A DNA stretch of 64,000 nucleotides from contig NZ_CP049037.1 of NCBI RefSeq assembly GCF_011040495.1, positions 1,736,001 through 1,800,000 of the forward strand. The letters are read 5' to 3'. The translations under genes and the position numbers were made by a program. The stretch comes from Pseudohalocynthiibacter aestuariivivens (GTDB lineage Bacteria; Pseudomonadota; Alphaproteobacteria; Rhodobacterales; Rhodobacteraceae). How positions within the stretch are numbered: position 1 is the first letter of the stretch; every line of letters starts with the position of its first letter. The notes beneath the pieces are model-generated. The model was not told where the DNA came from. It made no database searches and saw only the letters and a list, made by a program, of their open reading frames with translations. Of this stretch, positions 1 to 64,000 are shown one piece after another.

Positions 1-2085
1 CTTGATCAGTGGACCCACCCCGGTTTCTGCCGGGCTGCGCTCGGTCGTGAATTCCGTGCCCCACCCACGATAGCCTTTCTCCAGCCGCATGGCATTGATG
101 GCATAGGCCCCAAACAGGCCCAGCCCATAGGCTTTGCCCGCCTGCTCCAAGGCAAGAAACAACGCGCGCATCTGATCTGCCGCGACATGCAACTCCCAGC
201 CCAACTCTCCGACATAGGACACGCGCATCGCACGCACGGAAATACCCGACACAGTGATCTGGCTGACGCTCAACCATTTGCCTAGCCCGTCTTGGGACAA
301 ATCCTCCAGCAAGGCGCGGGCATTGGGCCCCATCAAGCCCAGCACACCATAGCTCTCTGTGACCCGAGTGATCGTCACGTCGAACCCATCGGCCCGCGCG
401 CGTAGAATATCGTAATCGCGTTCCTCGGCGGCGGCAGCGCTGGTCAGATAAAATTGCGTTTCGCCAATCGCGGCCACCGTGAATTCGGATTCTGTACCGC
501 CTGCGGGGCTCAACACATGGGTCAGACCAATGCGCCCCGGTTTTGGTGCGCGGTTGGCTCCGATACTGTCCAGAAAGGCGCGTGCATCCGGCCCGGTCAC
601 CTCGAACTTGGAAAAGACCGACATATCGGCCAACCCTACGGCGCTCGTGACGCATTCACATTCTTGTGCCACCGGCTGAAACCAGTTGGTCCGGCGAAAG
701 CTGGGGATCGCCTCGTCGCCGCGCTTGTTTGAGAACCAGTTGGGCCGTTCCCAACCATACGCGACCCCCATCACCGCACCGCGTTCAACTAGCAGGTCAT
801 GAATGGGTGACAGGCGTTTGTCACGCGCGGCGGGGCGTTCTTCGTACGGATAATGCACACCGAATTGCAAACCGAAACATTCGATGGCCTTCTTAACCCG
901 GTAATCGCGATCAACCCAGCTACCAAAGCGGCGACTGTCCACCGCGAGCGCATCCATCGGCGGCGCGCCGTAGGTCATCCAATGGGCCAGAAACCAGCCC
1001 GCGCCACCGCCCTCCATCACGCCCATAGAAGAGCCGGTCAGCAACCACGCATTCGCCAGCCCATGCGCCGGGCCGATCAGCGGATTGGCGTCAGGGGTAA
1101 ACGTGATCGGGCCATTGACGACTGATTTGACGCCACCAGTCGCCAACGCCGGAATGCGCGTCATTGCCGCCAAGATTATATCTTCCACACGATCCAGATC
1201 GGGCGGCATCAGGTCGGCACCAAAATCCGGCGGGCAGCCGTCAATCGACCACGCCTCGGCGTTTTTCTCATACGGCCCAAGGATCAGCCCATCTCGCTCC
1301 TGACGGACATACCAGCTTTCTTCGGGGTCGCGGATCATCGGCAGTTCGGGCTGGCCTTGCGCAATCCGGTCTGACACAGCTTGCACCGTATCCGTCACCA
1401 GATATTGATGCAGCATCGGCACTGACGGAATATTAAGCCCCATCATGTGACCGATTTCCCAGCCCCACGTACCTGCTGCATTGACGATATGCCGGGCGTG
1501 AATGGTGGTCTTTTCGGTTTCAACGACCCAAATGCCGTCCTCACGCCGGATCGACGTCACAGGGTTATACCGCAGAATCGTCGCACCGTTCTTGCGGGCA
1601 ACCTGCGCCATTGCGTTGGTCGCCAGGCTTGGGTCCACGTGGCCGTCATCCGGTTCGAAAATACCCCCCAAGAGGCCGTCAGTACGGGCCAGCGGATGCA
1701 GGCGCTCAACATCATCCGGCGTCAGCATCTGCAGGTCATATCCAGTGAAACGGCTCAGCCCGGCCACATGGGCGAATTCATCCATCCGATCGGGATTGCT
1801 GGTGATCCGCATCGCGCCCGACGGATGAAAACCACAGGTTCCGCCGGTTTCCTCGGGCAGAATATCGCGGTAGAGCCGCACAGAGGTCGCGCGCAACTCC
1901 TGAATAGTGGGGTTATGCGCGAAATGCGTGCATAACCCAGCCGCATGCCATGTAGATCCATGTGTCAGATCGTTCTTTTCGGTCAGCACCACATCCGACC
2001 ATCCGGCCTTGACCAGATGGTACATAAGCGACACGCCCATCGCGCCGCCGCCTATGATCAATACCTGTGCGTTGGTCGCGCTCAT
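1..2085 (-). CDS. FAD-dependent oxidoreductase with GcvT-type C-terminal domain (partial)
   Basis: This is the N-terminal 695 codons of a dimethylglycine/sarcosine-dehydrogenase-like flavoprotein; the frame is open to base 1, so the C-terminus lies outside the window. Translating the minus strand gives a start reading MSATNAQVLIIGGGAMGVSL, with the GxGxxG-type dinucleotide fold at the extreme N-terminus. A STWHAAG motif around residue 45 is where relatives attach FAD to a histidine. The second half reads as the start of an aminomethyltransferase (folate-binding) fold. Relatives oxidatively remove N-methyl groups and pass the one-carbon unit to tetrahydrofolate. The ATG overlaps the TGA of the upstream paralogue (ATGA, 2082-2085), so the two are probably translationally coupled. 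Relatives are about 800 residues, so roughly 110 are missing. The substrate is not readable. Confidence 0.9.
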   Translation of the reverse strand, partial: MSATNAQVLIIGGGAMGVSLMYHLVKAGWSDVVLTEKNDLTHGSTWHAAGLCTHFAHNPTIQELRATSVRLYRDILPEETGGTCGFHPSGAMRITSNPDRMDEFAHVAGLSRFTGYDLQMLTPDDVERLHPLARTDGLLGGIFEPDDGHVDPSLATNAMAQVARKNGATILRYNPVTSIRREDGIWVVETEKTTIHARHIVNAAGTWGWEIGHMMGLNIPSVPMLHQYLVTDTVQAVSDRIAQGQPELPMIRDPEESWYVRQERDGLILGPYEKNAEAWSIDGCPPDFGADLMPPDLDRVEDIILAAMTRIPALATGGVKSVVNGPITFTPDANPLIGPAHGLANAWLLTGSSMGVMEGGGAGWFLAHWMTYGAPPMDALAVDSRRFGSWVDRDYRVKKAIECFGLQFGVHYPYEERPAARDKRLSPIHDLLVERGAVMGVAYGWERPNWFSNKRGDEAIPSFRRTNWFQPVAQECECVTSAVGLADMSVFSKFEVTGPDARAFLDSIGANRAPKPGRIGLTHVLSPAGGTESEFTVAAIGETQFYLTSAAAAEERDYDILRARADGFDVTITRVTESYGVLGLMGPNARALLEDLSQDGLGKWLSVSQITVSGISVRAMRVSYVGELGWELHVAADQMRALFLALEQAGKAYGLGLFGAYAINAMRLEKGYRGWGTEFTTERSPAETGVGPLIK

Positions 2086-4469
2086 CCGCGCATCCTTTCC
2101 CCTGTCGGATCAAAGGGCGGGCGCATCAGCAGATTGGCCGGATGGCGCTGCCCCGCAATTTCGATTTCAAAATGCCGTGTCTGGCTCTCGGTCAGCTTCT
2201 CGCCGGGTGCGATGTCAATCATCGCCAGCGCCAGCGTCCGTCCGGTACGCGCCCCCCGCGCGCCACTTGTTGTCAGACCAACGATACGGCCCTTTTCCCA
2301 AACCGGCTCGTCATGCAAAACAAGAGGATGCGTTGGCAGATCGAACATCACTTGGCGGCGCATCAACCCATGCGCTTTCTGCGCCAGCAGTGCCTCTTTG
2401 CCGATAAAGGACTTGGTCCAGTCAATCGTGAATCCCAGCCCGGCCTCAAGCGGTGTAATATCCGTGCTCAGATCATGGCCCCAATGTTTAAAGCCCTTTT
2501 CGATGCGGCACCCATCCAGCGCATAAAATCCTAACGGGCGTGCCCCATTGCCATAAAGCGCGTCAAAAACCGGGCCGCCCTGATCCGCGCTGATATACAG
2601 CTCCCAACCCAGTTCACCGACAAAACTGACACGCAAAGCCGTCATTGCGACGCCGGCCACGGTCACGTCCTTCCGGGTGGAAAACGGGAAGTTGTGCCAA
2701 TCGTCCTCTGACAGCGCAGCCAGAGCTGCTCGCGCTCCCGCGCCCATGACGCCGATCACAACTTCGTCCTCGGTGCGATCTGTCACGCTGACATTCAACC
2801 CGGCACTGTGACGGCGAAGCCAAGCAAGGTCTTTTTGCCGAAGTGCCGCTGCCGAAGTCATGCGAAATCGGGCCTCGGTGATCCGGGCGATGGTGACATC
2901 CGCCTCGATCCCACCCTTGGCGTTCAGCAGCGGCGTGTAGACAGCACAACCGTTTTCCACATCCACGTTGGCGCAAGCGAGCGATTGCAACAGCGACAGC
3001 GCATCGGGCCCCTCGATCTCGTATTTGCCAAAGGGCGACAGGTCGACCAGCGCCGCGCCGTCGCTCATTTGGGCTGCCTCACGCCGGATGATCGGATACC
3101 AAGGTTGATCGCCCACCGAATAGGGTAAACCCATTTCAGCCTCGTCTTGAGCGTACCACAACCCCCGTTCCCACCCCGCGGTCAGGCCAAACTGGGCACC
3201 AGCGACACGCCAATGATCATGCAGCGCCGATTTGCGCAGCCCCCTGCCCGCCTTGGGCTGCTTAAACGGCCAATGCAGGCTAAAGGAATCGGCAACCGCC
3301 TCTTTCATGCGACTCTCGATATGGGACGCGGCAGCCGTCAATGGATCAACCCGTGCCACATCCACCTCCCACAGGTCGACCGGCGCTGTGTCATTCACCA
3401 TCCAGTCAGACAGAACATCGCCAATTCCCGCAGACGACATGACCCCGACAGAGTTCATCCCCGCAGCCACAAACAACCCATCCACATTTGGCGTCTGTCC
3501 AATATAGGGACGGGTGTCGTTGGTAAAACTCTCTGGCCCGTTCATAAAATGCTGAATGCCGGTGTCGACCAGCGCCGGGATCAAATCCAGCGCACCTTCC
3601 ATGAAAGGCAGGAACTGATCCCAATCTTCGGGCATTTCCAAAAAGGGGCGATCACCTTCGGGACCAAAGGCATCCCACACTTTCGCATCCGGTTCGAACC
3701 CGCCAATCACCAGTTTCCCCGCGTCGCCCTTCACATAAAAACCTCGGTCCAGATCCCGCAACACAGGATAGGGCGCAGGCAGATCAGACATGGGTTCGGT
3801 AACGACATACATATGCTCGACCGCCTGAAGAGGCAGCGCGACACCGGCAGCATCAGCCAGCTTTTTGGACCACGCACCGGCACATAGCGCCACGCTGTCG
3901 GCCAGCATCTCGGTGCCGTCCTCCAGTGTTACGCCCTTGGCAGTGCCGTTTTCGATCAACAGGTTCGCAACCCGTACCTCTTCACGGATCACGGCGCCTT
4001 TCGCACGCGCCGCCTTGGCATAAGCCATACACAGGTCAACCGGATTGACATTGGCATCTTGCTCGACCCGCAGCGCACCTACCAACCCGTCGGTGTTCAT
4101 AGACGGCAGCCCGATGTCATCAGGCGCAATTATGCTGGCGCCCAGCCCAAAATGACGGCCCAGTGCGGCGATCCGGTGCAGTTCGTCCATCCGCGCATCC
4201 TCGCGCGCCAGCCAATATCCTCCGGTCTGGCGATAGCCGGTCGACAGCCCGGTTTCCTCTTCCAGCTTTGGAAAAAGCTCGCCCGCATACATGGCAAGCT
4301 TTGTCATATTCGCAGAGGCGCGCAGCGGACCAACAATGCCCGCCGCATGCCAACTGGTGCCGCTGGTCAATTGGTTGCGTTCCAACAGCGTGACATGTGC
4401 CCGCCCGGCCAGATGATAGGCCAGTGACAGACCAATCGCGCCGCCGCCGATAATGATGATATTCTTCAT
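2082..4469 (-). CDS. FAD-dependent oxidoreductase, dimethylglycine/sarcosine dehydrogenase-like
   Basis: A 795-residue paralogue of the downstream gene. Residues 1-370 are a DAO-type FAD domain: KNIIIIGGGAIGLSLAYHL at the N-terminus, the TSWHAAG motif expected to hold FAD covalently near residue 45, and a second FAD contact around GLFVAAGMNSVGVM. Residues about 400-790 are a GcvT-like folate domain (FGKYEIEGPDALSLL, SFVGELGWELY, EAGLGF). The family oxidises N-methyl amino acids such as dimethylglycine or sarcosine in the cytoplasm. The ATG at 4469 is chosen over a GTG at 4481 because relatives start right before the nucleotide-binding strand. Its stop overlaps the start of the next flavoprotein. 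A divergently placed pair of regulators and an MttB gene support a methylated-amine role; the exact substrate is unknown. Confidence 0.9.
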   Translation of the reverse strand: MKNIIIIGGGAIGLSLAYHLAGRAHVTLLERNQLTSGTSWHAAGIVGPLRASANMTKLAMYAGELFPKLEEETGLSTGYRQTGGYWLAREDARMDELHRIAALGRHFGLGASIIAPDDIGLPSMNTDGLVGALRVEQDANVNPVDLCMAYAKAARAKGAVIREEVRVANLLIENGTAKGVTLEDGTEMLADSVALCAGAWSKKLADAAGVALPLQAVEHMYVVTEPMSDLPAPYPVLRDLDRGFYVKGDAGKLVIGGFEPDAKVWDAFGPEGDRPFLEMPEDWDQFLPFMEGALDLIPALVDTGIQHFMNGPESFTNDTRPYIGQTPNVDGLFVAAGMNSVGVMSSAGIGDVLSDWMVNDTAPVDLWEVDVARVDPLTAAASHIESRMKEAVADSFSLHWPFKQPKAGRGLRKSALHDHWRVAGAQFGLTAGWERGLWYAQDEAEMGLPYSVGDQPWYPIIRREAAQMSDGAALVDLSPFGKYEIEGPDALSLLQSLACANVDVENGCAVYTPLLNAKGGIEADVTIARITEARFRMTSAAALRQKDLAWLRRHSAGLNVSVTDRTEDEVVIGVMGAGARAALAALSEDDWHNFPFSTRKDVTVAGVAMTALRVSFVGELGWELYISADQGGPVFDALYGNGARPLGFYALDGCRIEKGFKHWGHDLSTDITPLEAGLGFTIDWTKSFIGKEALLAQKAHGLMRRQVMFDLPTHPLVLHDEPVWEKGRIVGLTTSGARGARTGRTLALAMIDIAPGEKLTESQTRHFEIEIAGQRHPANLLMRPPFDPTGERMRG

Positions 4470-4568
4470 ACGTCCATGCACTCCATCAGGGCATTTGCTG
4501 TGGGCGAGTTGGCAGGCACAAGCTGTATCCAGAGCCGTAAGAAACTCTGCTGCTGTTCAGTAGGGCGG

Positions 4569-5606
4569 CTAATGGTCATCATGCCCTACCGGGGTGCCAA
4601 GACACGTTTTGCGCAACCGATACGGGCTGCGACCATAGCGTTGTGAAAACGATTTCGAGAAATGCGAAGTCGACTCGAACCCGTTGGCCAAAGCGATTTC
4701 AATGACAGGCATTGCAGTCTGTTCGATCTGCGCCTTGGCCCGGTCAAGGCGGCGATTCTTGTAATAGCGCCCCGGCGGCAGGCCATAGTATTTACTAAAT
4801 TCACGTTCCAATTGGCGCACGCTGTAGCCCGCCGCACGGGCAAGATCCGAAATCGGGACCGGGCTCTCAAGGTTCTCCTCGATCAGACCAATCGCAGCGG
4901 CCAGCCCTTTGTGTTTTGCACGGATACGCTGATTGATATGGCGACGCTGCGGGGCGTCTTCATACCTGATTTCCCCCTTGATCATCCTGTCGGACACCTC
5001 GCCAGCCAGAAACCAGCCATGCTGCTTGGCGATCAAATGCAAGAGCAGGTCATAGGTCCCCAAAAAGCCTGCCGAAGTGATATAACGGCCCGAGCGGTGA
5101 AACAGTTTACGGTTAGCCGGTACAGCGTAATCCTGAGCGGGGTGGTTAAAGTTCCAGTGCGCGCTGACATCAGTCTCTTCCAACACCCGAAGCCGCACCA
5201 ACAGGTCCACCACGCTGGAAAGCGCGATAATGTGGCGAGAAAACTGCTGATATGTCCGCAGTAATCGCCGCAGCGTTTCCATCGTATCCCCGGCGACGAC
5301 GCAGCCTGGTATGATGATGTAATCCGCGCGCGCCTTTAGCATTCCGATGTCTTCGGCGCTCACGCCGAGGCCCGACGAAGACGTCATGCACCCGCCGACC
5401 GGGGACACAACATGCGTTTCAAAGATGGCGCGGCCCGCGCATTCATTCGCGGTGGCAAAAATATCCAGACAGGCGGATAGCTCGGTCAGATGAAATTCCG
5501 GTAACAGCGCGATCAGCACGGTTTGCGCGGCTGTCTCGGACGTTTCACATCGGGACGGCTGGATCTGGTTGCCGTGATCCGGCCTGTGTCGGACTTGCAT
5601 GTTCAT
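4569..5606 (-). CDS. GlxA/GbdR-like AraC-family regulator
   Basis: A 345-residue transcription regulator with an N-terminal DJ-1/PfpI (class I amidotransferase-like) domain (about 30-210) and a C-terminal AraC helix-turn-helix pair (about 235-335; ISDLARAAGYSVRQLEREFS and IEIALANGFESTSHFSKSFS). Known members of this architecture, such as GbdR, CdhR and ArgR, sense betaine, dimethylglycine, carnitine or arginine and activate their catabolic operons. It lies about 100 bases upstream of, and in the same direction as, the two flavoprotein genes, so it may control them. The ATG at 5606 is preceded by AAGGTGAG at good spacing; another ATG lies two codons in. That it senses a methylated amine is inferred from family and neighbours. 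Confidence 0.9.
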   Translation of the reverse strand: MNMQVRHRPDHGNQIQPSRCETSETAAQTVLIALLPEFHLTELSACLDIFATANECAGRAIFETHVVSPVGGCMTSSSGLGVSAEDIGMLKARADYIIIPGCVVAGDTMETLRRLLRTYQQFSRHIIALSSVVDLLVRLRVLEETDVSAHWNFNHPAQDYAVPANRKLFHRSGRYITSAGFLGTYDLLLHLIAKQHGWFLAGEVSDRMIKGEIRYEDAPQRRHINQRIRAKHKGLAAAIGLIEENLESPVPISDLARAAGYSVRQLEREFSKYYGLPPGRYYKNRRLDRAKAQIEQTAMPVIEIALANGFESTSHFSKSFSQRYGRSPYRLRKTCLGTPVGHDDH

Positions 5607-5724
5607 CTGACGCTCACCTTCTGCTGCGGCCCGCAGTCGGGCTGTTCGTGAAAATCATCCGGAGGATTGACTGACAGAAGGATTCGATCAAGAAATCAGA
5701 GCTGTAATTAGAAACACTTATTAG

Positions 5725-6702
5725 ATGCAGTGCAAAATGAAGAGAAAGCAGTCAGAAAAGGACGTTAACCTGATCCGCGCATTCGAGGTTTTCATGGCCG
5801 TGTCCGATTCACGGCACGTTACCGCTGCGGCTGCCAGCCTCGGGATGACGCAATCGGCGGTGTCGCAACAACTGAAAAAGCTGGAATGGGCACTGCACGC
5901 GCCCCTGTTCAACCGGACCCAACGACCCATTGAACTGACCCATTCCGGTGACGTATTGCGGCGTAGGGCGTTACGCATTCTTAACGAAGTCGAGGAATTG
6001 CGCGCTGAATTGCGTCATATCCAGTCCAGCTCGATCCCGATCCTGAGGATTGCATTGCTGGCTTCGGTCGCCACCACGCTAACCCCCGGATTGCTGGATG
6101 TTGTGCGCAAGGATATGAAAATTCCTGAACTCAGCCTTTCCGCAGGTATATCAACCGACCACCAGATTGCCTTGAACGCCCGGAACGTTGATATCGCAAT
6201 CACCTCTGACCCGCAGTTTGACGTGACAGATTATGACTGCATCCCCATCATTGAAGAACCTTTTTACCTAGTTTTGCCAAAGAGTTACGATGGACCCGCC
6301 GATGATATCGTCGAAGTTTCCAAGCGGCTTTCATTGGTTCGGTTCGGCTCCGATGCGCCGGTCGGGCGCCGTACAGATCAACATCTTCAGAGGTGCCGTC
6401 TGGATCTACCGCGCCTGATGGAAGCAGACCGCGCGTCAATGGTCGTGGCGGGTGTGGCGACGGGGAAATGCTTTGCCATCCTCACCCCGACCCTACTGAT
6501 CGACGCTGTGGCCGAGGGCATGAACTTGCGGATTGAGCCATTGCCGTTTGCCGGGTTTAAACGGTCGGTCGTTGCAATTTCACGCACAGGTCAATTGGAC
6601 GATATCCCCGCCAGCATCGCAAAAGAGAGCGGACATCTCCTGCGGCAAAGCTTTGAACGTTTGATGCCGGACGTGGCCGACGACATAATATATTTCGTCT
6701 AA
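5725..6702 (+). CDS. LysR-family transcription regulator
   Basis: A 325-residue LysR-type regulator. The N-terminal winged helix-turn-helix (about 14-75) contains HVTAAAASLGMTQSAVSQQL, the usual LysR signature, followed by a linker helix and a periplasmic-binding-like effector domain (about 105-310). It is divergent from the GlxA-like regulator, with a 118-base AT-rich gap shared between them, and lies 100 bases upstream of the MttB-family gene, which it may regulate. The ATG at 5725 is used; a second in-frame ATG at 5737 is possible. The effector is unknown. Confidence 0.9.
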   Translation: MQCKMKRKQSEKDVNLIRAFEVFMAVSDSRHVTAAAASLGMTQSAVSQQLKKLEWALHAPLFNRTQRPIELTHSGDVLRRRALRILNEVEELRAELRHIQSSSIPILRIALLASVATTLTPGLLDVVRKDMKIPELSLSAGISTDHQIALNARNVDIAITSDPQFDVTDYDCIPIIEEPFYLVLPKSYDGPADDIVEVSKRLSLVRFGSDAPVGRRTDQHLQRCRLDLPRLMEADRASMVVAGVATGKCFAILTPTLLIDAVAEGMNLRIEPLPFAGFKRSVVAISRTGQLDDIPASIAKESGHLLRQSFERLMPDVADDIIYFV

Positions 6703-6802
6703 TTCACATTATTAATATTTGTAATGGCAGCGAGTTTTGCTGTGCCTGCGGGCTATTCCTTGCGATGTCTTGACCTGAACAAGACCATAAGGGAGGGCCG
6801 AC

Positions 6803-8338
6803 ATGGCTCAAATTACGTCCCGACGATCAGGCGGCAGACGCGAGAGGATGGCAGCCCGAACAGCCCGCCAGAGCATTGCAGCCCCGTATACCATGCGCCA
6901 GATCGGGCCGGTCAGCCTGATCAACGAAGAATCCGTAGCGATCATCGAGCGAAATGCAGATCGCATTCTGGACAAGATCGGCATGGATTTTCGCGGCGAC
7001 CCTGAAACGCTGGAACTCTTTCGCAAACATGGCGCGCGCGTCGATGGCGAGCGGGTTCGGTTCGACCCCGGCTGGTGCCGCGACAAGATCAAGACCGCGC
7101 CCCCTGTCTTTACCCAAAACGCTCGCAACCGGGCACGGTCGATCCAGATCGGTGGCGATGCGCAGGTTTTTGCCCCAAGCTTTGGAAGCCCGTTCGTGCA
7201 TGACATGGAAAATGGCCGCCGTTATGCAACGCTCGAGGATTTCAAAAACATCACCAAGCTGCATCACCAACTTGGCGCCGTTAATCATTCCGGCGGCGTC
7301 GTGGTCGAGCCGGTAGATCTCCCAGTGCCTTTGCGTCACCTGCACATGGCCCACACGCACCTGACCATGAATGACAAACCTTTCATGGGGGCGGTGACCG
7401 CTCCCGAACGTGCCCGCGACACCATCGAAATGTGCAAGATCGCGATGGGGGAGGATTTTGTCAAAAACAACTGCGTGCTTTATTCTGTGGTCAACACAAA
7501 CGCCCCGCTGGTGATGGACGAGACCATGCTTTGGGCGCTCAAGGAATACGCCAGAGCCGGGCAATGTACGGTCGTATCGCCCTTCGTGCTGGGCGGCGCA
7601 ATGTCGCCTGTTTCGATTGCCGCCACGCTTGCGCAAGTGCTGGCAGAGGTCATGGCGTCAGTTGCATTGATCCAACTGATCCGACCCGGCGCACCGGCCG
7701 TTTTCGGCACTTTCTTCTCGCCTATCAGTCTCAAGTCTGGTGCGCCCACCTTTGGCACGCCCGAAGGCACACAGTTCCAGATGTGTGCCAAGACATTGGC
7801 AGACAGGCTCGGGTTGCCCTTCCACTCGGTCGGCAGCCTGACCTCGTCCAAGGTCCCCGACGCGCAGGCAGGTTACGAAAGTCAGGCGCAGCTGATGGGG
7901 GCGACGATGGCGGGGGTAAATTTTATCATCCACGCCACCGGCTGCCTCGAAGGACTGCTGACCACAGGCTATGAAAAGATCGTCATGGACGCCGACCGCT
8001 GCGCCGCCATGCAGCGTTTCACTCAGGGTATCGACTTTAGCGAAGCCGCGCAGGCGATGGATGCCTTCTTTGAGATCGGGCCGGGCGGTCATTTTCTGGG
8101 GGCACAACACACCCACGACAACTTTGAGACCGCGTTTTGGATGGGCAACATGTCCCATGATGGCACGTTTGAGCAATGGACAGCCGAAGGCGGGCTCTGG
8201 CAGCACCAACGCGCAACAGACCGCGTGAAGCAACTACTGGATGACTATGAACCGCCGGAAATGGATCTCGCCATCCGCGAAGCGCTGGATGAATTCATAA
8301 TCCGGCGGAGCCGTGAAATCGAAGGAGAAAAAACATGA
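6803..8338 (+). CDS. trimethylamine methyltransferase (MttB) family protein
   Basis: A 511-residue MttB-superfamily protein. Founding members move a methyl group from trimethylamine to a corrinoid protein using pyrrolysine. This one has no in-frame amber codon, so it belongs to the non-pyrrolysine branch, whose characterised members demethylate quaternary amines such as glycine betaine, proline betaine or carnitine. The C-terminal half has the expected glycine-rich barrel segments (MAGVNFIIHATGCLEGLLTT, EIGPGGHFLGAQHTHDNF). GGAGGG precedes the ATG at 6803. Its last codons overlap the start of the class III aminotransferase (ATGA at 8335-8338), implying coupled translation. No corrinoid protein (MttC) gene is in the window, so its partner must be elsewhere or absent. 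The substrate is unknown. Confidence 0.9.
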   Translation: MAQITSRRSGGRRERMAARTARQSIAAPYTMRQIGPVSLINEESVAIIERNADRILDKIGMDFRGDPETLELFRKHGARVDGERVRFDPGWCRDKIKTAPPVFTQNARNRARSIQIGGDAQVFAPSFGSPFVHDMENGRRYATLEDFKNITKLHHQLGAVNHSGGVVVEPVDLPVPLRHLHMAHTHLTMNDKPFMGAVTAPERARDTIEMCKIAMGEDFVKNNCVLYSVVNTNAPLVMDETMLWALKEYARAGQCTVVSPFVLGGAMSPVSIAATLAQVLAEVMASVALIQLIRPGAPAVFGTFFSPISLKSGAPTFGTPEGTQFQMCAKTLADRLGLPFHSVGSLTSSKVPDAQAGYESQAQLMGATMAGVNFIIHATGCLEGLLTTGYEKIVMDADRCAAMQRFTQGIDFSEAAQAMDAFFEIGPGGHFLGAQHTHDNFETAFWMGNMSHDGTFEQWTAEGGLWQHQRATDRVKQLLDDYEPPEMDLAIREALDEFIIRRSREIEGEKT

Positions 8339-9654
8339 CCATCACCACCGACTGGACTTTGGAAAAAACCGCCCAGCGGCGCGATAATTACTATGCCGCA
8401 AGCCAGAAAAAATTCGTCCCCTTTAAGGACCCGATGGTCTTTCGCAAAGGCTCGATGCAATATCTGTGGGACGTCGATGACCGAAAATACATCGACTTGC
8501 TAGGTATGAATGTCTGTATCTCTGTGGGCCACAGCCACCCAAAAGTCGTGGCCGCCGCGATGGAACAGGCGCAGCAACTGACCCATTGCACCACCATGTT
8601 CTATCACCCGGTGCCCGCACATTTCGCCGAGGAACTGGCCGCAACCATGCCCAACCCCAATGGCGATATCGAATGGGTGGTGCATTTCACCAATTCCGGC
8701 TCCGAGGCGGTGGACCTCGCCATGACCATTGCGCGCGGCTACACCGGCAACCTTGACCTGCTGGCCCTGCGATCCGCCTATCATGGACCCACAGCAGCAG
8801 CACAGTCCATCACCGGGATCTCTGGGTGGCGTCATCCCGGCATGCCCGGCAACGTGGCCTTCGTCGCCGACCCAAACCAATATCGCGGCATCTTTGGCCA
8901 GAACGCCGGCGCACAGCCCTATCTGGACGAGATCGAGCGCACCATCCACACCGCCACCACCGGGCAGGTGGCCGGCATCTTTATCGAAAGCGTGCAGGGG
9001 TACGGCGGCATCATCGAGATGCCCAAAGGCTACATGACCGGCGCGGCTGAACGGGTGCGCGCAAAGGGCGGGCTGCTGATCGCTGACGAGGTGCAGGCAG
9101 GCTTTGGCAGAACCGGCGACAATATGTGGGGCTTCGAGGCGGATGGCGTCATCCCCGATATCGTGGTGATGGCCAAGGGCATTGGCAACGGCTTTCCTCT
9201 TGCCGCTGTGGTCACCCGCAAAGAAATTGCCGCGCCGATGGCCGACAAATTCATGTTCCATACTTATGGCGCGAACCCCACGGCCTGCGCCGCTGGCCGG
9301 GCTGTGCTTCAGGTCATCAAGGAAGACAAGGTTCAGGAGAATGCCCGCGTCGTTGGCAAGGCTCTGCTAGAGCGCCTGCACGCTCTAAAGAAAAAACATA
9401 CCGCCATCGGCGATGTGCGTGGGCGCGGTCTGATGCTGGCGATCGAGATGGTGAAGGATCATAAAACCAAAGAGCCCGACCCACAGACCACGTCAGCCGT
9501 TTTCGAGCAAAGCCGCCAGAGCGGACTGATCCTGTCGAAATCCGGGGCCTATCAATCCTGCCTGCGGATGGTGCCGCCGATGTGCCTGTCACTTGAGGAC
9601 GTGGATCAGGTAGCCGACGGGCTGGATCGGGCCTTTAGCAACATTAACAACTGA
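8335..9654 (+). CDS. class III PLP-dependent aminotransferase
   Basis: A 439-residue fold-type I aminotransferase. Visible features are the SGSEAVDLAM cofactor-binding loop (about residue 122), LLIADEVQAGFGRTG (the aspartate that contacts the PLP ring nitrogen), and VVMAKGIGNGFPLAAV with the expected Schiff-base lysine. It most resembles the alanine-glyoxylate aminotransferase 2 group within the class, which moves amino groups from omega- or beta-amino acids to pyruvate or glyoxylate. GAAGGAG precedes the ATG, which overlaps the stop of the MttB-family gene. This suggests that deamination follows demethylation in one pathway (inference). Specificity within class III cannot be read reliably from sequence. 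Confidence 0.92.
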   Translation: MTITTDWTLEKTAQRRDNYYAASQKKFVPFKDPMVFRKGSMQYLWDVDDRKYIDLLGMNVCISVGHSHPKVVAAAMEQAQQLTHCTTMFYHPVPAHFAEELAATMPNPNGDIEWVVHFTNSGSEAVDLAMTIARGYTGNLDLLALRSAYHGPTAAAQSITGISGWRHPGMPGNVAFVADPNQYRGIFGQNAGAQPYLDEIERTIHTATTGQVAGIFIESVQGYGGIIEMPKGYMTGAAERVRAKGGLLIADEVQAGFGRTGDNMWGFEADGVIPDIVVMAKGIGNGFPLAAVVTRKEIAAPMADKFMFHTYGANPTACAAGRAVLQVIKEDKVQENARVVGKALLERLHALKKKHTAIGDVRGRGLMLAIEMVKDHKTKEPDPQTTSAVFEQSRQSGLILSKSGAYQSCLRMVPPMCLSLEDVDQVADGLDRAFSNINN

Positions 9655-9676
9655 ACCACCGGGGCTTGATCCCTTG

Positions 9677-9710
9677 GGTTAGGACGGCGGGATAACGCGC
9701 CGTCCTAACC
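9677..9710. terminator. Hairpin between convergent genes
   Basis: A perfect 13-bp stem (9677-9689 pairing with 9698-9710) with an eight-base loop lies between the stops of the aminotransferase and of the convergent SDR gene. There is no long T run on either side, so bidirectional termination is inferred from position and stem strength only. Confidence 0.6.
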
Positions 9711-9746
9711 GCTCGAACGACAGATGTTCGACGCCACAAAAGCATC

Positions 9747-10544
9747 CTACCAAAGCGCGCCACCCGTCACCTGTAGGTTCTCCATCGTCAGGCCACGCGC
9801 CGCATCGCTGCACAGATAGGTCACAAGGTCTGCGATTTCCTCGGCCTTGATAATACGTTTCTGAGGGTTTTCTGCAGCTATGTCGGCCATCGCCTGATCG
9901 ACTGTACGCGTGTTGCCTTCGCGATTTACGATCTCTTGGACATCACGCCGCATCAGATCGGTCTCGACCCATGTCGGGCTGACCATGACGCAGGTGACAC
10001 CATGGGCTGCCCCCTCCAGAGCGACGCAGCGGGTCAATCCCAACAGCCCGGCCTTAGAGGCGCAATAGGCCGGGTTGTCCGCCCAGCCGACGCTGGCTGC
10101 AGTCGAGCCGATATTGACGATCCGGCCAAACCCATTGTCGATCATCGCCGGCAAGACTGCACGCATCATACGAAAGGCACCGGTCAGATTGGTGTCGAGT
10201 ATGGCATTCCAAAGCGCGTCGTCATGGCCGCAAACCGGGTGTTCGCTCGTCATGCCGGCCGCGTTGATGAGCATGTCGATCGGACCAATAGCCGCCCGCG
10301 CGCCTGTCACAAAGGCATCCACGCTCGTCTGATCGGTCACATCCAGCGGTGCGGCGTGCACCTTCTGTCCTGCCTCACGGATCAGTTTCAGTTCATCCGC
10401 ATACCGCGCATCGTCCCTTCCGCCAACGGATCGAGACCCCACCGACACATCCGCGCCCGCCTTGGTCAGGGCTGTGGCAATTGCCAGCCCCATGCCCGAC
10501 AACCCGCCGGTAACAATAGCCGATTTTCCAGATAGATCAGACAT
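9747..10544 (-). CDS. short-chain dehydrogenase/reductase
   Basis: A 265-residue classical SDR. The N-terminal Rossmann motif TGGLSGMG lies near residue 15, NAAG near residue 92, the catalytic serine in NIGSTAAS, and the catalytic tyrosine-lysine pair in YCASK about residues 158-162. Family members oxidise or reduce alcohols and ketones with NAD(P)H. It converges on the aminotransferase gene and stands alone on its strand, so a role in the same amine pathway is possible but unproven. The ATG at 10544 is preferred over a GTG two codons upstream. The substrate is unknown. Confidence 0.88.
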   Translation of the reverse strand: MSDLSGKSAIVTGGLSGMGLAIATALTKAGADVSVGSRSVGGRDDARYADELKLIREAGQKVHAAPLDVTDQTSVDAFVTGARAAIGPIDMLINAAGMTSEHPVCGHDDALWNAILDTNLTGAFRMMRAVLPAMIDNGFGRIVNIGSTAASVGWADNPAYCASKAGLLGLTRCVALEGAAHGVTCVMVSPTWVETDLMRRDVQEIVNREGNTRTVDQAMADIAAENPQKRIIKAEEIADLVTYLCSDAARGLTMENLQVTGGALW

Positions 10545-10811
10545 CTTCACACCATCAAATAATCGTTGTTCATAATCATCTTCACGCCGATCACACAGGA
10601 TGTTTCATCCAGTGCACGGTCGTGTGGCATGCGAATTCCGTCACCTACCGCAGCCGCGTCCGTGGGATGTAATCTGCGATTGCCATGCTTTTCATAGCGT
10701 AAAAACTTCATCAATAGTGCCCTTTAGCACCATGACCCGGCCATACTTGTTCCCTATGCCCATGGACAATATCGGGCGATCTACGCCCCGGAAAATCATG
10801 GAGACCATCAC

Positions 10812-12524
10812 ATGCGGCGCCACAACCTCACCCCGATTCCGGAACTTTATGTCAGCTATGACAGTGCCCAGAAGCTGAAGCTGGAAGCGGCCGATCTGGT
10901 CAGTCATGACCTGACGCCGCGGCAGATTTGTGATCTGGAACTGTTGATGAATGGTGGGTTCAATCCGCTCAAGGGGTTTTTGTCGGAAGAGGACTACAAC
11001 GGCGTCGTTGACAACATGCGGCTTGCCGATGGCACGCTCTGGCCGATGCCGATCACGCTGGATGTCAGCGCCGATTTTGCCGAAGCGCTGGAACTGGGTC
11101 AGGATATCGCGCTGCGCGACCAAGAGGGCGTGATCCTCGGCACCATGACCGTGACCGACCGCTGGACGCCGGACAAATCACGCGAGGCCGAAAAGGTGTT
11201 CGGTGCCGACGACAGCGCCCACCCGGCGGTGAACTATCTGCACAACACGGCCGGTGCGGTTTACCTCGGCGGGCCGGTCACCGGAATCCAGCAGCCGGTG
11301 CATTACGATTTCCGCGCGCGGCGCGATACACCCAACGAGTTGCGCGCCTATTTCCGCAAGGTCGGCTGGCGCAAGGTCGTGGCGTTCCAGACCCGCAACC
11401 CGCTGCACCGCGCGCATCAGGAACTGACGTTCCGTGCCGCCAAGGAGGCGCAGGCCAACCTGCTGATCCACCCGGTCGTGGGCATGACCAAACCCGGCGA
11501 TGTCGATCACTTTACCCGCGTGCGCTGTTACGAGGCCGTATTGGACAAATACCCCGGATCGACCACGTCGATGAGCCTGCTCAATCTGGCGATGCGCATG
11601 GGCGGCCCGCGCGAGGCGGTCTGGCACGGGCTGATCCGCGCCAACCATGGCTGCACCCATTTCATCGTTGGCCGCGACCATGCCGGTCCCGGCAAGAATT
11701 CCAAGGGCGAGGATTTCTACGGGCCGTATGATGCGCAGGAGTTGTTTCGTGCGCACCAAGAGGAGATCGGCGTCGAGATGGTCGATTTCAAACACATGGT
11801 CTATGTGCAGGAACGCGCCCAATACGAGCCGATGGACGAGATCGCTGACAAGGATGACGTGACGATCCTGAACATCTCGGGCACCGAGCTGCGCCGCCGC
11901 CTGTCCGAAGGGCTGGAAATCCCTGAATGGTTCTCTTTTCCCGAGGTTGTGACCGAGCTGCGCAAAACCCGCCCGCCCCGCGCGAGCCAGGGGTTCACCG
12001 TATTCTTCACCGGCCTGTCGGGGTCGGGCAAATCGACCATCGCCAACGCGCTGATGGTCAAGCTGATGGAGATGGGCGGGCGTCCCGTCACGCTGCTGGA
12101 TGGCGATATCGTGCGCAAGAATCTCTCAAGCGAGCTGGGCTTCAGCAAGGAACACCGCGATCTGAACATCCGCCGCATCGGCTATGTCGCGAGCGAGATC
12201 ACCAAGAACGGCGGCATCGCCATCTGCGCGCCCATCGCGCCCTATGCCACCACGCGCCGCGCCGTGCGCGAGGACGTGGAGGCCTTTGGTGCCTTCGTGG
12301 AGGTCCATGTCGCCACCACGCTGGAGGAATGCGAACGCCGCGATCGCAAGGGCCTGTACAAGCTGGCACGCGAAGGCAAGATCAAAGAGTTTACCGGCAT
12401 CTCAGACCCCTACGACACGCCGCAAAACCCGGAACTCAGCGTCGAGACCGAAAATGTCGAAGTCGACAACTGCGCACATCAGGTCATCCTGAAGCTGGAA
12501 CAAATGGGCCTCATTAAAGGATGA
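10812..12524 (+). CDS. bifunctional sulfate adenylyltransferase / adenylylsulfate kinase
   Basis: A 570-residue two-domain enzyme. The N-terminal about 385 residues are an ATP-sulfurylase of the single-chain (Sat) type, with the QTRNPLHRAHQEL active-site motif near residue 195 and VGRDHAGPG near residue 288. The C-terminal about 180 residues are APS kinase with P-loop FTGLSGSGKST and the DGDIVRKNL segment. It makes APS and then PAPS from sulfate and ATP in the cytoplasm. GGAG lies just upstream of the ATG. It is followed by cysQ at 36 bases and faces a sulfotransferase gene, so it supplies PAPS either for sulfation or for assimilatory reduction; the neighbourhood favours sulfation (inference). 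The APS-kinase P-loop is intact. Confidence 0.95.
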   Translation: MRRHNLTPIPELYVSYDSAQKLKLEAADLVSHDLTPRQICDLELLMNGGFNPLKGFLSEEDYNGVVDNMRLADGTLWPMPITLDVSADFAEALELGQDIALRDQEGVILGTMTVTDRWTPDKSREAEKVFGADDSAHPAVNYLHNTAGAVYLGGPVTGIQQPVHYDFRARRDTPNELRAYFRKVGWRKVVAFQTRNPLHRAHQELTFRAAKEAQANLLIHPVVGMTKPGDVDHFTRVRCYEAVLDKYPGSTTSMSLLNLAMRMGGPREAVWHGLIRANHGCTHFIVGRDHAGPGKNSKGEDFYGPYDAQELFRAHQEEIGVEMVDFKHMVYVQERAQYEPMDEIADKDDVTILNISGTELRRRLSEGLEIPEWFSFPEVVTELRKTRPPRASQGFTVFFTGLSGSGKSTIANALMVKLMEMGGRPVTLLDGDIVRKNLSSELGFSKEHRDLNIRRIGYVASEITKNGGIAICAPIAPYATTRRAVREDVEAFGAFVEVHVATTLEECERRDRKGLYKLAREGKIKEFTGISDPYDTPQNPELSVETENVEVDNCAHQVILKLEQMGLIKG

Positions 12525-12560
12525 CAAAGGCACCCGGTGCAGATGTGAAAGGAATAACAG

Positions 12561-13361
12561 ATGACGAATCCAGCAGACATCAAGGTGCAGGTGATGCGGC
12601 GGCTGGCCATTTTGGCCGGCCACGAGATCATGCAGATCTACGAGCGAGACGATTTTGACATCTGCACCAAATCTGACGACAGCCCGGTCACACTCGCTGA
12701 TCAATTGGCGGATCGGCTGATCCATGATGGGCTGCGCACGGCATTTCCCGACACCGCCATCGTAACCGAAGAACAAGCCGCAACCCATGCGGAAACGGCC
12801 CGCAGTTTTTTCATCGTCGATCCCCTCGACGGCACCAAGGAATTTATTCACCGACGCGGCGAATTCACCGTCAATATCGCGTGGGTTGAGGCGGGCGAGC
12901 CTGTGCTGGGAGTGGTTTACGCCCCGGCACGCGCCCGGCTTTTCTACACTGACGAAAACGGCACTACGGTAGAGGAATTGGGCGCACTCTCCGCGGATCA
13001 GGTGGGGGAGACAAGGCCGCTCAGCGTGTCAAAACCCGATCCTGACGCGCTGATTGTGGTGGCTTCTAAATCACACCGGGACGCGGCTACCGATGCCTAT
13101 ATCGCCCAGTATCACGTGGCCGATATGCGCAGCGCCGGTTCATCGCTGAAGTTCTGCCTCGTGGCCTGTGCAGAGGCCGACCTCTATCCACGACTGGGCC
13201 GCACGATGGAATGGGACACCGCAGCGGGACAGGCTGTGCTCAAAGGTGCGGGTGGGCAAGTCCTGCGCGCCGATACCCTGACCCCGCTCACCTATGGCAA
13301 GCTCGGTTTTGAGAACCCGCATTTCATTGCTTGCGCGCCGGGTTTCGACCTCAAGACATGA
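12561..13361 (+). CDS. cysQ: 3'(2'),5'-bisphosphate nucleotidase CysQ
   Basis: A 266-residue inositol-monophosphatase-fold enzyme. DPLDGTKEF (near residue 88) and WDTAAGQAVL (near residue 218) are the two metal-binding signatures of the lithium-sensitive phosphatase family, and TKSDDSPVTLAD (near residue 36) is typical of CysQ. It hydrolyses 3'-phosphoadenosine 5'-phosphate, the by-product of PAPS use, to AMP and phosphate. Its place directly after the PAPS synthase gene, with a GAAAGGAATAAC ribosome-binding region, makes a two-gene operon very likely. Confidence 0.94.
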   Translation: MTNPADIKVQVMRRLAILAGHEIMQIYERDDFDICTKSDDSPVTLADQLADRLIHDGLRTAFPDTAIVTEEQAATHAETARSFFIVDPLDGTKEFIHRRGEFTVNIAWVEAGEPVLGVVYAPARARLFYTDENGTTVEELGALSADQVGETRPLSVSKPDPDALIVVASKSHRDAATDAYIAQYHVADMRSAGSSLKFCLVACAEADLYPRLGRTMEWDTAAGQAVLKGAGGQVLRADTLTPLTYGKLGFENPHFIACAPGFDLKT

Positions 13362-13369
13362 AACGAAAC

Positions 13370-13396
13370 CGGCGGCTCGCAGATGGTGAGCCGCCG
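13370..13396. terminator. Hairpin between cysQ and the sulfotransferase gene
   Basis: A perfect 9-bp GC-rich stem (13370-13378 with 13388-13396) sits in the short gap between two convergent genes. A T run is lacking on the plus strand after the stem, so terminator function is inferred from position. Confidence 0.6.
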
Positions 13397-13420
13397 ATGA
13401 CCAATCACGTGCGCGGTTTT

Positions 13421-14179
13421 TCAGGGCTTTAGCGCATGCGCCCCGAGCGCCTTGTAATATGGCATATGATGATCGAGATAGACGCGCATATTCGGGTGCG
13501 CGCTGCACATGGTTTCAAAAGCGACCTTTTGCTCGGCGACTTCTTCGGGGGTGATCGGGCGGATACCTTTCGAGGCGCTCACATCTCCGTGCCAGCCTGC
13601 AACCTGTTTCCAGTCTGCTGGCTTTTCGTCTTGCCATTCGAAGGCATGATCAGCAGCCGGCAGGCCAATCTGCTTCCACAACGCGCCGATTGCCTTGCTG
13701 GTATCAGCGCGGATATCCTCTGCGCGGATCACCACCGGCACCTCATCTGATAGCGCACATAACCCGTCATAATGGCGTGATTGCGCCTCTAGTCCGATCT
13801 CGTCGCAAGTTACTTCCGCGTCGAGTTTGAAATAGGATGGGATCGACGCGATCGGATCGCGGATCAAAAAACAATTGCTCAAGCGGTCGCAAAACGCTTT
13901 GTCCTCCAGCACATGCGGCATGACGTAATAGCTCATGTCCTTGAAAAACACCGGGCCGCTTTGCGCCTTTTCCAAGATCATATCCCGGACATCTTCGTAG
14001 GTGATAGGATGGTTCTTCTCCGCCTCGAAATGCGGCATCCTCCGAACCTTGCGGTTGATGTAATAGTCATACATGAACGGCTCGTGAAAGCAGGTCAGGT
14101 CCGCCCTTTCGCGCATCACACGTTCGGTCGCCGTCGACATGGATCGTGGGTGCGACCATAGCGCAATAATCGGGTACAT
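13421..14179 (-). CDS. sulfotransferase-family protein
   Basis: A 252-residue protein with an N-terminal phosphosulfate-binding-loop-like motif, SHPRSMSTATERV, at about residues 9-21, as found in PAPS-dependent sulfotransferases. HEPF and a conserved RDPIAS (about residues 105-110, a typical 3'-phosphate-binding element) follow. The family transfers sulfuryl from PAPS to an acceptor hydroxyl or amine. The start is supported by GGAGG eight bases upstream. It faces the PAPS synthase and cysQ genes, which respectively make its donor and remove its product, and lies next to a betaine transporter. The acceptor is unknown. Confidence 0.8.
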   Translation of the reverse strand: MYPIIALWSHPRSMSTATERVMRERADLTCFHEPFMYDYYINRKVRRMPHFEAEKNHPITYEDVRDMILEKAQSGPVFFKDMSYYVMPHVLEDKAFCDRLSNCFLIRDPIASIPSYFKLDAEVTCDEIGLEAQSRHYDGLCALSDEVPVVIRAEDIRADTSKAIGALWKQIGLPAADHAFEWQDEKPADWKQVAGWHGDVSASKGIRPITPEEVAEQKVAFETMCSAHPNMRVYLDHHMPYYKALGAHALKP

Positions 14180-14220
14180 AAGGGGCCTCCATTGCCGGGA
14201 ATCGCGCGATGAGATCGCAT

Positions 14221-14242
14221 TGGGTCTAGATTGTACGACCCA
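14221..14242. promoter_or_regulatory. Inverted repeat TGGGTC-N10-GACCCA
   Basis: A six-base inverted repeat with ten-base spacing lies 42 bases upstream of the sulfotransferase start, in the 301-base gap shared with the transporter operon. Its placement suits an operator, but no binding protein is identified. Confidence 0.3.
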
Positions 14243-14256
14243 CGAGGCCCGGTCAT

Positions 14257-14310
14257 GATGCCTTTAGACACTGCCCCCTCCTCTCGCACGACATAGTGCC
14301 TAAAGGCATC
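14257..14310. promoter_or_regulatory. 16-base inverted repeat upstream of the betaine transporter operon
   Basis: GATGCCTTTAGACACT (14257-14272) and its near-perfect reverse complement (14295-14310, one mismatch) are separated by 22 bases. It lies in the divergent gap between the sulfotransferase gene and the binding-protein gene, about 170 bases before the latter. No T run follows, so an operator is likelier than a terminator. Confidence 0.45.
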
Positions 14311-14480
14311 TATCCGCCCTGTGGGCCGCTTTTCATAATGCATGCGTACTAGAAGCTGAACGCCCGCACCGGGTGCGCTTTTGCTTGGTGACCGGCCCCA
14401 ACCGTCGCCTTGCTTTACCAGCCATCAAAGGCTGGAAAACGCTCCGTGCGCAGTAAAAAAATCCAAAGGGAGAAACAAGA

Positions 14481-15452
14481 ATGATAAACACAACCAACTG
14501 CGCCATGGCCCTTCTGGCCTCTCTCACGGTGGCCACGTTCACTAACGCCGCAACCGCCGCCGATCTGGGCGCGACGGATGAGCCGATCAAACTGGCGATC
14601 AACGAATGGACCGGCCAGCACATCTCGACGCATGTCGCTGGCGATCTGCTCGAGAAGATGGGCTATAGCGTGGAATATGTGACCGCTGGCAACTATCCGC
14701 AGCATACTGCACTGGCCGATGGCGATTTGCATGCCTCGTTGGAAATCTGGACAAATAACGTCGGCGATATCTACCCCAAGATGAAGGAAGCGGGAAAGAT
14801 CGTCGATATCGGCGCGCTGGGTCTGACCACGCGCGAGGGGTGGATGTATCCCAAACACATGGAAGATCTGTGCCCCGGTTTGCCCGATTGGCAAGCTCTG
14901 AGCGCGTGCAAGGATATACTCGTGACGCCAGACGCCTTTCCGCAGGGCCGAATCCTTGCCTACCCTGCCGACTGGGGCACGCGATCTGCCGATATCATCG
15001 AAAGCCTCGGGATTGATTTCAAGGCCGTGCCCGCAGGATCCGAAGGCGCGCTGGTTGCAGAACTGAAATCGTCAGAAGCACAGCAGACACCGCTGGTCAT
15101 GATGTTTTGGGCACCGCACTGGATCTTTGCCGAGATCGAGGCCGGTTGGGTCGAATTGCCCGCGTTTGAGGACGCCTGCCTGACAGACCCCTCATGGGGA
15201 CCCAACCCGAACGCCACAGGCGATTGCGGGGTAGAGGCGCCGGTCACGATGAAAGTCGCCTGGGCCGGATTCGAGGAAAAATGGCCCGCCGCCTATGCCC
15301 TGCTTGATGCGCTGCAAATGGATACCGCAGAGCAGGAAATCATGATGAAGGCGATCGATCAGGACGGCAGGGATGTCGAGGACGTCGTCGCCGCCTGGGT
15401 CGCGGAGAACCAACACCTCTGGGGTCCCTGGATCGACGCCGCAAGCAAGTGA
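14481..15452 (+). CDS. betaine/choline-type ABC transporter substrate-binding protein
   Basis: A 323-residue periplasmic binding protein of the ProX/OpuAC type with a signal peptide (cleavage expected near ATAADLGA, residue about 27). Motifs typical of the family include NEWTGQ at about residue 38, a segment with several tryptophans (MMFWAPHW) near residue 210, and two pairs of cysteines. Aromatic residues in this family form a cage round a trimethylammonium group. AAAGGGAG lies upstream of the ATG. It heads a three-gene operon with the ATPase and permease, so the product captures a quaternary amine for import; which one cannot be told from sequence. Confidence 0.88.
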   Translation: MINTTNCAMALLASLTVATFTNAATAADLGATDEPIKLAINEWTGQHISTHVAGDLLEKMGYSVEYVTAGNYPQHTALADGDLHASLEIWTNNVGDIYPKMKEAGKIVDIGALGLTTREGWMYPKHMEDLCPGLPDWQALSACKDILVTPDAFPQGRILAYPADWGTRSADIIESLGIDFKAVPAGSEGALVAELKSSEAQQTPLVMMFWAPHWIFAEIEAGWVELPAFEDACLTDPSWGPNPNATGDCGVEAPVTMKVAWAGFEEKWPAAYALLDALQMDTAEQEIMMKAIDQDGRDVEDVVAAWVAENQHLWGPWIDAASK

Positions 15453-15513
15453 ACCCCTCCGATCCCCGGCGCAGCGGTCCAGCGCTGCTGCGTCTTTTTC
15501 AAGAAAGTACATC

Positions 15514-16566
15514 ATGACTGCAGCGGCAAAGCTCTCGGTTCGGAACCTCTGGAAAATCTACGGCCCGAATCCAGAAAAATTGGTTTCCAGAGATTTCCCT
15601 GCCATGTGCCACCAAGAGCGGTTGGCGCATATACGCGAAAATCACCATTTTGTGGCGGCTGCCGATGTCAGCTTTGATATTTCTGAAGGCGAGATCTTTG
15701 TCATCATGGGGTTGTCCGGCTCGGGCAAATCAACCGTGCTGCGTGCCATATCGCGGTTGATCAAGCCGACATATGGGCAGGTCTTTCTGGATGGCAATGA
15801 CCTGTTAAAAGCCGGCGTCCGCGAAATGATCGAAATCCGTCGGCACAAGATGGGGATGGTTTTCCAGAATTTCGGGCTTCTGCCACATCTTGACGTGGTT
15901 CAGAACGTGGCCTTCCCACTCAAGGCCCAACGTCGCCCGCGCGCCGAACGCCGCGCTCACGCGCGTAAGATGATCGAACTGGTCGGACTGAAAGGCAAGG
16001 AACAGTCCTATCCACACGAGCTGTCAGGTGGACAACAGCAGCGCGTGGGCATCGCACGGTCGCTCGCAGTAGAGCCGGAAATTTGGTTTCTGGACGAACC
16101 ATTCTCGGCCCTTGATCCCCTCATACGCGCCCAGATGCAGGACGAATTTCTGCGCCTTCAGACGCAGTTGCGCAAAACCATCGTCTTTGTCACCCATGAT
16201 TTCCTCGAAGCCCTCAAACTTGCAGACAATATCTGCATTATGAAGGATGGAGAAATCGTTCAGATTGGCTCTCCGTCCGAAATCGTGATGCGCCCGGCAA
16301 ATGATTACGTAAAGGACTTTATCGGCGACGTGCCGCTGGCCAAGGTGATCCACGCAAAGGATGTGATGGGCGCGGCCTATGCCGATGGCAAAACGCATCC
16401 CACCGTTGCCCATAACTCGATCCTTGATGAGGCGCTCAAGCTCTTTGACGAGAACACTGAAACCGTCGATGTGATCGGCGATGATGGCCGTGTTCTTGGG
16501 TCATTGCATCCGTTGGAGGTGATCCGATCACTCTATCACGACGACGTGGCAACAGCGCAGACATGA
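15514..16566 (+). CDS. betaine-type ABC transporter ATP-binding protein (ProV-like)
   Basis: A 350-residue ATPase of the ProV/OpuAA group. Walker A is GLSGSGKST, the signature is LSGGQQQRVGIAR and Walker B is EIWFLDEPFSALDP. The N-terminal WKIYG with a long insert before the first nucleotide-binding strand is typical of ProV. The C-terminal about 80 residues resemble a shortened CBS-like tail. The start is set at 15514 (MTAAAKLSVRNLW) because earlier in-frame codons lie inside the binding-protein gene. Its stop overlaps the permease start (ATGA at 16563-16566). It energises uptake through the following double permease. Confidence 0.92.
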   Translation: MTAAAKLSVRNLWKIYGPNPEKLVSRDFPAMCHQERLAHIRENHHFVAAADVSFDISEGEIFVIMGLSGSGKSTVLRAISRLIKPTYGQVFLDGNDLLKAGVREMIEIRRHKMGMVFQNFGLLPHLDVVQNVAFPLKAQRRPRAERRAHARKMIELVGLKGKEQSYPHELSGGQQQRVGIARSLAVEPEIWFLDEPFSALDPLIRAQMQDEFLRLQTQLRKTIVFVTHDFLEALKLADNICIMKDGEIVQIGSPSEIVMRPANDYVKDFIGDVPLAKVIHAKDVMGAAYADGKTHPTVAHNSILDEALKLFDENTETVDVIGDDGRVLGSLHPLEVIRSLYHDDVATAQT

Positions 16567-18626
16567 CCCGCATCGTCGATACCTTGGCGGCCTCTGCCCG
16601 ATCGGCGTGGCCATGGCTCTTGATCCTCGCCATCAGCGCCGCGCTGATCATGGTGCGTAAGGCCTTGCCTGCCGTCATTGACTATCCAGACGCGTGGACA
16701 CTGCCCATTGCCGACTGGATTAATCACTACATGGATTGGTTCGTACCACAGTTTCAATGGATGTTCCGCGCAGTCAGCAGCACATTGCAACTGGCCCTTG
16801 TTGGCGTGCAATATATTCTGCTGGGCTTTCCGTGGATCATCACCCTCTCACTCGTCGCGCTCATCGCGTGGCAGGCCGGCGGGATCAGGCTGGCCGCGTT
16901 AACGGTGTTGGCACTGCTTTATACGCTGATCTCGGGCTATTGGATCGCAGCAATGAACACGCTCTCGCTGGTGGTCGTCGCCCTGCCTCTGTCGGTGTTG
17001 CTGGGGTTTCTGATGGGGTATGTCGGGTTTCGCTCTCGGCGGATGCTCAGGGTAATCTTGCCGACGCTTGACCTGATGCAGACGATCCCTGCTTTCGCCT
17101 ACCTGATCCCGATCCTACTGCTGTTTGGCTTTGGCCCGGTGGTCGGCTTGATTGCCAGCGTCGTGTTCGCCGTACCGCCAATGGTGCGCAATACGATTCT
17201 CGGATTTCAGAGGATTCCACCCGCCATTGTCGAAAGCGCGCGCATGTCGGGCTGCACCCCGTTCCAGAAATTTCTTTGGGCCGAATTACCGACCGCTTGG
17301 CCGCAAATGCTGATCGGTGTCAATCAGACCACAATGGCGGCACTGTCTATGATCATCATCGCAGCAATTATCGGCGGCTTCGACGATATCGGCTGGGAGG
17401 TTCTCTCGTCCATGCGCAAAGCGCAGTTTGGGCAAAGCCTGCTTTCCGGCGTCGTCATCGTGCTTTTGGCAATCATGCTGGACCGCGTAACGGCCGCTTT
17501 TGCCGCACGACAATTGCCAACCGCCAGCCATGTGGGAATGTCAGGCGATCGGTTCGCACTTTGGGCTGTAGCGCTCATAGCTATCGGAGCTGTTCTGGCG
17601 GTTTCTATGCCCGGCTTCACCATCTGGCCGGATCGGTGGGTCGTCTATCCCGCCCAAAACATCAACGATGCGGTCGAGACTTTTACCACCCGATTTGGCG
17701 CGCAGATGGCCAGCGTTAAGAACTGGGTGCTCTATCATTTGCTCCTGCCCGTGAAGATGGGCTTCGAGAAGGTCATACAGCCCTTCACATGGGGCTTCAC
17801 CTTCACCCCGCTGTTAAAATCCGCCTACTGGGCGCTGACGGCAATTGGCTGTCTCACTGCCTTTGGTTCCGGTTGGTGGAAAACCAGCGTTGCGATTATC
17901 GTGGTCATGGGCGTTTTGTATTTCGGCACCACCGGGTTGCCATGGGCCAGTGTGCTGCTGCTGTCGATCATGCTGGGTTACGCCGTGGACGGGCGGCGTC
18001 TGGCCCTGTTTTTAGGTGGGACAATCGTGTTCTTGCTCATCAACGGGCTTTGGTCGCAGGCAATGCTGTCCGTCTATCTATGTTTTGTATCGGTCTTTCT
18101 TTGCGTGCTCTTTGGCGGATTGATTGGAGTTTGGGCCGCCGCCTCGGACGTGATGTCGGGTATCATCCGCTCAATCAACGATGTGCTCCAGACCCTGCCA
18201 CAATTCGTATTGCTGATCCCTGCTCTCATGCTCTTTCACGTCGGAGAGTTCACGGCACTGCTGGCGATCATCGCCTATGCTATCGTCCCCATGATCCGCT
18301 ACACCGAATTCGGCCTGCGCAACGTTTCGGGAACGCTGGTCGACGTTGGCGTGTCGGGCGGCTGCTCGCGTTGGCAACTTTTCTGGCTTGTACGACTGCC
18401 CCAAGCCATTCCACAGATGTTGATCGGGGTGAATCAGACCGTGCTTTATTCACTGGGAATGCTGGTCATCGCGGCACTGGTTGGCACCACCGGGCTAGGT
18501 CAGGCGATCTATGTCGCGCTTGGCCGGGCTGATGCAGGAATGGGTATTGTTGCGGGCTTGGGCATGGCCCTTATCGCTATGAGCCTTGATCGTATTCTAC
18601 AGGCCGTCGTCAACAGCCATACCTGA
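16563..18626 (+). CDS. betaine-type ABC transporter permease with two fused permease modules
   Basis: A 687-residue membrane protein that contains two ProW-like permease domains in one chain. The coupling-helix region appears twice: ESARMSGCTPFQKFLWAELP (about residue 222) and DVGVSGGCSRWQLFWLVRLP (about residue 595), each followed by PQMLIGVNQT. Each half has about six to seven hydrophobic helices. A single chain can therefore supply both halves of the transmembrane channel that are usually two identical ProW subunits. It overlaps the ATPase gene by four bases and ends the operon. Import of a quaternary amine is inferred from the binding protein. Confidence 0.9.
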   Translation: MTRIVDTLAASARSAWPWLLILAISAALIMVRKALPAVIDYPDAWTLPIADWINHYMDWFVPQFQWMFRAVSSTLQLALVGVQYILLGFPWIITLSLVALIAWQAGGIRLAALTVLALLYTLISGYWIAAMNTLSLVVVALPLSVLLGFLMGYVGFRSRRMLRVILPTLDLMQTIPAFAYLIPILLLFGFGPVVGLIASVVFAVPPMVRNTILGFQRIPPAIVESARMSGCTPFQKFLWAELPTAWPQMLIGVNQTTMAALSMIIIAAIIGGFDDIGWEVLSSMRKAQFGQSLLSGVVIVLLAIMLDRVTAAFAARQLPTASHVGMSGDRFALWAVALIAIGAVLAVSMPGFTIWPDRWVVYPAQNINDAVETFTTRFGAQMASVKNWVLYHLLLPVKMGFEKVIQPFTWGFTFTPLLKSAYWALTAIGCLTAFGSGWWKTSVAIIVVMGVLYFGTTGLPWASVLLLSIMLGYAVDGRRLALFLGGTIVFLLINGLWSQAMLSVYLCFVSVFLCVLFGGLIGVWAAASDVMSGIIRSINDVLQTLPQFVLLIPALMLFHVGEFTALLAIIAYAIVPMIRYTEFGLRNVSGTLVDVGVSGGCSRWQLFWLVRLPQAIPQMLIGVNQTVLYSLGMLVIAALVGTTGLGQAIYVALGRADAGMGIVAGLGMALIAMSLDRILQAVVNSHT

Positions 18627-18647
18627 CCTCACTTTGGCACCGATCCC

Positions 18648-19649
18648 CTATTCAGCCATCGCACCAAAGAACATCAGGAACAGTTCCCGCTCGCTGGTGA
18701 TGCCCAGTTTACGATAGATTCGCCCCTTGTGATTCTTGATATTCCCCAACGACAGATCAAGCATATGAGCAATATTCGTACTGCTGTGGCCCTTAAAGAT
18801 TAACTGCACGATATCCTTCTCGCGCGGCGTCAGCCCCATCTGGTTGCTCCAGTTTTCGATCGTCGAGGTTTGGGCCGCGGGCTGATCCGACAGATCCTTT
18901 GGCGTCAATGTCCATAAGAACCGCTCGGGCAGTCCAAAGCTGGCCTCCAGCGGAAAGCACTCCAACTCGGCCTCCGGCACCTCTTGTTTGCTCCATTCGT
19001 TGGTGACCCAGATCGTAGAGCCGGCGCTATTGGTGATCCGCAGCGGGTAGCCAAGCGAAGGTGAATTGTCGATATGTTCCGGGCTGACCCGCAAAAGCGA
19101 CCGGATATGCAAGCGATAGAGCGCAGCGCAAGCATCAAAAATGCCGCGCAAAGCCTGAATGACCTCCAGCGAAAACAGCGCATCCTTTTTGTTGAAAAAG
19201 ATCGCAACCGAACTGTCGGCCACGCCGGGCAGAAAAACACCGATTTCGTCAGTGACACCGATTTCCGGCATAAGACCCCCGGTGTAGTGGCTATAGCGAT
19301 TGTGATCTCGTACAAAGTCCTGCAACCAAACAACGCCTTCCTTCCTAGTCCGACGCCAATGGTCAAGATATGGATCAGACGCGGCAAACTCTGACAGATA
19401 GAGTTCCGCCATGTGCGAGGGAAACGTATGCGAATGGATCAGAAAACGTGGCATCTCACGCGTGGAATAACGGGCCATCGTGATGAAATCAAAGTCAAGG
19501 ACATTGCCCATCGCATCGGCAAGCTCCTTTTCAAAGTCAGGCGTTCCGACGGCTTCAAAGACAGTGCGGAAACAGGTCAGGGTTTCGTGCTTCGCCATAT
19601 CTGGGTACGTTTTTTGGTCATCCATAGGGTCTTTGGTGCGTCCGCCCAT
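18648..19649 (-). CDS. LuxR-family transcription regulator
   Basis: A 333-residue protein with a C-terminal LuxR helix-turn-helix (LTPREKDIVQLIFKGHSSTN about residue 270, then LSLGNIKNHKGRIYRKLGI) and an N-terminal about 240-residue sensory region that I do not recognise as a classic autoinducer-binding domain. It is convergent with the betaine transporter operon (21 bases from the permease stop) and could control it. The ATG at 19649 is preferred because AGGGGG lies 12 bases upstream; the frame is open to a GTG at 19676, and another ATG is at 19625. The ligand is unknown. Confidence 0.85.
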   Translation of the reverse strand: MGGRTKDPMDDQKTYPDMAKHETLTCFRTVFEAVGTPDFEKELADAMGNVLDFDFITMARYSTREMPRFLIHSHTFPSHMAELYLSEFAASDPYLDHWRRTRKEGVVWLQDFVRDHNRYSHYTGGLMPEIGVTDEIGVFLPGVADSSVAIFFNKKDALFSLEVIQALRGIFDACAALYRLHIRSLLRVSPEHIDNSPSLGYPLRITNSAGSTIWVTNEWSKQEVPEAELECFPLEASFGLPERFLWTLTPKDLSDQPAAQTSTIENWSNQMGLTPREKDIVQLIFKGHSSTNIAHMLDLSLGNIKNHKGRIYRKLGITSERELFLMFFGAMAE

Positions 19650-19965
19650 CCACGAGGCGATCCCCCTTAGATACACAAGATTTATGTATCAGATTTACCC
19701 TCTTCCGTCATCCCATTTTGCACGTCAATCAATATGGACATTGTTGACTCCGGGGGCATGGCCGAAAAATTCATGCTGCTGAAAGTATTTGATTTTCAAT
19801 AATAAAATCACATGGCATCTAGTGGCACTTCGCTCTGCACAAAGGCCATGCAGGCCGAGCTCCGCGTAAACGTGGATATATCAGTCACTGACCCGCCGTC
19901 GTCTGAACCGCCGCGTTGGGAAACGGCTATATTTTGGCTGCCCAGCGCGATAACCGTCCAGAGGA
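19650..19965. other. Intergenic stretch, nothing recognised
   Basis: About 316 bases between the LuxR start and the stop of the RND pump gene. It is AT-richer near 19780-19815 (presumably LuxR upstream DNA). No RNA gene, strong hairpin or coding frame with family resemblance was seen. Confidence 0.5.
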
Positions 19966-22900
19966 TCAGTCCGGCTTGCCGCGCGAGCCGCTCATCTTTG
20001 AGATCACCGCAAAGAACAGCGGCACAAAGAGTACCCCCAGCACCGTCGCGGCGATCGTGCCCGACAGCACACCTGCGCCGATGGCAGTGCGCCCACCGGA
20101 CCCCGCCCCGGTGCTCAGCACCAGTGGCAACACGCCCAGACCAAAGGCCATTGAGGTCATCAGGATCGGCCGGAACCTCTGGCGTGCGGCATCGACTGCG
20201 GCCTCCAAAATAGTTTCGCCCGCCGCGCGTTTATCGCGCGCAAACTCGACGATCAGGATCGCGTTCTTGCCGGTCAGGCCGATCACCGTCAGCAGGCCGA
20301 CCTGAAAGAACACGCCATTATCGAAACTGCCCAGCCACGCACCGACCAGCGCGCCCAGCACCCCGATGGGCATCGCCAGCATCACCGCGAACGGGATCGA
20401 CCAGGATTCGTACAATGCTGCCAACGCGAGGAAAATCGCCGCCAACGACAGCGCATAGAGCAGCGGTGCCTGATTGCCCGACTCCTGCTCTTCCAGCGAC
20501 AGACCAGTTAGCGAGATCTGGAACCCCGGCGGCAGATCACCGGCGAGGCGTTTCAGTTCGGCAATCGCCTCGCCAGTGCTGACGCCAGGCGCGGGGGCGC
20601 CCTGAATTTGCATTGCCGGGACACCGTTGTAACGCGTCACCCCTTGCGGCCCATAGGACCATTGCGCAGTGGTAAAATTAGAGAACGGCACCAGACCACC
20701 ACTGGCGTTGCGCACACGCCATTTCTCGATGTCTGACGGCACGCTGCGGGCATGTGCCTCACCCTGCACATAGACCCGCTTGATCCGGCCCTCATCCACA
20801 AAATCATTGACATAGGTGCCCGCCCACGCGGTGCCGAGCAGGTTGCCCACATCCGTCGCGCTGACCCCCATGGCTCCGGCCTTGCGCCAGTCGATATCCA
20901 GATTGAACTGCGCCGCGTCCTCCAGCCCGCTGGGCCGGGCTGATGCAATCAGCGGGCTTTGCGCTGCCATGCCCAGCATCTGATTGCGCGCCTGCAGCAG
21001 TTGCTCGTGGCTCTGCCCGCCGCGCGCCTGAATGTAGAAATCAAAGCCCGAGACATTGCCCAGTTCGATCACCGATGGTGGCACGATGGGAAACACCATC
21101 GCGCCCTGAATTTGGCTGAACGCCCCGTAGGCCCGGCCCGCAAGTGCCTGAACACTTTGCGCGGCCTCTTCGCGTTTGTCCCAGTCCTTGAGCCGGACAA
21201 AGGCCAATCCCATGTTTTGCCCGCGCCCCGAAAAGCTGAACCCGGCAATGCCGAAGACGCTTTCGACGATCTCGCCCTCCTGATCGAGGAAATAGTTTTC
21301 GACCTGCTTGACCACGTCCAGCGTCTGTTCGGCCGTGGTGCCTGTCGGACCCTGAATTAGAGTGAACAGAATCCCCTGATCCTCGTCCGGCAAGAACCCT
21401 TGCGGCGTGCGCATGAACATGCTGACCATCAGCGCCACGATCATCAGATAGATGATCCCCACCCGCACGGGCCGCTTGACGATGTAACCCACCGTACCGG
21501 CATACCCGCCCAACAGCTTGTCAAAGCCGCGATTGAACAGCCCAAAGAAACCTGTGGTTTTCTCGCCGTGCTTGGCCTTGAGCATCGTCGCACACAGTGC
21601 CGGTGTCAGCGTCAGCGCCACCACCACCGACAGCGCCATCGCCGAGATGATCGTGACCGAGAACTGCTGATAGATCACCCCGGTTGAGCCGGGAAAGAAC
21701 GCCATCGGCACCAGAACCGCCGACAGCACGACCGCGATACCGATCAGCGCGCCAGTAATCTGATCCATCGACTTGCGCGTTGCCTCCAGCGGGCTCAGCC
21801 CTTCCTGCTCCATGATCCGTTCGACGTTTTCGACCACAACGATCGCGTCATCCACCAACAGGCCGATCGCCAGCACCATGGCCAGCATCGTCAGCGTATT
21901 GATCGAAAACCCGAAGAACGCCATCACCCCGAACGTCCCCATCAGAACCACCGGCACCGCCAGCGTCGGAATCAGCGTCGCGCGCAGGTTTTGCAGGAAC
22001 AACAGCATCACGAAAAACACGAGGATGATTGCCTCGATCAGCGTTTTGACCACCTCTTTGATCGAGATTTTGACAAAGGGCGTCGTGTCGTAGGGAATGA
22101 CATATTCGACCCCTTCGGGGAAAAACGCCGCCAGTTCGGCCACCCGCGCCTTGACCAGCTCGGCCGTGTCCAGCGCGTTGGCGCCGGGCGCCAGACTGAT
22201 CGCCAGCCCAGAGGACGGATTGCGCTTGAACCGGGAAATGGTGCCGTAATTCTCTGCGCCGATCTCGACCCGCGCCACATCGTTCACCAGCACAAGCCCC
22301 CCGTCGGTTTCGGCGCGAATGACGATCTGGCGGAAATCATCCGGCGTGGTTAGCAGCGACTGCGCGGTGATCGTGGCGTTCAACACCTGCCCGTCGGTCG
22401 CCGGGCGCGCACCAAACTCGCCCGCTGAAATCTGCGCATTCTGCGCACGCACCGCCGTCACCACATCCTGCGGCGTCAGTTCGAACGCGGCCAGCTTGGC
22501 CGGGTCCAGCCAGATGCGCATCGCATAACGCGCACCAAACACCCGGACATTGCCGACACCGTCGACGCGGCTCAACTCGTTCACCATGTAGGTGTTCAGA
22601 TAGTCACCCAAATCAGTCGCGTCATAGGTCCCGCTTTCGGCGATCAGCGCGATCACCATCAGGAACCCTGACGATGATTTCTGCACCGGAACGCCCTGCC
22701 GTTGCACCGGCTCAGGCAACAGCGGCGTAGCCTGAGCCAACTTGTTCTGGACCTGCACCTGCGCGATATCGGGGTCGGTCCCGGTCTCGAATGTCAGAGT
22801 AATCGACGTGCCGCCCGCACTGGTCGAACTGGACGAAATGTAGCGCAACCCGTCCAGCCCGGTCATCTGCTGTTCGATCACCTGCGTCACCGTATTGGCC

Positions 22901-23070
22901 ACGGTTTCGGCGCTGGCACCCGGATAGGTCGCAGAGACGGTCACCGTGGGCGGCGCAATCTGTGGATACTGCGCCACTGGCAGTATCAGGATCGACAGAA
23001 CGCCAATCCCGATGATGAAGATCGAGATGACCCAGGCAAAAATCGGTCGGTCGATAAAGAAACGCGCCAT
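19966..23070 (-). CDS. RND-family multidrug efflux transporter (AcrB/MexB type)
   Basis: A 1034-residue inner-membrane pump. It starts MARFFIDRPIFAWVISI, as AcrB-like proteins do. The proton-relay pair is present in LLVDDAIVVVENVERIM (about residue 405), and the second-half helix has GLTGKNAILIVEFA. Length and the two periplasmic porter regions match the hydrophobe/amphiphile efflux class. It exports amphiphilic compounds in exchange for protons, together with the membrane-fusion protein encoded 40 bases upstream. No TolC-type outer-membrane gene is nearby, so a shared one must be used. Substrates cannot be predicted. Confidence 0.95.
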   Translation of the reverse strand: MARFFIDRPIFAWVISIFIIGIGVLSILILPVAQYPQIAPPTVTVSATYPGASAETVANTVTQVIEQQMTGLDGLRYISSSSTSAGGTSITLTFETGTDPDIAQVQVQNKLAQATPLLPEPVQRQGVPVQKSSSGFLMVIALIAESGTYDATDLGDYLNTYMVNELSRVDGVGNVRVFGARYAMRIWLDPAKLAAFELTPQDVVTAVRAQNAQISAGEFGARPATDGQVLNATITAQSLLTTPDDFRQIVIRAETDGGLVLVNDVARVEIGAENYGTISRFKRNPSSGLAISLAPGANALDTAELVKARVAELAAFFPEGVEYVIPYDTTPFVKISIKEVVKTLIEAIILVFFVMLLFLQNLRATLIPTLAVPVVLMGTFGVMAFFGFSINTLTMLAMVLAIGLLVDDAIVVVENVERIMEQEGLSPLEATRKSMDQITGALIGIAVVLSAVLVPMAFFPGSTGVIYQQFSVTIISAMALSVVVALTLTPALCATMLKAKHGEKTTGFFGLFNRGFDKLLGGYAGTVGYIVKRPVRVGIIYLMIVALMVSMFMRTPQGFLPDEDQGILFTLIQGPTGTTAEQTLDVVKQVENYFLDQEGEIVESVFGIAGFSFSGRGQNMGLAFVRLKDWDKREEAAQSVQALAGRAYGAFSQIQGAMVFPIVPPSVIELGNVSGFDFYIQARGGQSHEQLLQARNQMLGMAAQSPLIASARPSGLEDAAQFNLDIDWRKAGAMGVSATDVGNLLGTAWAGTYVNDFVDEGRIKRVYVQGEAHARSVPSDIEKWRVRNASGGLVPFSNFTTAQWSYGPQGVTRYNGVPAMQIQGAPAPGVSTGEAIAELKRLAGDLPPGFQISLTGLSLEEQESGNQAPLLYALSLAAIFLALAALYESWSIPFAVMLAMPIGVLGALVGAWLGSFDNGVFFQVGLLTVIGLTGKNAILIVEFARDKRAAGETILEAAVDAARQRFRPILMTSMAFGLGVLPLVLSTGAGSGGRTAIGAGVLSGTIAATVLGVLFVPLFFAVISKMSGSRGKPD

Positions 23071-23110
23071 ACGGGGGGGCTCCGGTCTGAATACTGTCTC
23101 GGTGGCGGCT

Positions 23111-24256
23111 CTACTCCGCCGCGACCTCGGGTTTCGAGCTGCGTTCCTGCGGGGTCACCGTGGCACCGGGCGAGGCCCGTTGCAGCCCCTCCACCACGAT
23201 ACGGTCACCACTTTGCAAACCGCTGCGCACCACCCAATCCGTGCCGCGATCCTGAATCACCTCGACGACTTTCTGCTCAACCACGCCCTCGGCATTCACT
23301 ACCAACGCCGTGGGCTGACCGCGCCGGTTGCGGCTGATCCCCTCCTGAGGCACCAGAAACGCGCCCTTCGCAATGCCATTGGGCATCTGCACCTGCACAT
23401 ACATCCCCGGCAACAACAGCTTGTCCGGATTGGCAAACTCCAGCCGCAGGACAACAACCCCGGTTAGCATATTCACCGTCGGCTCGGCGGCAGTCAGTTG
23501 TCCGGTCTGGTCAAACAGGCTGCCATCCGCCAGCCGCAGCGTCACGTCGCGTGACGCATCCCCCAGCCGGGCCTCGGTATTGCCGCGCCGGAAATCCAGC
23601 AATTCAGCCGCCGATTGGGTCACGTCAACGTAGATCGGGTCGATGTTGCGAATGATCGCCAGCGGCTGTTGCTGGCTGGCCGTGACCAGCGCCCCGGCAC
23701 TGACGATCGAACGGCCGATTTCGCCCGACAGGCGGGCGTGTATCTTGGTCCGGTCCAGTTCGATCCGGGCCAGTTGTAACTGCGCCTTGGCGGCTTGCAG
23801 CCCCGCAGCGGCGCTATCGCGTTCGGTGATTGCGGTATCCAGCGCCTGTTCGCTGACCACATTGCGCGTGGACAGGGTGGTCAGTCGCTCCGCCTCGCGG
23901 GAAGTCGCGCCCACCATTGCTTCGGCCTGCGCCACGGCGGCCTCTGCCTGCGCCACAGCCGCCAGATAGGTCGCCGGATCGATCTGGTAGAGGATATCAC
24001 CCTCGTTGACATGCCCACCTTCGGTGAACTGCCGGTCGGTGATTATGCCTGCCACCTGCGGCCGCACTTCGGCTTCGGCAGAGGCAACGATGCGACCGGG
24101 CAGTGTTGTACTGAGTTCCACATCCTGCGGCGTGACGGTAACGACGGTCACGGCGGGCGGAGGTTGGTCGCCCTGCTGGGCCATGGCAACCCCTGCCCCG
24201 GCCAGCAACGCGAATGTCAGGATCAGCGGACGTAGTACGGCATTGGTGATAAACAT
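23111..24256 (-). CDS. RND efflux membrane-fusion (periplasmic adaptor) protein
   Basis: A 381-residue adaptor of the AcrA/MexA type with an N-terminal signal peptide (MFITNAVLRPLILTFALLAG, followed by AMAQQ). A lipoyl-like half-motif (EVRPQVAGIITDRQFTEGG) precedes a coiled-coil hairpin rich in alanine and glutamate (about 105-165), then the barrel and membrane-proximal domains. It links the RND pump to an outer-membrane channel. The ATG at 24256 is chosen because the signal peptide then begins naturally; ATG 24265 and the frame up to 24304 are alternatives. It is the first gene of a two-gene operon with the pump. Confidence 0.93.
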   Translation of the reverse strand: MFITNAVLRPLILTFALLAGAGVAMAQQGDQPPPAVTVVTVTPQDVELSTTLPGRIVASAEAEVRPQVAGIITDRQFTEGGHVNEGDILYQIDPATYLAAVAQAEAAVAQAEAMVGATSREAERLTTLSTRNVVSEQALDTAITERDSAAAGLQAAKAQLQLARIELDRTKIHARLSGEIGRSIVSAGALVTASQQQPLAIIRNIDPIYVDVTQSAAELLDFRRGNTEARLGDASRDVTLRLADGSLFDQTGQLTAAEPTVNMLTGVVVLRLEFANPDKLLLPGMYVQVQMPNGIAKGAFLVPQEGISRNRRGQPTALVVNAEGVVEQKVVEVIQDRGTDWVVRSGLQSGDRIVVEGLQRASPGATVTPQERSSKPEVAAE

Positions 24257-24741
24257 GGGCAACATCCATTCGGCGCGGGTCGATATCCAGGGTGGAAACG
24301 GCACTGTCGCAACAGGCCTTGGGGTCTGTGCATTTGGTGGCTCTTATATCCCTCTGGACGTCTTGGGCAACCCGCCCGGATCAATGATGACTATTTCGTG
24401 TGCCCGTCCTCATTCGAAATCGGACCTCACAGCGATTTGGGCGTCGGAGACTGTGGCTCTTTGGTGTGATTGAGCCGGCACGCAGCCCTGCGACATTTGT
24501 AGCTGACGCGACAACGCCGCCTGCTCATAGAACCCAGCCACCATAACCATCAATTGGGTTCATGAGGCAAGAACGCCGCGCGCTCCGCGCAGCAATGCCA
24601 TATAAAAATGTATTTATTCAGTATGTTATGCGTTTATTGAGTCTTTTTTCAAACTTTCTTTGAACCTTTTCGCGCCCTCAAACGACCTATCACCGTTACT
24701 CAAGCAAACAAGCCGATTGGCTCAATCAACGGAGACAGAAA
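24257..24741. other. Intergenic region with AT-rich promoter-like segment
   Basis: This gap of about 485 bases separates the efflux operon from the divergent repeat-protein gene. The part near 24595-24660 is strikingly AT-rich and should hold the promoter for the rightward genes. GAAC at 24662-24665 is followed after 17 bases by CGAC, loosely like an ECF-type promoter pair, but this is weak evidence. Confidence 0.35.
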
Positions 24742-25203
24742 ATGTTCAACTCAACCTTCAAACAGACCGTTCTTTCCACTCTTGCTGCAACTGTCGTTGC
24801 AACCAGTTTCTCGATTAACCCGGCACTTGCCGGTGGTGGCGGTGGCCGTGATCCAGCCGAGCGGGTCAGCACCATCTCGACGGTCAATCCTGACGGCAGC
24901 AAGACCAGCATTCGGTCGCGCAACGCCGCCAAGACCTTTACCCTCACGCGGACCAAAAACGGCAAGGTCGTCAACAAGAAGCGCATTAACAAAAATCGCG
25001 GAACATTCGTGACCATCCACAACCCGGACGGCACCAGCCGCACGATCACGAAACCCAGCAAGCCTGGTAAAGCGTTCGTCACCATCCACAACGCGGACGG
25101 CACCAGCCGCACCGTCACAAAACCCAGCAAGCCGGGCAAGGCGTTCGTCACCCTGCACAACGCGGACGGCACAAGCACCACCATCACTGGCGCTGACCGG
25201 TAA
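24742..25203 (+). CDS. small secreted tandem-repeat protein
   Basis: A 153-residue protein with a clear signal peptide (hydrophobic residues about 9-30, ending NPALA before a glycine run). The mature part consists of five copies of a unit of about 23 residues. The last three are nearly identical (core FVTIHNADGTSRT followed by TKPSKPGKA) and the first two diverged. The mature protein is very basic. I do not recognise the family; the NxDG turn with alternating threonines suggests beta-hairpins. A purine-rich GGAGACAGAAA region precedes the ATG. The ECF sigma gene follows about 195 bases later in the same direction, so it may be a target or sensor part of that system (inference). Confidence 0.75.
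   Translation: MFNSTFKQTVLSTLAATVVATSFSINPALAGGGGGRDPAERVSTISTVNPDGSKTSIRSRNAAKTFTLTRTKNGKVVNKKRINKNRGTFVTIHNPDGTSRTITKPSKPGKAFVTIHNADGTSRTVTKPSKPGKAFVTLHNADGTSTTITGADR
24868..25200 (+). repeat. Tandem 69-bp coding repeats
   Basis: Five in-frame units of 69 bases encode the 23-residue repeats. The three at 25006-25200 are highly similar at base level and the first two are recognisable mainly in protein. The last unit is shortened by the stop codon. Confidence 0.75.
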
Positions 25204-25220
25204 TGCCCGCGCCCACATTC

Positions 25221-25267
25221 ACCGTTCGGTCTGATGATCCAAATCAGGTTCTTGATGACCGAACGGT
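25221..25267. promoter_or_regulatory. Perfect 11-bp inverted repeat between the repeat-protein and sigma-factor genes
   Basis: ACCGTTCGGTC (25221-25231) pairs perfectly with 25257-25267 over a 25-base loop, just after the repeat-protein stop. No T run follows, so it could be a transcript-stabilising hairpin, an attenuator or an operator. Confidence 0.45.
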
Positions 25268-25397
25268 AGAAATAGGGGCGTTATCTTGGCCCGGATTTCA
25301 ATCAGGATCCCACCGCCCTCAGGCTCCATGCCGGCGCTTGGGATCACGGTGTTTGCAGGGGGCTGCGCTCCCTTCGACGACACCTCAGGAGAAGACC

Positions 25398-26051
25398 ATG
25401 ACTGCGATGACTGCGACGCCCACTCCTGTTTTGCTCTGCACACCATACTTGGTTAAAGTGATGCTGTGGATAATGGCGGGGTTGGGAATGTCAGAGGATG
25501 ATGATCAGCGCCAGCTTGAGAGAGTCGCCAATGGTGACCGGCAGGCCATAGGCCTTCTCTACCAACGTTACCATAAACGGGTGTTTCACTTTGTTCGACG
25601 TTATGTCAGCGACGTTGGAGCCGCCGAGGACCTCACGAATGATGTCTTTATAGAGGTTTGGCAGAAGGCTTCGGCATATGAAGGCCGTTCCAAAGTTTCC
25701 AGCTGGTTGCTGGGCGTCGCCAGATACAAAGCCCTATCAGAAGTTCGCAAGAAAAAGCCAGTTCACTCAAAGTCCGGTGAGATACTGGATACACTGGAAG
25801 ATGACGCAGATGACCCGGAAATGGTTTCTCAAAAGCGCGATAAGGGAACAGCGATCAAGCGTTGTATGAGAACGCTATCGCGCGATCATCGGGTGGTTCT
25901 GGAACTGATTTACTACCATGAAAAATCTATCGAGGAAGTTTCAGAGATACTCGATATTCCGAAAAACACGGTAAAGACCCGGACATTTCATGCGCGCAAG
26001 CAACTGTCTGCGGAAATGAACGCCCAAGGTCTTGATAGGGGGTGGCCATGA
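25398..26051 (+). CDS. ECF-type RNA polymerase sigma factor
   Basis: A 217-residue sigma-70 family protein of extracytoplasmic-function type. Region 2 spans about residues 50-115 (LYQRYHKRVFHFVRRYVSD, then AAEDLTNDVFIEVWQKA) and region 4 about 160-212 (IEEVSEILDIPKNTVKTRTF). AGGAGAAG four bases before the ATG at 25398 fixes the start; the frame is open further upstream but without such a site, and an ATG at 25488 would give the usual ECF N-terminus. The stop overlaps the anti-sigma start (ATGA at 26048-26051). It should direct polymerase to its own cluster when released. Confidence 0.92.
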   Translation: MTAMTATPTPVLLCTPYLVKVMLWIMAGLGMSEDDDQRQLERVANGDRQAIGLLYQRYHKRVFHFVRRYVSDVGAAEDLTNDVFIEVWQKASAYEGRSKVSSWLLGVARYKALSEVRKKKPVHSKSGEILDTLEDDADDPEMVSQKRDKGTAIKRCMRTLSRDHRVVLELIYYHEKSIEEVSEILDIPKNTVKTRTFHARKQLSAEMNAQGLDRGWP

Positions 26052-26710
26052 GCACTCTGAGCGAGAGAGAAAAACAAGAAGTGTCACTGCTGCTGCCTTG
26101 GTATGCGAATGGAACACTGAACAGCGAAGACAGCCGCAAAGTTGAGGCCGCGCTGGCTCAGGATGATGCGCTTGCCCGGGAATTTGACCTTGTACTGGAA
26201 GACCAGATGGCCGTGGTCGAGCTGGTTTCCGAAGAAGAGGTTCCCGTTTCCATGGCTGAACGGTTCAAGGCGGCGCTGAATGCCGAACAGGATGAACCAG
26301 CAACAAGCGCGAGACCGCGTGAAGCGGGTGAGAGCCTGATAAATCGCATTATTTCCGTTTTGTTTCCGGCCAGACCACGCGCCTATGCTGTTGTCGCCGC
26401 TGTGTTTATTTTGTTCGCACCGGCGGTTGTGATATACTCAATCGTGGTCGGAAATCATCAGACGGGCCAATATCAAACGGCTTCCGGAGAAGAGGAAACC
26501 ATCCTCGGGAAAACGCGAACGCTGGTCAAATTCAATTCCGATGCCGTTTGGACTGACATAGACGCATTTCTAAGCGAGAATCGCGGCCAGATCGTAAAGG
26601 GGCCGACCCCGGACGGACTTTATGAGCTGGCGTTTGAAAAGGCTGATAAGCTTGCCGAAAAAATGGCGACTGAGACCGGTATTTTTGAATTCGTTTTACC
26701 TGCGAACTAG
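26048..26710 (+). CDS. transmembrane anti-sigma factor
   Basis: A 220-residue membrane protein translated from an ATG that overlaps the sigma-factor stop. The N-terminal about 75 residues form the predicted cytoplasmic sigma-binding part (LLPWYANGTL resembles the zinc-less anti-sigma helix bundle start). One membrane helix lies around residues 110-132 (AYAVVAAVFILFAPAVVIYS). The C-terminal about 80 residues are extracytoplasmic and read as a small alpha-beta domain (TLVKFNSDAVW ... GLYELAFEK ... FEFVLPAN). That tail resembles the propeptide of the subtilase encoded next, see findings. It presumably holds the sigma factor until an envelope signal arrives. Confidence 0.82.
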   Translation: MSTLSEREKQEVSLLLPWYANGTLNSEDSRKVEAALAQDDALAREFDLVLEDQMAVVELVSEEEVPVSMAERFKAALNAEQDEPATSARPREAGESLINRIISVLFPARPRAYAVVAAVFILFAPAVVIYSIVVGNHQTGQYQTASGEEETILGKTRTLVKFNSDAVWTDIDAFLSENRGQIVKGPTPDGLYELAFEKADKLAEKMATETGIFEFVLPAN

Positions 26711-26734
26711 GCCACGCCGGAAGAGGAGAAAAAC

Positions 26735-28126
26735 ATGCCTGATAGATTAGTCCATTCATCCATCCGTTATGTTGGAATTCTGATGTTCGTCTACGCGATT
26801 GCAATACCGGTGCCATCTGCGCATGCCGACGGCGGGCGCGGCCCCGAACCCAGCCTCCATTCCAAACCTTCGACGAGTGCTTCAACATCTCAGGCTCCTG
26901 CGATATCCTATGGCAAAAAGAAAAGTGCCACGGCGCAGACCGAGGTGAGCACCTCACCCAAACCGAAGCGGCAAAGCCGAAAACCAGCCCCGCGAATTGT
27001 TGAATCCGGCCCGAGCGGGCAGCCACCTGCCGGTGAGTCCCGGTTTGTCGTTGACGAAGTGATCGTCCGGTTTCAGCTTTCGTCGACCCCCGGTGCACAA
27101 CTTCGGGCGATCCGCGGTCTGGGCATGACCCATCTGAACGCGCGAACGTTCTTTTTGGCCGGTGTCACGGTGCATCGCTACCGTTTGCCCGCAGGCATCG
27201 GCGTCCAGGAGGCCATCACACAACTAGAGGCAAATGCTGCCGTCGTGAATGCCCAGCCGAACTATCTTTATTTTCTTCAACAGGATCAGAGCATCAATAA
27301 ATTACCCCAATTCGGCAATGACAGGGTGCATTTGAGCGACGCTCATGCAACGACAAAAGGAGCCAACATCCGCATCGCAATAATCGACACGGCGATTGAT
27401 GGAACGCATCCGGAATTTTCAAACTCGAACATCTCGTCATTTGATGTAACCGATGATGGCGGCAACGTCGATCCGCACGGCACATCCATCGCAGGTATAT
27501 TGGCTGCAGACGCAAAACTGACAGGTGTCACGCCAGAGGCAGAGATTATCAGCATTGCCGCCTTCTCCAAGGATGCGTCAGGCAACACCGTCGGAAATAC
27601 CTGGACAGTTCTCGAAGCCACGAATGTGGCCCTCAAGCAGGGTGTCGATATTTTGAACATGAGCTTTGCAGGCCCTGCCGACCCATTGCTTGAACAAGCG
27701 ATGAATGGCGCCAAAAAACAAAACATTCTACCCGTTGCTGCGGCAGGGAATGAAGGGCCCGAGGCCGCAACACTATTTCCCGCCGGTTATGACGCGGTGA
27801 TTGCTGTGACTGCGCTCGATAGCGAAAACAAGATATACTCCAGAGCCAATATAGGGGAACATGTTGACATATCCGCGCCCGGTGTAGGCCTCTTGGTTTT
27901 GGGAAATTCCTCCGGCTTTCGGACCTCATCGGGCACTTCGATGGCAACGGCCTATGTTAGCGGAATTGCTGCGCTAATATTGTCTGCAAATCCAGGGACT
28001 GACTATTCGATACTTCGATCAATGCTGGAAAACAGTTCCACTGATCTGGGCGAGCCGGGCAAAGACCGTGTTTTCGGATCTGGCATTCCCAACGCTGCGG
28101 TGGCCATCGTCGGCTTGAATAACTAA
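26735..28126 (+). CDS. secreted S8 family serine protease (subtilase)
   Basis: A 463-residue subtilisin-family peptidase. A signal peptide (about 1-31, ending AHADGG) is followed by a low-complexity Ser/Thr/Pro/Lys linker (about 32-100), an inhibitor-like propeptide (about 103-180, ending AQPNYLYF), and the catalytic domain. The Asp is in IAIIDTAIDGTHPEF, the His in DPHGTSIAGILA and the Ser in GTSMATAYVSGIAAL; the oxyanion Asn region is AAAGNEGPEAAT. The triad is complete. AGAGGAG lies upstream. It is the third gene after the sigma and anti-sigma factors with a 24-base gap, so it is likely their target, or the protease that acts on the anti-sigma factor. Confidence 0.93.
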   Translation: MPDRLVHSSIRYVGILMFVYAIAIPVPSAHADGGRGPEPSLHSKPSTSASTSQAPAISYGKKKSATAQTEVSTSPKPKRQSRKPAPRIVESGPSGQPPAGESRFVVDEVIVRFQLSSTPGAQLRAIRGLGMTHLNARTFFLAGVTVHRYRLPAGIGVQEAITQLEANAAVVNAQPNYLYFLQQDQSINKLPQFGNDRVHLSDAHATTKGANIRIAIIDTAIDGTHPEFSNSNISSFDVTDDGGNVDPHGTSIAGILAADAKLTGVTPEAEIISIAAFSKDASGNTVGNTWTVLEATNVALKQGVDILNMSFAGPADPLLEQAMNGAKKQNILPVAAAGNEGPEAATLFPAGYDAVIAVTALDSENKIYSRANIGEHVDISAPGVGLLVLGNSSGFRTSSGTSMATAYVSGIAALILSANPGTDYSILRSMLENSSTDLGEPGKDRVFGSGIPNAAVAIVGLNN

Positions 28127-28360
28127 CCCTTTCCAGCTGTCTTAGACACACAACTTTGTCAAAAGCCATGGTCGCGGAGTGCAAACGCTTGGACCTTATG
28201 ACCTACGACCAACACGCGCCGCGCTACCTACCGATGGCGGCATTTTAAGGTGCTGTACTGCAATGGTGCTCGGCTTAGTAAATGTCCTGTAAGCGCGTTC
28301 ATAGCTGAAAGTTCATTGGTAGTGTACGTTCTCCACCACCAATGAGCCGACGAAAAGGCT

Positions 28361-29368
28361 TCAGGCGTTCGTCATCAGGTTGGAACGGTCCAGAGAGCGG
28401 CGCATACCATACAATTCGCTATCACGGCTTTCCACGCGGGCAATTGCCGCCTTTGTTGCGCGTCTGAAGTTGAGCTTTGGCGCAGTCTTTAACGTCAGCG
28501 GCTCTCCCACGATTAACGCCGTAGGGATTTCCCGGAGACACACAAGCGGCAATTTTCTCGTTTGCAAGCGCCCCAGCATTCTCGCCTCCAATTCTGCTGA
28601 AGTGGCACTGCAAGCACCAGTTACAGCGCTTAAAAAGGTGCCGTTGCCCACATGGGTCAAAAACGTTCTCTTCGAGTCAAAGTGTTCGACTACGACGCCT
28701 GCGACAGTTTTCAGGAACCCGACGAAATCTGCGGGGCTCGTGTTTGCGAATATCTCATCGATTCGACGAACTTTGATTGCGATCAGATCAATCGTGCACT
28801 CATCCGTTCGCGTGACCTGTTCTAGGTAGTTCTGGAAAACCGACAACGACATGATTTGTTCACTTACGATTTCAGGATCATCCGCCATCACCGTGCTACT
28901 GGCGCTCCTATCTCGCAATGTGGCTGGCAAGAGCGGCTTCCCTCGGGCGCTATTCTGAGCAGCGAAGTAGCTATCAATCGCCGCTTGACGTTCCTGAACC
29001 AATCGTTCGGCGATCCTGATGCGTGTCAGAACTTCAAAGAACTCGTATGGTTTGGTAATGTAGTCAGTAGCTCCTCTTGAGAATGATTTCTCAATTGCAC
29101 GGCGATCCTTGTGCCTTGTGATCATTATGATCGGTGTACTGGCGTATCTAGGCAGCCTCCGGATCTCAGCGCAGAGTTCGATACCGTTTTTTTCGGGCAT
29201 GTCCACATCCAGAAGGATGCATTCGTACGCAATGGCTGTTTCGGTTAGTCTCTTAATTGCGTCGTTCGGAGATGAGAGAAGGGACACGCACTCATATCCC
29301 CCTTCAGAGAGACATTCACCGAGCAAATCCAGTGAAAGTATATCATCATCGACAGCCATTATTTTCAT
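28361..29368 (-). CDS. response regulator: receiver plus degenerate GGDEF-like domain (copy 1)
   Basis: A 335-residue protein. The receiver domain spans residues 1-120: acidic pair in AVDDD, phospho-acceptor Asp in CILLDVDMPEKNG, Thr in MITRHKD, Lys in DYITKPYEF. A linker follows. The C-terminal about 170 residues have the rhythm of a GGDEF domain (DLIAIKVRRIDEIF as the metal-site strand, THVGNGTFLSAV where active enzymes have GG[DE]EF), but the catalytic motif is replaced by GNGTF. It is therefore unlikely to make c-di-GMP. AAGGAGA precedes the ATG. Two further copies with the same architecture lie at 29750 and 33489. Output and partner are unknown. Confidence 0.85.
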   Translation of the reverse strand: MKIMAVDDDILSLDLLGECLSEGGYECVSLLSSPNDAIKRLTETAIAYECILLDVDMPEKNGIELCAEIRRLPRYASTPIIMITRHKDRRAIEKSFSRGATDYITKPYEFFEVLTRIRIAERLVQERQAAIDSYFAAQNSARGKPLLPATLRDRSASSTVMADDPEIVSEQIMSLSVFQNYLEQVTRTDECTIDLIAIKVRRIDEIFANTSPADFVGFLKTVAGVVVEHFDSKRTFLTHVGNGTFLSAVTGACSATSAELEARMLGRLQTRKLPLVCLREIPTALIVGEPLTLKTAPKLNFRRATKAAIARVESRDSELYGMRRSLDRSNLMTNA

Positions 29369-29749
29369 TACGTTTCTCCTTTTGTGTCGATTTAGAAACT
29401 ATTGGCATCTCGTCCATCGCGGGTAGCCACTAGGTTGCTAACTTCTATCCGGGCAAGTTGGCCAAAATATGAACTGCTCTGATTTTCATTGCGTAGTGCG
29501 CATGTCGTTTGGATAAAAGACTTTTCCCAGCCCAACCCGTCATACGTGTGGTTCCTCGACATCAGATTGGGGCGGAAATTTGACGGGAATCTTGGCCGGG
29601 AAACTCGCTCATAGATAAAAACCATTTATTTACAATTATCTATGAGATTTCAAAGCCGACTCGAGAACCCTCACCAAAACCTAAAAATGGCCATGATCTC
29701 TCGCTAGGGGTGAGTAGGAGTACAAGTCGCGTAACTTGGGAGCAAATAA
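29369..29749. other. Divergent gap between two response-regulator genes
   Basis: 381 bases, AT-rich in the last third, with no coding frame of any family resemblance. It contains the perfect inverted repeat listed separately and should hold promoters for both divergent genes. Confidence 0.5.
29608..29646. promoter_or_regulatory. Perfect 11-bp inverted repeat in the divergent regulator gap
   Basis: CTCATAGATAA (29608-29618) and TTATCTATGAG (29636-29646) are exact reverse complements, 17 bases apart, about 100 bases before the rightward response-regulator gene. The position suits an operator or a leader hairpin. Confidence 0.5.
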
Positions 29750-30766
29750 ATGCGAATTCTGTTGGTCGATGACGACCTGATCTTCAGCGAGCTATTTACG
29801 GCAAAGCTTGCCGCGCAGGGTTTCACGCAGATTACTGTAGCGTCTTCGGCAGAAGCGGCATTAGAGCTGGTAGATCAGCAGCAGCACAGCTTCGATTGCT
29901 ACCTACTGGACATAGTGCTCGGTGAAATGGATGGAATCGAGCTTTGCCGCCAATTGCGACAACGCATAGAGGCGCGCACGACGCCGATCATCATGATTAC
30001 ATCCAAGCAAACCTCGCATTCAATGGACGCAGCATTCGCAGCCGGAGCGACAGATTTCCTAAGAAAGCCCCTGAATGAAGTCGAGATAGCCGGACGAATC
30101 AAGACAGCAATGTTTTTGGTGGAAGCGACCAACAGGGAAAAACGCACGCGAAAGGCGTTGAAGGCGCTTGTATCATGCGGAATCGATGTGGAGGTAATCG
30201 ATCCAAACGAGAAAGTGTGCTTTTCCGACGTACCCAATATGCTTGATTACTACCAGCTTGAGAATCGCATGCTCCGGCTCGACAAAGGGCATTACCAGTT
30301 GAGCGTGTTTCGCATCCGGATCGCAAGGTTCCGGGAAATCAGCAAACTGGCCGATCCTATGAAACTGGTGGCGAGGTTGCACTCAGCGAGCGTTCAGATT
30401 TCAGAGGCGGCCTCATCTGGAAAAATGCTATTTTCCTATATTGGACGCGGCCGGTTTATCTGCTGTGTTATGGGGCGTGAAACGAGGGTATCTGGAGTGT
30501 TCGAAAATTCGAACCAGATTACGATCGGGAACCGTATACGGGACCTTGGGCGTGACGATGGCGATCCCCACAGCCTCGAAATCAAAGCTCTGTCCGAGCG
30601 CACCATTCTGCAACGAGACGCCATAGTATCGCTGATTCGCAGTGAATACCGCATGGTCAGTTCATTCGTTCAGGAAACCCTCCCGGAGATAGACATGATA
30701 GAAGATCAGATTTTTGCCAAAGCCCTAGCCGCCGAGAAGGAAGCACCCCAAGTTGAGGATTTGTGA
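29750..30766 (+). CDS. response regulator: receiver plus degenerate GGDEF-like domain (copy 2)
   Basis: A 338-residue relative of the divergent gene. Receiver residues about 1-122 include LLVDDD, CYLLDIVLGEMDG with the phospho-acceptor Asp, ITSKQ and DFLRKP. The C-terminal domain again follows the GGDEF pattern (LSVFRIRIARFREISK, then SYIGRGRFICCV), but the motif is GRGRF, so cyclase activity is not expected. GGGAG precedes the ATG. The 66-base gap to the convergent LuxI-like gene shows no strong terminator. Confidence 0.85.
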   Translation: MRILLVDDDLIFSELFTAKLAAQGFTQITVASSAEAALELVDQQQHSFDCYLLDIVLGEMDGIELCRQLRQRIEARTTPIIMITSKQTSHSMDAAFAAGATDFLRKPLNEVEIAGRIKTAMFLVEATNREKRTRKALKALVSCGIDVEVIDPNEKVCFSDVPNMLDYYQLENRMLRLDKGHYQLSVFRIRIARFREISKLADPMKLVARLHSASVQISEAASSGKMLFSYIGRGRFICCVMGRETRVSGVFENSNQITIGNRIRDLGRDDGDPHSLEIKALSERTILQRDAIVSLIRSEYRMVSSFVQETLPEIDMIEDQIFAKALAAEKEAPQVEDL

Positions 30767-30832
30767 CTGCGGCGTTCCGTACTGGTCCAATATACCTGTT
30801 TCGCAGAACAGCACGCCGAGAATAGGACGTGG

Positions 30833-31705
30833 TCATGTGCTAACTTGAGATTGAACCTGACCTACATATGTCATAGCCGCTCGTTCCGAATTGTTTTCAT
30901 GCGGCTCTTCAACATTCATCAGAGCGGCTTGGATCTTGTCACCGTCGATGCTCATTGCCGCCCCTACGGGGGTGGCGCTCATCCCGATCCGCTTCATCCA
31001 GCGGCTAAAGACAGCAGGCACGATCCCGATGACCGACTTCGCCCCCAACTCTCGTGCTGCGGCAGCCATTTGCTTCAGCAGAATTGACTGAATAAGCAGA
31101 CGCCGCTTAGAACCAACTGTCGGCGAGACAAAAAGCCGTGTCGCTTCCCATATCTCGGGTCGAACCGGTGCATCTAGGAATAGTATGTCTCGCGGGATGT
31201 TCTCAAGCAGTCCCCTCTGCGCATCCCGCAGCATGTAGCTGTATTGACCGCATTTGGCTGTTGAGGGAAGTAACCGCATTCCCGCAAGAATGCGGCCGTG
31301 CTCGTGGATCACGATCCAGCGACATTGCGGCGTGTCATATTGGTCAAACTCCATGCCTTCAGTCTGAGGCAGCTCCCAGCCCTTGTGATCAATGAAAACT
31401 TCCCTACGCGCCCTAAGATAGTTTGCGCAAAGCGTTCCGTATTGATGCATGTTTGCAAACGAAAGCGTTGTTCCCTGTACTTCGCGAGTCAGATCGGACA
31501 TTGGTTGTCCAAACTGGTTTTGCCCATGCGGAACTTCGTCGTAACCAACCAGAGTTACAGCTTGTGGTTGTGCAACGTGATTGGGAAGTTCCAATCGACC
31601 CCGATATTTTCGTAGTGCGTATCTCGCTACACCCATGCCTGCCCCCGTTGAAAAATCTCCTATAAATAAACCAATGGTTGCAATAAGTAGCCTTATTTCT
31701 GCCAT
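30833..31705 (-). CDS. LuxI-like acyl-homoserine-lactone synthase with N-terminal extension
   Basis: A protein of about 290 residues whose central part carries the autoinducer-synthase pattern: LRARREVFIDHKGWELP followed by GMEFDQYD, then a strand ending GRILAGMRLLPS. The invariant Arg, Phe, Trp, Glu, Asp and Arg positions of the LuxI family are all there. Family members make acyl-homoserine lactones from S-adenosylmethionine and acyl carrier protein. About 85 extra residues precede the usual start and include a hydrophobic stretch (IRLLIATIGLFIGDF), which may be a membrane anchor. The ATG at 31705 is chosen, with low certainty; the frame is open to a TTG at 31825, and ATG 31501 would give a classic-length enzyme. 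No LuxR gene is adjacent. It is divergent from a histidine kinase. Confidence 0.75.
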   Translation of the reverse strand: MAEIRLLIATIGLFIGDFSTGAGMGVARYALRKYRGRLELPNHVAQPQAVTLVGYDEVPHGQNQFGQPMSDLTREVQGTTLSFANMHQYGTLCANYLRARREVFIDHKGWELPQTEGMEFDQYDTPQCRWIVIHEHGRILAGMRLLPSTAKCGQYSYMLRDAQRGLLENIPRDILFLDAPVRPEIWEATRLFVSPTVGSKRRLLIQSILLKQMAAAARELGAKSVIGIVPAVFSRWMKRIGMSATPVGAAMSIDGDKIQAALMNVEEPHENNSERAAMTYVGQVQSQVST

Positions 31706-31726
31706 GATCAAGAGGCAAAATGCGTT

Positions 31727-31751
31727 CACATGCTGAGGCACCCTACATGTG
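31727..31751. promoter_or_regulatory. Short inverted repeat between the LuxI-like and kinase genes
   Basis: CACATG (31727-31732) and CATGTG (31746-31751) face each other over 13 bases in the 119-base divergent gap. It is shorter than and unlike a canonical lux box, so function is only suggested by position. Confidence 0.25.
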
Positions 31752-31824
31752 TGGCTTCTGGATTCGCGCGTAACCTCAAAAAGCCTCATGTTTGTAGCAA
31801 ATATCTGCTTCTGCAGGGTGGACA

Positions 31825-33258
31825 ATGTCAGTTAAAAAATTCTATCAGCTAAGCCTTCGCAACAACCGAAACCTGTTTCGTCTGAATGCTCAGATGACGG
31901 ATTATGCTCGAACCGGTGTGGCCCTTCTGCCACAGAGGCTGGCAATTTACATCGCTGCGCTATCACTAGTTGGGTTTTATTACAGCAGCTTAGTGGCCAT
32001 AGTCTGCGGCGGATTCTTAATCTTATCAGAACTGTTTGATCTGCTGACATTCCGCAGGATTTTGCGGATGAAAAAGCGCGACATAGCAGACACACGTTTG
32101 AACATGAGACTGCTGATGATTGCCACGGCAGTAAGCGCAGCAAACATCGCGGTCTTCACAGCAGCTATCGCCCACCTGCAAGGACCAACGTCACACTTCA
32201 TGCCACTGTTCTTCCTGTTCGCAGCCGGTCTCTTTGCGACGATGAACAACCATCAGTTGAAACCGATCCTACATCTCCGCCTCAGCTTCTATTTTGCGGT
32301 ATTTTTCTTCATCCCGCTGTCGGACATCATAAGCACGAGCGCGCCATTCTCCTCTGAGTTGTGGGCGGAGTTCCTGACGAGTATATTTGTCATGTTCTTT
32401 CTGGTTGATTGCTCGCGCATCTCAACCGGACTGTATGACAAGACTCTGGTGCAGATGGAGGAAATCAGGCAGGAGCACGAAAAGGCTAAATCCGCCTTCG
32501 TAGCAAAATCGGATTTTCTGGCAACAGTCAGTCACGAATTGAGAACGCCGCTGACGTCGATCAAAGGCACGCTCGACTTGGTCGATTACGGTGCCTATGG
32601 CGAAGTGCCCGAGAAGATGAAGGGAGCACTGTCGATTGCACAGCGGAATGCCGGCCGACTGAACGCCCTGATCAACGACCTTTTGGACCTGCAAAAAATA
32701 GAAGCCGGCCGCATGTCCTTTCAGTTTGGCACTATTGGATTGGCGGATTTCTTGGTTCAGGCTGTTGCATCCAACCAACCGTTCGCAAGCAAGTTCAACG
32801 TAACTTTCGTTCTCGAGGATGTACCCCAACATCTGTTCATATACGTAGACGAAGCACGGCTGCACCAGGTGATGTCCAACATCCTGTCAAATGCAGCCAA
32901 GTTCTCGAACCCCGGCGATGCTGTTACAGTCACTTGCCAAGACAGAGGCGACACAGTTCGAATTTCAATAATTGACAGGGGAATAGGCTTATCCGAATCT
33001 GACCGTCAGATTGTGTTTGATGAATTCAGCCAACTTGATTCCTCTGACCGGCGAAAAGTCGGCGGAACTGGCCTTGGCATGAACATCTCCAAACGCATCA
33101 TCAACGCACATTCTGGCGTGCTGGACTACTTTCGAAACGAGGGCGTCGGAACCACCTTCTACGTGGATCTACCTTTGGTTGACGCTGACAACGAATCCGT
33201 CTCGGAAGAGGCACGAGTGCTTTTTTCCAATGAACATCATGAAATGCAGCCCGAATAA
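31825..33258 (+). CDS. membrane histidine kinase with six predicted helices
   Basis: A 477-residue sensor kinase. Residues about 35-205 contain roughly six hydrophobic segments with almost no periplasmic loops, so the signal may be lipophilic or intramembrane. The HisKA domain has the phospho-acceptor His in FLATVSHELRTPLTSIKGTL (about residue 237). The ATPase domain has the N box NILSNAAKFSNP, a G1 box (IIDRGIGLSE) and G2 GGTGLGMNI. It ends without a receiver, so it must phosphorylate separate regulators; candidates lie on both sides. GGGTGG lies before the ATG, and it is divergent from the LuxI-like gene. Confidence 0.9.
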   Translation: MSVKKFYQLSLRNNRNLFRLNAQMTDYARTGVALLPQRLAIYIAALSLVGFYYSSLVAIVCGGFLILSELFDLLTFRRILRMKKRDIADTRLNMRLLMIATAVSAANIAVFTAAIAHLQGPTSHFMPLFFLFAAGLFATMNNHQLKPILHLRLSFYFAVFFFIPLSDIISTSAPFSSELWAEFLTSIFVMFFLVDCSRISTGLYDKTLVQMEEIRQEHEKAKSAFVAKSDFLATVSHELRTPLTSIKGTLDLVDYGAYGEVPEKMKGALSIAQRNAGRLNALINDLLDLQKIEAGRMSFQFGTIGLADFLVQAVASNQPFASKFNVTFVLEDVPQHLFIYVDEARLHQVMSNILSNAAKFSNPGDAVTVTCQDRGDTVRISIIDRGIGLSESDRQIVFDEFSQLDSSDRRKVGGTGLGMNISKRIINAHSGVLDYFRNEGVGTTFYVDLPLVDADNESVSEEARVLFSNEHHEMQPE

Positions 33259-33488
33259 CTGGGCGCAAATAGGGCGGCACAATCAGGCCAACGGCTTGTA
33301 GTCTTGCTATCCACTCAGAAAATCCCTTTCTTTCAGCAAATTGCCATGCTTCCAATCAAACGAAGAATTTTAATCAATTTTTGCCATCTGCCCTATTTTT
33401 GACAGGTTGTTCTGTACAACTACTTACACGCTATGCGGGCATACCCTGATGTTGTTGCACCGGGGAAGTGATAGAAGGCTACGAAACA

Positions 33489-34475
33489 ATGAAAATTCTT
33501 GCTGTCGACGACGACCCAATAATTCTCGAACTGCTCACGGAAGTTCTCCGGGTTGTTGGCTTCACGGACGTCACGATATGTGAATCAGCTAAGGAAGCCA
33601 TTGAGACCATAACTCAGAGTGAAGTGCCTTTTGATTGCTTTCTCTGCGATATCCAGATGCCGGAAATGGACGGCATCCAGCTGACCTCTGCGATCCGGAA
33701 ATTGCCGGAGTATGTTTCGACACCGATCCTTATGATCACAGCGATGTCCGACCGATCATATATTGATAACGCATTCGCAGCGGGTGCCACTGACTATGTG
33801 ACCAAGCCATTTGAAATCGCAGAGGTGCATGCCCGTATGCGCCTGTTCAGTGAGCGTGATGCTGAACGCAAACTGTTGGAGGACCGTAACCCGGTCCCAA
33901 CACCGGGACATCCTGCTGGAACTGTCACACAGGCCGAACTTGCCGCGCGCATCACCCCATCAGACGTGACTGGCTTCATCGATTACCTGGCGCTCGAAAA
34001 CTACCTGCTGCAGTTTTCACGCATATCTCTTTTTGGAATGCGCGCATTTGGCGTCGTCGTTCCAGAATTGGCGCGTGCTTATGAAGCAAGTAGCGCGTAC
34101 GAATATCACGCCACGATCACGGACTTTGCAGAAGCTATTTCGGATTGCCTGAAGTCGCGTGGCTTTTTCGCATCCCATGCGGGGGCCGGTGAATTTGTTT
34201 GCGTACTCACAGACGGAAGTGCCTTCGATCCGATCGAGTTTGAGAAGCAGCTATGCGACACTGTCCGCGAAATGGACCTACATTATTGCGACGGTCGACC
34301 AATGACACTCCTACCCGTTGTCGGCGGCACAAAGGGCTTCCAGTTAAAATCGGCGCAGGAGGCCCCGAAAATTCTGGTGCAGGCGCTGTCGGATGCAGAG
34401 ATGATAGCGAGAGATCCGCATGCTGCGACACGCGAAGCATTGCCTGGACCGCTGCAACGCTTGTTTGCATCATGA
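33489..34475 (+). CDS. response regulator: receiver plus degenerate GGDEF-like domain (copy 3)
   Basis: A 328-residue third copy of the same two-domain type. The receiver (about 1-120) starts MKILAVDDDPIILELLTEVL, with phospho-acceptor Asp in CFLCDIQMPEMDG, MITAMSD and DYVTKPFE. The C-terminal domain ends its core with SHAGAGEFVCVLTDG, so the GGDEF position is GAGEF: the last two residues are kept but the first glycine pair is broken. AGAAGG precedes the ATG at 33489; a GTG at 33468 is in frame. It is followed closely by the Hpt gene, suggesting one transcript. Confidence 0.85.
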   Translation: MKILAVDDDPIILELLTEVLRVVGFTDVTICESAKEAIETITQSEVPFDCFLCDIQMPEMDGIQLTSAIRKLPEYVSTPILMITAMSDRSYIDNAFAAGATDYVTKPFEIAEVHARMRLFSERDAERKLLEDRNPVPTPGHPAGTVTQAELAARITPSDVTGFIDYLALENYLLQFSRISLFGMRAFGVVVPELARAYEASSAYEYHATITDFAEAISDCLKSRGFFASHAGAGEFVCVLTDGSAFDPIEFEKQLCDTVREMDLHYCDGRPMTLLPVVGGTKGFQLKSAQEAPKILVQALSDAEMIARDPHAATREALPGPLQRLFAS

Positions 34476-34491
34476 TAATCTGGAATTTTTG

Positions 34492-34842
34492 ATGAGCGAC
34501 GTTATGATCAATAGTGTATCCAGCGGCATCGCGCGTATCCGGTTGCGCTTTGCCGAAGAATCTCAGGACAGACACGATCTGTTGGTAAAACTGAGGGCAC
34601 AGATGAATAACGATATGGCCTGTCAGGAGGCCATCGTTGAGATCGGAAAGATCAGTCACAAGATTGCTGGCACGGCAGCGACCTTGGGTTACCCCGATCT
34701 CGGAGAAGTCGCAGCTGCGGTCGATGATCACATCGACCAAAAGGATATGGCATCCCGTATTCCCACGGGAGACCTCGTTACAATCATTGACCGGTTGATC
34801 GCTGAGATCGCCAAAGTAAAGAAGCAGTCAGAGCATGGTTAG
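34492..34842 (+). CDS. Hpt (histidine phosphotransfer) domain protein
   Basis: A 116-residue single-domain protein. ISHKIAGTAATLGYPDLGEV near residue 60 is the typical Hpt helix with the phosphorylatable histidine and the following glycine. Hpt proteins shuttle phosphoryl groups between receivers in a relay. It starts 16 bases after copy 3 of the response regulators and 90 bases before a CheY-like receiver, so it probably connects the receivers and kinases of this cluster. An ATG four codons later is an alternative start. Confidence 0.8.
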   Translation: MSDVMINSVSSGIARIRLRFAEESQDRHDLLVKLRAQMNNDMACQEAIVEIGKISHKIAGTAATLGYPDLGEVAAAVDDHIDQKDMASRIPTGDLVTIIDRLIAEIAKVKKQSEHG

Positions 34843-34931
34843 ATTGATGATAAGCATCTATGATCATTAAAAATAACTAACCAATTCGGAGCGCTGGATA
34901 CACTCGAAGTTTACTGAAAGCGGAGTATGAT

Positions 34932-35324
34932 ATGATTGAAATTCTTCACGTCGAAGATGATGCCGACATCAGGGAAATTGCCCTTATAGCGTTGTCGTTG
35001 TCTGGCGAATTTAGAGTAGTCCAGTGTCCTTCGGGCGAAGATGCGGTTCGGCAAGCTCAAGGTTACACGCCGGATGTTCTCTTGCTTGACGTCATGATGC
35101 CCGGCATGAACGGTCCCGAAACCCTAGGACATCTTCGCAAAATCCCCGCCATGATCGATGTGCCTGTCGTATTCATGACAGCGCGCGCTCAACAGAGCGA
35201 TGTCGATCAGCTTCTCAGCTTGGGCGCGGCGCATGTTATCAGCAAACCGTTTGATCCTCTCCTGCTCGGCGAACAGGTCAAGGGCATCATCCAAGAACAC
35301 ACGCCGTGGAAGATCGCAGTCTAG
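34932..35324 (+). CDS. single-domain response regulator (CheY-like)
   Basis: A 130-residue receiver without output domain. The acidic cluster is in HVEDDADI, the phospho-acceptor Asp in VLLLDVMMPGMNGPETL, the conserved Thr in FMTARA and Lys in ISKPFDP. Such proteins act through protein contacts or as phosphate relays or sinks. An Hpt gene lies immediately before and a multi-PAS kinase after, in the same direction, which supports a relay role. Upstream purines (GAAAGCGGAGTATGAT) give a plausible ribosome-binding site. Confidence 0.88.
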   Translation: MIEILHVEDDADIREIALIALSLSGEFRVVQCPSGEDAVRQAQGYTPDVLLLDVMMPGMNGPETLGHLRKIPAMIDVPVVFMTARAQQSDVDQLLSLGAAHVISKPFDPLLLGEQVKGIIQEHTPWKIAV

Positions 35325-35502
35325 AGCATTCAAGCCAGCGAGCAGAACAGGATAGATAGAATATTCTGCAAAACCAAAAATAATGCGGCTGTCGCTCTAT
35401 CTTTTCGCGTAAATGAGCTTAGCAATGAGGCAAGGTTTGACTAGTTTTCCCGCACATATAAATGAACCATGCCTTACTACTTTGAAGAGGCGGCATAGTT
35501 CC

Positions 35503-37350
35503 ATGGTCACAGACACACACAAGCAGAAGTCGGCAGATTCTGCTATAATTCACGCCTTTAAGCATATGCAAGTGCCGTTAATGATCGTGGAGCCAAGCGG
35601 CACAATTCTTCATAGCAATAGAGCTGCGGGTCAGTTGTTTGGTTATAGCGACGATAACCTCAGTAAGCAGATGATTTTCGATGTTCTGCCCGTCGATTCC
35701 GTCAAAGAGTTGAACGCTTACATCCCACCCGGTGATTTCGACGCCATAATCAAAGGGATCATCGGGCGACGGCAGGATGGAGCCTCGGTGCTGCTCGCCA
35801 TCCATTTAACAGCATGGACCGACGAAAATGGAGCGATACAGCATGCACTTGTCCTTCGCGACATCGCAGAGGAGATGGAAGCTGATCGGGTCAGAAAAGC
35901 AGAGATGAAGCGCGCGGATAGCGCGATCAAAGGAGCGAGAATCGGAGTCTTCGAATTTGATGTGAAAACACAGTCAGTCTTGGTTTCCGATCTCTGGCGC
36001 GAATTGATGGGCCTAGAACAGACGCCGACGAAAGAACTCCGGATGGCATGGATGGCTAGAATTCACCCGGCTGATCTCGAGATCGCGATGGAGCCCATCC
36101 GGCGTTGTGTCGATGAAGGTCACGAACGTGCCAGTTCCGAGTATCGCCTGCGATCAACAGATGGAGAAAGCTGGCGCTGGATGCGAACAGATTTGGCGAT
36201 AGCCAAGCGCGATAAGAGCGGCGAGACAAGCTGTGTAGTCGGCGCCGCAACGGACATCACCGAGCGCAAGGCCGTGGAAAGCACCTATCACAGGATCGCC
36301 GAACAGTTCAGATCATCATTCGAAGCTGCAACCATTGGAAAAGCTTTGGTCGGCGTCGACGGCCAGTTCCTGAAGGTAAACCGATCACTTTGCGAGCTTC
36401 TGGGCTACTCAGAAGACGATCTGTGCAAAATGGATTTCCAGTCAATCACCCACCCTGAGGATCTGGAGCTAGATCTTAACCAGTTCGATCTTCTCAAAAG
36501 AGGCAAGATCCCATCCTATAAAAGGGAGAAGCGATACATACGTTCGGACGGCACCGTGCTGTGGGGGCTGTTAAGTGTCGGGATGATTACCGATGCCGAA
36601 GGTCAACCTGAACATTTTGTGTCTCAGATCGTGGACATAACCGATCAGAGACGGCTGAACGAATTAAAGAGTGAGTTTGTCGCGACAGTGAGCCACGAAC
36701 TGCGAACCCCCCTGACATCGCTGCTGGGATCATTGACCCTATTTTCAGCGATGGAAGGTGCCAACTTATCGGATGGCGCGCAAAGGCTGGTGTCGATCGC
36801 GGAAGAAAACGGGAAGCGTCTAAGTTCATTGATCAACGATATCTTGGATTTTGAAAAATTCTCCGCCCGCCAAATGAGCATTAATGCAGCCCAGCACGAA
36901 GTCGCGAGCCTGATCGATGACGCAGTGTTAGCCAATCTGCCGTTTGCGGAACAATTCGGCGTGAATTTCAACGTCACCTGCCGCGAAAGAAATCTGGCAG
37001 GCTTTTTCGACCCCAAGCGGTTTCAGCAAGTCCTCTCGAATTTTCTGTCTAACGCAGCCAAATTTGCCGATGAAGGTAGCACAATCGACATTCTAGTCGA
37101 AGCAGAGAAACATAATATCCGTGTGTCGGTCAGTAATCAGGGCGCTGGCATTCCCGAGTCGTTCAAGGATAAAGTGTTTCTGCCCTTCACCCAAGCGGCC
37201 CCCGTTGCCAAACGCAGGCGTGGTGGAACCGGTCTTGGCCTCAGCATCACTAAGCAAATCGTCGAACAAATGGGCGGCGATATCGGTTTCAAAAGTAACG
37301 ACGGAGAACCGACCACATTCTGGTTCACACTTCCACAAAATATGACTTGA
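35503..37350 (+). CDS. cytoplasmic histidine kinase with three PAS domains
   Basis: A 615-residue soluble kinase with no membrane helix. PAS 1 is at about 20-125 (IVEPSGTILHSNRAAGQLFG), PAS 2 about 145-260 ending in a PAC segment (VVGAATDITERK), and PAS 3 about 265-385 (GQFLKVNRSLCELLGYSEDD). HisKA has its histidine in FVATVSHELRTPLTS (about 393). The ATPase domain has the N box NFLSNAAKFADE and GGTGLGLSITK. There is no receiver. The ATG at 35503 is preferred; an ATG at 35413 would add 30 residues without PAS character. It ends the rightward signalling set and is followed by a mobile element. The signal is unknown. Confidence 0.88.
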   Translation: MVTDTHKQKSADSAIIHAFKHMQVPLMIVEPSGTILHSNRAAGQLFGYSDDNLSKQMIFDVLPVDSVKELNAYIPPGDFDAIIKGIIGRRQDGASVLLAIHLTAWTDENGAIQHALVLRDIAEEMEADRVRKAEMKRADSAIKGARIGVFEFDVKTQSVLVSDLWRELMGLEQTPTKELRMAWMARIHPADLEIAMEPIRRCVDEGHERASSEYRLRSTDGESWRWMRTDLAIAKRDKSGETSCVVGAATDITERKAVESTYHRIAEQFRSSFEAATIGKALVGVDGQFLKVNRSLCELLGYSEDDLCKMDFQSITHPEDLELDLNQFDLLKRGKIPSYKREKRYIRSDGTVLWGLLSVGMITDAEGQPEHFVSQIVDITDQRRLNELKSEFVATVSHELRTPLTSLLGSLTLFSAMEGANLSDGAQRLVSIAEENGKRLSSLINDILDFEKFSARQMSINAAQHEVASLIDDAVLANLPFAEQFGVNFNVTCRERNLAGFFDPKRFQQVLSNFLSNAAKFADEGSTIDILVEAEKHNIRVSVSNQGAGIPESFKDKVFLPFTQAAPVAKRRRGGTGLGLSITKQIVEQMGGDIGFKSNDGEPTTFWFTLPQNMT

Positions 37351-37503
37351 GGCTCTGTTTCCGACCTGCATCTGCGCAGGCTCCGCCCCGACTTGGCGTT
37401 CCGCAAAAATCCCGTGCAGTGCAATCTGCGCAAGGGTTAGGGAAACGGAAACCAACGGGAAAGTCGGGCAGGCGCAGTATCTGATGCTATTTTAACACGC
37501 ATG

Positions 37504-37556
37504 ATGATACCCTTTAGGTTGATTGCAAAAATGCATTTCAATTTACAGGGTATCAT
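37504..37556. repeat. 10-bp inverted repeat beside the IS5 insertion
   Basis: ATGATACCCT (37504-37513) is repeated exactly in reverse complement at 37547-37556, with a 33-base AT-rich loop. It ends six bases before the left terminal repeat of the insertion sequence. It may be a transcript end of the kinase gene or the target of insertion. The stretch from 37351 to 37503 holds nothing recognised. Confidence 0.4.
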
Positions 37557-37561
37557 ACAAC

Positions 37562-38849
37562 TGGGCACCTCGATTTTTGACTGTTTCTGCTCGGGTGTTG
37601 TGCTGTCAGCCGCATGAGGCGCGCGTGTTGTCAGCCGATGTCGCCTTGGAGCGCCCCAAGGCCTACGGCCCCCCGCCTTTGATGTGTTGCTTTTCCGGCC
37701 GTGCGGCCTGATTTCCGCGCCCCGGGGTCACGCCGGGCACGGGCTCAGGCGTCGCAACTGGCCGAGACGTCGCATATTGTAGGCGAGGTTCGTCATCCCG
37801 ATCTTCGCCTTGGCCCGCACCATGCCAATCGTGCGCACCAGCTTGCCACCCATGTCGTTGGCCTGCGCGCCGAAGACATGCTCGACCCGCGCGCGCACCG
37901 CGGATTTCGTCCTGTTGCTGCCCTTGGCCTGTTCGGTCAACGGCTTGCCGCGTCTGCCCTTGCGGTGGATGTGGCTCTTCAATTTCAGGGCGCGCAGCTT
38001 GGTCTCTATCTCCTCGGATCGATAGGCCGGATCCGCCCAGACACCGGCGCCGGTATTGTTCCGCGTCAACAGGTGGTCCACCGCTTGGCTGTCGTGCAGG
38101 GCGGCATCGCTGACGTGGTAGCGGCGCACGAGCTTGTGCTTGCGGTCCACATTCACGTGGTTCTTGTAGCCGTAATGGCTCTTGCCATGTTTCTTGGTCC
38201 AGCGCGCATCCACATCCTTCTGACTGCGCTTCGCTGGCTTGTCGGCCCAATCCTCGGGCACCTCTCCGTTCTTGATCGCCTTGTTCTCATCGCGCGTATT
38301 GTGATTGCGAGGCACCGGAACGATGGACGCATCCAGGATCTGGCCGCCCCGCGCGATATAGCCCTGCCGCGACAGATAGTCGTCGAACTGGTTGAACAGC
38401 GCCTCGACCATGCCCGCCTGCGCCAACGCCTCGCGATACAGCCACACCGTCTTGGCGTCCGGCACACGATCCTGCAGGCCAAGCCCAAGAAACCGCATGA
38501 ACGAGAGCCGGTCGCGCACCTGGTACTCGATCTGGTCGTCGGACAGGTTGTAAAGCGCGCTCAGCACCAGCGTCTTGAACATCAGCACCGCATCCATGGG
38601 CTTGCGTCCCGCGCGCGACTTGCGCTCCGCATCGGGCTTGCGCCAGACTCGCTCCAAGGTCGGGCGAAACTCTTCCCAGGGCACGACGGCGTCGATCTCG
38701 ACCAGCGGGTCCTTCTTAGCGTCCAGACTCGCGTAGCGGTCTGAAAGATCAAAGAAACCCATCTGCGTCATCGTTACACCCCAAGCCGCGGAACACCCCG
38801 GCCGTCATACCGCAGCGGCAAGGTCAGGGCAATTTTTCGAGGCGCCCAA
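37562..38849 (-). mobile_element. IS5-family insertion sequence
   Basis: The element is about 1.29 kb. The left end TGGGCACCTCGA (37562-37573) matches the reverse complement of the right end at 38838-38849 at 11 of 12 positions, giving terminal inverted repeats around the transposase gene. No clear target duplication is visible; two bases (AC) flank both ends. The transposase is intact, so the element may be active. It lies between the PAS kinase gene and the FadL-like gene and disrupts neither visibly. Confidence 0.75.
37728..38771 (-). CDS. IS5-family transposase
   Basis: A 347-residue DDE transposase of IS5 type. It opens with MGFFDLSDRYASLDAKKDPL and has a typical N-terminal RAGRKPMDAVLMFK segment. 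The three catalytic acids are seen in LDASIVPVP, WADPAYRSEEIE and RVEHVFGAQ. The frame is full length, and base composition (very GC-rich) differs from the AT-rich signalling genes to its left. It cuts and pastes the surrounding element. A long open frame on the opposite strand is a shadow of this gene. Confidence 0.95.
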   Translation of the reverse strand: MTQMGFFDLSDRYASLDAKKDPLVEIDAVVPWEEFRPTLERVWRKPDAERKSRAGRKPMDAVLMFKTLVLSALYNLSDDQIEYQVRDRLSFMRFLGLGLQDRVPDAKTVWLYREALAQAGMVEALFNQFDDYLSRQGYIARGGQILDASIVPVPRNHNTRDENKAIKNGEVPEDWADKPAKRSQKDVDARWTKKHGKSHYGYKNHVNVDRKHKLVRRYHVSDAALHDSQAVDHLLTRNNTGAGVWADPAYRSEEIETKLRALKLKSHIHRKGRRGKPLTEQAKGSNRTKSAVRARVEHVFGAQANDMGGKLVRTIGMVRAKAKIGMTNLAYNMRRLGQLRRLSPCPA

Positions 38850-38886
38850 CTATGAATTCGTAGCTTTCGATAAATGGAATGCCGCG

Positions 38887-39993
38887 ATGAAATCTTCGAT
38901 GCTGACAGCTAGCTTCGCGCTGGCCCTCACCCTTAACCCTGCTTACGCAGGGAACCTTGACCGCACGAAAACGCCGATCGACATAATTTTCGAGCAGGGC
39001 AGCTATGCGGAACTGTCATTTGGTTTTGCCATGCCCAGCGTGACTGGGGTCGATAGTCTGGGTAACGCTATCTCAAACGTAGGAGCCGACATAAGTGCGA
39101 TAGGCGCCGGTTTGAAGCTGCAATTAAGTGACCATTTCTCACTCGCGATAATTTATGACCAACCTTACGGAGTGGACTTGGAATATGGTGGCAATCCCGC
39201 GACCACCCTTCTCGGTGGAACCATGGCCAAAGCCGAGTCCGATGAGCTGAAGATACTGTTCCGTTATGGGATCACGGATCGCATTGCCGTCTATGGCGGC
39301 CCGCGGATCGTCGGAGCGGATGGGAACATCACCTTGTCGGGCCTCGCATATGGCGGGTTGAACGGATACAACGCCCGATTTTCGAGCGACCAAGGACTTG
39401 GCTATGTGCTTGGCGCCGCATACGAAATCCCGGAAATCGCTTTTCGAGCGGCGTTGACTTATCATTCCGAAGTCGAACTGAACATGCAGACCACCGAGAC
39501 CTTCCCCGGCGGTGCCCCCGCAGCAACCGGATCCACCAAATCGACTTTACCGCAATCCGTAAAGCTTCAGGTGCAGTCCGGCGTTGCCCAGAACACCTTG
39601 CTCTTCGGCAGCATACGTTGGTCTGAATGGAGCGTGTTCACATTGAACCCGCCAAGCCCTGCTCCCAACCTAGCTTCAATGGTCGATGCCTGGACTTATG
39701 AGATCGGAATTGGATACCGTTTCTCTGACAAGTTTTCGGCGAGCGTGACCTACAGTTATGAAGATGAGGAAGGTAACAATCTCGTATCGCCGCTCGCACC
39801 GAATTTCGGAAATCAATCGCTAACATTGGGCGGCAAATACCAAGTAACGGATCAACTCAGTCTTGCGGGCGGGGTGAAGTATACTTGGTTGGGTGATGCT
39901 TTCCCTGTCACCAATCCTCCGAATACCCCCCGCGCAAGCTTCAGCAACAACGATGCGATTAGTGTTGGCGTTAAAATGGGTATGAGCTTTTGA
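38887..39993 (+). CDS. FadL/OmpP1-like outer-membrane protein
   Basis: A 368-residue beta-barrel protein with a signal peptide (MKSSMLTASFALALTL, then NPAYAG) and alternating aromatic and polar strands that end in MGMSF, with the C-terminal phenylalanine typical of outer-membrane barrels. GYRFSDKFSASVTYSYEDEE and a similar strand pattern match the FadL family, which lets hydrophobic molecules such as long-chain fatty acids cross the outer membrane. It starts 38 bases after the IS5 right end, so its native promoter may have been displaced. Some FadL proteins also admit long-chain acyl-homoserine lactones (known for Sinorhizobium), which is interesting near a LuxI-like gene. Confidence 0.82.
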   Translation: MKSSMLTASFALALTLNPAYAGNLDRTKTPIDIIFEQGSYAELSFGFAMPSVTGVDSLGNAISNVGADISAIGAGLKLQLSDHFSLAIIYDQPYGVDLEYGGNPATTLLGGTMAKAESDELKILFRYGITDRIAVYGGPRIVGADGNITLSGLAYGGLNGYNARFSSDQGLGYVLGAAYEIPEIAFRAALTYHSEVELNMQTTETFPGGAPAATGSTKSTLPQSVKLQVQSGVAQNTLLFGSIRWSEWSVFTLNPPSPAPNLASMVDAWTYEIGIGYRFSDKFSASVTYSYEDEEGNNLVSPLAPNFGNQSLTLGGKYQVTDQLSLAGGVKYTWLGDAFPVTNPPNTPRASFSNNDAISVGVKMGMSF

Positions 39994-40000
39994 ACAACGC

Positions 40001-40216
40001 TTGCCCGTCATAAAACAGTTTGAAACGGATAGCATTTCGGCCTTGGTGGCGATCATGGATTGTTCGTCGTCGAGGATCCTTTCTTGGCGCATCTCGAACA
40101 CGCTGGTGATCGACTTCTGTAGCGAAGCTCTGAACGAGGCGATCCGCAAGTTTGTGCCGCCTGAGATAGTGAATACCGACAGTCGTAAGATGGTCACCAG
40201 TACCCGGCTGGCTTGA
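40001..40216 (+). pseudogene. IS3-family transposase (orfB) remnant
   Basis: About 47 codons (40040-40180) read like the middle of an IS3-type orfB transposase: LVAIMDCSSSRILSWRISNT and then FCSEALNEAIRKFVPPEIVN, ending in the NTD catalytic-site residues. The sequence before and after is unrelated. It is a fragment without start or domain ends and cannot transpose. Confidence 0.65.
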
Positions 40217-40520
40217 CGATCTAGCGCCTCCACAATCTCTTGCGGTGTCGGTGGTGTAAAGTCTGCAAGGGCCTTTTTTTATTCTGCTCAGTCCGTATGC
40301 ACTTTAGGTCTTTAAGCATATCTGAATATCGGTTGTCCGAGATAAGACGTTTTAAAACTGGTATTGCGGCATCCGGGCTATCGCTGGAAATTGACCCGGC
40401 CAGTTCAGAAAGGCAGAGATAGGCCTTTTCACCCTTTGGGCTTTCCGAGCCATGACTTCCGGGCAAAGGAACTTTTGGCCAAACTCCTATGAAAGCATCA
40501 AGGATGGCCTCGACCTTGCA
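40217..40520 (-). pseudogene. Frameshifted fragment of a large protein (possible defence-type NTPase)
   Basis: On the minus strand about 80 codons read KVEAILDAFIGVWPKVPLPG and onward to SPKGEKAYLCLSELAG, DAAIPVLKRLISDN and LKCIRTEQNKK. The sense then continues in another frame as ALADFTPPTPQEIVEALDRQ. The frame break falls on seven adenines (plus-strand T run 40274-40280), a typical slippage site. From memory the text resembles the late part of large predicted NTPases found in defence islands; I am not sure of this. It is cut by the IS3 remnant on one side and by the XRE remnant on the other. Confidence 0.5.
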
Positions 40521-40525
40521 AGCGG

Positions 40526-40639
40526 TTATACGTTCATGCGCTCAGCAAGCTCCACTTGTTTCAAGCCTGCTTCGCCCCGCTTCTCAATGAGAAAGCGACT
40601 TAGCCCGTCATGCCGTTGATCTCCAAGAGTTTTTGGCAT
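40526..40639 (-). pseudogene. XRE-type helix-turn-helix regulator remnant
   Basis: The minus strand from an ATG at 40639 encodes MPKTLGDQRHDGLSRFLIEK and then AGLKQVELAERM before a stop at 40526-40528. This is the first helix-turn part of an XRE-family regulator, which normally continues for another 30-60 residues. The rest has been lost at the junction with the next remnant. Confidence 0.6.
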
Positions 40640-40777
40640 GAAAGCCCCATGCAGTTGCAGTGGGCTTGTTGACTATATCTCAAAAGTGGGTATCTAAAAT
40701 TCAGATACGGTAGGCGCTGTAGCCCGCCGACAAATTCAAAAGACGATTTGCGTCTTGGCAGTATCAGGGAGTTCCGA

Positions 40778-41512
40778 ATGAGCCTGAGCGATAAGACGCC
40801 TGACCACCATGTTGCGTATGGCGCAGCTATTGATGGCTTTTCCGCAGCATCCGCCAGTTTGGCCGTTGTTGGACGGTATTGGTGGAACTTGCAAATGCGC
40901 CTATTGGTTGCCACGGGCACGATGCGGTTCTTCAAAGCGCAGTGGTGGCTATTTCTTATCGTTGGGTTTCTGTTATTGGCTTTCGTCATGCCGCTTGGCG
41001 TTGCCTTTGTGGTCAGCTCGTTTTGTGCAGGCGAAATGGACCCCAAGGCGAAAGACAACTTCATTGTGCCACTTAGGCGAGGCGCTCTTACGGCAACTGC
41101 GCACACCAATGACGAACTTGGTGAAGGTGCTGCCTCTGTTTCCCAGTCCGACACCTTAGAGGATGCACGGCTTGCCGCTGGCCTTCATCATGTCGGCTAC
41201 TTGCGCGCTATTGGTCGGGAAGTTGACGACAATGAGTTTGCAGCCGCCGCGTTGGGTGCCTTTGACGGCACGGTACAGGCTTTCGGTTTAAAGCTATCGG
41301 ACCTTGATATGCACACGATGGGCGCGGCATTCATTGTGGGCCAACTTAAGAACCTTGGTCGCATGAACCAAGTCGATCCAGAGTGGATAGCAGAAGTCAC
41401 GATAGAAGCGATGTCCTCTGAGAAACTGAACGCGACCCGGCTTGAAGCAGGGCGCATGGCCTATGCTATGGAGGGGGCCATGCAGGATGGCCCCGCTCAG
41501 CACACATCCTAG
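40778..41512 (+). CDS. hypothetical protein with one membrane helix
   Basis: A 244-residue protein of no family that I recognise. One strong hydrophobic segment lies at about residues 57-80 (WWLFLIVGFLLLAFVMPLGV). The C-terminal about 130 residues look soluble and helical, with repeated acidic and alanine-rich stretches. AGGGAG seven bases before the ATG at 40778 makes this a credible start; the frame opens slightly earlier at 40748. It lies inside the decayed island and ends tail-to-tail with the integrase fragment (four-base overlap). An anchored cytoplasmic or periplasmic role is all that can be said. Confidence 0.6.
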   Translation: MSLSDKTPDHHVAYGAAIDGFSAASASLAVVGRYWWNLQMRLLVATGTMRFFKAQWWLFLIVGFLLLAFVMPLGVAFVVSSFCAGEMDPKAKDNFIVPLRRGALTATAHTNDELGEGAASVSQSDTLEDARLAAGLHHVGYLRAIGREVDDNEFAAAALGAFDGTVQAFGLKLSDLDMHTMGAAFIVGQLKNLGRMNQVDPEWIAEVTIEAMSSEKLNATRLEAGRMAYAMEGAMQDGPAQHTS

Positions 41513-41907
41513 CCGCTTGGGGCAGCGTACAAGCGGTCAATGGCATCTTTGAGTTGGTCCATTGTGTAGCCCTCTCGCAAGTATACTTCTTGGGTCACGC
41601 CTGACCGGGCATGTCCGACGATGTACTGGATGATCGGTTCTGGCACACAGGCTTGGCCTAGTCGCGTAACGACTTTGTGCCGTAGACTGTGAAAAACAAG
41701 TCCCGGTTGCTTGATATCCAGCTTTGGCAAAAAGCTCTCATTGCACCAGCGTCCCAAGTTGCGGCCATAGCCGCCATTTGCGCTGTAGCTGTGCTCTGGG
41801 AACAAGCGTGTGCTCGCCCTGCGACCTGCCACAAAGTCAAGAAATCCGAATCTCGGTATCGAGTTGCTCATTATTGGCAACCTTAGAGACGTGAACTGCG
41901 CCGCCAT
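41509..41907 (-). pseudogene. Tyrosine recombinase (integrase) C-terminal fragment
   Basis: The frame keeps about 110 residues of a site-specific integrase: RFGFLDFVAGRR, TRLFPEHSYSANGGYGRNLG, VFHSLRHKVVTRLGQ (with the catalytic Arg and nearby Lys/His) and IVGHARSGVTQEVYLREGYT (His and the nucleophilic Tyr). The N-terminal DNA-binding and first catalytic parts (including the first Arg) are absent, so it is a truncated, non-functional copy. It lies 86 bases from tRNA-Cys, where island integrases of this type often recombine. Confidence 0.75.
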
Positions 41908-41993
41908 TGCGGGTGAAACCGGAACGGAATGAAAACAGAACGTGAATGTGTGGCGGGGTGCTGAAAAGTGTGTGGCAGAACTCTGCTAAGTAT

Positions 41994-42067
41994 TGGAGGC
42001 GAGTACCGGAATCGAACCGGTGTACACGGATTTGCAATCCGCTGCGTAACCACTCCGCCAACTCGCC
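41994..42067 (-). tRNA. tRNA-Cys (GCA)
   Basis: A cloverleaf reads from 42067 down: acceptor stem GGCGAGT pairing with ACTCGCC, an anticodon loop with GCA, the T loop GGTTCGAATCC, discriminator T and an encoded CCA at the end (41994-41996). Discriminator U and anticodon GCA identify a cysteine tRNA. A truncated integrase lies next to its 3' end. Confidence 0.96.
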
Positions 42068-42160
42068 GCCGGGTGTGGTTGCGTCGGATTAGCGGATCGT
42101 CCGGGTCGGTGCAAGCGTCATTGCAGCGGCGAGCGGTCCGCGCAAGCCATATACGAGACG

Positions 42161-43684
42161 TTAACTGCCATAGACAGCATTCCAGCGCTCAATCAATTGC
42201 TGTTGCAGCCGCTTTGATCGCGCATTCCATGCGGCCGATCCGGGGGGGCGCTCTTGGGCAGATTTTGCCAATCCACGGCGCTTTGCCTGATTCCCGGTCA
42301 GGATCGCAAAGGCCAGCTGCCGCCCCCCCGGCCCGGTTGCATAGCCTGACAGCGAGCTCACGAAGTACAGGGTGCCGGTCTTGGCCAGCACTTCGACGGG
42401 GTGCCCCTTGTCGATCTGACCATTTTCGTGGCGCATCACGAACGGCTTCAACAGCGGTGCCAGTGCCCCCTGCCCCGCGACCTTGGCCATCGCCCTCGCC
42501 AGACTCTCGGCGCTCAGCCGCGATTCGGACCCCAACCCCGAGTGATCCACCAGTGATGCGTCCTTCATCCCCAGTTCCGTGCGTGCCCAAGCCGACATCT
42601 CGCGCCCCGAGGCCGCCAGCGTCGTGACCTTGCCACGGCGGGCGACGGTGGCCGTCATGCCGACCAGTTCCGCCGTCAGGTTGTTGGAATATTTCAGCAT
42701 ACCGCGCAGGATCGTACTCAGCGCGACACTGTTATGGGTTACCAGTGCCGTCCCACGCGGCGCACCGCCCTGTGGTTTGGCACTGTCCAGCTTGATCCCG
42801 TGCGACCGTGCAAACGTGGCAAAGACTTCGCCCGCATAACTCGCCGGATAACGCACTGGCAGCCAGCGGGTCCCCCCCTTGCCCAGCGCCTGCGATGCAA
42901 CGGTCCATTCATCATGATCACCAGCATCGGTGTAGGTATAGACCGGCGCGGCGCGGTTCGCGATGCGCATCCGGGCCACCCGCACGGCAGGACGGTATTT
43001 GGCCGACCGCGCATCCATGGTGACGGTATAGCCGTCCGCCCCCCGCGCCCATTGAAAATGTACCCGGTTGAAATTCAGGTTCAGCCCCGACAGCGACGGA
43101 TTGTACCCCACATGATCGGGCTGGGTTTCGTCGATGACCCGCACATAGGGCAGCGCCCCGTCAAAGACGCGAAATGCCCCGGTAACGGCCCGGATGCCCG
43201 CCCCTTTGAGGTTAGCGGCCATGCCCGCCAGCGCATCGGTGTCCAGCGTCGGATCACCGCCCCCCGCCAGAACCAGATCTCCCTTGATCACACCATTCTC
43301 GATCGGTCCCGTCGCAATCAGCTGCGTGCGAAACCGATAGCCGGGGCCGAGGGCATCCAGCGCGTAGAGTGCCGTCACCGCCTTGGTCACGCTTGCAGGG
43401 GCAAAGCCGGTATCGGCATTGCGTGTCTCCAGCAGCGCGCCGGTTTTTACGTCGACGACCGCATATCCCACCTTGCCACCCAGCTTGGCACGATCAATCA
43501 GTGTCTGCGCATCAGGTGCCTTGGGGCGTGGTTTGCGCGCAGTAGTGGCCAGATCGTCCGGGCGCAATTGCGGTCGCAACGACACGGCAGGCGCACCCGC
43601 CCACGCCGCGCGGACCCCCGCGCCACTGGCCAGCGCAGAGATTGATCCTGTCAAAAAGGCACGTCTTGAAAAGGGCAGCATCAT
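42161..43684 (-). CDS. dacB: D-alanyl-D-alanine carboxypeptidase/endopeptidase (PBP4, DacB)
   Basis: A 507-residue S13-family penicillin-binding protein. The three active-site motifs are present: ASVTK (nucleophilic Ser and Lys), YSNNLTAE and KTGTL. A twin-arginine-like signal (SRRAFLTGSISALASG) at the N-terminus directs export. The large insert between the first two motifs is usual for PBP4. It cuts cross-links or terminal D-alanine in peptidoglycan in the periplasm. The start is taken as the first of two adjacent ATGs (43684 or 43681), just before the signal; the frame is open up to 43720. It lies downstream of nadD on the same strand. Confidence 0.93.
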   Translation of the reverse strand: MMLPFSRRAFLTGSISALASGAGVRAAWAGAPAVSLRPQLRPDDLATTARKPRPKAPDAQTLIDRAKLGGKVGYAVVDVKTGALLETRNADTGFAPASVTKAVTALYALDALGPGYRFRTQLIATGPIENGVIKGDLVLAGGGDPTLDTDALAGMAANLKGAGIRAVTGAFRVFDGALPYVRVIDETQPDHVGYNPSLSGLNLNFNRVHFQWARGADGYTVTMDARSAKYRPAVRVARMRIANRAAPVYTYTDAGDHDEWTVASQALGKGGTRWLPVRYPASYAGEVFATFARSHGIKLDSAKPQGGAPRGTALVTHNSVALSTILRGMLKYSNNLTAELVGMTATVARRGKVTTLAASGREMSAWARTELGMKDASLVDHSGLGSESRLSAESLARAMAKVAGQGALAPLLKPFVMRHENGQIDKGHPVEVLAKTGTLYFVSSLSGYATGPGGRQLAFAILTGNQAKRRGLAKSAQERPPGSAAWNARSKRLQQQLIERWNAVYGS

Positions 43685-43882
43685 ACCGCGGAGTAAAGCG
43701 CAGCCGCGCGCGTCAGACAACGCCGAATTAGCCTTTTTCAGTCACGTTCTTGGGTGTTTAGACCGCATATGATCATTCGCCTGAAACAATACGCTGTCCG
43801 GGGCGCTTACTGTATCTGTCGCTGCACATAAACTGACACTCATGTTTGGCAGGCCTCATCCTAGGTCGGCCAACAGTCCGCC

Positions 43883-44500
43883 TCAGCCGTCTGATGCAGC
43901 CGCCCACACCCCCGAGGCCCGCAACGCCGTCGAAGAGATCGCCAGCATCGGCACATTGACGAAACACCACACCGGGGCCTGCAATCGTGCCAACCGCTGG
44001 CTCTGACGACCCGGCAGACGGCACGCGGCGTAGATGCGCGCCGCCTTGGACCCACGCGCCGCAGTACGGGCGTCGGGGCGTGCCAGCACGCCCACAGGCA
44101 CGGTCTCCATGATTTCTTGCCAGTCTTGCCACTGATCAAACTGCGCCAGATTATCGGCCCCCATCAGCCAAACGAACCGCACACCGGGACGTGCGGCACG
44201 CAATATTCGCAATGTCTGCGCCGTGTAGCGCGATCCGATCTGCGCCTCGGCATCCGAAATGAAAACGCGTGGATGCTGCATGACCTGCGCCGATGCCTCC
44301 ATCCGCTGCGCCATCGGCGCAGGCCCGTGCGCCTTTAGCGGATTGCCGGGACTGACCAGCCACCACACCGCGTCCAGCCCGAACCGCTTCAGCGCCTCGC
44401 GAGTGATATGGGCATGGCCCGCGTGCGGTGGATCGAACGATCCCCCCAGCAATCCTATGGTCTGGCCGGGCCGCGACAGTGGCAAGGTGAGGGCAGGCAT
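43883..44500 (-). CDS. nadD: nicotinate-nucleotide adenylyltransferase
   Basis: A 205-residue nucleotidyltransferase. [19 protein letters not shown] (about 15-33) is the HxGH signature and ISSTALR near the end is the second ATP-binding motif. It joins nicotinate mononucleotide and ATP to give deamido-NAD in NAD synthesis. The length is normal. It lies on the same strand as dacB with a 198-base gap, and back to back with the GGDEF-EAL gene; a short palindrome with TCCTTAAA and TTTAAGGA (44512-44528) is in the gap between them. Confidence 0.95.
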
Positions 44501-44621
44501 AACGCCGCAAGCTCCTTAAATTTTAAGGATTTTTAATCAGAACCCCTTGGGAAAGCCACCCAATATTAAGCCCCGCTTGCAAGGCTGCGAAAACGCAACA
44601 AGGCATATTCCGGGTAAAGCA

Positions 44622-46454
44622 GTGGGCAAACAATCGCGAACTGACGGGAAACCACCCCGCACGGCTACGGCAGCCCGGCGGGATGCGGGTTTGCCGGACT
44701 TGATCCTGGATCATGTGCGCGATGGCATCATCCTGCTGGATATCAATGGCCGGGTGAAATGGATGAACCCCGCCTGCGAAACGATGCTCGGCTGGGCATT
44801 GTCAGACATCAGGGGAACGAACCCGCAGGATCTGATCCTGCCCCCTGAACATCGCAGCACACGCAAGCAAACCGAAAACTTCCGCTACGATTTTTCAACC
44901 TCGTTGTTTGATGGCTACCGCATCACACAACATCTGCGCCGCGACGGCAGCCGATTCTGGAACCAGCAAAGCCATTCATTGATCAATCTCGGCCCCGACG
45001 ATTCACAAAAGATGGTTGTGGTCACGTGCCGCGACGTTTCGGATCAGGTCACGACACAGGCCGCGCTGCATCAGGTCAAGGACGATCTGGAACACGCCGC
45101 CTATCATGACGACCTGACCAACCTCGCCAACCGCAAGAGACTGTCGCAATACATGCACAGTAACAGGGTAACCGCCCAGATCGCTGCCGGTCGGATCGGC
45201 CTGCTCCAACTCGACCTCGATAAATTTAAGGAAATCAACGATACGCTCGGCCATGCCGCTGGTGACATGGTGTTGTGTCATGTGGCGGACGGGCTGCGCC
45301 AACATGCCCGGCCAGATGACTTGATCTGTCGCAACGGCGGGGATGAATTCCTGCTGTTCTGCGCTGAAACCAGTAACCGCACCATGCTGATGGCGCGCGC
45401 CGAACAGGTTATGCGTACCATCAATCACCCTCTTGTCTGGAAGGACCAGACCATCACCATCGGCATTTCCATCGGGGCCGCGCTGTCCACTTCCGGCACC
45501 ACGTCGGGCGAGGCGCTGATACAACAGGCCGATCATGCGCTATATAGCGCCAAGGATGCAGGGCGTGGGCAGGTTGTCTATTACACCGATCAGCTGGGGC
45601 AACGGTACCGCGCCCGTCAACAACTGAACCGCGATCTGAAACAGGCCGTGGAGCAGGATCAGTTCACCATTTTCCTGCAACCAATGCTGGATCTGGCAGG
45701 CAACCGGATCACCGGATGCGAGGCGCTATTGCGATGGAAACACCCGCATCGCGGACTGCTGGCACCCGCCTCGTTTCTCTCGGCGGCAGAGGCCATCCAG
45801 TTGCTCCCCGATATCGACTACCTGTCGATGAACCACGCGCTGGACGCATTGACGCAGATGCGACAGGCGGGATTTTCCGATCTCACACTGTCGCTGAACG
45901 TGTCCAGCACGATTCTGTCCGACGTGAACTACCCCGACCTCCTCGACTGGGCCCTGCAATCGCGCAACCTGCCGCATTCCAGCATTTGTGTGGAAATACT
46001 GGAAACCAGCCTGCTGGACGTCAACAATATCCGCGTGATGGCTGCGGTAGCGCAGTTGCGCCGCATCGGCGTTCGCGTCGCGCTGGATGATTTCGGCACC
46101 GGTTACGCGGGCCTGTCGCACATCTCGACGATTGAGGTGGACGCGATCAAACTCGACCATTCGATGATTTCCCGGTTAGAGAGCGCACCGCGCCACCGCG
46201 TCGTCACACGTTCAATCATCCGACTCTGCGCGCTCTTGGGCATGGACGTCGTCGCCGAAGGCGTCGAAACCCAAGGCCAGCTTGATATCCTGCGCCGCGC
46301 CAAATGCCCGTTCATTCAGGGCTTCGGCCTTGCCCGCCCGATGCCGGTGCCTGACATGATCGACTGGCTGCGCACGAACACCCCGCTGCCCGCGCCGCTC
46401 GTGCTGGACGCCCCGGTTCCGACCAGCGCCGCACCGCACAAAGCCCGGCAATAG
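44622..46454 (+). CDS. PAS-GGDEF-EAL c-di-GMP turnover protein
   Basis: A protein of about 610 residues. The PAS domain (about 25-145) reads IILLDINGRVKWMNPACETM. The GGDEF domain (about 165-320) keeps an intact active site (ICRNGGDEFLLF) and the FKEINDTLGH metal-binding strand. The EAL domain (about 340-590) keeps GCEALLRWKHP, DDFGTGYAGLSHI and VAEGVET. Both diguanylate cyclase and phosphodiesterase activity are therefore possible. No membrane helix is seen. The start is unclear: a GTG at 44622 is used; the frame is open to a TTG at 44547. Confidence 0.9.
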   Translation: MGKQSRTDGKPPRTATAARRDAGLPDLILDHVRDGIILLDINGRVKWMNPACETMLGWALSDIRGTNPQDLILPPEHRSTRKQTENFRYDFSTSLFDGYRITQHLRRDGSRFWNQQSHSLINLGPDDSQKMVVVTCRDVSDQVTTQAALHQVKDDLEHAAYHDDLTNLANRKRLSQYMHSNRVTAQIAAGRIGLLQLDLDKFKEINDTLGHAAGDMVLCHVADGLRQHARPDDLICRNGGDEFLLFCAETSNRTMLMARAEQVMRTINHPLVWKDQTITIGISIGAALSTSGTTSGEALIQQADHALYSAKDAGRGQVVYYTDQLGQRYRARQQLNRDLKQAVEQDQFTIFLQPMLDLAGNRITGCEALLRWKHPHRGLLAPASFLSAAEAIQLLPDIDYLSMNHALDALTQMRQAGFSDLTLSLNVSSTILSDVNYPDLLDWALQSRNLPHSSICVEILETSLLDVNNIRVMAAVAQLRRIGVRVALDDFGTGYAGLSHISTIEVDAIKLDHSMISRLESAPRHRVVTRSIIRLCALLGMDVVAEGVETQGQLDILRRAKCPFIQGFGLARPMPVPDMIDWLRTNTPLPAPLVLDAPVPTSAAPHKARQ

Positions 46455-46553
46455 CGCTCTCTCGACCATGTGCCGCAAACTCCCTGTTTGAAATCGCCGC
46501 GTCTGACGGTTACATGCTGGCCAACATCCGATCTCAATCAGAAAGCATCACCC

Positions 46554-48205
<1,652 letters not shown>

Positions 48206-48209
<4 letters not shown>

Positions 48210-48234
48210 GATTTGGCTTTTAGCCAAACCTCAC
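48206..48234 (+). terminator. Hairpin at the end of ettA
   Basis: A stem begins inside the ettA stop region: GTGAG (48206-48210) and TTTGGCT pair with AGCCAAA and CTCAC (ending 48234) over a three-T loop, with one mismatch. No T run follows. Confidence 0.55.
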
Positions 48235-48334
48235 CCGTGCGCGAAAGCGATTACGTGCGCCCCCGGAAAATACAAATGTGATTTGTATTCAAATTGAATG
48301 GCGCGTGCCTTAGGCGGTGGACAGCCCCTCATCT

Positions 48335-48405
48335 GTAGGCCGGGCTTCAGCCCGGCACACCCTGCGAACAGTCCTCTCCAAATGCCGGGCTGAAGCCCGG
48401 CCTAC
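48335..48405. repeat. REP pair 1-2 (REPIN) overlapping the RAYT stop
   Basis: GTAGGCCGGGCTTCAGCCCG begins a 22-base palindrome (48335-48356). Its inverted copy lies at 48384-48405, 27 bases on, giving a REP pair of the kind called REPIN. The inverted copy contains the TAG stop codon of the RAYT gene (48402-48404). Confidence 0.85.
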
Positions 48406-49010
48406 GCATTCCGCACCCGCCCATGTACCGACGAATACGGCCAATCCTCCGCCCGCTCGACAAACCCATGCTTCACCGGATTCTCCCGACAGTACCGCAT
48501 CAGTGCGTCATATTCCGCCGCATCGCGCACATGATGCTCCCAGAACCGCCGCTGCCAGACTGCGCATTCGCGCTTGTTCACCCGTAGGCCGGGCTTCAGC
48601 CCGGCATATCTGCCGGATGACACGACGGGCAATTCGACTGCCGGGCTGAAGCCCGGCCTACGGTTGGCATTTCTTCCCGGCGTCACGCCCGGAAATCCGG
48701 TCGCCGGGCTGAAGCCCGGCCTACCCACGTCATAACCGTCTTCGCGCAAACTGCGCGTGAACCGTGCCTTGATCGCGCCCCAGCGTGTAGAATAATCCGC
48801 ATCACCCTCGGGCAGCGTCCAGATGCAATGCATGTGATCGGGCAACACCATCCACGCGTCCACGTGAAACGGTCGCGTCTTGCGCGTCAGCCCGACTGCA
48901 CCGCGCAGCAGGTCAATCTCATCCACCAGCAGCCGACTGCCCCGCACCGCTAGATTGACGGTAAAGAACACGCAAGCGCCGGGGACCCGGGGACGAGTGT
49001 AGCAAGACAT
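48402..49010 (-). CDS. REP-associated tyrosine transposase (RAYT) with REPs inside the gene
   Basis: A 202-residue Y1-type transposase. The HUH motif is in VLPDHMHCIWTLP (about residue 56), a conserved tryptophan-rich segment WQRRFWEHHVRD (about 152) and a segment with the likely catalytic tyrosine (MRYCRENPVKHGFV) follow. RAYT proteins bind and move REP palindromes. Three copies of the same palindrome lie inside this gene (48584-48724). They encode about 47 extra residues (GRPGFSPA and its reverse reading) between RSLREDGYD and RVNKREC, and keep the frame. The final stop is inside another REP. Whether the enlarged protein is active is unknown. Confidence 0.85.
   Translation of the reverse strand: MSCYTRPRVPGACVFFTVNLAVRGSRLLVDEIDLLRGAVGLTRKTRPFHVDAWMVLPDHMHCIWTLPEGDADYSTRWGAIKARFTRSLREDGYDVGRPGFSPATGFPGVTPGRNANRRPGFSPAVELPVVSSGRYAGLKPGLRVNKRECAVWQRRFWEHHVRDAAEYDALMRYCRENPVKHGFVERAEDWPYSSVHGRVRNA
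48584..48661. repeat. REP pair 3-4 inside the RAYT gene
   Basis: A forward 22-base palindrome at 48584-48605 and an inverted copy at 48640-48661 face each other across 34 bases. They share the GGCCGGGCTTCAGCCCGGC core of pair 1-2. Both are read in frame as protein by the RAYT gene. Confidence 0.85.
48703..48724. repeat. Single REP (fifth copy) inside the RAYT gene
   Basis: An inverted-orientation copy of the same 22-base palindrome. A different, degenerate palindrome CCCGGCGTCACGCCCGG lies at 48677-48693 and may be what is left of its partner. Confidence 0.8.
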
Positions 49011-49034
49011 CCCGCCATCCTGCCCAAGACATGG

Positions 49035-49376
49035 TTAACAATCCGTTTCATTGTTGCGCGCCAGACGCGCGTTCAGCATCTTCTCCAGCTTCACCTCGCG
49101 CGCGATATGCATTTGCGCCCAAGTCGCCAGCAGCCGGTTGATCCGCGCTTGATACCCCTGCCCCATCGCGCGGTAATAGCGCGCCACCGAGCGATCCAGA
49201 TAGAGCGTCACCTTTTCCTTTGGCTCAGTCACGTCCACATCCGCCTCCAGCGTGTGCCACGCATCAGGGATCTCCGTCTCAATCCGCAGCGGGATCCAGT
49301 CGTCGCGCATCAGTTGGATCAGGTTCTTCATCAGACCCTCGCGGGCGATGCGTTCAGTCTTGGTCATGCGGGTCAT
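49035..49376 (-). CDS. BrnA-antitoxin-like small protein
   Basis: A 113-residue protein. The central and C-terminal part (KVTLYLDRSVARYYRAMGQG, then YQARINRLLATWAQM) follows the BrnA antitoxin ribbon-helix-helix pattern, with LDxxVxxxYRAxGxGYQxRIN. BrnA proteins neutralise the BrnT RNase toxin and bind their own operator. No BrnT gene is adjacent, so it may be an orphan regulator. GGAGGG upstream supports the ATG at 49376. It lies on the same strand as the RAYT gene, 24 bases upstream. Confidence 0.75.
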   Translation of the reverse strand: MTRMTKTERIAREGLMKNLIQLMRDDWIPLRIETEIPDAWHTLEADVDVTEPKEKVTLYLDRSVARYYRAMGQGYQARINRLLATWAQMHIAREVKLEKMLNARLARNNETDC

Positions 49377-49544
49377 CGTTCCCTCCGGTTTTCAGAGCGC
49401 CAACATCACCCCAAAGGATTAACCGCCAGTCATGTGACCGCACTGACCCGATACCGACGTGATACCGATGTGATACCGATCCCCCTTTTCGCCACGTCAC
49501 CCAGTCTTTATGACAGGCCAGATATTCAGTTCCGGACCAGTCGT

Positions 49545-50693
49545 ATGCCCACATTCGACCTCATCATTCTCGGTGCAGGCCCCGCCGGCTCCGCCGCCGC
49601 CGTAACGGCCCGGCAGGCTGGTCTGAGCGTCGCAGTGATTGACAAGGCCGTGTTTCCGCGCGCCAAGCTTTGCGGTGGATTTTTTACCGGGCGCGCAGAG
49701 GGATATTACCGCGATATTTTTCAGCGGCCGCTTGATCCGCAGATGTTTCAGCCGCGCGAAAAGATTGCCTTTTATCTGGATGGCACGCCACTGGGGGACG
49801 CGAGTGACACGCTGCCATTGTACCTGACGATGCGGTGGGATATGGATGCGCATCTGTTTGATCTGGCGGTGCAGGCAGGCGCGGCAGATTTCTCGGGCCA
49901 CCGCGTGGCGGCGCTTGATCTTGCAGCACGTAGCGTCGTGCTGGATGGCGGCACAACGCTTTGGTATCAGTCGCTTATCGGCGCGGATGGGGTGCAAAGC
50001 ATGGTTGCTCGCGCGCTCTTCGGGCAATCCTTTGACAAGACAAAAATCGGTTTCGCGCTCGAAGTGGAGGCCCCGCCGCAAGCCGAAAATGCCGTGGTGC
50101 GGATCGACTTTGACGCGGCCAGTTGGGGGTATGGCTGGCAGTTTCCCAAACGCGCCAGCACCACCATCGGTATCGGCGGGTTGCAGTCCCAGAACTCCGA
50201 CATTCAGGCCCGACTTGCGACCTATCGCGCTCGGCTGGGTGACGACAGCCCAGCGCGGGTAAAGGGGCATTTCCTGCCTTTCGGCAACTATCGCCGCGTG
50301 CCGGGACGCGGTGCAGTCCTGTTGGCCGGGGATGCGGCAGGCTTTGTCGATCCGATCACTGGCGAAGGCATCGCCTATGCCCTGCAAAGCGGTCATATGG
50401 CTGCGATTGCCGCCGCAAACGCGATTCGAACCGGCCAACCCGACAGCGCGATGCGTCATTACGCGCGTCTGGTCCGGCCCATCCAGCGTTCGCTCCGGTT
50501 GGCTTGCTTCTTGCGCCCGCTGATCTTTGCATCTCGCCTGCGCCCATTCTTTCGACGCGCCTTTGCCAACTCGACCACAGTCAAGCATGCTTACCTGTCG
50601 ATGCTATCCGGCAAGGTCGAATATCCGCAGTTGATGCGGCTCACGGCCCGCCGCCTGCCCGGCGCGCTCTGGCGTAGTCTACGCCGCCCCTGA
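49545..50693 (+). CDS. geranylgeranyl-reductase-family FAD oxidoreductase
   Basis: A 382-residue flavoprotein. LIILGAGPAGSAAAVTARQAG at the N-terminus is the FAD dinucleotide motif. KLCGGFFTGRAEGYY follows near residue 42. LLAGDAAGFVDPITGEGIAYA near residue 260 is the second FAD motif of the geranylgeranyl-reductase/menaquinone-reductase-like family. It reduces isoprenoid double bonds or acts as a related monooxygenase. The ATG at 49545 is chosen because the frame upstream lacks family similarity and lies antisense to the BrnA-like gene. The substrate is unknown. Confidence 0.85.
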   Translation: MPTFDLIILGAGPAGSAAAVTARQAGLSVAVIDKAVFPRAKLCGGFFTGRAEGYYRDIFQRPLDPQMFQPREKIAFYLDGTPLGDASDTLPLYLTMRWDMDAHLFDLAVQAGAADFSGHRVAALDLAARSVVLDGGTTLWYQSLIGADGVQSMVARALFGQSFDKTKIGFALEVEAPPQAENAVVRIDFDAASWGYGWQFPKRASTTIGIGGLQSQNSDIQARLATYRARLGDDSPARVKGHFLPFGNYRRVPGRGAVLLAGDAAGFVDPITGEGIAYALQSGHMAAIAAANAIRTGQPDSAMRHYARLVRPIQRSLRLACFLRPLIFASRLRPFFRRAFANSTTVKHAYLSMLSGKVEYPQLMRLTARRLPGALWRSLRRP

Positions 50694-50839
50694 TACGTCA
50701 AACCGGCGGGCATTTGCCTAAAAAAATGCCTTTCCCCTTGCGCGATGGCCCAAGGCAGCGCATATTCTCGTCGCGACGTTACCACTATCGACCACCTGCT
50801 CCTCACGGCTCAGTCACTCGATCTTGCACGACTAGCCAG

Positions 50840-50861
50840 GCTGCCGCACCCTGCGGGCAGC
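50840..50861 (+). promoter_or_regulatory. Hairpin in the cold-shock gene leader
   Basis: GCTGCC (50840-50845) with further pairing to GGGCAGC (50855-50861) forms a GC-rich stem directly before the AAGGAGACC ribosome-binding site of the cold-shock gene. Leader structures of this sort often affect translation of csp mRNAs. Confidence 0.4.
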
Positions 50862-50884
50862 GTTTATCGAAGGAGACCAACGGG

Positions 50885-51091
50885 ATGGCTAATGGCACCG
50901 TAAAATGGTTCAACTCTACCAAAGGCTTCGGCTTTATCGCACCGGAAACCGGTGGCAAAGACGTTTTCGTTCATATTTCTGCAGTCGAACGCGCCGGTCT
51001 GACCGGTCTGGCCGACGACCAGAAAGTGACATTTGACGTCGAAGCAGGCCGCGACGGCCGCGAATCGGCGACCAATATCGCCTTGGCATAA
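50885..51091 (+). CDS. cold-shock protein (CspA family)
   Basis: A 68-residue nucleic-acid-binding OB-fold protein. NGTVKWFNSTKGFGFIAPE holds RNP1 (KGFGFI) and DVFVHISAV holds RNP2. It binds single-stranded RNA and helps transcription and translation in the cold or in exponential growth. AAGGAG before the ATG at 50885 sets the start; the open frame upstream is leader. A 190-base leader and a strong terminator make a single-gene transcript likely. Confidence 0.95.
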   Translation: MANGTVKWFNSTKGFGFIAPETGGKDVFVHISAVERAGLTGLADDQKVTFDVEAGRDGRESATNIALA

Positions 51092-51115
51092 GCGCCATTT
51101 TAAAACGTCGAGATT

Positions 51116-51136
51116 GGGGCCCACGGGCCCCTTTTT
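51116..51136 (+). terminator. Intrinsic terminator of the cold-shock gene
   Basis: GGGGCC (51116-51121) pairs with GGCCCC (51126-51131) over a four-base loop and is followed by five Ts. It is the clearest factor-independent terminator in the window. Confidence 0.9.
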
Positions 51137-51152
51137 CATGTCTGGCACCGTG

Positions 51153-51863
51153 TCATTTCTGCCCTGCCCGTTCGATCAGAGCGACGACTGACGGCCCAAT
51201 CCCCTCGACAATCAGCGCCACGCCCGCCTTGTTCGGGTGGATGCCGTCGGCCTGAAAATATTTCTGCTGCGTACCGCCACCCTGCGCTTCGATGCCGGCA
51301 AAAAAACTTTCCAGATAGAGCGCATCGTGGGTCTCGGCCAACTCCGGATAGATGGCGTCGAACGCTGTCTTGTACTCTGGGCCGTAATTGCGCGGTGCAC
51401 GTAACCCGATTAACAGAACCGGGACATCCTTTTGCTCGGCAACCTTCAGGATCGTCTCCAGATTTGCACGGCTCACGGTCGGATCAATTCCGCGCAGCAG
51501 GTCATTGCCCCCCAGCGCCACGATCATCGCGTCGACATCATCGGTCAGGCTCCATGCCGCCCGCGCAGCGCCGCCTTGGGTGGTGTCGCCCGACACCCCG
51601 CCATTGATTAAACGTGCGGCAGTGCCCTGTTGGGTCAGCCATTGGCCCAACTGCGGCACAAACCCGTCCGCCTGTACCAGCCCGTACCCTTGCGTCAGGC
51701 TGTCACCCAGTGCCAACACCGTTACAGGATCTTCGGCATAGACCGGGCGGGCAGTGGGGCCAACAAACGTGACAGCAAGCAAAAGAAACGCCGCCAACGC
51801 CTTGCCCCTCAGGCCGCAGAGGCCATATGTCAAAAAAACCTTCACAAACAGGCGCGTCCGCAT
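51153..51863 (-). CDS. SGNH/GDSL esterase (TesA-like arylesterase)
   Basis: A 236-residue secreted hydrolase. The signal-like hydrophobic stretch is ALAAFLLLAVTFVG, followed by block I LALGDSLTQGYG with the nucleophilic serine, block III ALGGNDLLRG (Gly and Asn of the oxyanion hole) and block V DGIHPNKAG (Asp and His). These are the four SGNH positions. TesA in E. coli is a periplasmic thioesterase/lysophospholipase and is divergent from ybbA-ybbP, the same arrangement as here. The ATG at 51863 shares two bases with the opposing ybbA ATG, so the true start may be a later codon (for example GTG 51845). Confidence 0.92.
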   Translation of the reverse strand: MRTRLFVKVFLTYGLCGLRGKALAAFLLLAVTFVGPTARPVYAEDPVTVLALGDSLTQGYGLVQADGFVPQLGQWLTQQGTAARLINGGVSGDTTQGGAARAAWSLTDDVDAMIVALGGNDLLRGIDPTVSRANLETILKVAEQKDVPVLLIGLRAPRNYGPEYKTAFDAIYPELAETHDALYLESFFAGIEAQGGGTQQKYFQADGIHPNKAGVALIVEGIGPSVVALIERAGQK

Positions 51864-52548
51864 GCCCCATCCTCCGCTATCTCTATCAGGTGCCGCATTG
51901 TCACTTAGATCGAATGCGGGGTTGGTCGAGATACTTCACGGCATCACTCTCGAAGTCCAGAGCGGCGAGACATTGGGTCTGGTCGGCCCCTCTGGCTCTG
52001 GTAAATCTTCGTTGTTGATGCTGATGGGCGGGCTGGAACGCGCCACATCGGGAACAGTCACGGCGCTGGGGCACGATTTGTCCGTGATGTCCGAAGATGC
52101 GCTGGCGCGACTGCGCCGCGACCATTTCGGAGTTATCTTTCAATCTTTTCACCTCATCCCGACAATGACCGCACTGGAAAACGTCGCAACCCCACTAGAA
52201 CTGGCCGGGCGCGCCGATGCCTTTGAACGCGCCCGCGCGGAACTGGCTGCCGTTGGCCTTGCCGGACGCGCCGATCACTATCCTTCGCAACTGTCAGGCG
52301 GTGAACAGCAACGTGTCGCTTTGGCCCGCGCGGCCGCGCCCCAGCCCGATATCGTGCTGGCAGATGAGCCTACCGGCAACCTTGACGGCAGCACCGGTGC
52401 CACGATCATTGACCTGCTCTTTGATCTGCGCGACCGGCACGGCACTACGCTGGTTCTGGTCACACATGATGCCGATCTGGCGGCTCGTTGCGACCGAGTG
52501 ATCAGCCTGCGTGACGGGCGCATCGACAATACGGCAAACGCCGCATGA
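51862..52548 (+). CDS. ybbA: ABC transporter ATP-binding protein (YbbA-like)
   Basis: A 228-residue ATPase of the LolD/MacB group. Walker A is GPSGSGKSS, the signature LSGGEQQRVALARA, Walker B IVLADEPTGNLDG. It partners the large FtsX-type permease encoded next (four-base ATGA overlap, 52545-52548). Such pairs are mechanotransmission transporters for envelope lipids or lipoproteins; the precise substrate of YbbA-YbbP is not settled. The ATG at 51862 is used, overlapping the divergent esterase start; the frame is open upstream. Confidence 0.9.
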   Translation: MPHPPLSLSGAALSLRSNAGLVEILHGITLEVQSGETLGLVGPSGSGKSSLLMLMGGLERATSGTVTALGHDLSVMSEDALARLRRDHFGVIFQSFHLIPTMTALENVATPLELAGRADAFERARAELAAVGLAGRADHYPSQLSGGEQQRVALARAAAPQPDIVLADEPTGNLDGSTGATIIDLLFDLRDRHGTTLVLVTHDADLAARCDRVISLRDGRIDNTANAA

Positions 52549-55064
52549 GGATTGCTCTCGCCGCACGATTGGCGCGACGAGAGCTGCGCGGCGGCCTCGC
52601 GGGTTTCCGTATTCTGCTGGCCTGTATCATCCTCGGCGTTGCGGCCATCGCGGCCGTCGGCACGATCCGAGAGAGCATCACTGCAGGGCTGGCCCGCGAC
52701 GGTGCCGCACTCTTGGGCGGTGATGCAGAGATCGCGTTGACCTATCGTTTCGCCACGCAAGCCGAGAAGGCATGGATGGAGCGAAATGCCGATCGCATCT
52801 CGGAAATTGTCGACTTTCGCTCGCTTGCGCGTGGCCCGGATGACGCTCGCGCACTCACGCAGGTCAAGGCCGTTGACAACGCCTATCCCCTGATCGGCAA
52901 CGTCGAGCTGGATCCGCAAATACCGCTCTCCAATGCGCTTAGGGGGCAGGATGGCCTGCCCGGCGGCGTCATGGCGCCGGCACTCATCGCACAGCTAGGG
53001 CTAACCATCGGTGACAGCTTCCGACTTGGGACGCAGGATTTTCGTCTGATGGCCGCATTGGTGGACGAACCGGACACTGCAATGTCTGGCTTCGGCCTCG
53101 GCCCACGCACTATCGTGGCGACGCCGGCGCTACAGGCATCCGGTCTACTGGCGCCCGGTACGCTATTCAGCGCACGCTACCGGTTGGTTCTGCCAACGGG
53201 TACGGATCTTGCTACCGTCCAATCCGATGCCGAAACCAGCTTTGCCTCCAGCGGGCTAAGCTGGCGGGATGCGCGTAACGGTGCACCGGGTGTGGCAAAA
53301 TTCGTGCAGCGTCTTGGTGCATTTCTGGTGCTGGTGGGTCTCAGTGGGCTGGCTGTCGGTGGTGTTGGCATCTCTGCGGCTATCCGGGCGTATCTCGCGC
53401 GCAAGACCGGGGTTATCGCCACGCTGCGCACATTGGGTGCAGAACGCGGGGTGATCTTTGCCAGCTACCTGCTGCAAATCGGCGTGCTGGCAGTGTTGGG
53501 AATCGCGATGGGCGTGCTGCTTGGCGCCGGGTTGCCAGTCCTTTTATCCCCCCTGCTCAATGCAAGGCTTCCGGTGCCTGCGGTCTTTGCCTTCTACCCC
53601 GCCCCGATGATCGAGGCGGCAGTTTACGGCACATTCACTGCTCTTCTCTTTACCCTATGGCCATTGGCGCGCGTGCTGGACATCCGTGCCGCCAGCCTTT
53701 TTCGTGGCGACGAGGCACACCACCGCACCCTGCCGTCATGGCCGTTTCTGATGGTCACCGCCCTTCTGCTGGGCGGGTTGCTCTACGCAGCGGTCTGGTT
53801 TTCGGGCAACCTGCGGCTGACCCTGTGGACAGCAGGCGGTATCATCGGCGCACTCTTCTTGCTGAGCGTGTCAGCACAAGGTGTACGAGTGTTGGCCCAA
53901 GCAATGCGACCCGCCGCACGCGGCAGACCACCGCTCCGATGGGCGCTTGCATCCATTGGCGGTCCGGGTACCACAGCAGGGCCAGTGGTGCTGTCGTTGG
54001 GACTGGGCCTGTCAGTGCTGGCCGCCGTAGGCCAGATCGACGGCAACCTGCGCGGCGCAATTCAGGGCGACCTGCACGAGCGCGCACCTTCATTCTTTTT
54101 TGTCGACCTGCAAAAGGACCAGATGGAAGGGTTCCGGGCCCGTCTGGACCGTGACCCCGGCGTTACCCGGATCGACAGCGCACCGATGTTGCGCGGCATC
54201 ATCAGCCAGATCAACGGACGCCCCGCAGCGGAGGTCGCAGGCGATCATTGGGTACTGCGCGGCGACCGCGGTCTGACCTATTCTGCCGCGCCGCCCCCGC
54301 GTGCCCGCCTCACCGCGGGCGAATGGTGGCCATCTGATTATAGCGGCCCGCCTCAGATCAGCTTTGCCGCCGAAGAGGCGGCCGAAATGGGACTGGCGCT
54401 CGGCGATACCATCACTGTCAACATCCTTGGCCGCGACATCACCGCAGAGATCACCAGCCTGCGCGAAGTGGATTTTTCCACCGCCGGGATCGGATTTATC
54501 ATGTCGATGAACCCCGCCGCACTACAAGGCGCGCCGCACAGCTTCATCTCGACCGTTTACGCCGATGCGTCCTCAGACACAGCGATCCTGCGCGACATTG
54601 CGTCAACCTATCCCAACGTGACGGCGATCAGCGTACGCGATGCGGTTGATCGGGTGGCGGCGTTGCTGGCCGGGCTGGCAGCAGCCACATCATGGGGCGC
54701 AGCGGCAACGTTGCTGACCGGGTTTCTGGTGCTCATCGGCGCAGCGGCCGCCGATCAGGGCGCGCGTGTCTTCGAGGCTGCCGTGCTCAAGGTGTTGGGG
54801 GCCTCGCGAGGGCGCATCCTGCTCAGCCTCGCCCTGCGCGCTGCGCTATTGGGGGCGGCAGCCGGGATCGTGGCCATTGGCGCGGGCATTCTCGGTGGCT
54901 GGGCCGTCAGTTACTACGTGATGGAAACCGACTTCGCCGTGATCTGGCCATCTGCCCTGATCATCGTCGCTGGCGGTATCGGGGTTACGCTACTGGCCGC
55001 TCTCGGGTTTGCCTTGCGCCCGCTGGCCGCGCGTCCGGCTCAGGTTCTGCGTTCGCGCGAATAG
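52545..55064 (+). CDS. ybbP: FtsX-family ABC transporter permease (YbbP-like)
   Basis: An 839-residue membrane protein. A first helix near residue 25 (ILLACIILGVAAIAAVG) precedes a large periplasmic domain. Two FtsX-like four-helix groups follow (about 250-440 and 700-830; LSGLAVGGVGISAAIRAYLA and EAAVLKVLGASRGRI are the family's coupling-helix-type signatures). It is the permease of the preceding ATPase. The layout tesA / ybbA-ybbP is as in E. coli. Confidence 0.92.
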   Translation: MRIALAARLARRELRGGLAGFRILLACIILGVAAIAAVGTIRESITAGLARDGAALLGGDAEIALTYRFATQAEKAWMERNADRISEIVDFRSLARGPDDARALTQVKAVDNAYPLIGNVELDPQIPLSNALRGQDGLPGGVMAPALIAQLGLTIGDSFRLGTQDFRLMAALVDEPDTAMSGFGLGPRTIVATPALQASGLLAPGTLFSARYRLVLPTGTDLATVQSDAETSFASSGLSWRDARNGAPGVAKFVQRLGAFLVLVGLSGLAVGGVGISAAIRAYLARKTGVIATLRTLGAERGVIFASYLLQIGVLAVLGIAMGVLLGAGLPVLLSPLLNARLPVPAVFAFYPAPMIEAAVYGTFTALLFTLWPLARVLDIRAASLFRGDEAHHRTLPSWPFLMVTALLLGGLLYAAVWFSGNLRLTLWTAGGIIGALFLLSVSAQGVRVLAQAMRPAARGRPPLRWALASIGGPGTTAGPVVLSLGLGLSVLAAVGQIDGNLRGAIQGDLHERAPSFFFVDLQKDQMEGFRARLDRDPGVTRIDSAPMLRGIISQINGRPAAEVAGDHWVLRGDRGLTYSAAPPPRARLTAGEWWPSDYSGPPQISFAAEEAAEMGLALGDTITVNILGRDITAEITSLREVDFSTAGIGFIMSMNPAALQGAPHSFISTVYADASSDTAILRDIASTYPNVTAISVRDAVDRVAALLAGLAAATSWGAAATLLTGFLVLIGAAAADQGARVFEAAVLKVLGASRGRILLSLALRAALLGAAAGIVAIGAGILGGWAVSYYVMETDFAVIWPSALIIVAGGIGVTLLAALGFALRPLAARPAQVLRSRE

Positions 55065-55151
55065 GGTGGCCGTTCAAACCCATCTCGCAGCTCTGTTCAG
55101 GGGCAGCGAAATACGCAGTCTTGCGATGAAACATGCCCCGAGACGATAGAT

Positions 55152-55185
55152 ACCGGCGGCCGCGGACAAAATCCGGGCCGCCGGT
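55152..55185. terminator. GC-rich hairpin between ybbP and gcvP
   Basis: ACCGGCGGCC (55152-55161) pairs with GGCCGCCGGT (55176-55185), with four more base pairs inside, in the gap between the convergent genes. It may stop transcription from both sides; a T run is short. Confidence 0.65.
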
Positions 55186-55189
55186 CTGA

Positions 55190-58039
55190 TTATTCGGCCG
55201 CTTCGGCATAATCCTCCAACGGAGGACACGTACAGATCAGGTGTCGATCGCCGTGGACATTGTCAACGCGGTTGACCGGCGGCCAATATTTGTCCACGCG
55301 GAATGCACCGGGCGGGAAACACCCCTGTTCGCGGCTATATGGCCGGTCCCAATCGGTAACCAAATCCTCCATCGTGTGCGGCGCATTCTTCAGTGGGTTA
55401 TTCTCCGCGTCGATCTTGCCTTCCTCGATGGCGCGAATTTCCTCGCGGATCGCCAGCATCGCATCACAGAACCGATCCAGTTCTGCCTTGGTTTCGGACT
55501 CGGTCGGCTCAATCATCAGTGTGCCCGACACCGGCCAGCTCATCGTTGGGGCATGGAACCCGCAATCGACCAACCGCTTGGCGATGTCATCCACCGTCAC
55601 ATGCGCACTGTCGGCATAGGGGCGCGTATCGATGATGCACTCATGCGCCACCCGACCCTCACTGCCGCGATAGAGCACGTCATACGCCCCCTCCAGCCGC
55701 TTGGCGATATAGTTGGCATTCAGGATCGCCACGCGGGTCGCTTGTGTCAGACCCTCGCCCCCCATCATCAGGCAATACGCCCATGAGATCGGCAGCAGAG
55801 ATGGCGAACCGAACGGTGCCGCACTGACCGGGCCCTGCACCCCACCTGTGCTGGGATGGCCCGGCAAGTGTTCGACCAGATGCGACTTCACGCCGATTGG
55901 CCCCATGCCGGGACCACCGCCGCCATGCGGAATACAGAACGTCTTGTGCAGGTTAAGGTGGCTGACATCTCCGCCCAGATCACCGGGACGACTGAGGCCG
56001 ACCATCGCGTTCATGTTGGCCCCGTCGATATAGACCTGACCGCCATGCTCATGGGTGATTTTGCACACGTCGCGTACTGTTTCCTCGAACACGCCATGCG
56101 TGCTGGGGTAGGTGATCATGCAGGCGGCCAGATTCTCGGCGTGTTTTTCCGCCTTGGCACGGAAATCGTCCACGTCGATATCGCCGTTCTCGGCCGATTT
56201 GACCACGACGACCTTCCAGCCGACCATCTGCGCGCTGGCGGGGTTGGTGCCATGCGCACTGACCGGAATCAGGCAGACATTGCGATGCCCTTCATCCTGC
56301 GCGCGGTGATAGGCCGCAATGGTCAGCAACCCCGCGTATTCGCCCTGCGCACCAGAGTTAGGCTGCATCGATATCGCCGCATAGCCGGTGATATCGCACA
56401 GCTTGGCGCTGAGGTCTGCGATCAACTCTGCATACCCTTCGGCCTGATCGGCGGGCACGAACGGATGCAGACGCGAGAATTCCCGCCAGCTGACCGGCAT
56501 CATCTCGGCGGCGGCGTTCAGCTTCATGGTGCAACTGCCCAGCGGAATCATTGCCCGATCCAGCGCCAGATCACGATCCGCGAGGCGGCGCATATAGCGC
56601 ATCATCTCGGTCTCGGCCCGGTTCATGTGAAAGATCGGGTGCGTGAGGTACTCAGTCTTGCGATGCATGTTCTCGGGGACCCGGTATTCGGGCTCGAACT
56701 TGTCATCCTTCTCAGTGATACCAAATGCGCGCCAGACTGCCTCGACATTCTCGGGCCGGGTGCATTCGTCAAAGGTGATGCCAACGCGGGTTTCGCCGAC
56801 TTTGCGCAGATTGATCTTTTCGTCCACGGCCGATTTCATCACTGCCGCCTGCAACGGCCCAACATCCACGGTTATCGTGTCAAAAAAGGATTGCGGATCG
56901 ACTTTGAAACCAGCCTTCTCCAGCCCCTTGGCCATACGCACCGTCTTGCGGTGGATGCGCTGCGCGATGGCCTTCAGGCCCTTGGGTCCGTGGAACACGG
57001 CATACATTGATGCCATCACTGCCAACAGAGCCTGCGCAGTACAGACGTTGCTGGTGGCTTTCTCGCGGCGAATGTGCTGTTCGCGGGTTTGTAGCGACAA
57101 ACGGTAGGCACGGTTGCCATGCGCGTCGATGCTAACCCCGACGATCCGGCCCGGCATCGCACGTTTATAGGCATCACGACAGGCCATATAGGCCGCGTGC
57201 GGGCCGCCATAGCCCAGTGGAATGCCGAAACGCTGAGTGCTGCCCACCGCGATATCCGCATTCATCGCGCCCGGTTCCTTGAGCAGGGTCAGCGACAACG
57301 GATCTGCGCTCACGATACCGATGGCGTCGGCCTCGTGCAGCCGCGCGATGTGATCGGTATAGTCACGCACATGGCCGTAGGTGCCGGGATATTGAAAAAT
57401 CGCACCAAAGACTGCGCTTGCGTCCATCTTGTCGGGGTTGCCGACAATCACCTCGATCCCCAGCGGGGCGGCGCGGGTCTGAATGACCGCGATGTTCTGT
57501 GGATGACAATCACGGTCGACAAAGAACGCGGTCTTTTTCGACTTGGCCACCCGCTGCGCCATAGTCATCGCCTCGGCGCAGGCCGTGCTTTCATCCAAGA
57601 GCGACGCATTGGCGATCTCCAGTCCGGTCAAGTCGCTGACCATCGTCTGGAAGTTCAGCAACGCCTCCAGCCGACCTTGGCTGATTTCGGGCTGATAGGG
57701 CGTATAGGCGGTGTACCACGCCGGATTCTCAAAGATATTCCTCTGGATCGCAGGCGGCGTCACCGTGCCGTGATAGCCCTGCCCGATCAGCGATGTCAGC
57801 ACCTTGTTCTTGCTTGCCGTCACCCGCATGTGGTGCAGCAATTCGCGCTCGGACTTCGCCTTGCCGAAATCGAGCGGCTTTTCCTGACGAATGGATTTGG
57901 GTACCGTCTGATCAATCAGCGTATCAAGGCTGTCGACCCCAAGCACTTCAAGCATCGCCGCCATTTCGTCGGGCGACGGCCCGATGTGACGCCGGTTGGC
58001 AAAATCATATGGCAGATAGTCGATTGGTTCAAAAGCCAT
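55190..58039 (-). CDS. gcvP: glycine dehydrogenase (decarboxylating), P-protein
   Basis: A 949-residue single-chain P-protein of the glycine cleavage system. It starts [20 protein letters not shown]. The C-terminal half has the PLP lysine in [20 protein letters not shown] and the preceding [13 protein letters not shown]. It decarboxylates glycine and transfers the aminomethyl group to lipoylated GcvH. It is the last gene of gcvT-gcvH-gcvP, which is preceded by a tandem glycine riboswitch. Its length matches the one-polypeptide form found in proteobacteria. Confidence 0.97.
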
Positions 58040-58181
58040 GTCGGCCTCCCCTCAAGAATGGCGCGCGGACACAATCGGCCCGCCCCGCTCTTTCATCTTT
58101 CTCAAAATACCTCTGCGCGGAGCGCACAAAAACCTTCACAGGTTTTGCCAAGGCTTTTCGTCAAAGCCTCGATCCCCGCAG

Positions 58182-58541
58182 TTAGCCGACGAACTTCTTG
58201 TACGCGGCCTCGTCCATGTAATCATCCATCTGGGTCGCGTCGCTGGCCTTCATCTTGAACATCCAGCCATCGCCCATCGCGTCGTCGTTCACCTTGCTCG
58301 GTTCGTCGGTCAGCACATCGTTCACTTCCGTGATCTCACCATCGATCGGGGCCAGAATATCGCTCGCGGCTTTGACGCTTTCGATCACAACAACCTCGTC
58401 GTCCTTGACCACTTCGGTACCGACCGAAGGCAGCTCGACAAAAACGATATCGCCCAGTTGTTCGGCGGCATGTTCGGTGATGCCCACAACCACGACATCA
58501 TCTTCGACGCGCAGCCATTCGTGTTCTTCTGTGAATTTCAT
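58182..58541 (-). CDS. gcvH: glycine cleavage system H protein
   Basis: A 119-residue lipoyl carrier. The lysine in VVIESVKAASDILAPIDGE is the lipoylation site. It shuttles the aminomethyl group from P-protein to T-protein. The start is the ATG at 58541 (MKFTEEHEWLRVEDD), with AGGGAGAGTACC upstream; the frame is open far upstream but only shadows gcvT. It lies 19 bases after gcvT and 142 bases before gcvP. Confidence 0.97.
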   Translation of the reverse strand: MKFTEEHEWLRVEDDVVVVGITEHAAEQLGDIVFVELPSVGTEVVKDDEVVVIESVKAASDILAPIDGEITEVNDVLTDEPSKVNDDAMGDGWMFKMKASDATQMDDYMDEAAYKKFVG

Positions 58542-58560
58542 GTTGGTACTCTCCCTAAGA

Positions 58561-59685
58561 TCAGCGTTTAAAGTTGGCCGGGACAAACGGCAGCGCCGTG
58601 ATCGTGGCAGGCAACCTTTTGCCGCGCACATCCCCGTAGATCGTCGTTCCATCATCGGCAAAACCGGCGGTAACATAACCCATCGACATCGGGCCGCCCA
58701 GCGTAGGACCGAACGCGCCCGATGTCACATGGCCGATCACATCACCGCCCTCTGCCCCGGCGTATAGCTCGGTGCCCTCGCGCATCGGTGCACGACCTTC
58801 AGGTCGCAGTCCCACACGCCGACGTGTCGGACCATCATCCAATTGCGCCAGAATGGTATCGGCGCCGGGAAATCCGCCGGCCCGCGCACCACCATTGCGC
58901 CGCACCTTCTGGATTGCCCATGTCAGAGCGGCCTCGACGGGCGTCGTTCCGCTGTCGATATCGTGGCCGTACAGACACAGCCCAGCTTCCAGCCGCAGAC
59001 TGTCACGGGCACCGAGGCCAATCGGCTCGACCGCATCAAGTGCGATCAACGCACGCGCCAGCGCCTCTGATTGATCTTCTGGCACAGAAATCTCGTACCC
59101 GTCCTCACCGGTATATCCGGATCGGGATATCCACAACTCACCCCAGTCCGACGCCATCACGCCCACATCCATGAAGGTCATCGACGCCACACCGGGCACC
59201 AGCGCCTCTAGCGCCGCCTCGGCTCCGGGGCCTTGTAACGCCAACAGCGCGCGATCAGTGATTTCGGTCACTTCACATTCCGGCAGGCCCGTTGTCATTC
59301 GGGTGATGTCCGCTTCCTTGCAGGCTGCGTTGACCACGACGAACATATGATCGCCCCGGTTCGCGATCATCAAATCATCCTCGATCCCGCCCTTGTCGTT
59401 GGTGAACATCGCATAGCGTTGACGGCCCTCGCCCAACCCCAGCGCATTGACCGGCACCAACGTCTCGAACGCGGTTGCTGCCGCGTCATAACCGCCTGGA
59501 GCGCGGATGATGACCTGCCCCATATGGCTTACGTCAAACAGGCCCGCCTCGGCCCGACAATGCAAATGTTCCTTCATCACTCCCAGCGGATATTGCACAG
59601 GCATCTCATACCCGGCAAAGGGCACCATCTTGGCACCCAGCTCCTTGTGCAATGCATTCAGCGGTGTCACACGCAGATCGCTCAT
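58561..59685 (-). CDS. gcvT: glycine cleavage system aminomethyltransferase, T-protein
   Basis: A 374-residue T-protein. FAGYEMPVQYPLGVMKEHLH at the N-terminus and FDVSHMGQ (about 50) are typical; SGYTGEDGYEI and GLGARDSLRLEAGLCLYGHD are the folate-site motifs, with the catalytic aspartate region in the first 110 residues. It takes the aminomethyl group from GcvH, releasing ammonia and making 5,10-methylene-tetrahydrofolate. It is the first gene of the operon; GGGAGAGGCC lies before the ATG, and the glycine riboswitch lies upstream. Confidence 0.97.
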   Translation of the reverse strand: MSDLRVTPLNALHKELGAKMVPFAGYEMPVQYPLGVMKEHLHCRAEAGLFDVSHMGQVIIRAPGGYDAAATAFETLVPVNALGLGEGRQRYAMFTNDKGGIEDDLMIANRGDHMFVVVNAACKEADITRMTTGLPECEVTEITDRALLALQGPGAEAALEALVPGVASMTFMDVGVMASDWGELWISRSGYTGEDGYEISVPEDQSEALARALIALDAVEPIGLGARDSLRLEAGLCLYGHDIDSGTTPVEAALTWAIQKVRRNGGARAGGFPGADTILAQLDDGPTRRRVGLRPEGRAPMREGTELYAGAEGGDVIGHVTSGAFGPTLGGPMSMGYVTAGFADDGTTIYGDVRGKRLPATITALPFVPANFKR

Positions 59686-59779
59686 TCGGCCTCTCCCTCG
59701 TGGCGCCGACCGTTCACGACCAATATGATCCGAATGGGTGCGGCATCGTCAATAGTGCATACCTGTCCCGGCTGCACCG

Positions 59780-59948
59780 CGATGCCCCCTCTGTCCTTTC
59801 GCCTGAGATCGCTATCCCTTCGGCGCCCGGCACAAATGCGCCGATTCTCTCCAGAGTTCCGTAGTCCTCGACCGGTCCTTGTCGCCTGAGAGTTTCCGGG
59901 GCGGTTGCTCCTTCGGCATCGGCTCTGCGCCGATTCTCCCGGTCGGGA
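59780..59948 (-). promoter_or_regulatory. Tandem glycine riboswitch
   Basis: Read on the minus strand, two aptamers follow each other, each with the conserved core: first GCCGAAGGAGCAA followed by CTCTCAGGC and AGGACCG, then GCCGAAGGGATA followed by ATCTCAGGC and AAAGGACAG. A GGAGAG-type junction joins them. It is about 95 bases upstream of gcvT on the same strand. Cooperative tandem glycine riboswitches turn glycine-cleavage genes on when glycine is abundant. Boundaries are approximate. Confidence 0.93.
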
Positions 59949-60046
59949 TAACGTACACCGTAGTATGCGACCGCTCCTCGGGCAAGTGGGATTTGGATGG
60001 ATTGATACAACCGATACCCGCGATACCAATAGGCAGGTCCGAGGGT

Positions 60047-60514
60047 TCAGCCCGGCACCGCTCGCGCCACCGCACCGCACCCTGTCGGCAGCAATATCCG
60101 CTCCAGTGCGAAATTATCGCACACGAGCGTATCCAGCGTTATCGTGTCAAGATAGGCAAAGAACGCTTCAGCAGCCGCGCCAATCGCCCAACGCAACCGG
60201 CACGCCGACGTCAACGGACAGGTATTATCGACATCTGCGAAACACTCCGACGCCGTAAACTCCGCTTCTATGTCGCGAAACACGTCGCCGATAATGATCT
60301 CGCGCGCGGGGCGCCCCAGCATCACGCCCCCATTGCGCCCGCGTTGGGTCTCCAGATATCCTAGCTGTGCCATTTGGTGAATGATCTGCGCCAGATGGCT
60401 CTCAGAGGCATTACACCGCGCAGCCACTTCTGCCTTGGTTACCAGCTTCTCGGGCTGCACCGCACAAAACATAAGTACACGCATGGCGATATTGCTACGT
60501 TTGGTGATACGCAT
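60047..60514 (-). CDS. Rrf2-family regulator (NsrR-like)
   Basis: A 155-residue winged-helix regulator. The N-terminal MRITKRSNIAMRVLMFCAV and helix-turn-helix (LVTKAEVAARCNASESHL) are of Rrf2 type. Three cysteines in the segment ECFADVDNTCPLTSACRL (about 91-108) match the spacing of the [Fe-S] ligands of NsrR/RsrR-type nitric-oxide or redox sensors. GGGAGG supports the ATG. It is divergent from the cyclotransferase-like gene (88 bases) and 100 bases before the glycine riboswitch on the same strand. The signal (NO or iron-sulfur state) is inferred from the cysteines. Confidence 0.88.
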   Translation of the reverse strand: MRITKRSNIAMRVLMFCAVQPEKLVTKAEVAARCNASESHLAQIIHQMAQLGYLETQRGRNGGVMLGRPAREIIIGDVFRDIEAEFTASECFADVDNTCPLTSACRLRWAIGAAAEAFFAYLDTITLDTLVCDNFALERILLPTGCGAVARAVPG

Positions 60515-60602
60515 CAGCGGCCTCCCCTGTGGCTCCGACGTGCTTGAGCTCTTGTCATTCTGCCTGCATTACGTTGCCGCGCCATTGACCCAGATCAAGC
60601 AG

Positions 60603-61196
60603 ATGAAAAAGGACAGAACGCAATTGACCCCGCATGACGCCTATTTTTTTGGCTACGGCAGCTTGGTGAACCGTGCCACGCATCGTTATGCCGATCCGCA
60701 GCCTGCCACTCTCACAGGATGGCGACGGGTCTGGCGTCACACCGATCTGCGCAGCATTGCCTATCTTACCGTAATGCCTGACGCGGATAGCGTGATCGAC
60801 GGGTTGATTGCAGGCGTGCCCGGGGACGACTGGCTGGCACTGGACGAACGCGAAGGAGCATATGACCGTATCCATGCGGCACATCAAGTCTGTCATACCC
60901 TCTCACACACGCCACAGATCGCGCTCTACACGATCCCCGAGGGCAAACATGGCCGCCCAACGGACGCCCACCCGGTGCTGCTCAGCTATATCGACGTGGT
61001 TGTGCAGGGGTATCTGCAGGAATACGGACAGGCAGGGGCGCAACGTTTCTTTGACACTACCGATGGGTGGGACGTGCCGATCCTGAATGACCGCGCCAAC
61101 CCGATCTATTCGCGCCACTGCGTCTTATCACCCGAGGAACGCAGCTTCGTCGATGACTGTCTAGCAACGCTACCGGCGCAGATTAAAAATCTGTAA
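60603..61196 (+). CDS. gamma-glutamylcyclotransferase-like protein
   Basis: A 197-residue protein of the cyclotransferase-like fold. FFGYGSLVNRATH (about residue 15) is the family's substrate-binding YGSL motif, and a conserved acidic residue (LDEREGAYDRI) about 85-95 gives the catalytic glutamate position. Family members cleave gamma-glutamyl compounds to 5-oxoproline, or act on related substrates. The start at 60603 has AAGCAG upstream and gives a normal length; the frame is open farther. The last 27 bases overlap the convergent MATE gene. Confidence 0.78.
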   Translation: MKKDRTQLTPHDAYFFGYGSLVNRATHRYADPQPATLTGWRRVWRHTDLRSIAYLTVMPDADSVIDGLIAGVPGDDWLALDEREGAYDRIHAAHQVCHTLSHTPQIALYTIPEGKHGRPTDAHPVLLSYIDVVVQGYLQEYGQAGAQRFFDTTDGWDVPILNDRANPIYSRHCVLSPEERSFVDDCLATLPAQIKNL

Positions 61197-62567
61197 CAGC
61201 CGCGCTTGACGCTGAAATGGCTCTGTACCGCTCGGCGGCACGCGCTGCGCCATCACTCGGCGTGCCAACACAAAGGCCAGCAGACCAAAGATCACCCCGC
61301 CCAGCGCCTGCCCGATCAGCACGCCCGGCGCACCAAACAGCACAGCCCCCAGCATCACAAGCGGGATGGTGCCCACCGTGTGCCGCCCCCAGTTTACCCA
61401 TGTCGAATAGAATGGACGCCCCAGATTGTTGAAGGCCGCGTTCGATACGAACAACATTCCGTTAAAGAAAAACAATAACGCCAGTGGCCCGCAGAAAAGG
61501 TAAACCAAATCGCGCGTCAGGCCCGTCGCGCTAAAAAGATCGGCAATCGGCCCACGCAGTACGAACAGCACAACAGATACGGCGCCCACGACCAGTGCCG
61601 TGAACGCCAGCCCGGCATAAAATCCACCGCGCACCCGATCGCTGTTTCCTGCACCGAAATTCTGCCCGATGATCGGCCCAACGGCCCCCGACATGGCAAA
61701 GATCACGCCAAAGCTGAGCGGCGTCAGCCGACCCACGATGGCCATGCCCGCCACGGCCAACTCTCCGAATTCAGCCATTGCACGTGTCACGTAGGCTTGG
61801 CCGATGGGTGTCGCCAACTGAGTAAGGATTGCAGGTCCCGCGATGGCCAGAACCGGCGGAAAATCCCTTGTAAGACCCTGCGCCGTGGGGCGGGTAAATC
61901 CACCGTAATGTTTCAGAATCGGCAGCAATGACGTAGCTGCGATCGCCACCCTCGCTGCAACTGACGCCATCGCCGCGCCGGTCAGTTCCAGATCAAGGCC
62001 GAAGATCAGGATTGGGTCCAGCACCGCATTCAGCGTACCACCATATAGCGTGGCATACATCGCCCGACGCGCATCACCATGCGCCCGCAGGATCGCTCCG
62101 CCGACCATCCCGATAATCAACAGCGGCAGGCTGGGGATGACGATCTGAAGGTAATGCACCGCCAGCCCTGCCGTTTCGCCGCGCGCTCCCAGAAGCTCCA
62201 CCAACTCTGGCAACCATATCCAGACGGCGGCAGTGAAGACTGCGCCGAAAACAACCCCGTAGATCAAGGAATTGGTCGCGCGGTCGCGTGCCAGATCTAC
62301 ATTGCCAGCGCCCAGTGCGCGCGCCACTAATGCGCCCGCCGAGATCGCCATGCCGATACCGAATGACGTGGTAAAAAACAAAATCGCACCGGCATAACCG
62401 ACGGCTGCCGCCAGCTCTGACTTGCCCAGCATGGCGATAAAGATCATGTCGACAAAATCGACAAAGAAGATCGCCATTAGTCCGACCGACGCGGTCAAGG
62501 ACATCACGCTGACGTGGCGAAAGAGGTTTCCGCTCAGAAATTTTGCTTGGATGCCAGACACGCGCAC
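61170..62567 (-). CDS. MATE-family efflux transporter
   Basis: A 465-residue membrane protein with about 12 hydrophobic helices in two similar halves. Typical MATE features include GNLFRHVSVMSLTASVGLMA at the start, a FVDMIFIAMLG second segment (the family's VDxxF/MLG pattern), PLLIIGMVGGAILRAHGDAR and PLSFGVIFAMSGAVGPIIGQ. It exports cationic compounds or metabolites in exchange for sodium or protons. The start codon is a GTG. Its 3' end overlaps the convergent cyclotransferase-like gene by 27 bases. Confidence 0.92.
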   Translation of the reverse strand: MRVSGIQAKFLSGNLFRHVSVMSLTASVGLMAIFFVDFVDMIFIAMLGKSELAAAVGYAGAILFFTTSFGIGMAISAGALVARALGAGNVDLARDRATNSLIYGVVFGAVFTAAVWIWLPELVELLGARGETAGLAVHYLQIVIPSLPLLIIGMVGGAILRAHGDARRAMYATLYGGTLNAVLDPILIFGLDLELTGAAMASVAARVAIAATSLLPILKHYGGFTRPTAQGLTRDFPPVLAIAGPAILTQLATPIGQAYVTRAMAEFGELAVAGMAIVGRLTPLSFGVIFAMSGAVGPIIGQNFGAGNSDRVRGGFYAGLAFTALVVGAVSVVLFVLRGPIADLFSATGLTRDLVYLFCGPLALLFFFNGMLFVSNAAFNNLGRPFYSTWVNWGRHTVGTIPLVMLGAVLFGAPGVLIGQALGGVIFGLLAFVLARRVMAQRVPPSGTEPFQRQARLLQIFNLRR

Positions 62568-62681
62568 GCTTCCAGTGAACTGCCGAAGAATTACATCTCA
62601 GAAAATCAGATGTGCGCAAACAATCCAAGCTGCGATTGCGACAGGGGTCACCCTGCGTCGATGCACACTACCCGACGGACA

Positions 62682-64000
62682 TCATCCGCGGGCGCGGATC
62701 ACCTGCAAGAGCGGCAGAACCTGCGCCATGTCCGGCCCATGTGCCCGCCCCGTCAACGCCTTACGCAGTGGCATGAACAGGCCGCGTCCCTTGCGCCCAG
62801 TCTGTTCCTTGACCGCCGCTGTCCACGTCCCCCAACTGGTTTCGTCCAGCGGTTCCTTGGGCAGCAGCTCCATCGCCTCGGCGACAAATGCACGATCTTC
62901 ATCATCGATGTCAGGCTCCGCGCCGTCTCGGAACATCTCCCACCACCCCGTGAGGTCATGTAGCGTGGTGATGTTCTCTCGCGTTACCGCCCAAAATTGC
63001 TCGGCCTGATCCTGTGGTACGCCAATCTCTGCGATCTTTGCTGCTACGGCGGAGAAATCCAACGATTGCAAATGCCGCGCGGTTAACGGAAAGAGGTCGG
63101 CCACATCGAACTTCGTCGGTGCCGAGCCAAATCGTTCGATGTTAAACCCTTCGATCAACTCCGACATGTCATTGCGCATCTCGACAGGATCAGCAGACCC
63201 CAGGCGCGCCATCAGGCTAAGCAACGCCATCGGTTCCACCCCTTGCGCCCGGAGGTCACGCAGGCTCAGCACGCCCAGACGCTTCGACAGCGACTCGCCC
63301 TGCGGGCCAGTCAGCAAAGAGTGATGCGCAAACGATGGCACGGTTCCGCCAAGCGCCTCGATGATCTGGATTTGGGTCGCAGTGTTGGTCACGTGATCGG
63401 ACCCGCGCACGACGTGACTGACGCCCATTTCGGTGTCATCCACGACCGACGCCAACGTATACAGTATCTGACCATCGCCCCGGATCAGCACCGGGTCGCT
63501 GACCGAGGCCGCATCAATGCTGATATCGCCCAGCACGCCGTCAGACCATTCGATCCGCTCCTGATCCAGTTTGAACCGCCACACACCCGGTCCGCGCTCG
63601 GCGCGCAGCGCATCTTTCTGGGCGTCACTCAGGTCCAGTGCCGCGCGATCATAAACCGGAGGCCGACCCATGTTCAGTTGCTTCTTGCGCTTCAGGTCCA
63701 GTTCGGTCGGGGTCTCAAACGCCTCGTAGAACCGCCCCATCTCACGCAGCTTTTCCGCAGCAGCCTCGTAACGGTCCAATCTCTGCGACTGCCGCTCAAC
63801 CCGGTCCCATGTCAGGCCCAACCATTCCAGATCTTCCTTCAGCGCGTCGACATATATCTCTTTGCTGCGTTCGGGATCTGTATCGTCGATCCGCAGGATG
63901 AATGTGCCGCCCGCTTTGCGCGCGATCATATAGTTCATCAGCGCGGTGCGCAGATTGCCGACGTGGATGTATCCGGTGGGCGATGGGGCAAATCGGGTGG
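62682..64000 (-). CDS. gltX: glutamate-tRNA ligase (partial, 5' end outside)
   Basis: At least 439 codons of a class I aminoacyl-tRNA synthetase; the N-terminus lies beyond the right edge. Reading from the edge gives TRFAPSPTGYIHVGNLRTAL, with the HIGH-type motif HVGN, and ILRIDDTDPERS. The KMSKS-type motif is SLSKRLG in GPQGESLSKRLGVLSL, and the C-terminal anticodon-binding helical domain follows. It charges tRNA-Glu. The window lacks only the first few residues before the motif. Confidence 0.95.
   Translation of the reverse strand, partial: TRFAPSPTGYIHVGNLRTALMNYMIARKAGGTFILRIDDTDPERSKEIYVDALKEDLEWLGLTWDRVERQSQRLDRYEAAAEKLREMGRFYEAFETPTELDLKRKKQLNMGRPPVYDRAALDLSDAQKDALRAERGPGVWRFKLDQERIEWSDGVLGDISIDAASVSDPVLIRGDGQILYTLASVVDDTEMGVSHVVRGSDHVTNTATQIQIIEALGGTVPSFAHHSLLTGPQGESLSKRLGVLSLRDLRAQGVEPMALLSLMARLGSADPVEMRNDMSELIEGFNIERFGSAPTKFDVADLFPLTARHLQSLDFSAVAAKIAEIGVPQDQAEQFWAVTRENITTLHDLTGWWEMFRDGAEPDIDDEDRAFVAEAMELLPKEPLDETSWGTWTAAVKEQTGRKGRGLFMPLRKALTGRAHGPDMAQVLPLLQVIRARG

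Follow-up and report, generated by a model that had tools for sequence, protein, structure and literature searches.

How might a cell read an AHL signal when the gene for its synthase has no luxR beside it? The reading of AHLs is generally ascribed to soluble LuxR proteins, and to our knowledge a membrane kinase receptor for AHLs has not been established outside the vibrios. The question is raised by a gene cluster of Pseudohalocynthiibacter aestuariivivens, located in a 64,000-nucleotide stretch of DNA that was analysed as a whole (hereafter the window), in which luxI lacks an adjacent luxR and lies next to a histidine kinase gene, the arrangement of an orphan luxI with a kinase. The answer that we favour with reasonable, though far from full, confidence, and which draws on sequence comparison, is that the cluster encodes an AHL quorum-sensing module that would not require LuxR, with the kinase HK1 as its membrane receptor and a receiver-Hpt-receiver relay behind it.

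The cluster comprises eight ORFs spanning 28361..37350 (Table 1). A preliminary description had assigned all eight genes to signal transduction, and each was recovered at its position with the domains ascribed to it. Pfam assigns a receiver to each of the three regulators (335-338 aa), finds the respective domains of the Hpt protein, the CheY-like receiver and the three-PAS kinase HK2 (three PAS stretches), and detects HisKA and HATPase in both kinases, neither of which has a receiver of its own, as had been reported. Hydropathy and the structure model likewise bear out the six helices before the kinase core of HK1. In the window, luxI and hk1 are divergently oriented. The start of luxI probably lies near 31636, inside a 330-aa ORF, as judged from homologue length (of the 69 LuxI-labelled ORFs in the fetched loci, 62 are under 300 aa long). 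The probable starts of RR3 and Hpt are 33489 and 34492.

Table 1. Features of the cluster, with positions in the window
Feature	Coordinates	Strand	Remarks
RR1, receiver + GGDEF-like domain	28361..29368	-	motif GNGTF for GG[DE]EF; alignment; fold inferred from paralogue RR3
RR2, receiver + GGDEF-like domain	29750..30766	+	motif GRGRF; alignment; fold inferred from paralogue RR3
luxI-type AHL synthase	30833..31636	-	PF00765, 64.2 bits; ORF open to 31825
HK1, six-TM histidine kinase, proposed AHL receptor	31825..33258	+	without own receiver
HK1 sensor domain, residues 1-221	31825..32487	+	type-specific histidines H124 and H143
RR3, receiver + GGDEF-like domain, proposed first phosphate acceptor	33489..34475	+	motif GAGEF; AlphaFold model
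Hpt protein, immediately 3' of RR3	34492..34842	+	PF01627, 30.2 bits (cut-off 24.6)
Single-domain CheY-like receiver, proposed terminal acceptor	34932..35324	+	PF00072, 84.4 bits
HK2, three-PAS histidine kinase, proposed second input	35413..37350	+	without receiver

The synthase had been called LuxI-like, an assignment that Autoind_synth (PF00765) supports at 64.2 bits against a cut-off of 24, whereas FeeM scores 14 bits. Its best PDB matches are AHL synthases (3p2f, 5.6e-15; 6wn0, 1e-11; also 1ro5), and residues R15, F19, W25, E34, D36, D39, R59, E102 and R105 (numbered from 31450), which we take to be the LuxI catalytic signature, are at least 95% conserved among the 68 other LuxI proteins of the fetched loci. 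LuxI would be expected to make an AHL, probably a long-chain one. Against this evidence it seems highly improbable that the product of the LuxI homologue is an acyl compound other than an AHL and that the system is not AHL signalling, a reading to which the replacement of LuxI by GNAT-fold FeeM proteins in relatives nevertheless lends something. The genome contains one convincing LuxI; a second PF00765 match was rejected as such, scoring 28.6 bits there vs 67 as Acetyltransf_5. It also has one distant LuxR with Autoind_bind, at C1:464886, the sole LuxR of this kind found.

The sensor of HK1 has no convincing match in Pfam, NCBIfam or PDB, and the HK1 model matches kinase entries only among the 50 matches listed, which makes it uninformative about the sensor. 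A search with the sensor returned 82 matches in 80 of 390 Rhodobacterales genomes, and in two broader samples matches were confined to Rhodobacteraceae (9 genomes of 398 in the phylum sample, 2 of 385 in the class sample). Across this family the pairing of an AHL synthase with a six-TM kinase recurs: luxI adjoins an HK1-type kinase at named Sulfitobacter loci (L045-L047 and L149), and 12 named plasmid records matched, four of which were inspected and repeat the pairing of a synthase with the kinase (two of Loktanella salsilacus and one of Sulfitobacter sp. OXR-159, the kinase being FeeM-paired in both species, and one of S. pontiacus). The 107 loci placed on a tree combine the 82 order-wide sensor matches with 7 loci fetched for FeeM and 18 from other searches only; because of this mixed origin, unbiased frequencies are those of the order-wide set of 82. 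A further candidate (L041) matched in the kinase core only and, its sensor being absent, was dropped.

The synthase beside these kinases is of two types. Within 8 kb of the 82 order-wide sensor kinases, LuxI was found near 52, a strong FeeM match near 16, both near none and neither near 14, the last figure being unchanged after a recheck with separate profiles; we count these 14 of 82 kinases without a nearby synthase against the receptor reading. The order-wide sample holds at least 150 LuxI matches, and a nearby LuxI is expected by chance for about 0.8% of kinases. FeeM-type proteins are GNAT-fold N-acyl amino acid synthases that stand in place of LuxI in relatives. Counting strong matches only (17 rows with E < 1e-30, weak ones with E > 1e-10 left uncounted), 16 of the 17 FeeM genes in the 80 sensor-bearing genomes adjoin a sensor kinase, as do 4 of 5 in a 149-genome family sample, 3 of those 4 genomes being also among the 80. 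FeeM without a nearby sensor kinase occurs in G010, in G422 and as two of nine copies in the genus, one of these two at a contig start. Overall, the synthase and HK1 pair is general, being present at 93 of 107 loci. Adjacency would be equally expected if HK1 controlled synthase expression upon another cue.

On the tree, FeeM-paired kinases form two clades (values of 100 each), one of which is nested in LuxI-paired kinases (99, 97), and the LuxI/FeeM changes number two. Every FeeM-type locus (24/24) carries one of two unrelated methyltransferases, a class I enzyme in 18 of 18 loci and, in the remaining 6 of 6, one of PEMT/ICMT type, vs 0 of 69 LuxI loci in a search that covered these two kinds. 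(Loktanella and L036 have a further methyltransferase beside FeeM, of PF04445, presumably an rRNA-type family, which was not counted.) The sensor itself differs with the synthase: position 143 is H in 69/69 LuxI-paired kinases and S in 18/18 FeeM-only ones, and position 124 is H in 66/69 LuxI-paired kinases vs 0/6 of those with FeeM and PEMT, the clade of 18 FeeM loci keeping H124 in 14. Four of the five type-specific columns lie in the sensor, and, since these residues rest on one clade each, they count as single events.

These patterns invite a broader reading, on which we are evenly divided: the six-TM kinases may constitute a new class of quorum-sensing receptors for N-acyl amino acid esters, known so far from Rhodobacteraceae only, whose cognate synthase switched two or more times between LuxI (AHL) and FeeM with a methyltransferase. 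In the reading that we favour for the cluster, HK1 would detect the AHL of LuxI in the membrane through its six-TM sensor, and the ligands of the sensor family as a whole would be N-acyl amino acid esters: the lactones of AHLs in this cluster and probably methyl esters in FeeM-type relatives. Counting against the broader reading, published work has found no quorum-sensing activity for NAMEs (PMC4582587, PMC11580390), although a kinase receptor may have escaped those tests. One producer of NAMEs is Roseovarius tolerans EL-164 (genome LGVV00000000). Our literature search found no paper describing the synthase swap or NAME genes. That the synthase was swapped while the type of detector stayed the same hints that compounds of a group without a settled job may be signals as well.

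HK1 could instead sense some other membrane or environmental cue and control luxI transcription through the relay, the AHL being read by an unlinked LuxR. We regard this as rather unlikely but give it real weight, given the divergent orientation of luxI and hk1, the Autoind_bind LuxR elsewhere in the genome, and the use of LuxR by well-studied roseobacter AHL systems (PMC3824088, PMC3907830). However, the kinase was kept through two changes of synthase type, and the strictest of the type-specific substitutions fall in the HK1 sensor and not in the kinase core; a sensor for a cue unrelated to the product need not track the synthase type.

Should HK1 be the receptor, as we favour, the ligand would shift its kinase/phosphatase balance, and HK1 would pass phosphate to the RR3 receiver (and/or those of RR1 and RR2), from which it would go to Hpt and on to a second receiver, for example the CheY-like protein, an order that we consider plausible; a cytoplasmic (PAS) signal probably reaches the same Hpt by way of HK2. 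The regulators had been described as carrying dead GGDEF domains, and the RR3 AlphaFold model (mean pLDDT 77.6) agrees: receiver-GGDEF cyclases (WspR, DgcR, PleD) occupy Foldseek ranks 1-15 with both domains aligned, at TM-scores of 0.35-0.40 only, and the motif GG[DE][EQ][FL] occurs in 0 of 108 family members. Pfam does not detect the GGDEF-like domain in RR1-RR3. Like WspR, PleD and DgcR in fold and domain order (RR3 by Foldseek, RR1 and RR2 by alignment), the regulators here differ from them in the GG[DE]EF active site, present in 0/108. Their GGDEF-like domains would act by binding partners, not by c-di-GMP synthesis.

How far these parts travel with HK1 bears on whether the eight genes belong together, as the preliminary description supposed. 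The synthase-HK1 core recurs as noted above, but the full set of eight does not form a fixed unit. Within 6 kb of the 107 sensor kinases there is a GGDEF-like regulator in 72 cases, a lone receiver in 41, an Hpt in 35 and a second kinase in 31, so that the relay scheme given above does not hold generally, and all four lie together in 14, with both synthase types represented. Where an Hpt is present (n=35), a GGDEF-like regulator accompanies it in 34 loci and a lone receiver in 28, and of 36 Hpt-bearing loci, 21 have the Hpt gene directly 3' of one for a receiver/GGDEF-like protein. The concern that the genes might never be co-conserved is dispelled by Roseovarius aestuarii (L042), which has the full eight-gene order, and by the block RR1-RR2-luxI-HK1-RR3-Hpt, found in 5/5 members of the window's clade.

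That six-gene block, the 14 loci with all four relay parts and the Loktanella plasmids, on which a regulator and Hpt lie a few kb away from the set of kinase, methyltransferase and FeeM, make it improbable that the eight genes came together by accident in an A+T-rich island, with HK1-LuxI a real pair and the other regulators serving unrelated pathways. The absence of Hpt, lone receiver and second kinase near most related kinases would fit such an accident, as would the surroundings: the region, earlier described as AT-richer than its flanks, indeed has a G+C of 0.50-0.52 vs 0.52-0.64 in the remaining window (2-kb windows), and close by lie a transposase (37728-38771) and, next to tRNA-Cys, a fragment of an integrase. 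No direct repeats of at least 18 nt bracketing the region were found. At 102 of 107 related loci, the module is A+T-richer than the rest of the sequence fetched. FadL (38887-39993), reportedly linked to long-chain AHLs in rhizobia, occurs in only 3 of 112 stretches (the window, L043 and L141) and is therefore not claimed as part of the module; an ECF sigma factor, the next gene and a subtilase (25203-28126) had no match among the ORFs of 26 loci and were likewise set aside.

The preliminary claim that no such system had been described goes too far, for orphan luxI genes beside histidine kinases were already reported in roseobacters as topologies H, I and J (Cude and Buchan 2013, PMC3824088), where the authors proposed a two-component relay and a resemblance to LuxN (up to 26% identity). 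Compared by published description, these topologies share a luxI without adjacent luxR and a histidine kinase gene beside it, in the same or opposite direction; the passages of that paper available to us differ in containing no six-TM family, receiver/GGDEF-like regulators, Hpt, FeeM swap or methyltransferases (PMC3824088).

The Vibrio LuxN system resembles the cluster in that a membrane kinase, proposed here to read AHL, relays via Hpt. It is made up of LuxM-LuxN-LuxU-LuxO, a hybrid AHL receptor kinase relaying through Hpt, whereas HK1 lacks a receiver, none of the 107 sensor kinases is a hybrid with a receiver, the synthase is of LuxI type and no LuxO-type regulator is among the eight genes. 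Nor is the window's Hpt of LuxU type (12.9 bits, cut-off 140, E 0.11), although the Hpt domain itself is present. CqsA-CqsS, LqsA-LqsS and PhcB-PhcS also combine a signal synthase with a membrane kinase, a likeness drawn from their general description, and their synthases differ from those here, which are of LuxI or FeeM type. A six-TM design is described for a Vibrio harveyi receptor in a passage of PMC4821796. Finally, while the eight genes include no hybrid kinase and no CtrA or other DNA-binding regulator, the roseobacter CckA-ChpT-CtrA phosphorelay, linked to quorum sensing (PMC4046655), resembles the cluster as an alphaproteobacterial phosphorelay tied to quorum sensing.

The cluster stands as one case of a synthase/receptor module that spans the family and whose synthases can be exchanged, which makes it more interesting than the preliminary description stated. 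All eight ORFs lie where that description placed them; Pfam upholds its receiver, Autoind_synth, HisKA/HATPase, Hpt and PAS assignments and finds a receiver domain in neither kinase, as had been claimed, and the lower G+C content attributed to the region was confirmed. The six-TM kinase HK1 has the phospho-acceptor box HELRT, Hpt has HKIAG, and the three receiver proteins RR1-RR3 retain D7/D8, D54, T84 and K106 in alignment. Pfam returned no GGDEF match in the C-terminal halves of RR1-RR3. An AlphaFold model of RR3 (11-sequence alignment, mean pLDDT 77.6) matched the receiver-GGDEF cyclases WspR, DgcR and PleD throughout the first 15 Foldseek ranks, the alignment spanning both domains; TM-scores stayed low, at 0.35-0.40, and a different relative placement of the two domains presumably accounts for this. 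A GG[DE]EF-type motif occurs in 0/108 related receiver proteins, 99 of which carry GxGxF. These model matches and the missing motif support the "dead GGDEF" reading, and the domain presumably binds a partner.

The sensor of HK1 (N-terminal 221 residues) corresponds to six long helices ahead of the kinase core in the structure model, and R38, E69, D72, N142, R152 and W180, among others, are invariant across 26 aligned loci. Scanned one by one, these 26 sensors gave scattered weak Pfam matches to 10 families, one member each (the best to DUF6056 at 1.4e-4), and likewise nothing but scattered weak matches in NCBIfam; the window's own sensor reached 16.4 bits at best, below the Pfam cut-off of 31.4. 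No PDB chain matched the sensor up to E 5. A sensor profile identified 82 sensors in 80 of 390 Rhodobacterales genomes, all within the window's family, and the matches in phylum-wide (9/398 genomes, E up to 1e-6) and class-wide (2/385, E up to 1e-5) samples were again family members only. A search with the whole of HK1 gave matches at E up to 1e-60 in 20 of the 148 other family genomes, named relatives belonging to Roseovarius and Sulfitobacter; in two more matches, from other phyla, the kinase part alone aligned.

The preliminary description had proposed searching for the gene order elsewhere, and gene maps reveal the complete eight-gene order also in Roseovarius aestuarii (locus L042). The block RR1, RR2, luxI, HK1, RR3, Hpt is present in 5/5 members of the window's clade (SH-aLRT 98); outside this clade the synthase mostly keeps with HK1 and the regulators vary. 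Within 6 kb of 107 sensor kinases lie a GGDEF-like regulator (72), a lone receiver (41), Hpt (35) and a second kinase (31), and all four together in 14, FeeM-type loci included. Because none of the 107 loci has a hybrid sensor kinase, the 35 Hpt loci mostly hold a receiver/GGDEF-like regulator (34) and a lone receiver (28), and Hpt directly follows the regulator in 21/36 (a count including the dropped locus L041), the simplest order of phosphate flow would be HK1, RR receiver, Hpt, second receiver. HK1 itself would act as receptor of the AHL made by the adjacent LuxI.

LuxI lies within 8 kb of 52/82 sensors, a strong FeeM-type N-acyl amino acid synthase within 8 kb of 16, neither of 14 and both of none; chance proximity of LuxI is estimated at <1% per kinase if a 4 Mb genome has about two LuxI genes. 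In Sulfitobacter pontiacus luxI is divergent from the kinase, and Sulfitobacter sp. OXR-159 has a class I methyltransferase, FeeM and the kinase. Among the 80 sensor-bearing genomes, 16/17 strong FeeM genes adjoin this kinase, the other (G422) adjoining a PEMT gene, with no sensor. Strong FeeM occurs in five of 149 sampled family genomes, beside the kinase in G006, G050, G128 and G135 (three also among the 80) and without it in G010. The 84 genomes of the window's genus hold nine strong copies in seven genomes; seven adjoin the kinase, one lies at a contig start and one accompanies two receiver/GGDEF-like genes, with no sensor. Locus L142 has a second FeeM and methyltransferase copy with two receiver/GGDEF-like genes and no six-TM kinase.

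The 107 kinases were placed in an unrooted maximum-likelihood tree (quick search, SH-aLRT support only, L126 a long branch). In it the 18 FeeM-only kinases group as a single clade (100), as do the six FeeM + PEMT kinases (100), whose clade falls inside LuxI-paired kinases with L063 and L023 as sisters (99, 97). The LuxI/FeeM label requires two changes, of either direction. Sensor position 143 is H in 69/69 LuxI-paired and S in 18/18 FeeM-only kinases, and H124 is histidine in 66/69, 14/18 and, among FeeM + PEMT kinases, 0/6; four of the five type-specific columns at our threshold fall in the sensor. Since each FeeM type is one clade, such residues count as one event each.

A class I SAM-dependent methyltransferase adjoins FeeM in 18/18 FeeM-only loci (the ORFs are no more than 26 bp apart in 16 of them and about 240-250 bp apart in two), seven of which were fetched on account of FeeM rather than of the methyltransferase; the other six FeeM loci all have a PEMT/ICMT-type membrane methyltransferase, and neither kind occurs in any of the 69 LuxI loci. 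The pairing of one acyl synthase family with two methyltransferases that are unrelated to each other suggests that the product is methylated. In two strains of Loktanella salsilacus a plasmid bears the regulator, Hpt, the six-TM kinase, an ICMT-type methyltransferase and a FeeM annotated as acyl-homoserine-lactone synthase, so the module can occupy extrachromosomal replicons. In these loci (L147, L150) the set is located either side of ParA/ParB-like genes.

Our boldest claim, possible signalling by N-acyl amino acid methyl esters (NAMEs), concerns relatives of the window's locus, not that locus itself. AHL lactones, like NAMEs, are N-acyl amino acid esters that carry no charge, so a receptor family common to both would make chemical sense. 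As of 2024 no genes for NAME synthesis had been identified (PMC11580390). Against such signalling, NAMEs are reported without quorum-sensing or -quenching activity (PMC4582587), and they are reported to have no part in AHL signalling (PMC11580390). Orphan luxI beside kinases was described in 2013 (PMC3824088). In the open-licence PMC literature searched, which lacks most subscription papers, neither the FeeM swap nor the methyltransferase rule nor any receptor for NAMEs was encountered, and the terms alphaproteobacteria, rhodobacter and roseobacter are all absent from PMC8895600, on two-component quorum sensing evolution.

The integrase fragment and tRNA-Cys, close to the border of the A+T-rich stretch, suggest an island; a search for direct repeats of 18 nt or more bracketing the region found none. 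The FadL/TodX-type protein, perhaps for uptake of long-chain signals, lies behind an IS element; relatives follow Hpt in L043 and lie near the FeeM locus in L141 (3/112 stretches in total). The Autoind_bind LuxR of locus L052 is the sole one found in the window's genome, on a fetched stretch without luxI, and its neighbours resemble tsf and aroQ as judged by eye.

Features surrounding the cluster and at locus L052 of the same genome
Feature	Stretch	Position	Setting	Pfam
LuxR-family HTH (GerE) regulator, no recognised AHL-binding domain	window	18651-19676		
ECF-type sigma factor, gene without Pfam match, subtilase	window	25203-28126	consecutive	
DDE transposase	window	37728-38771	between cluster and FadL gene	PF01609
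FadL/TodX-type outer-membrane protein	window	38887-39993		
Tyrosine-integrase fragment, C-terminal	window	41512-42067	beside tRNA-Cys, near A+T-rich region edge	PF00589
Autoind_bind LuxR	L052	1264-2019
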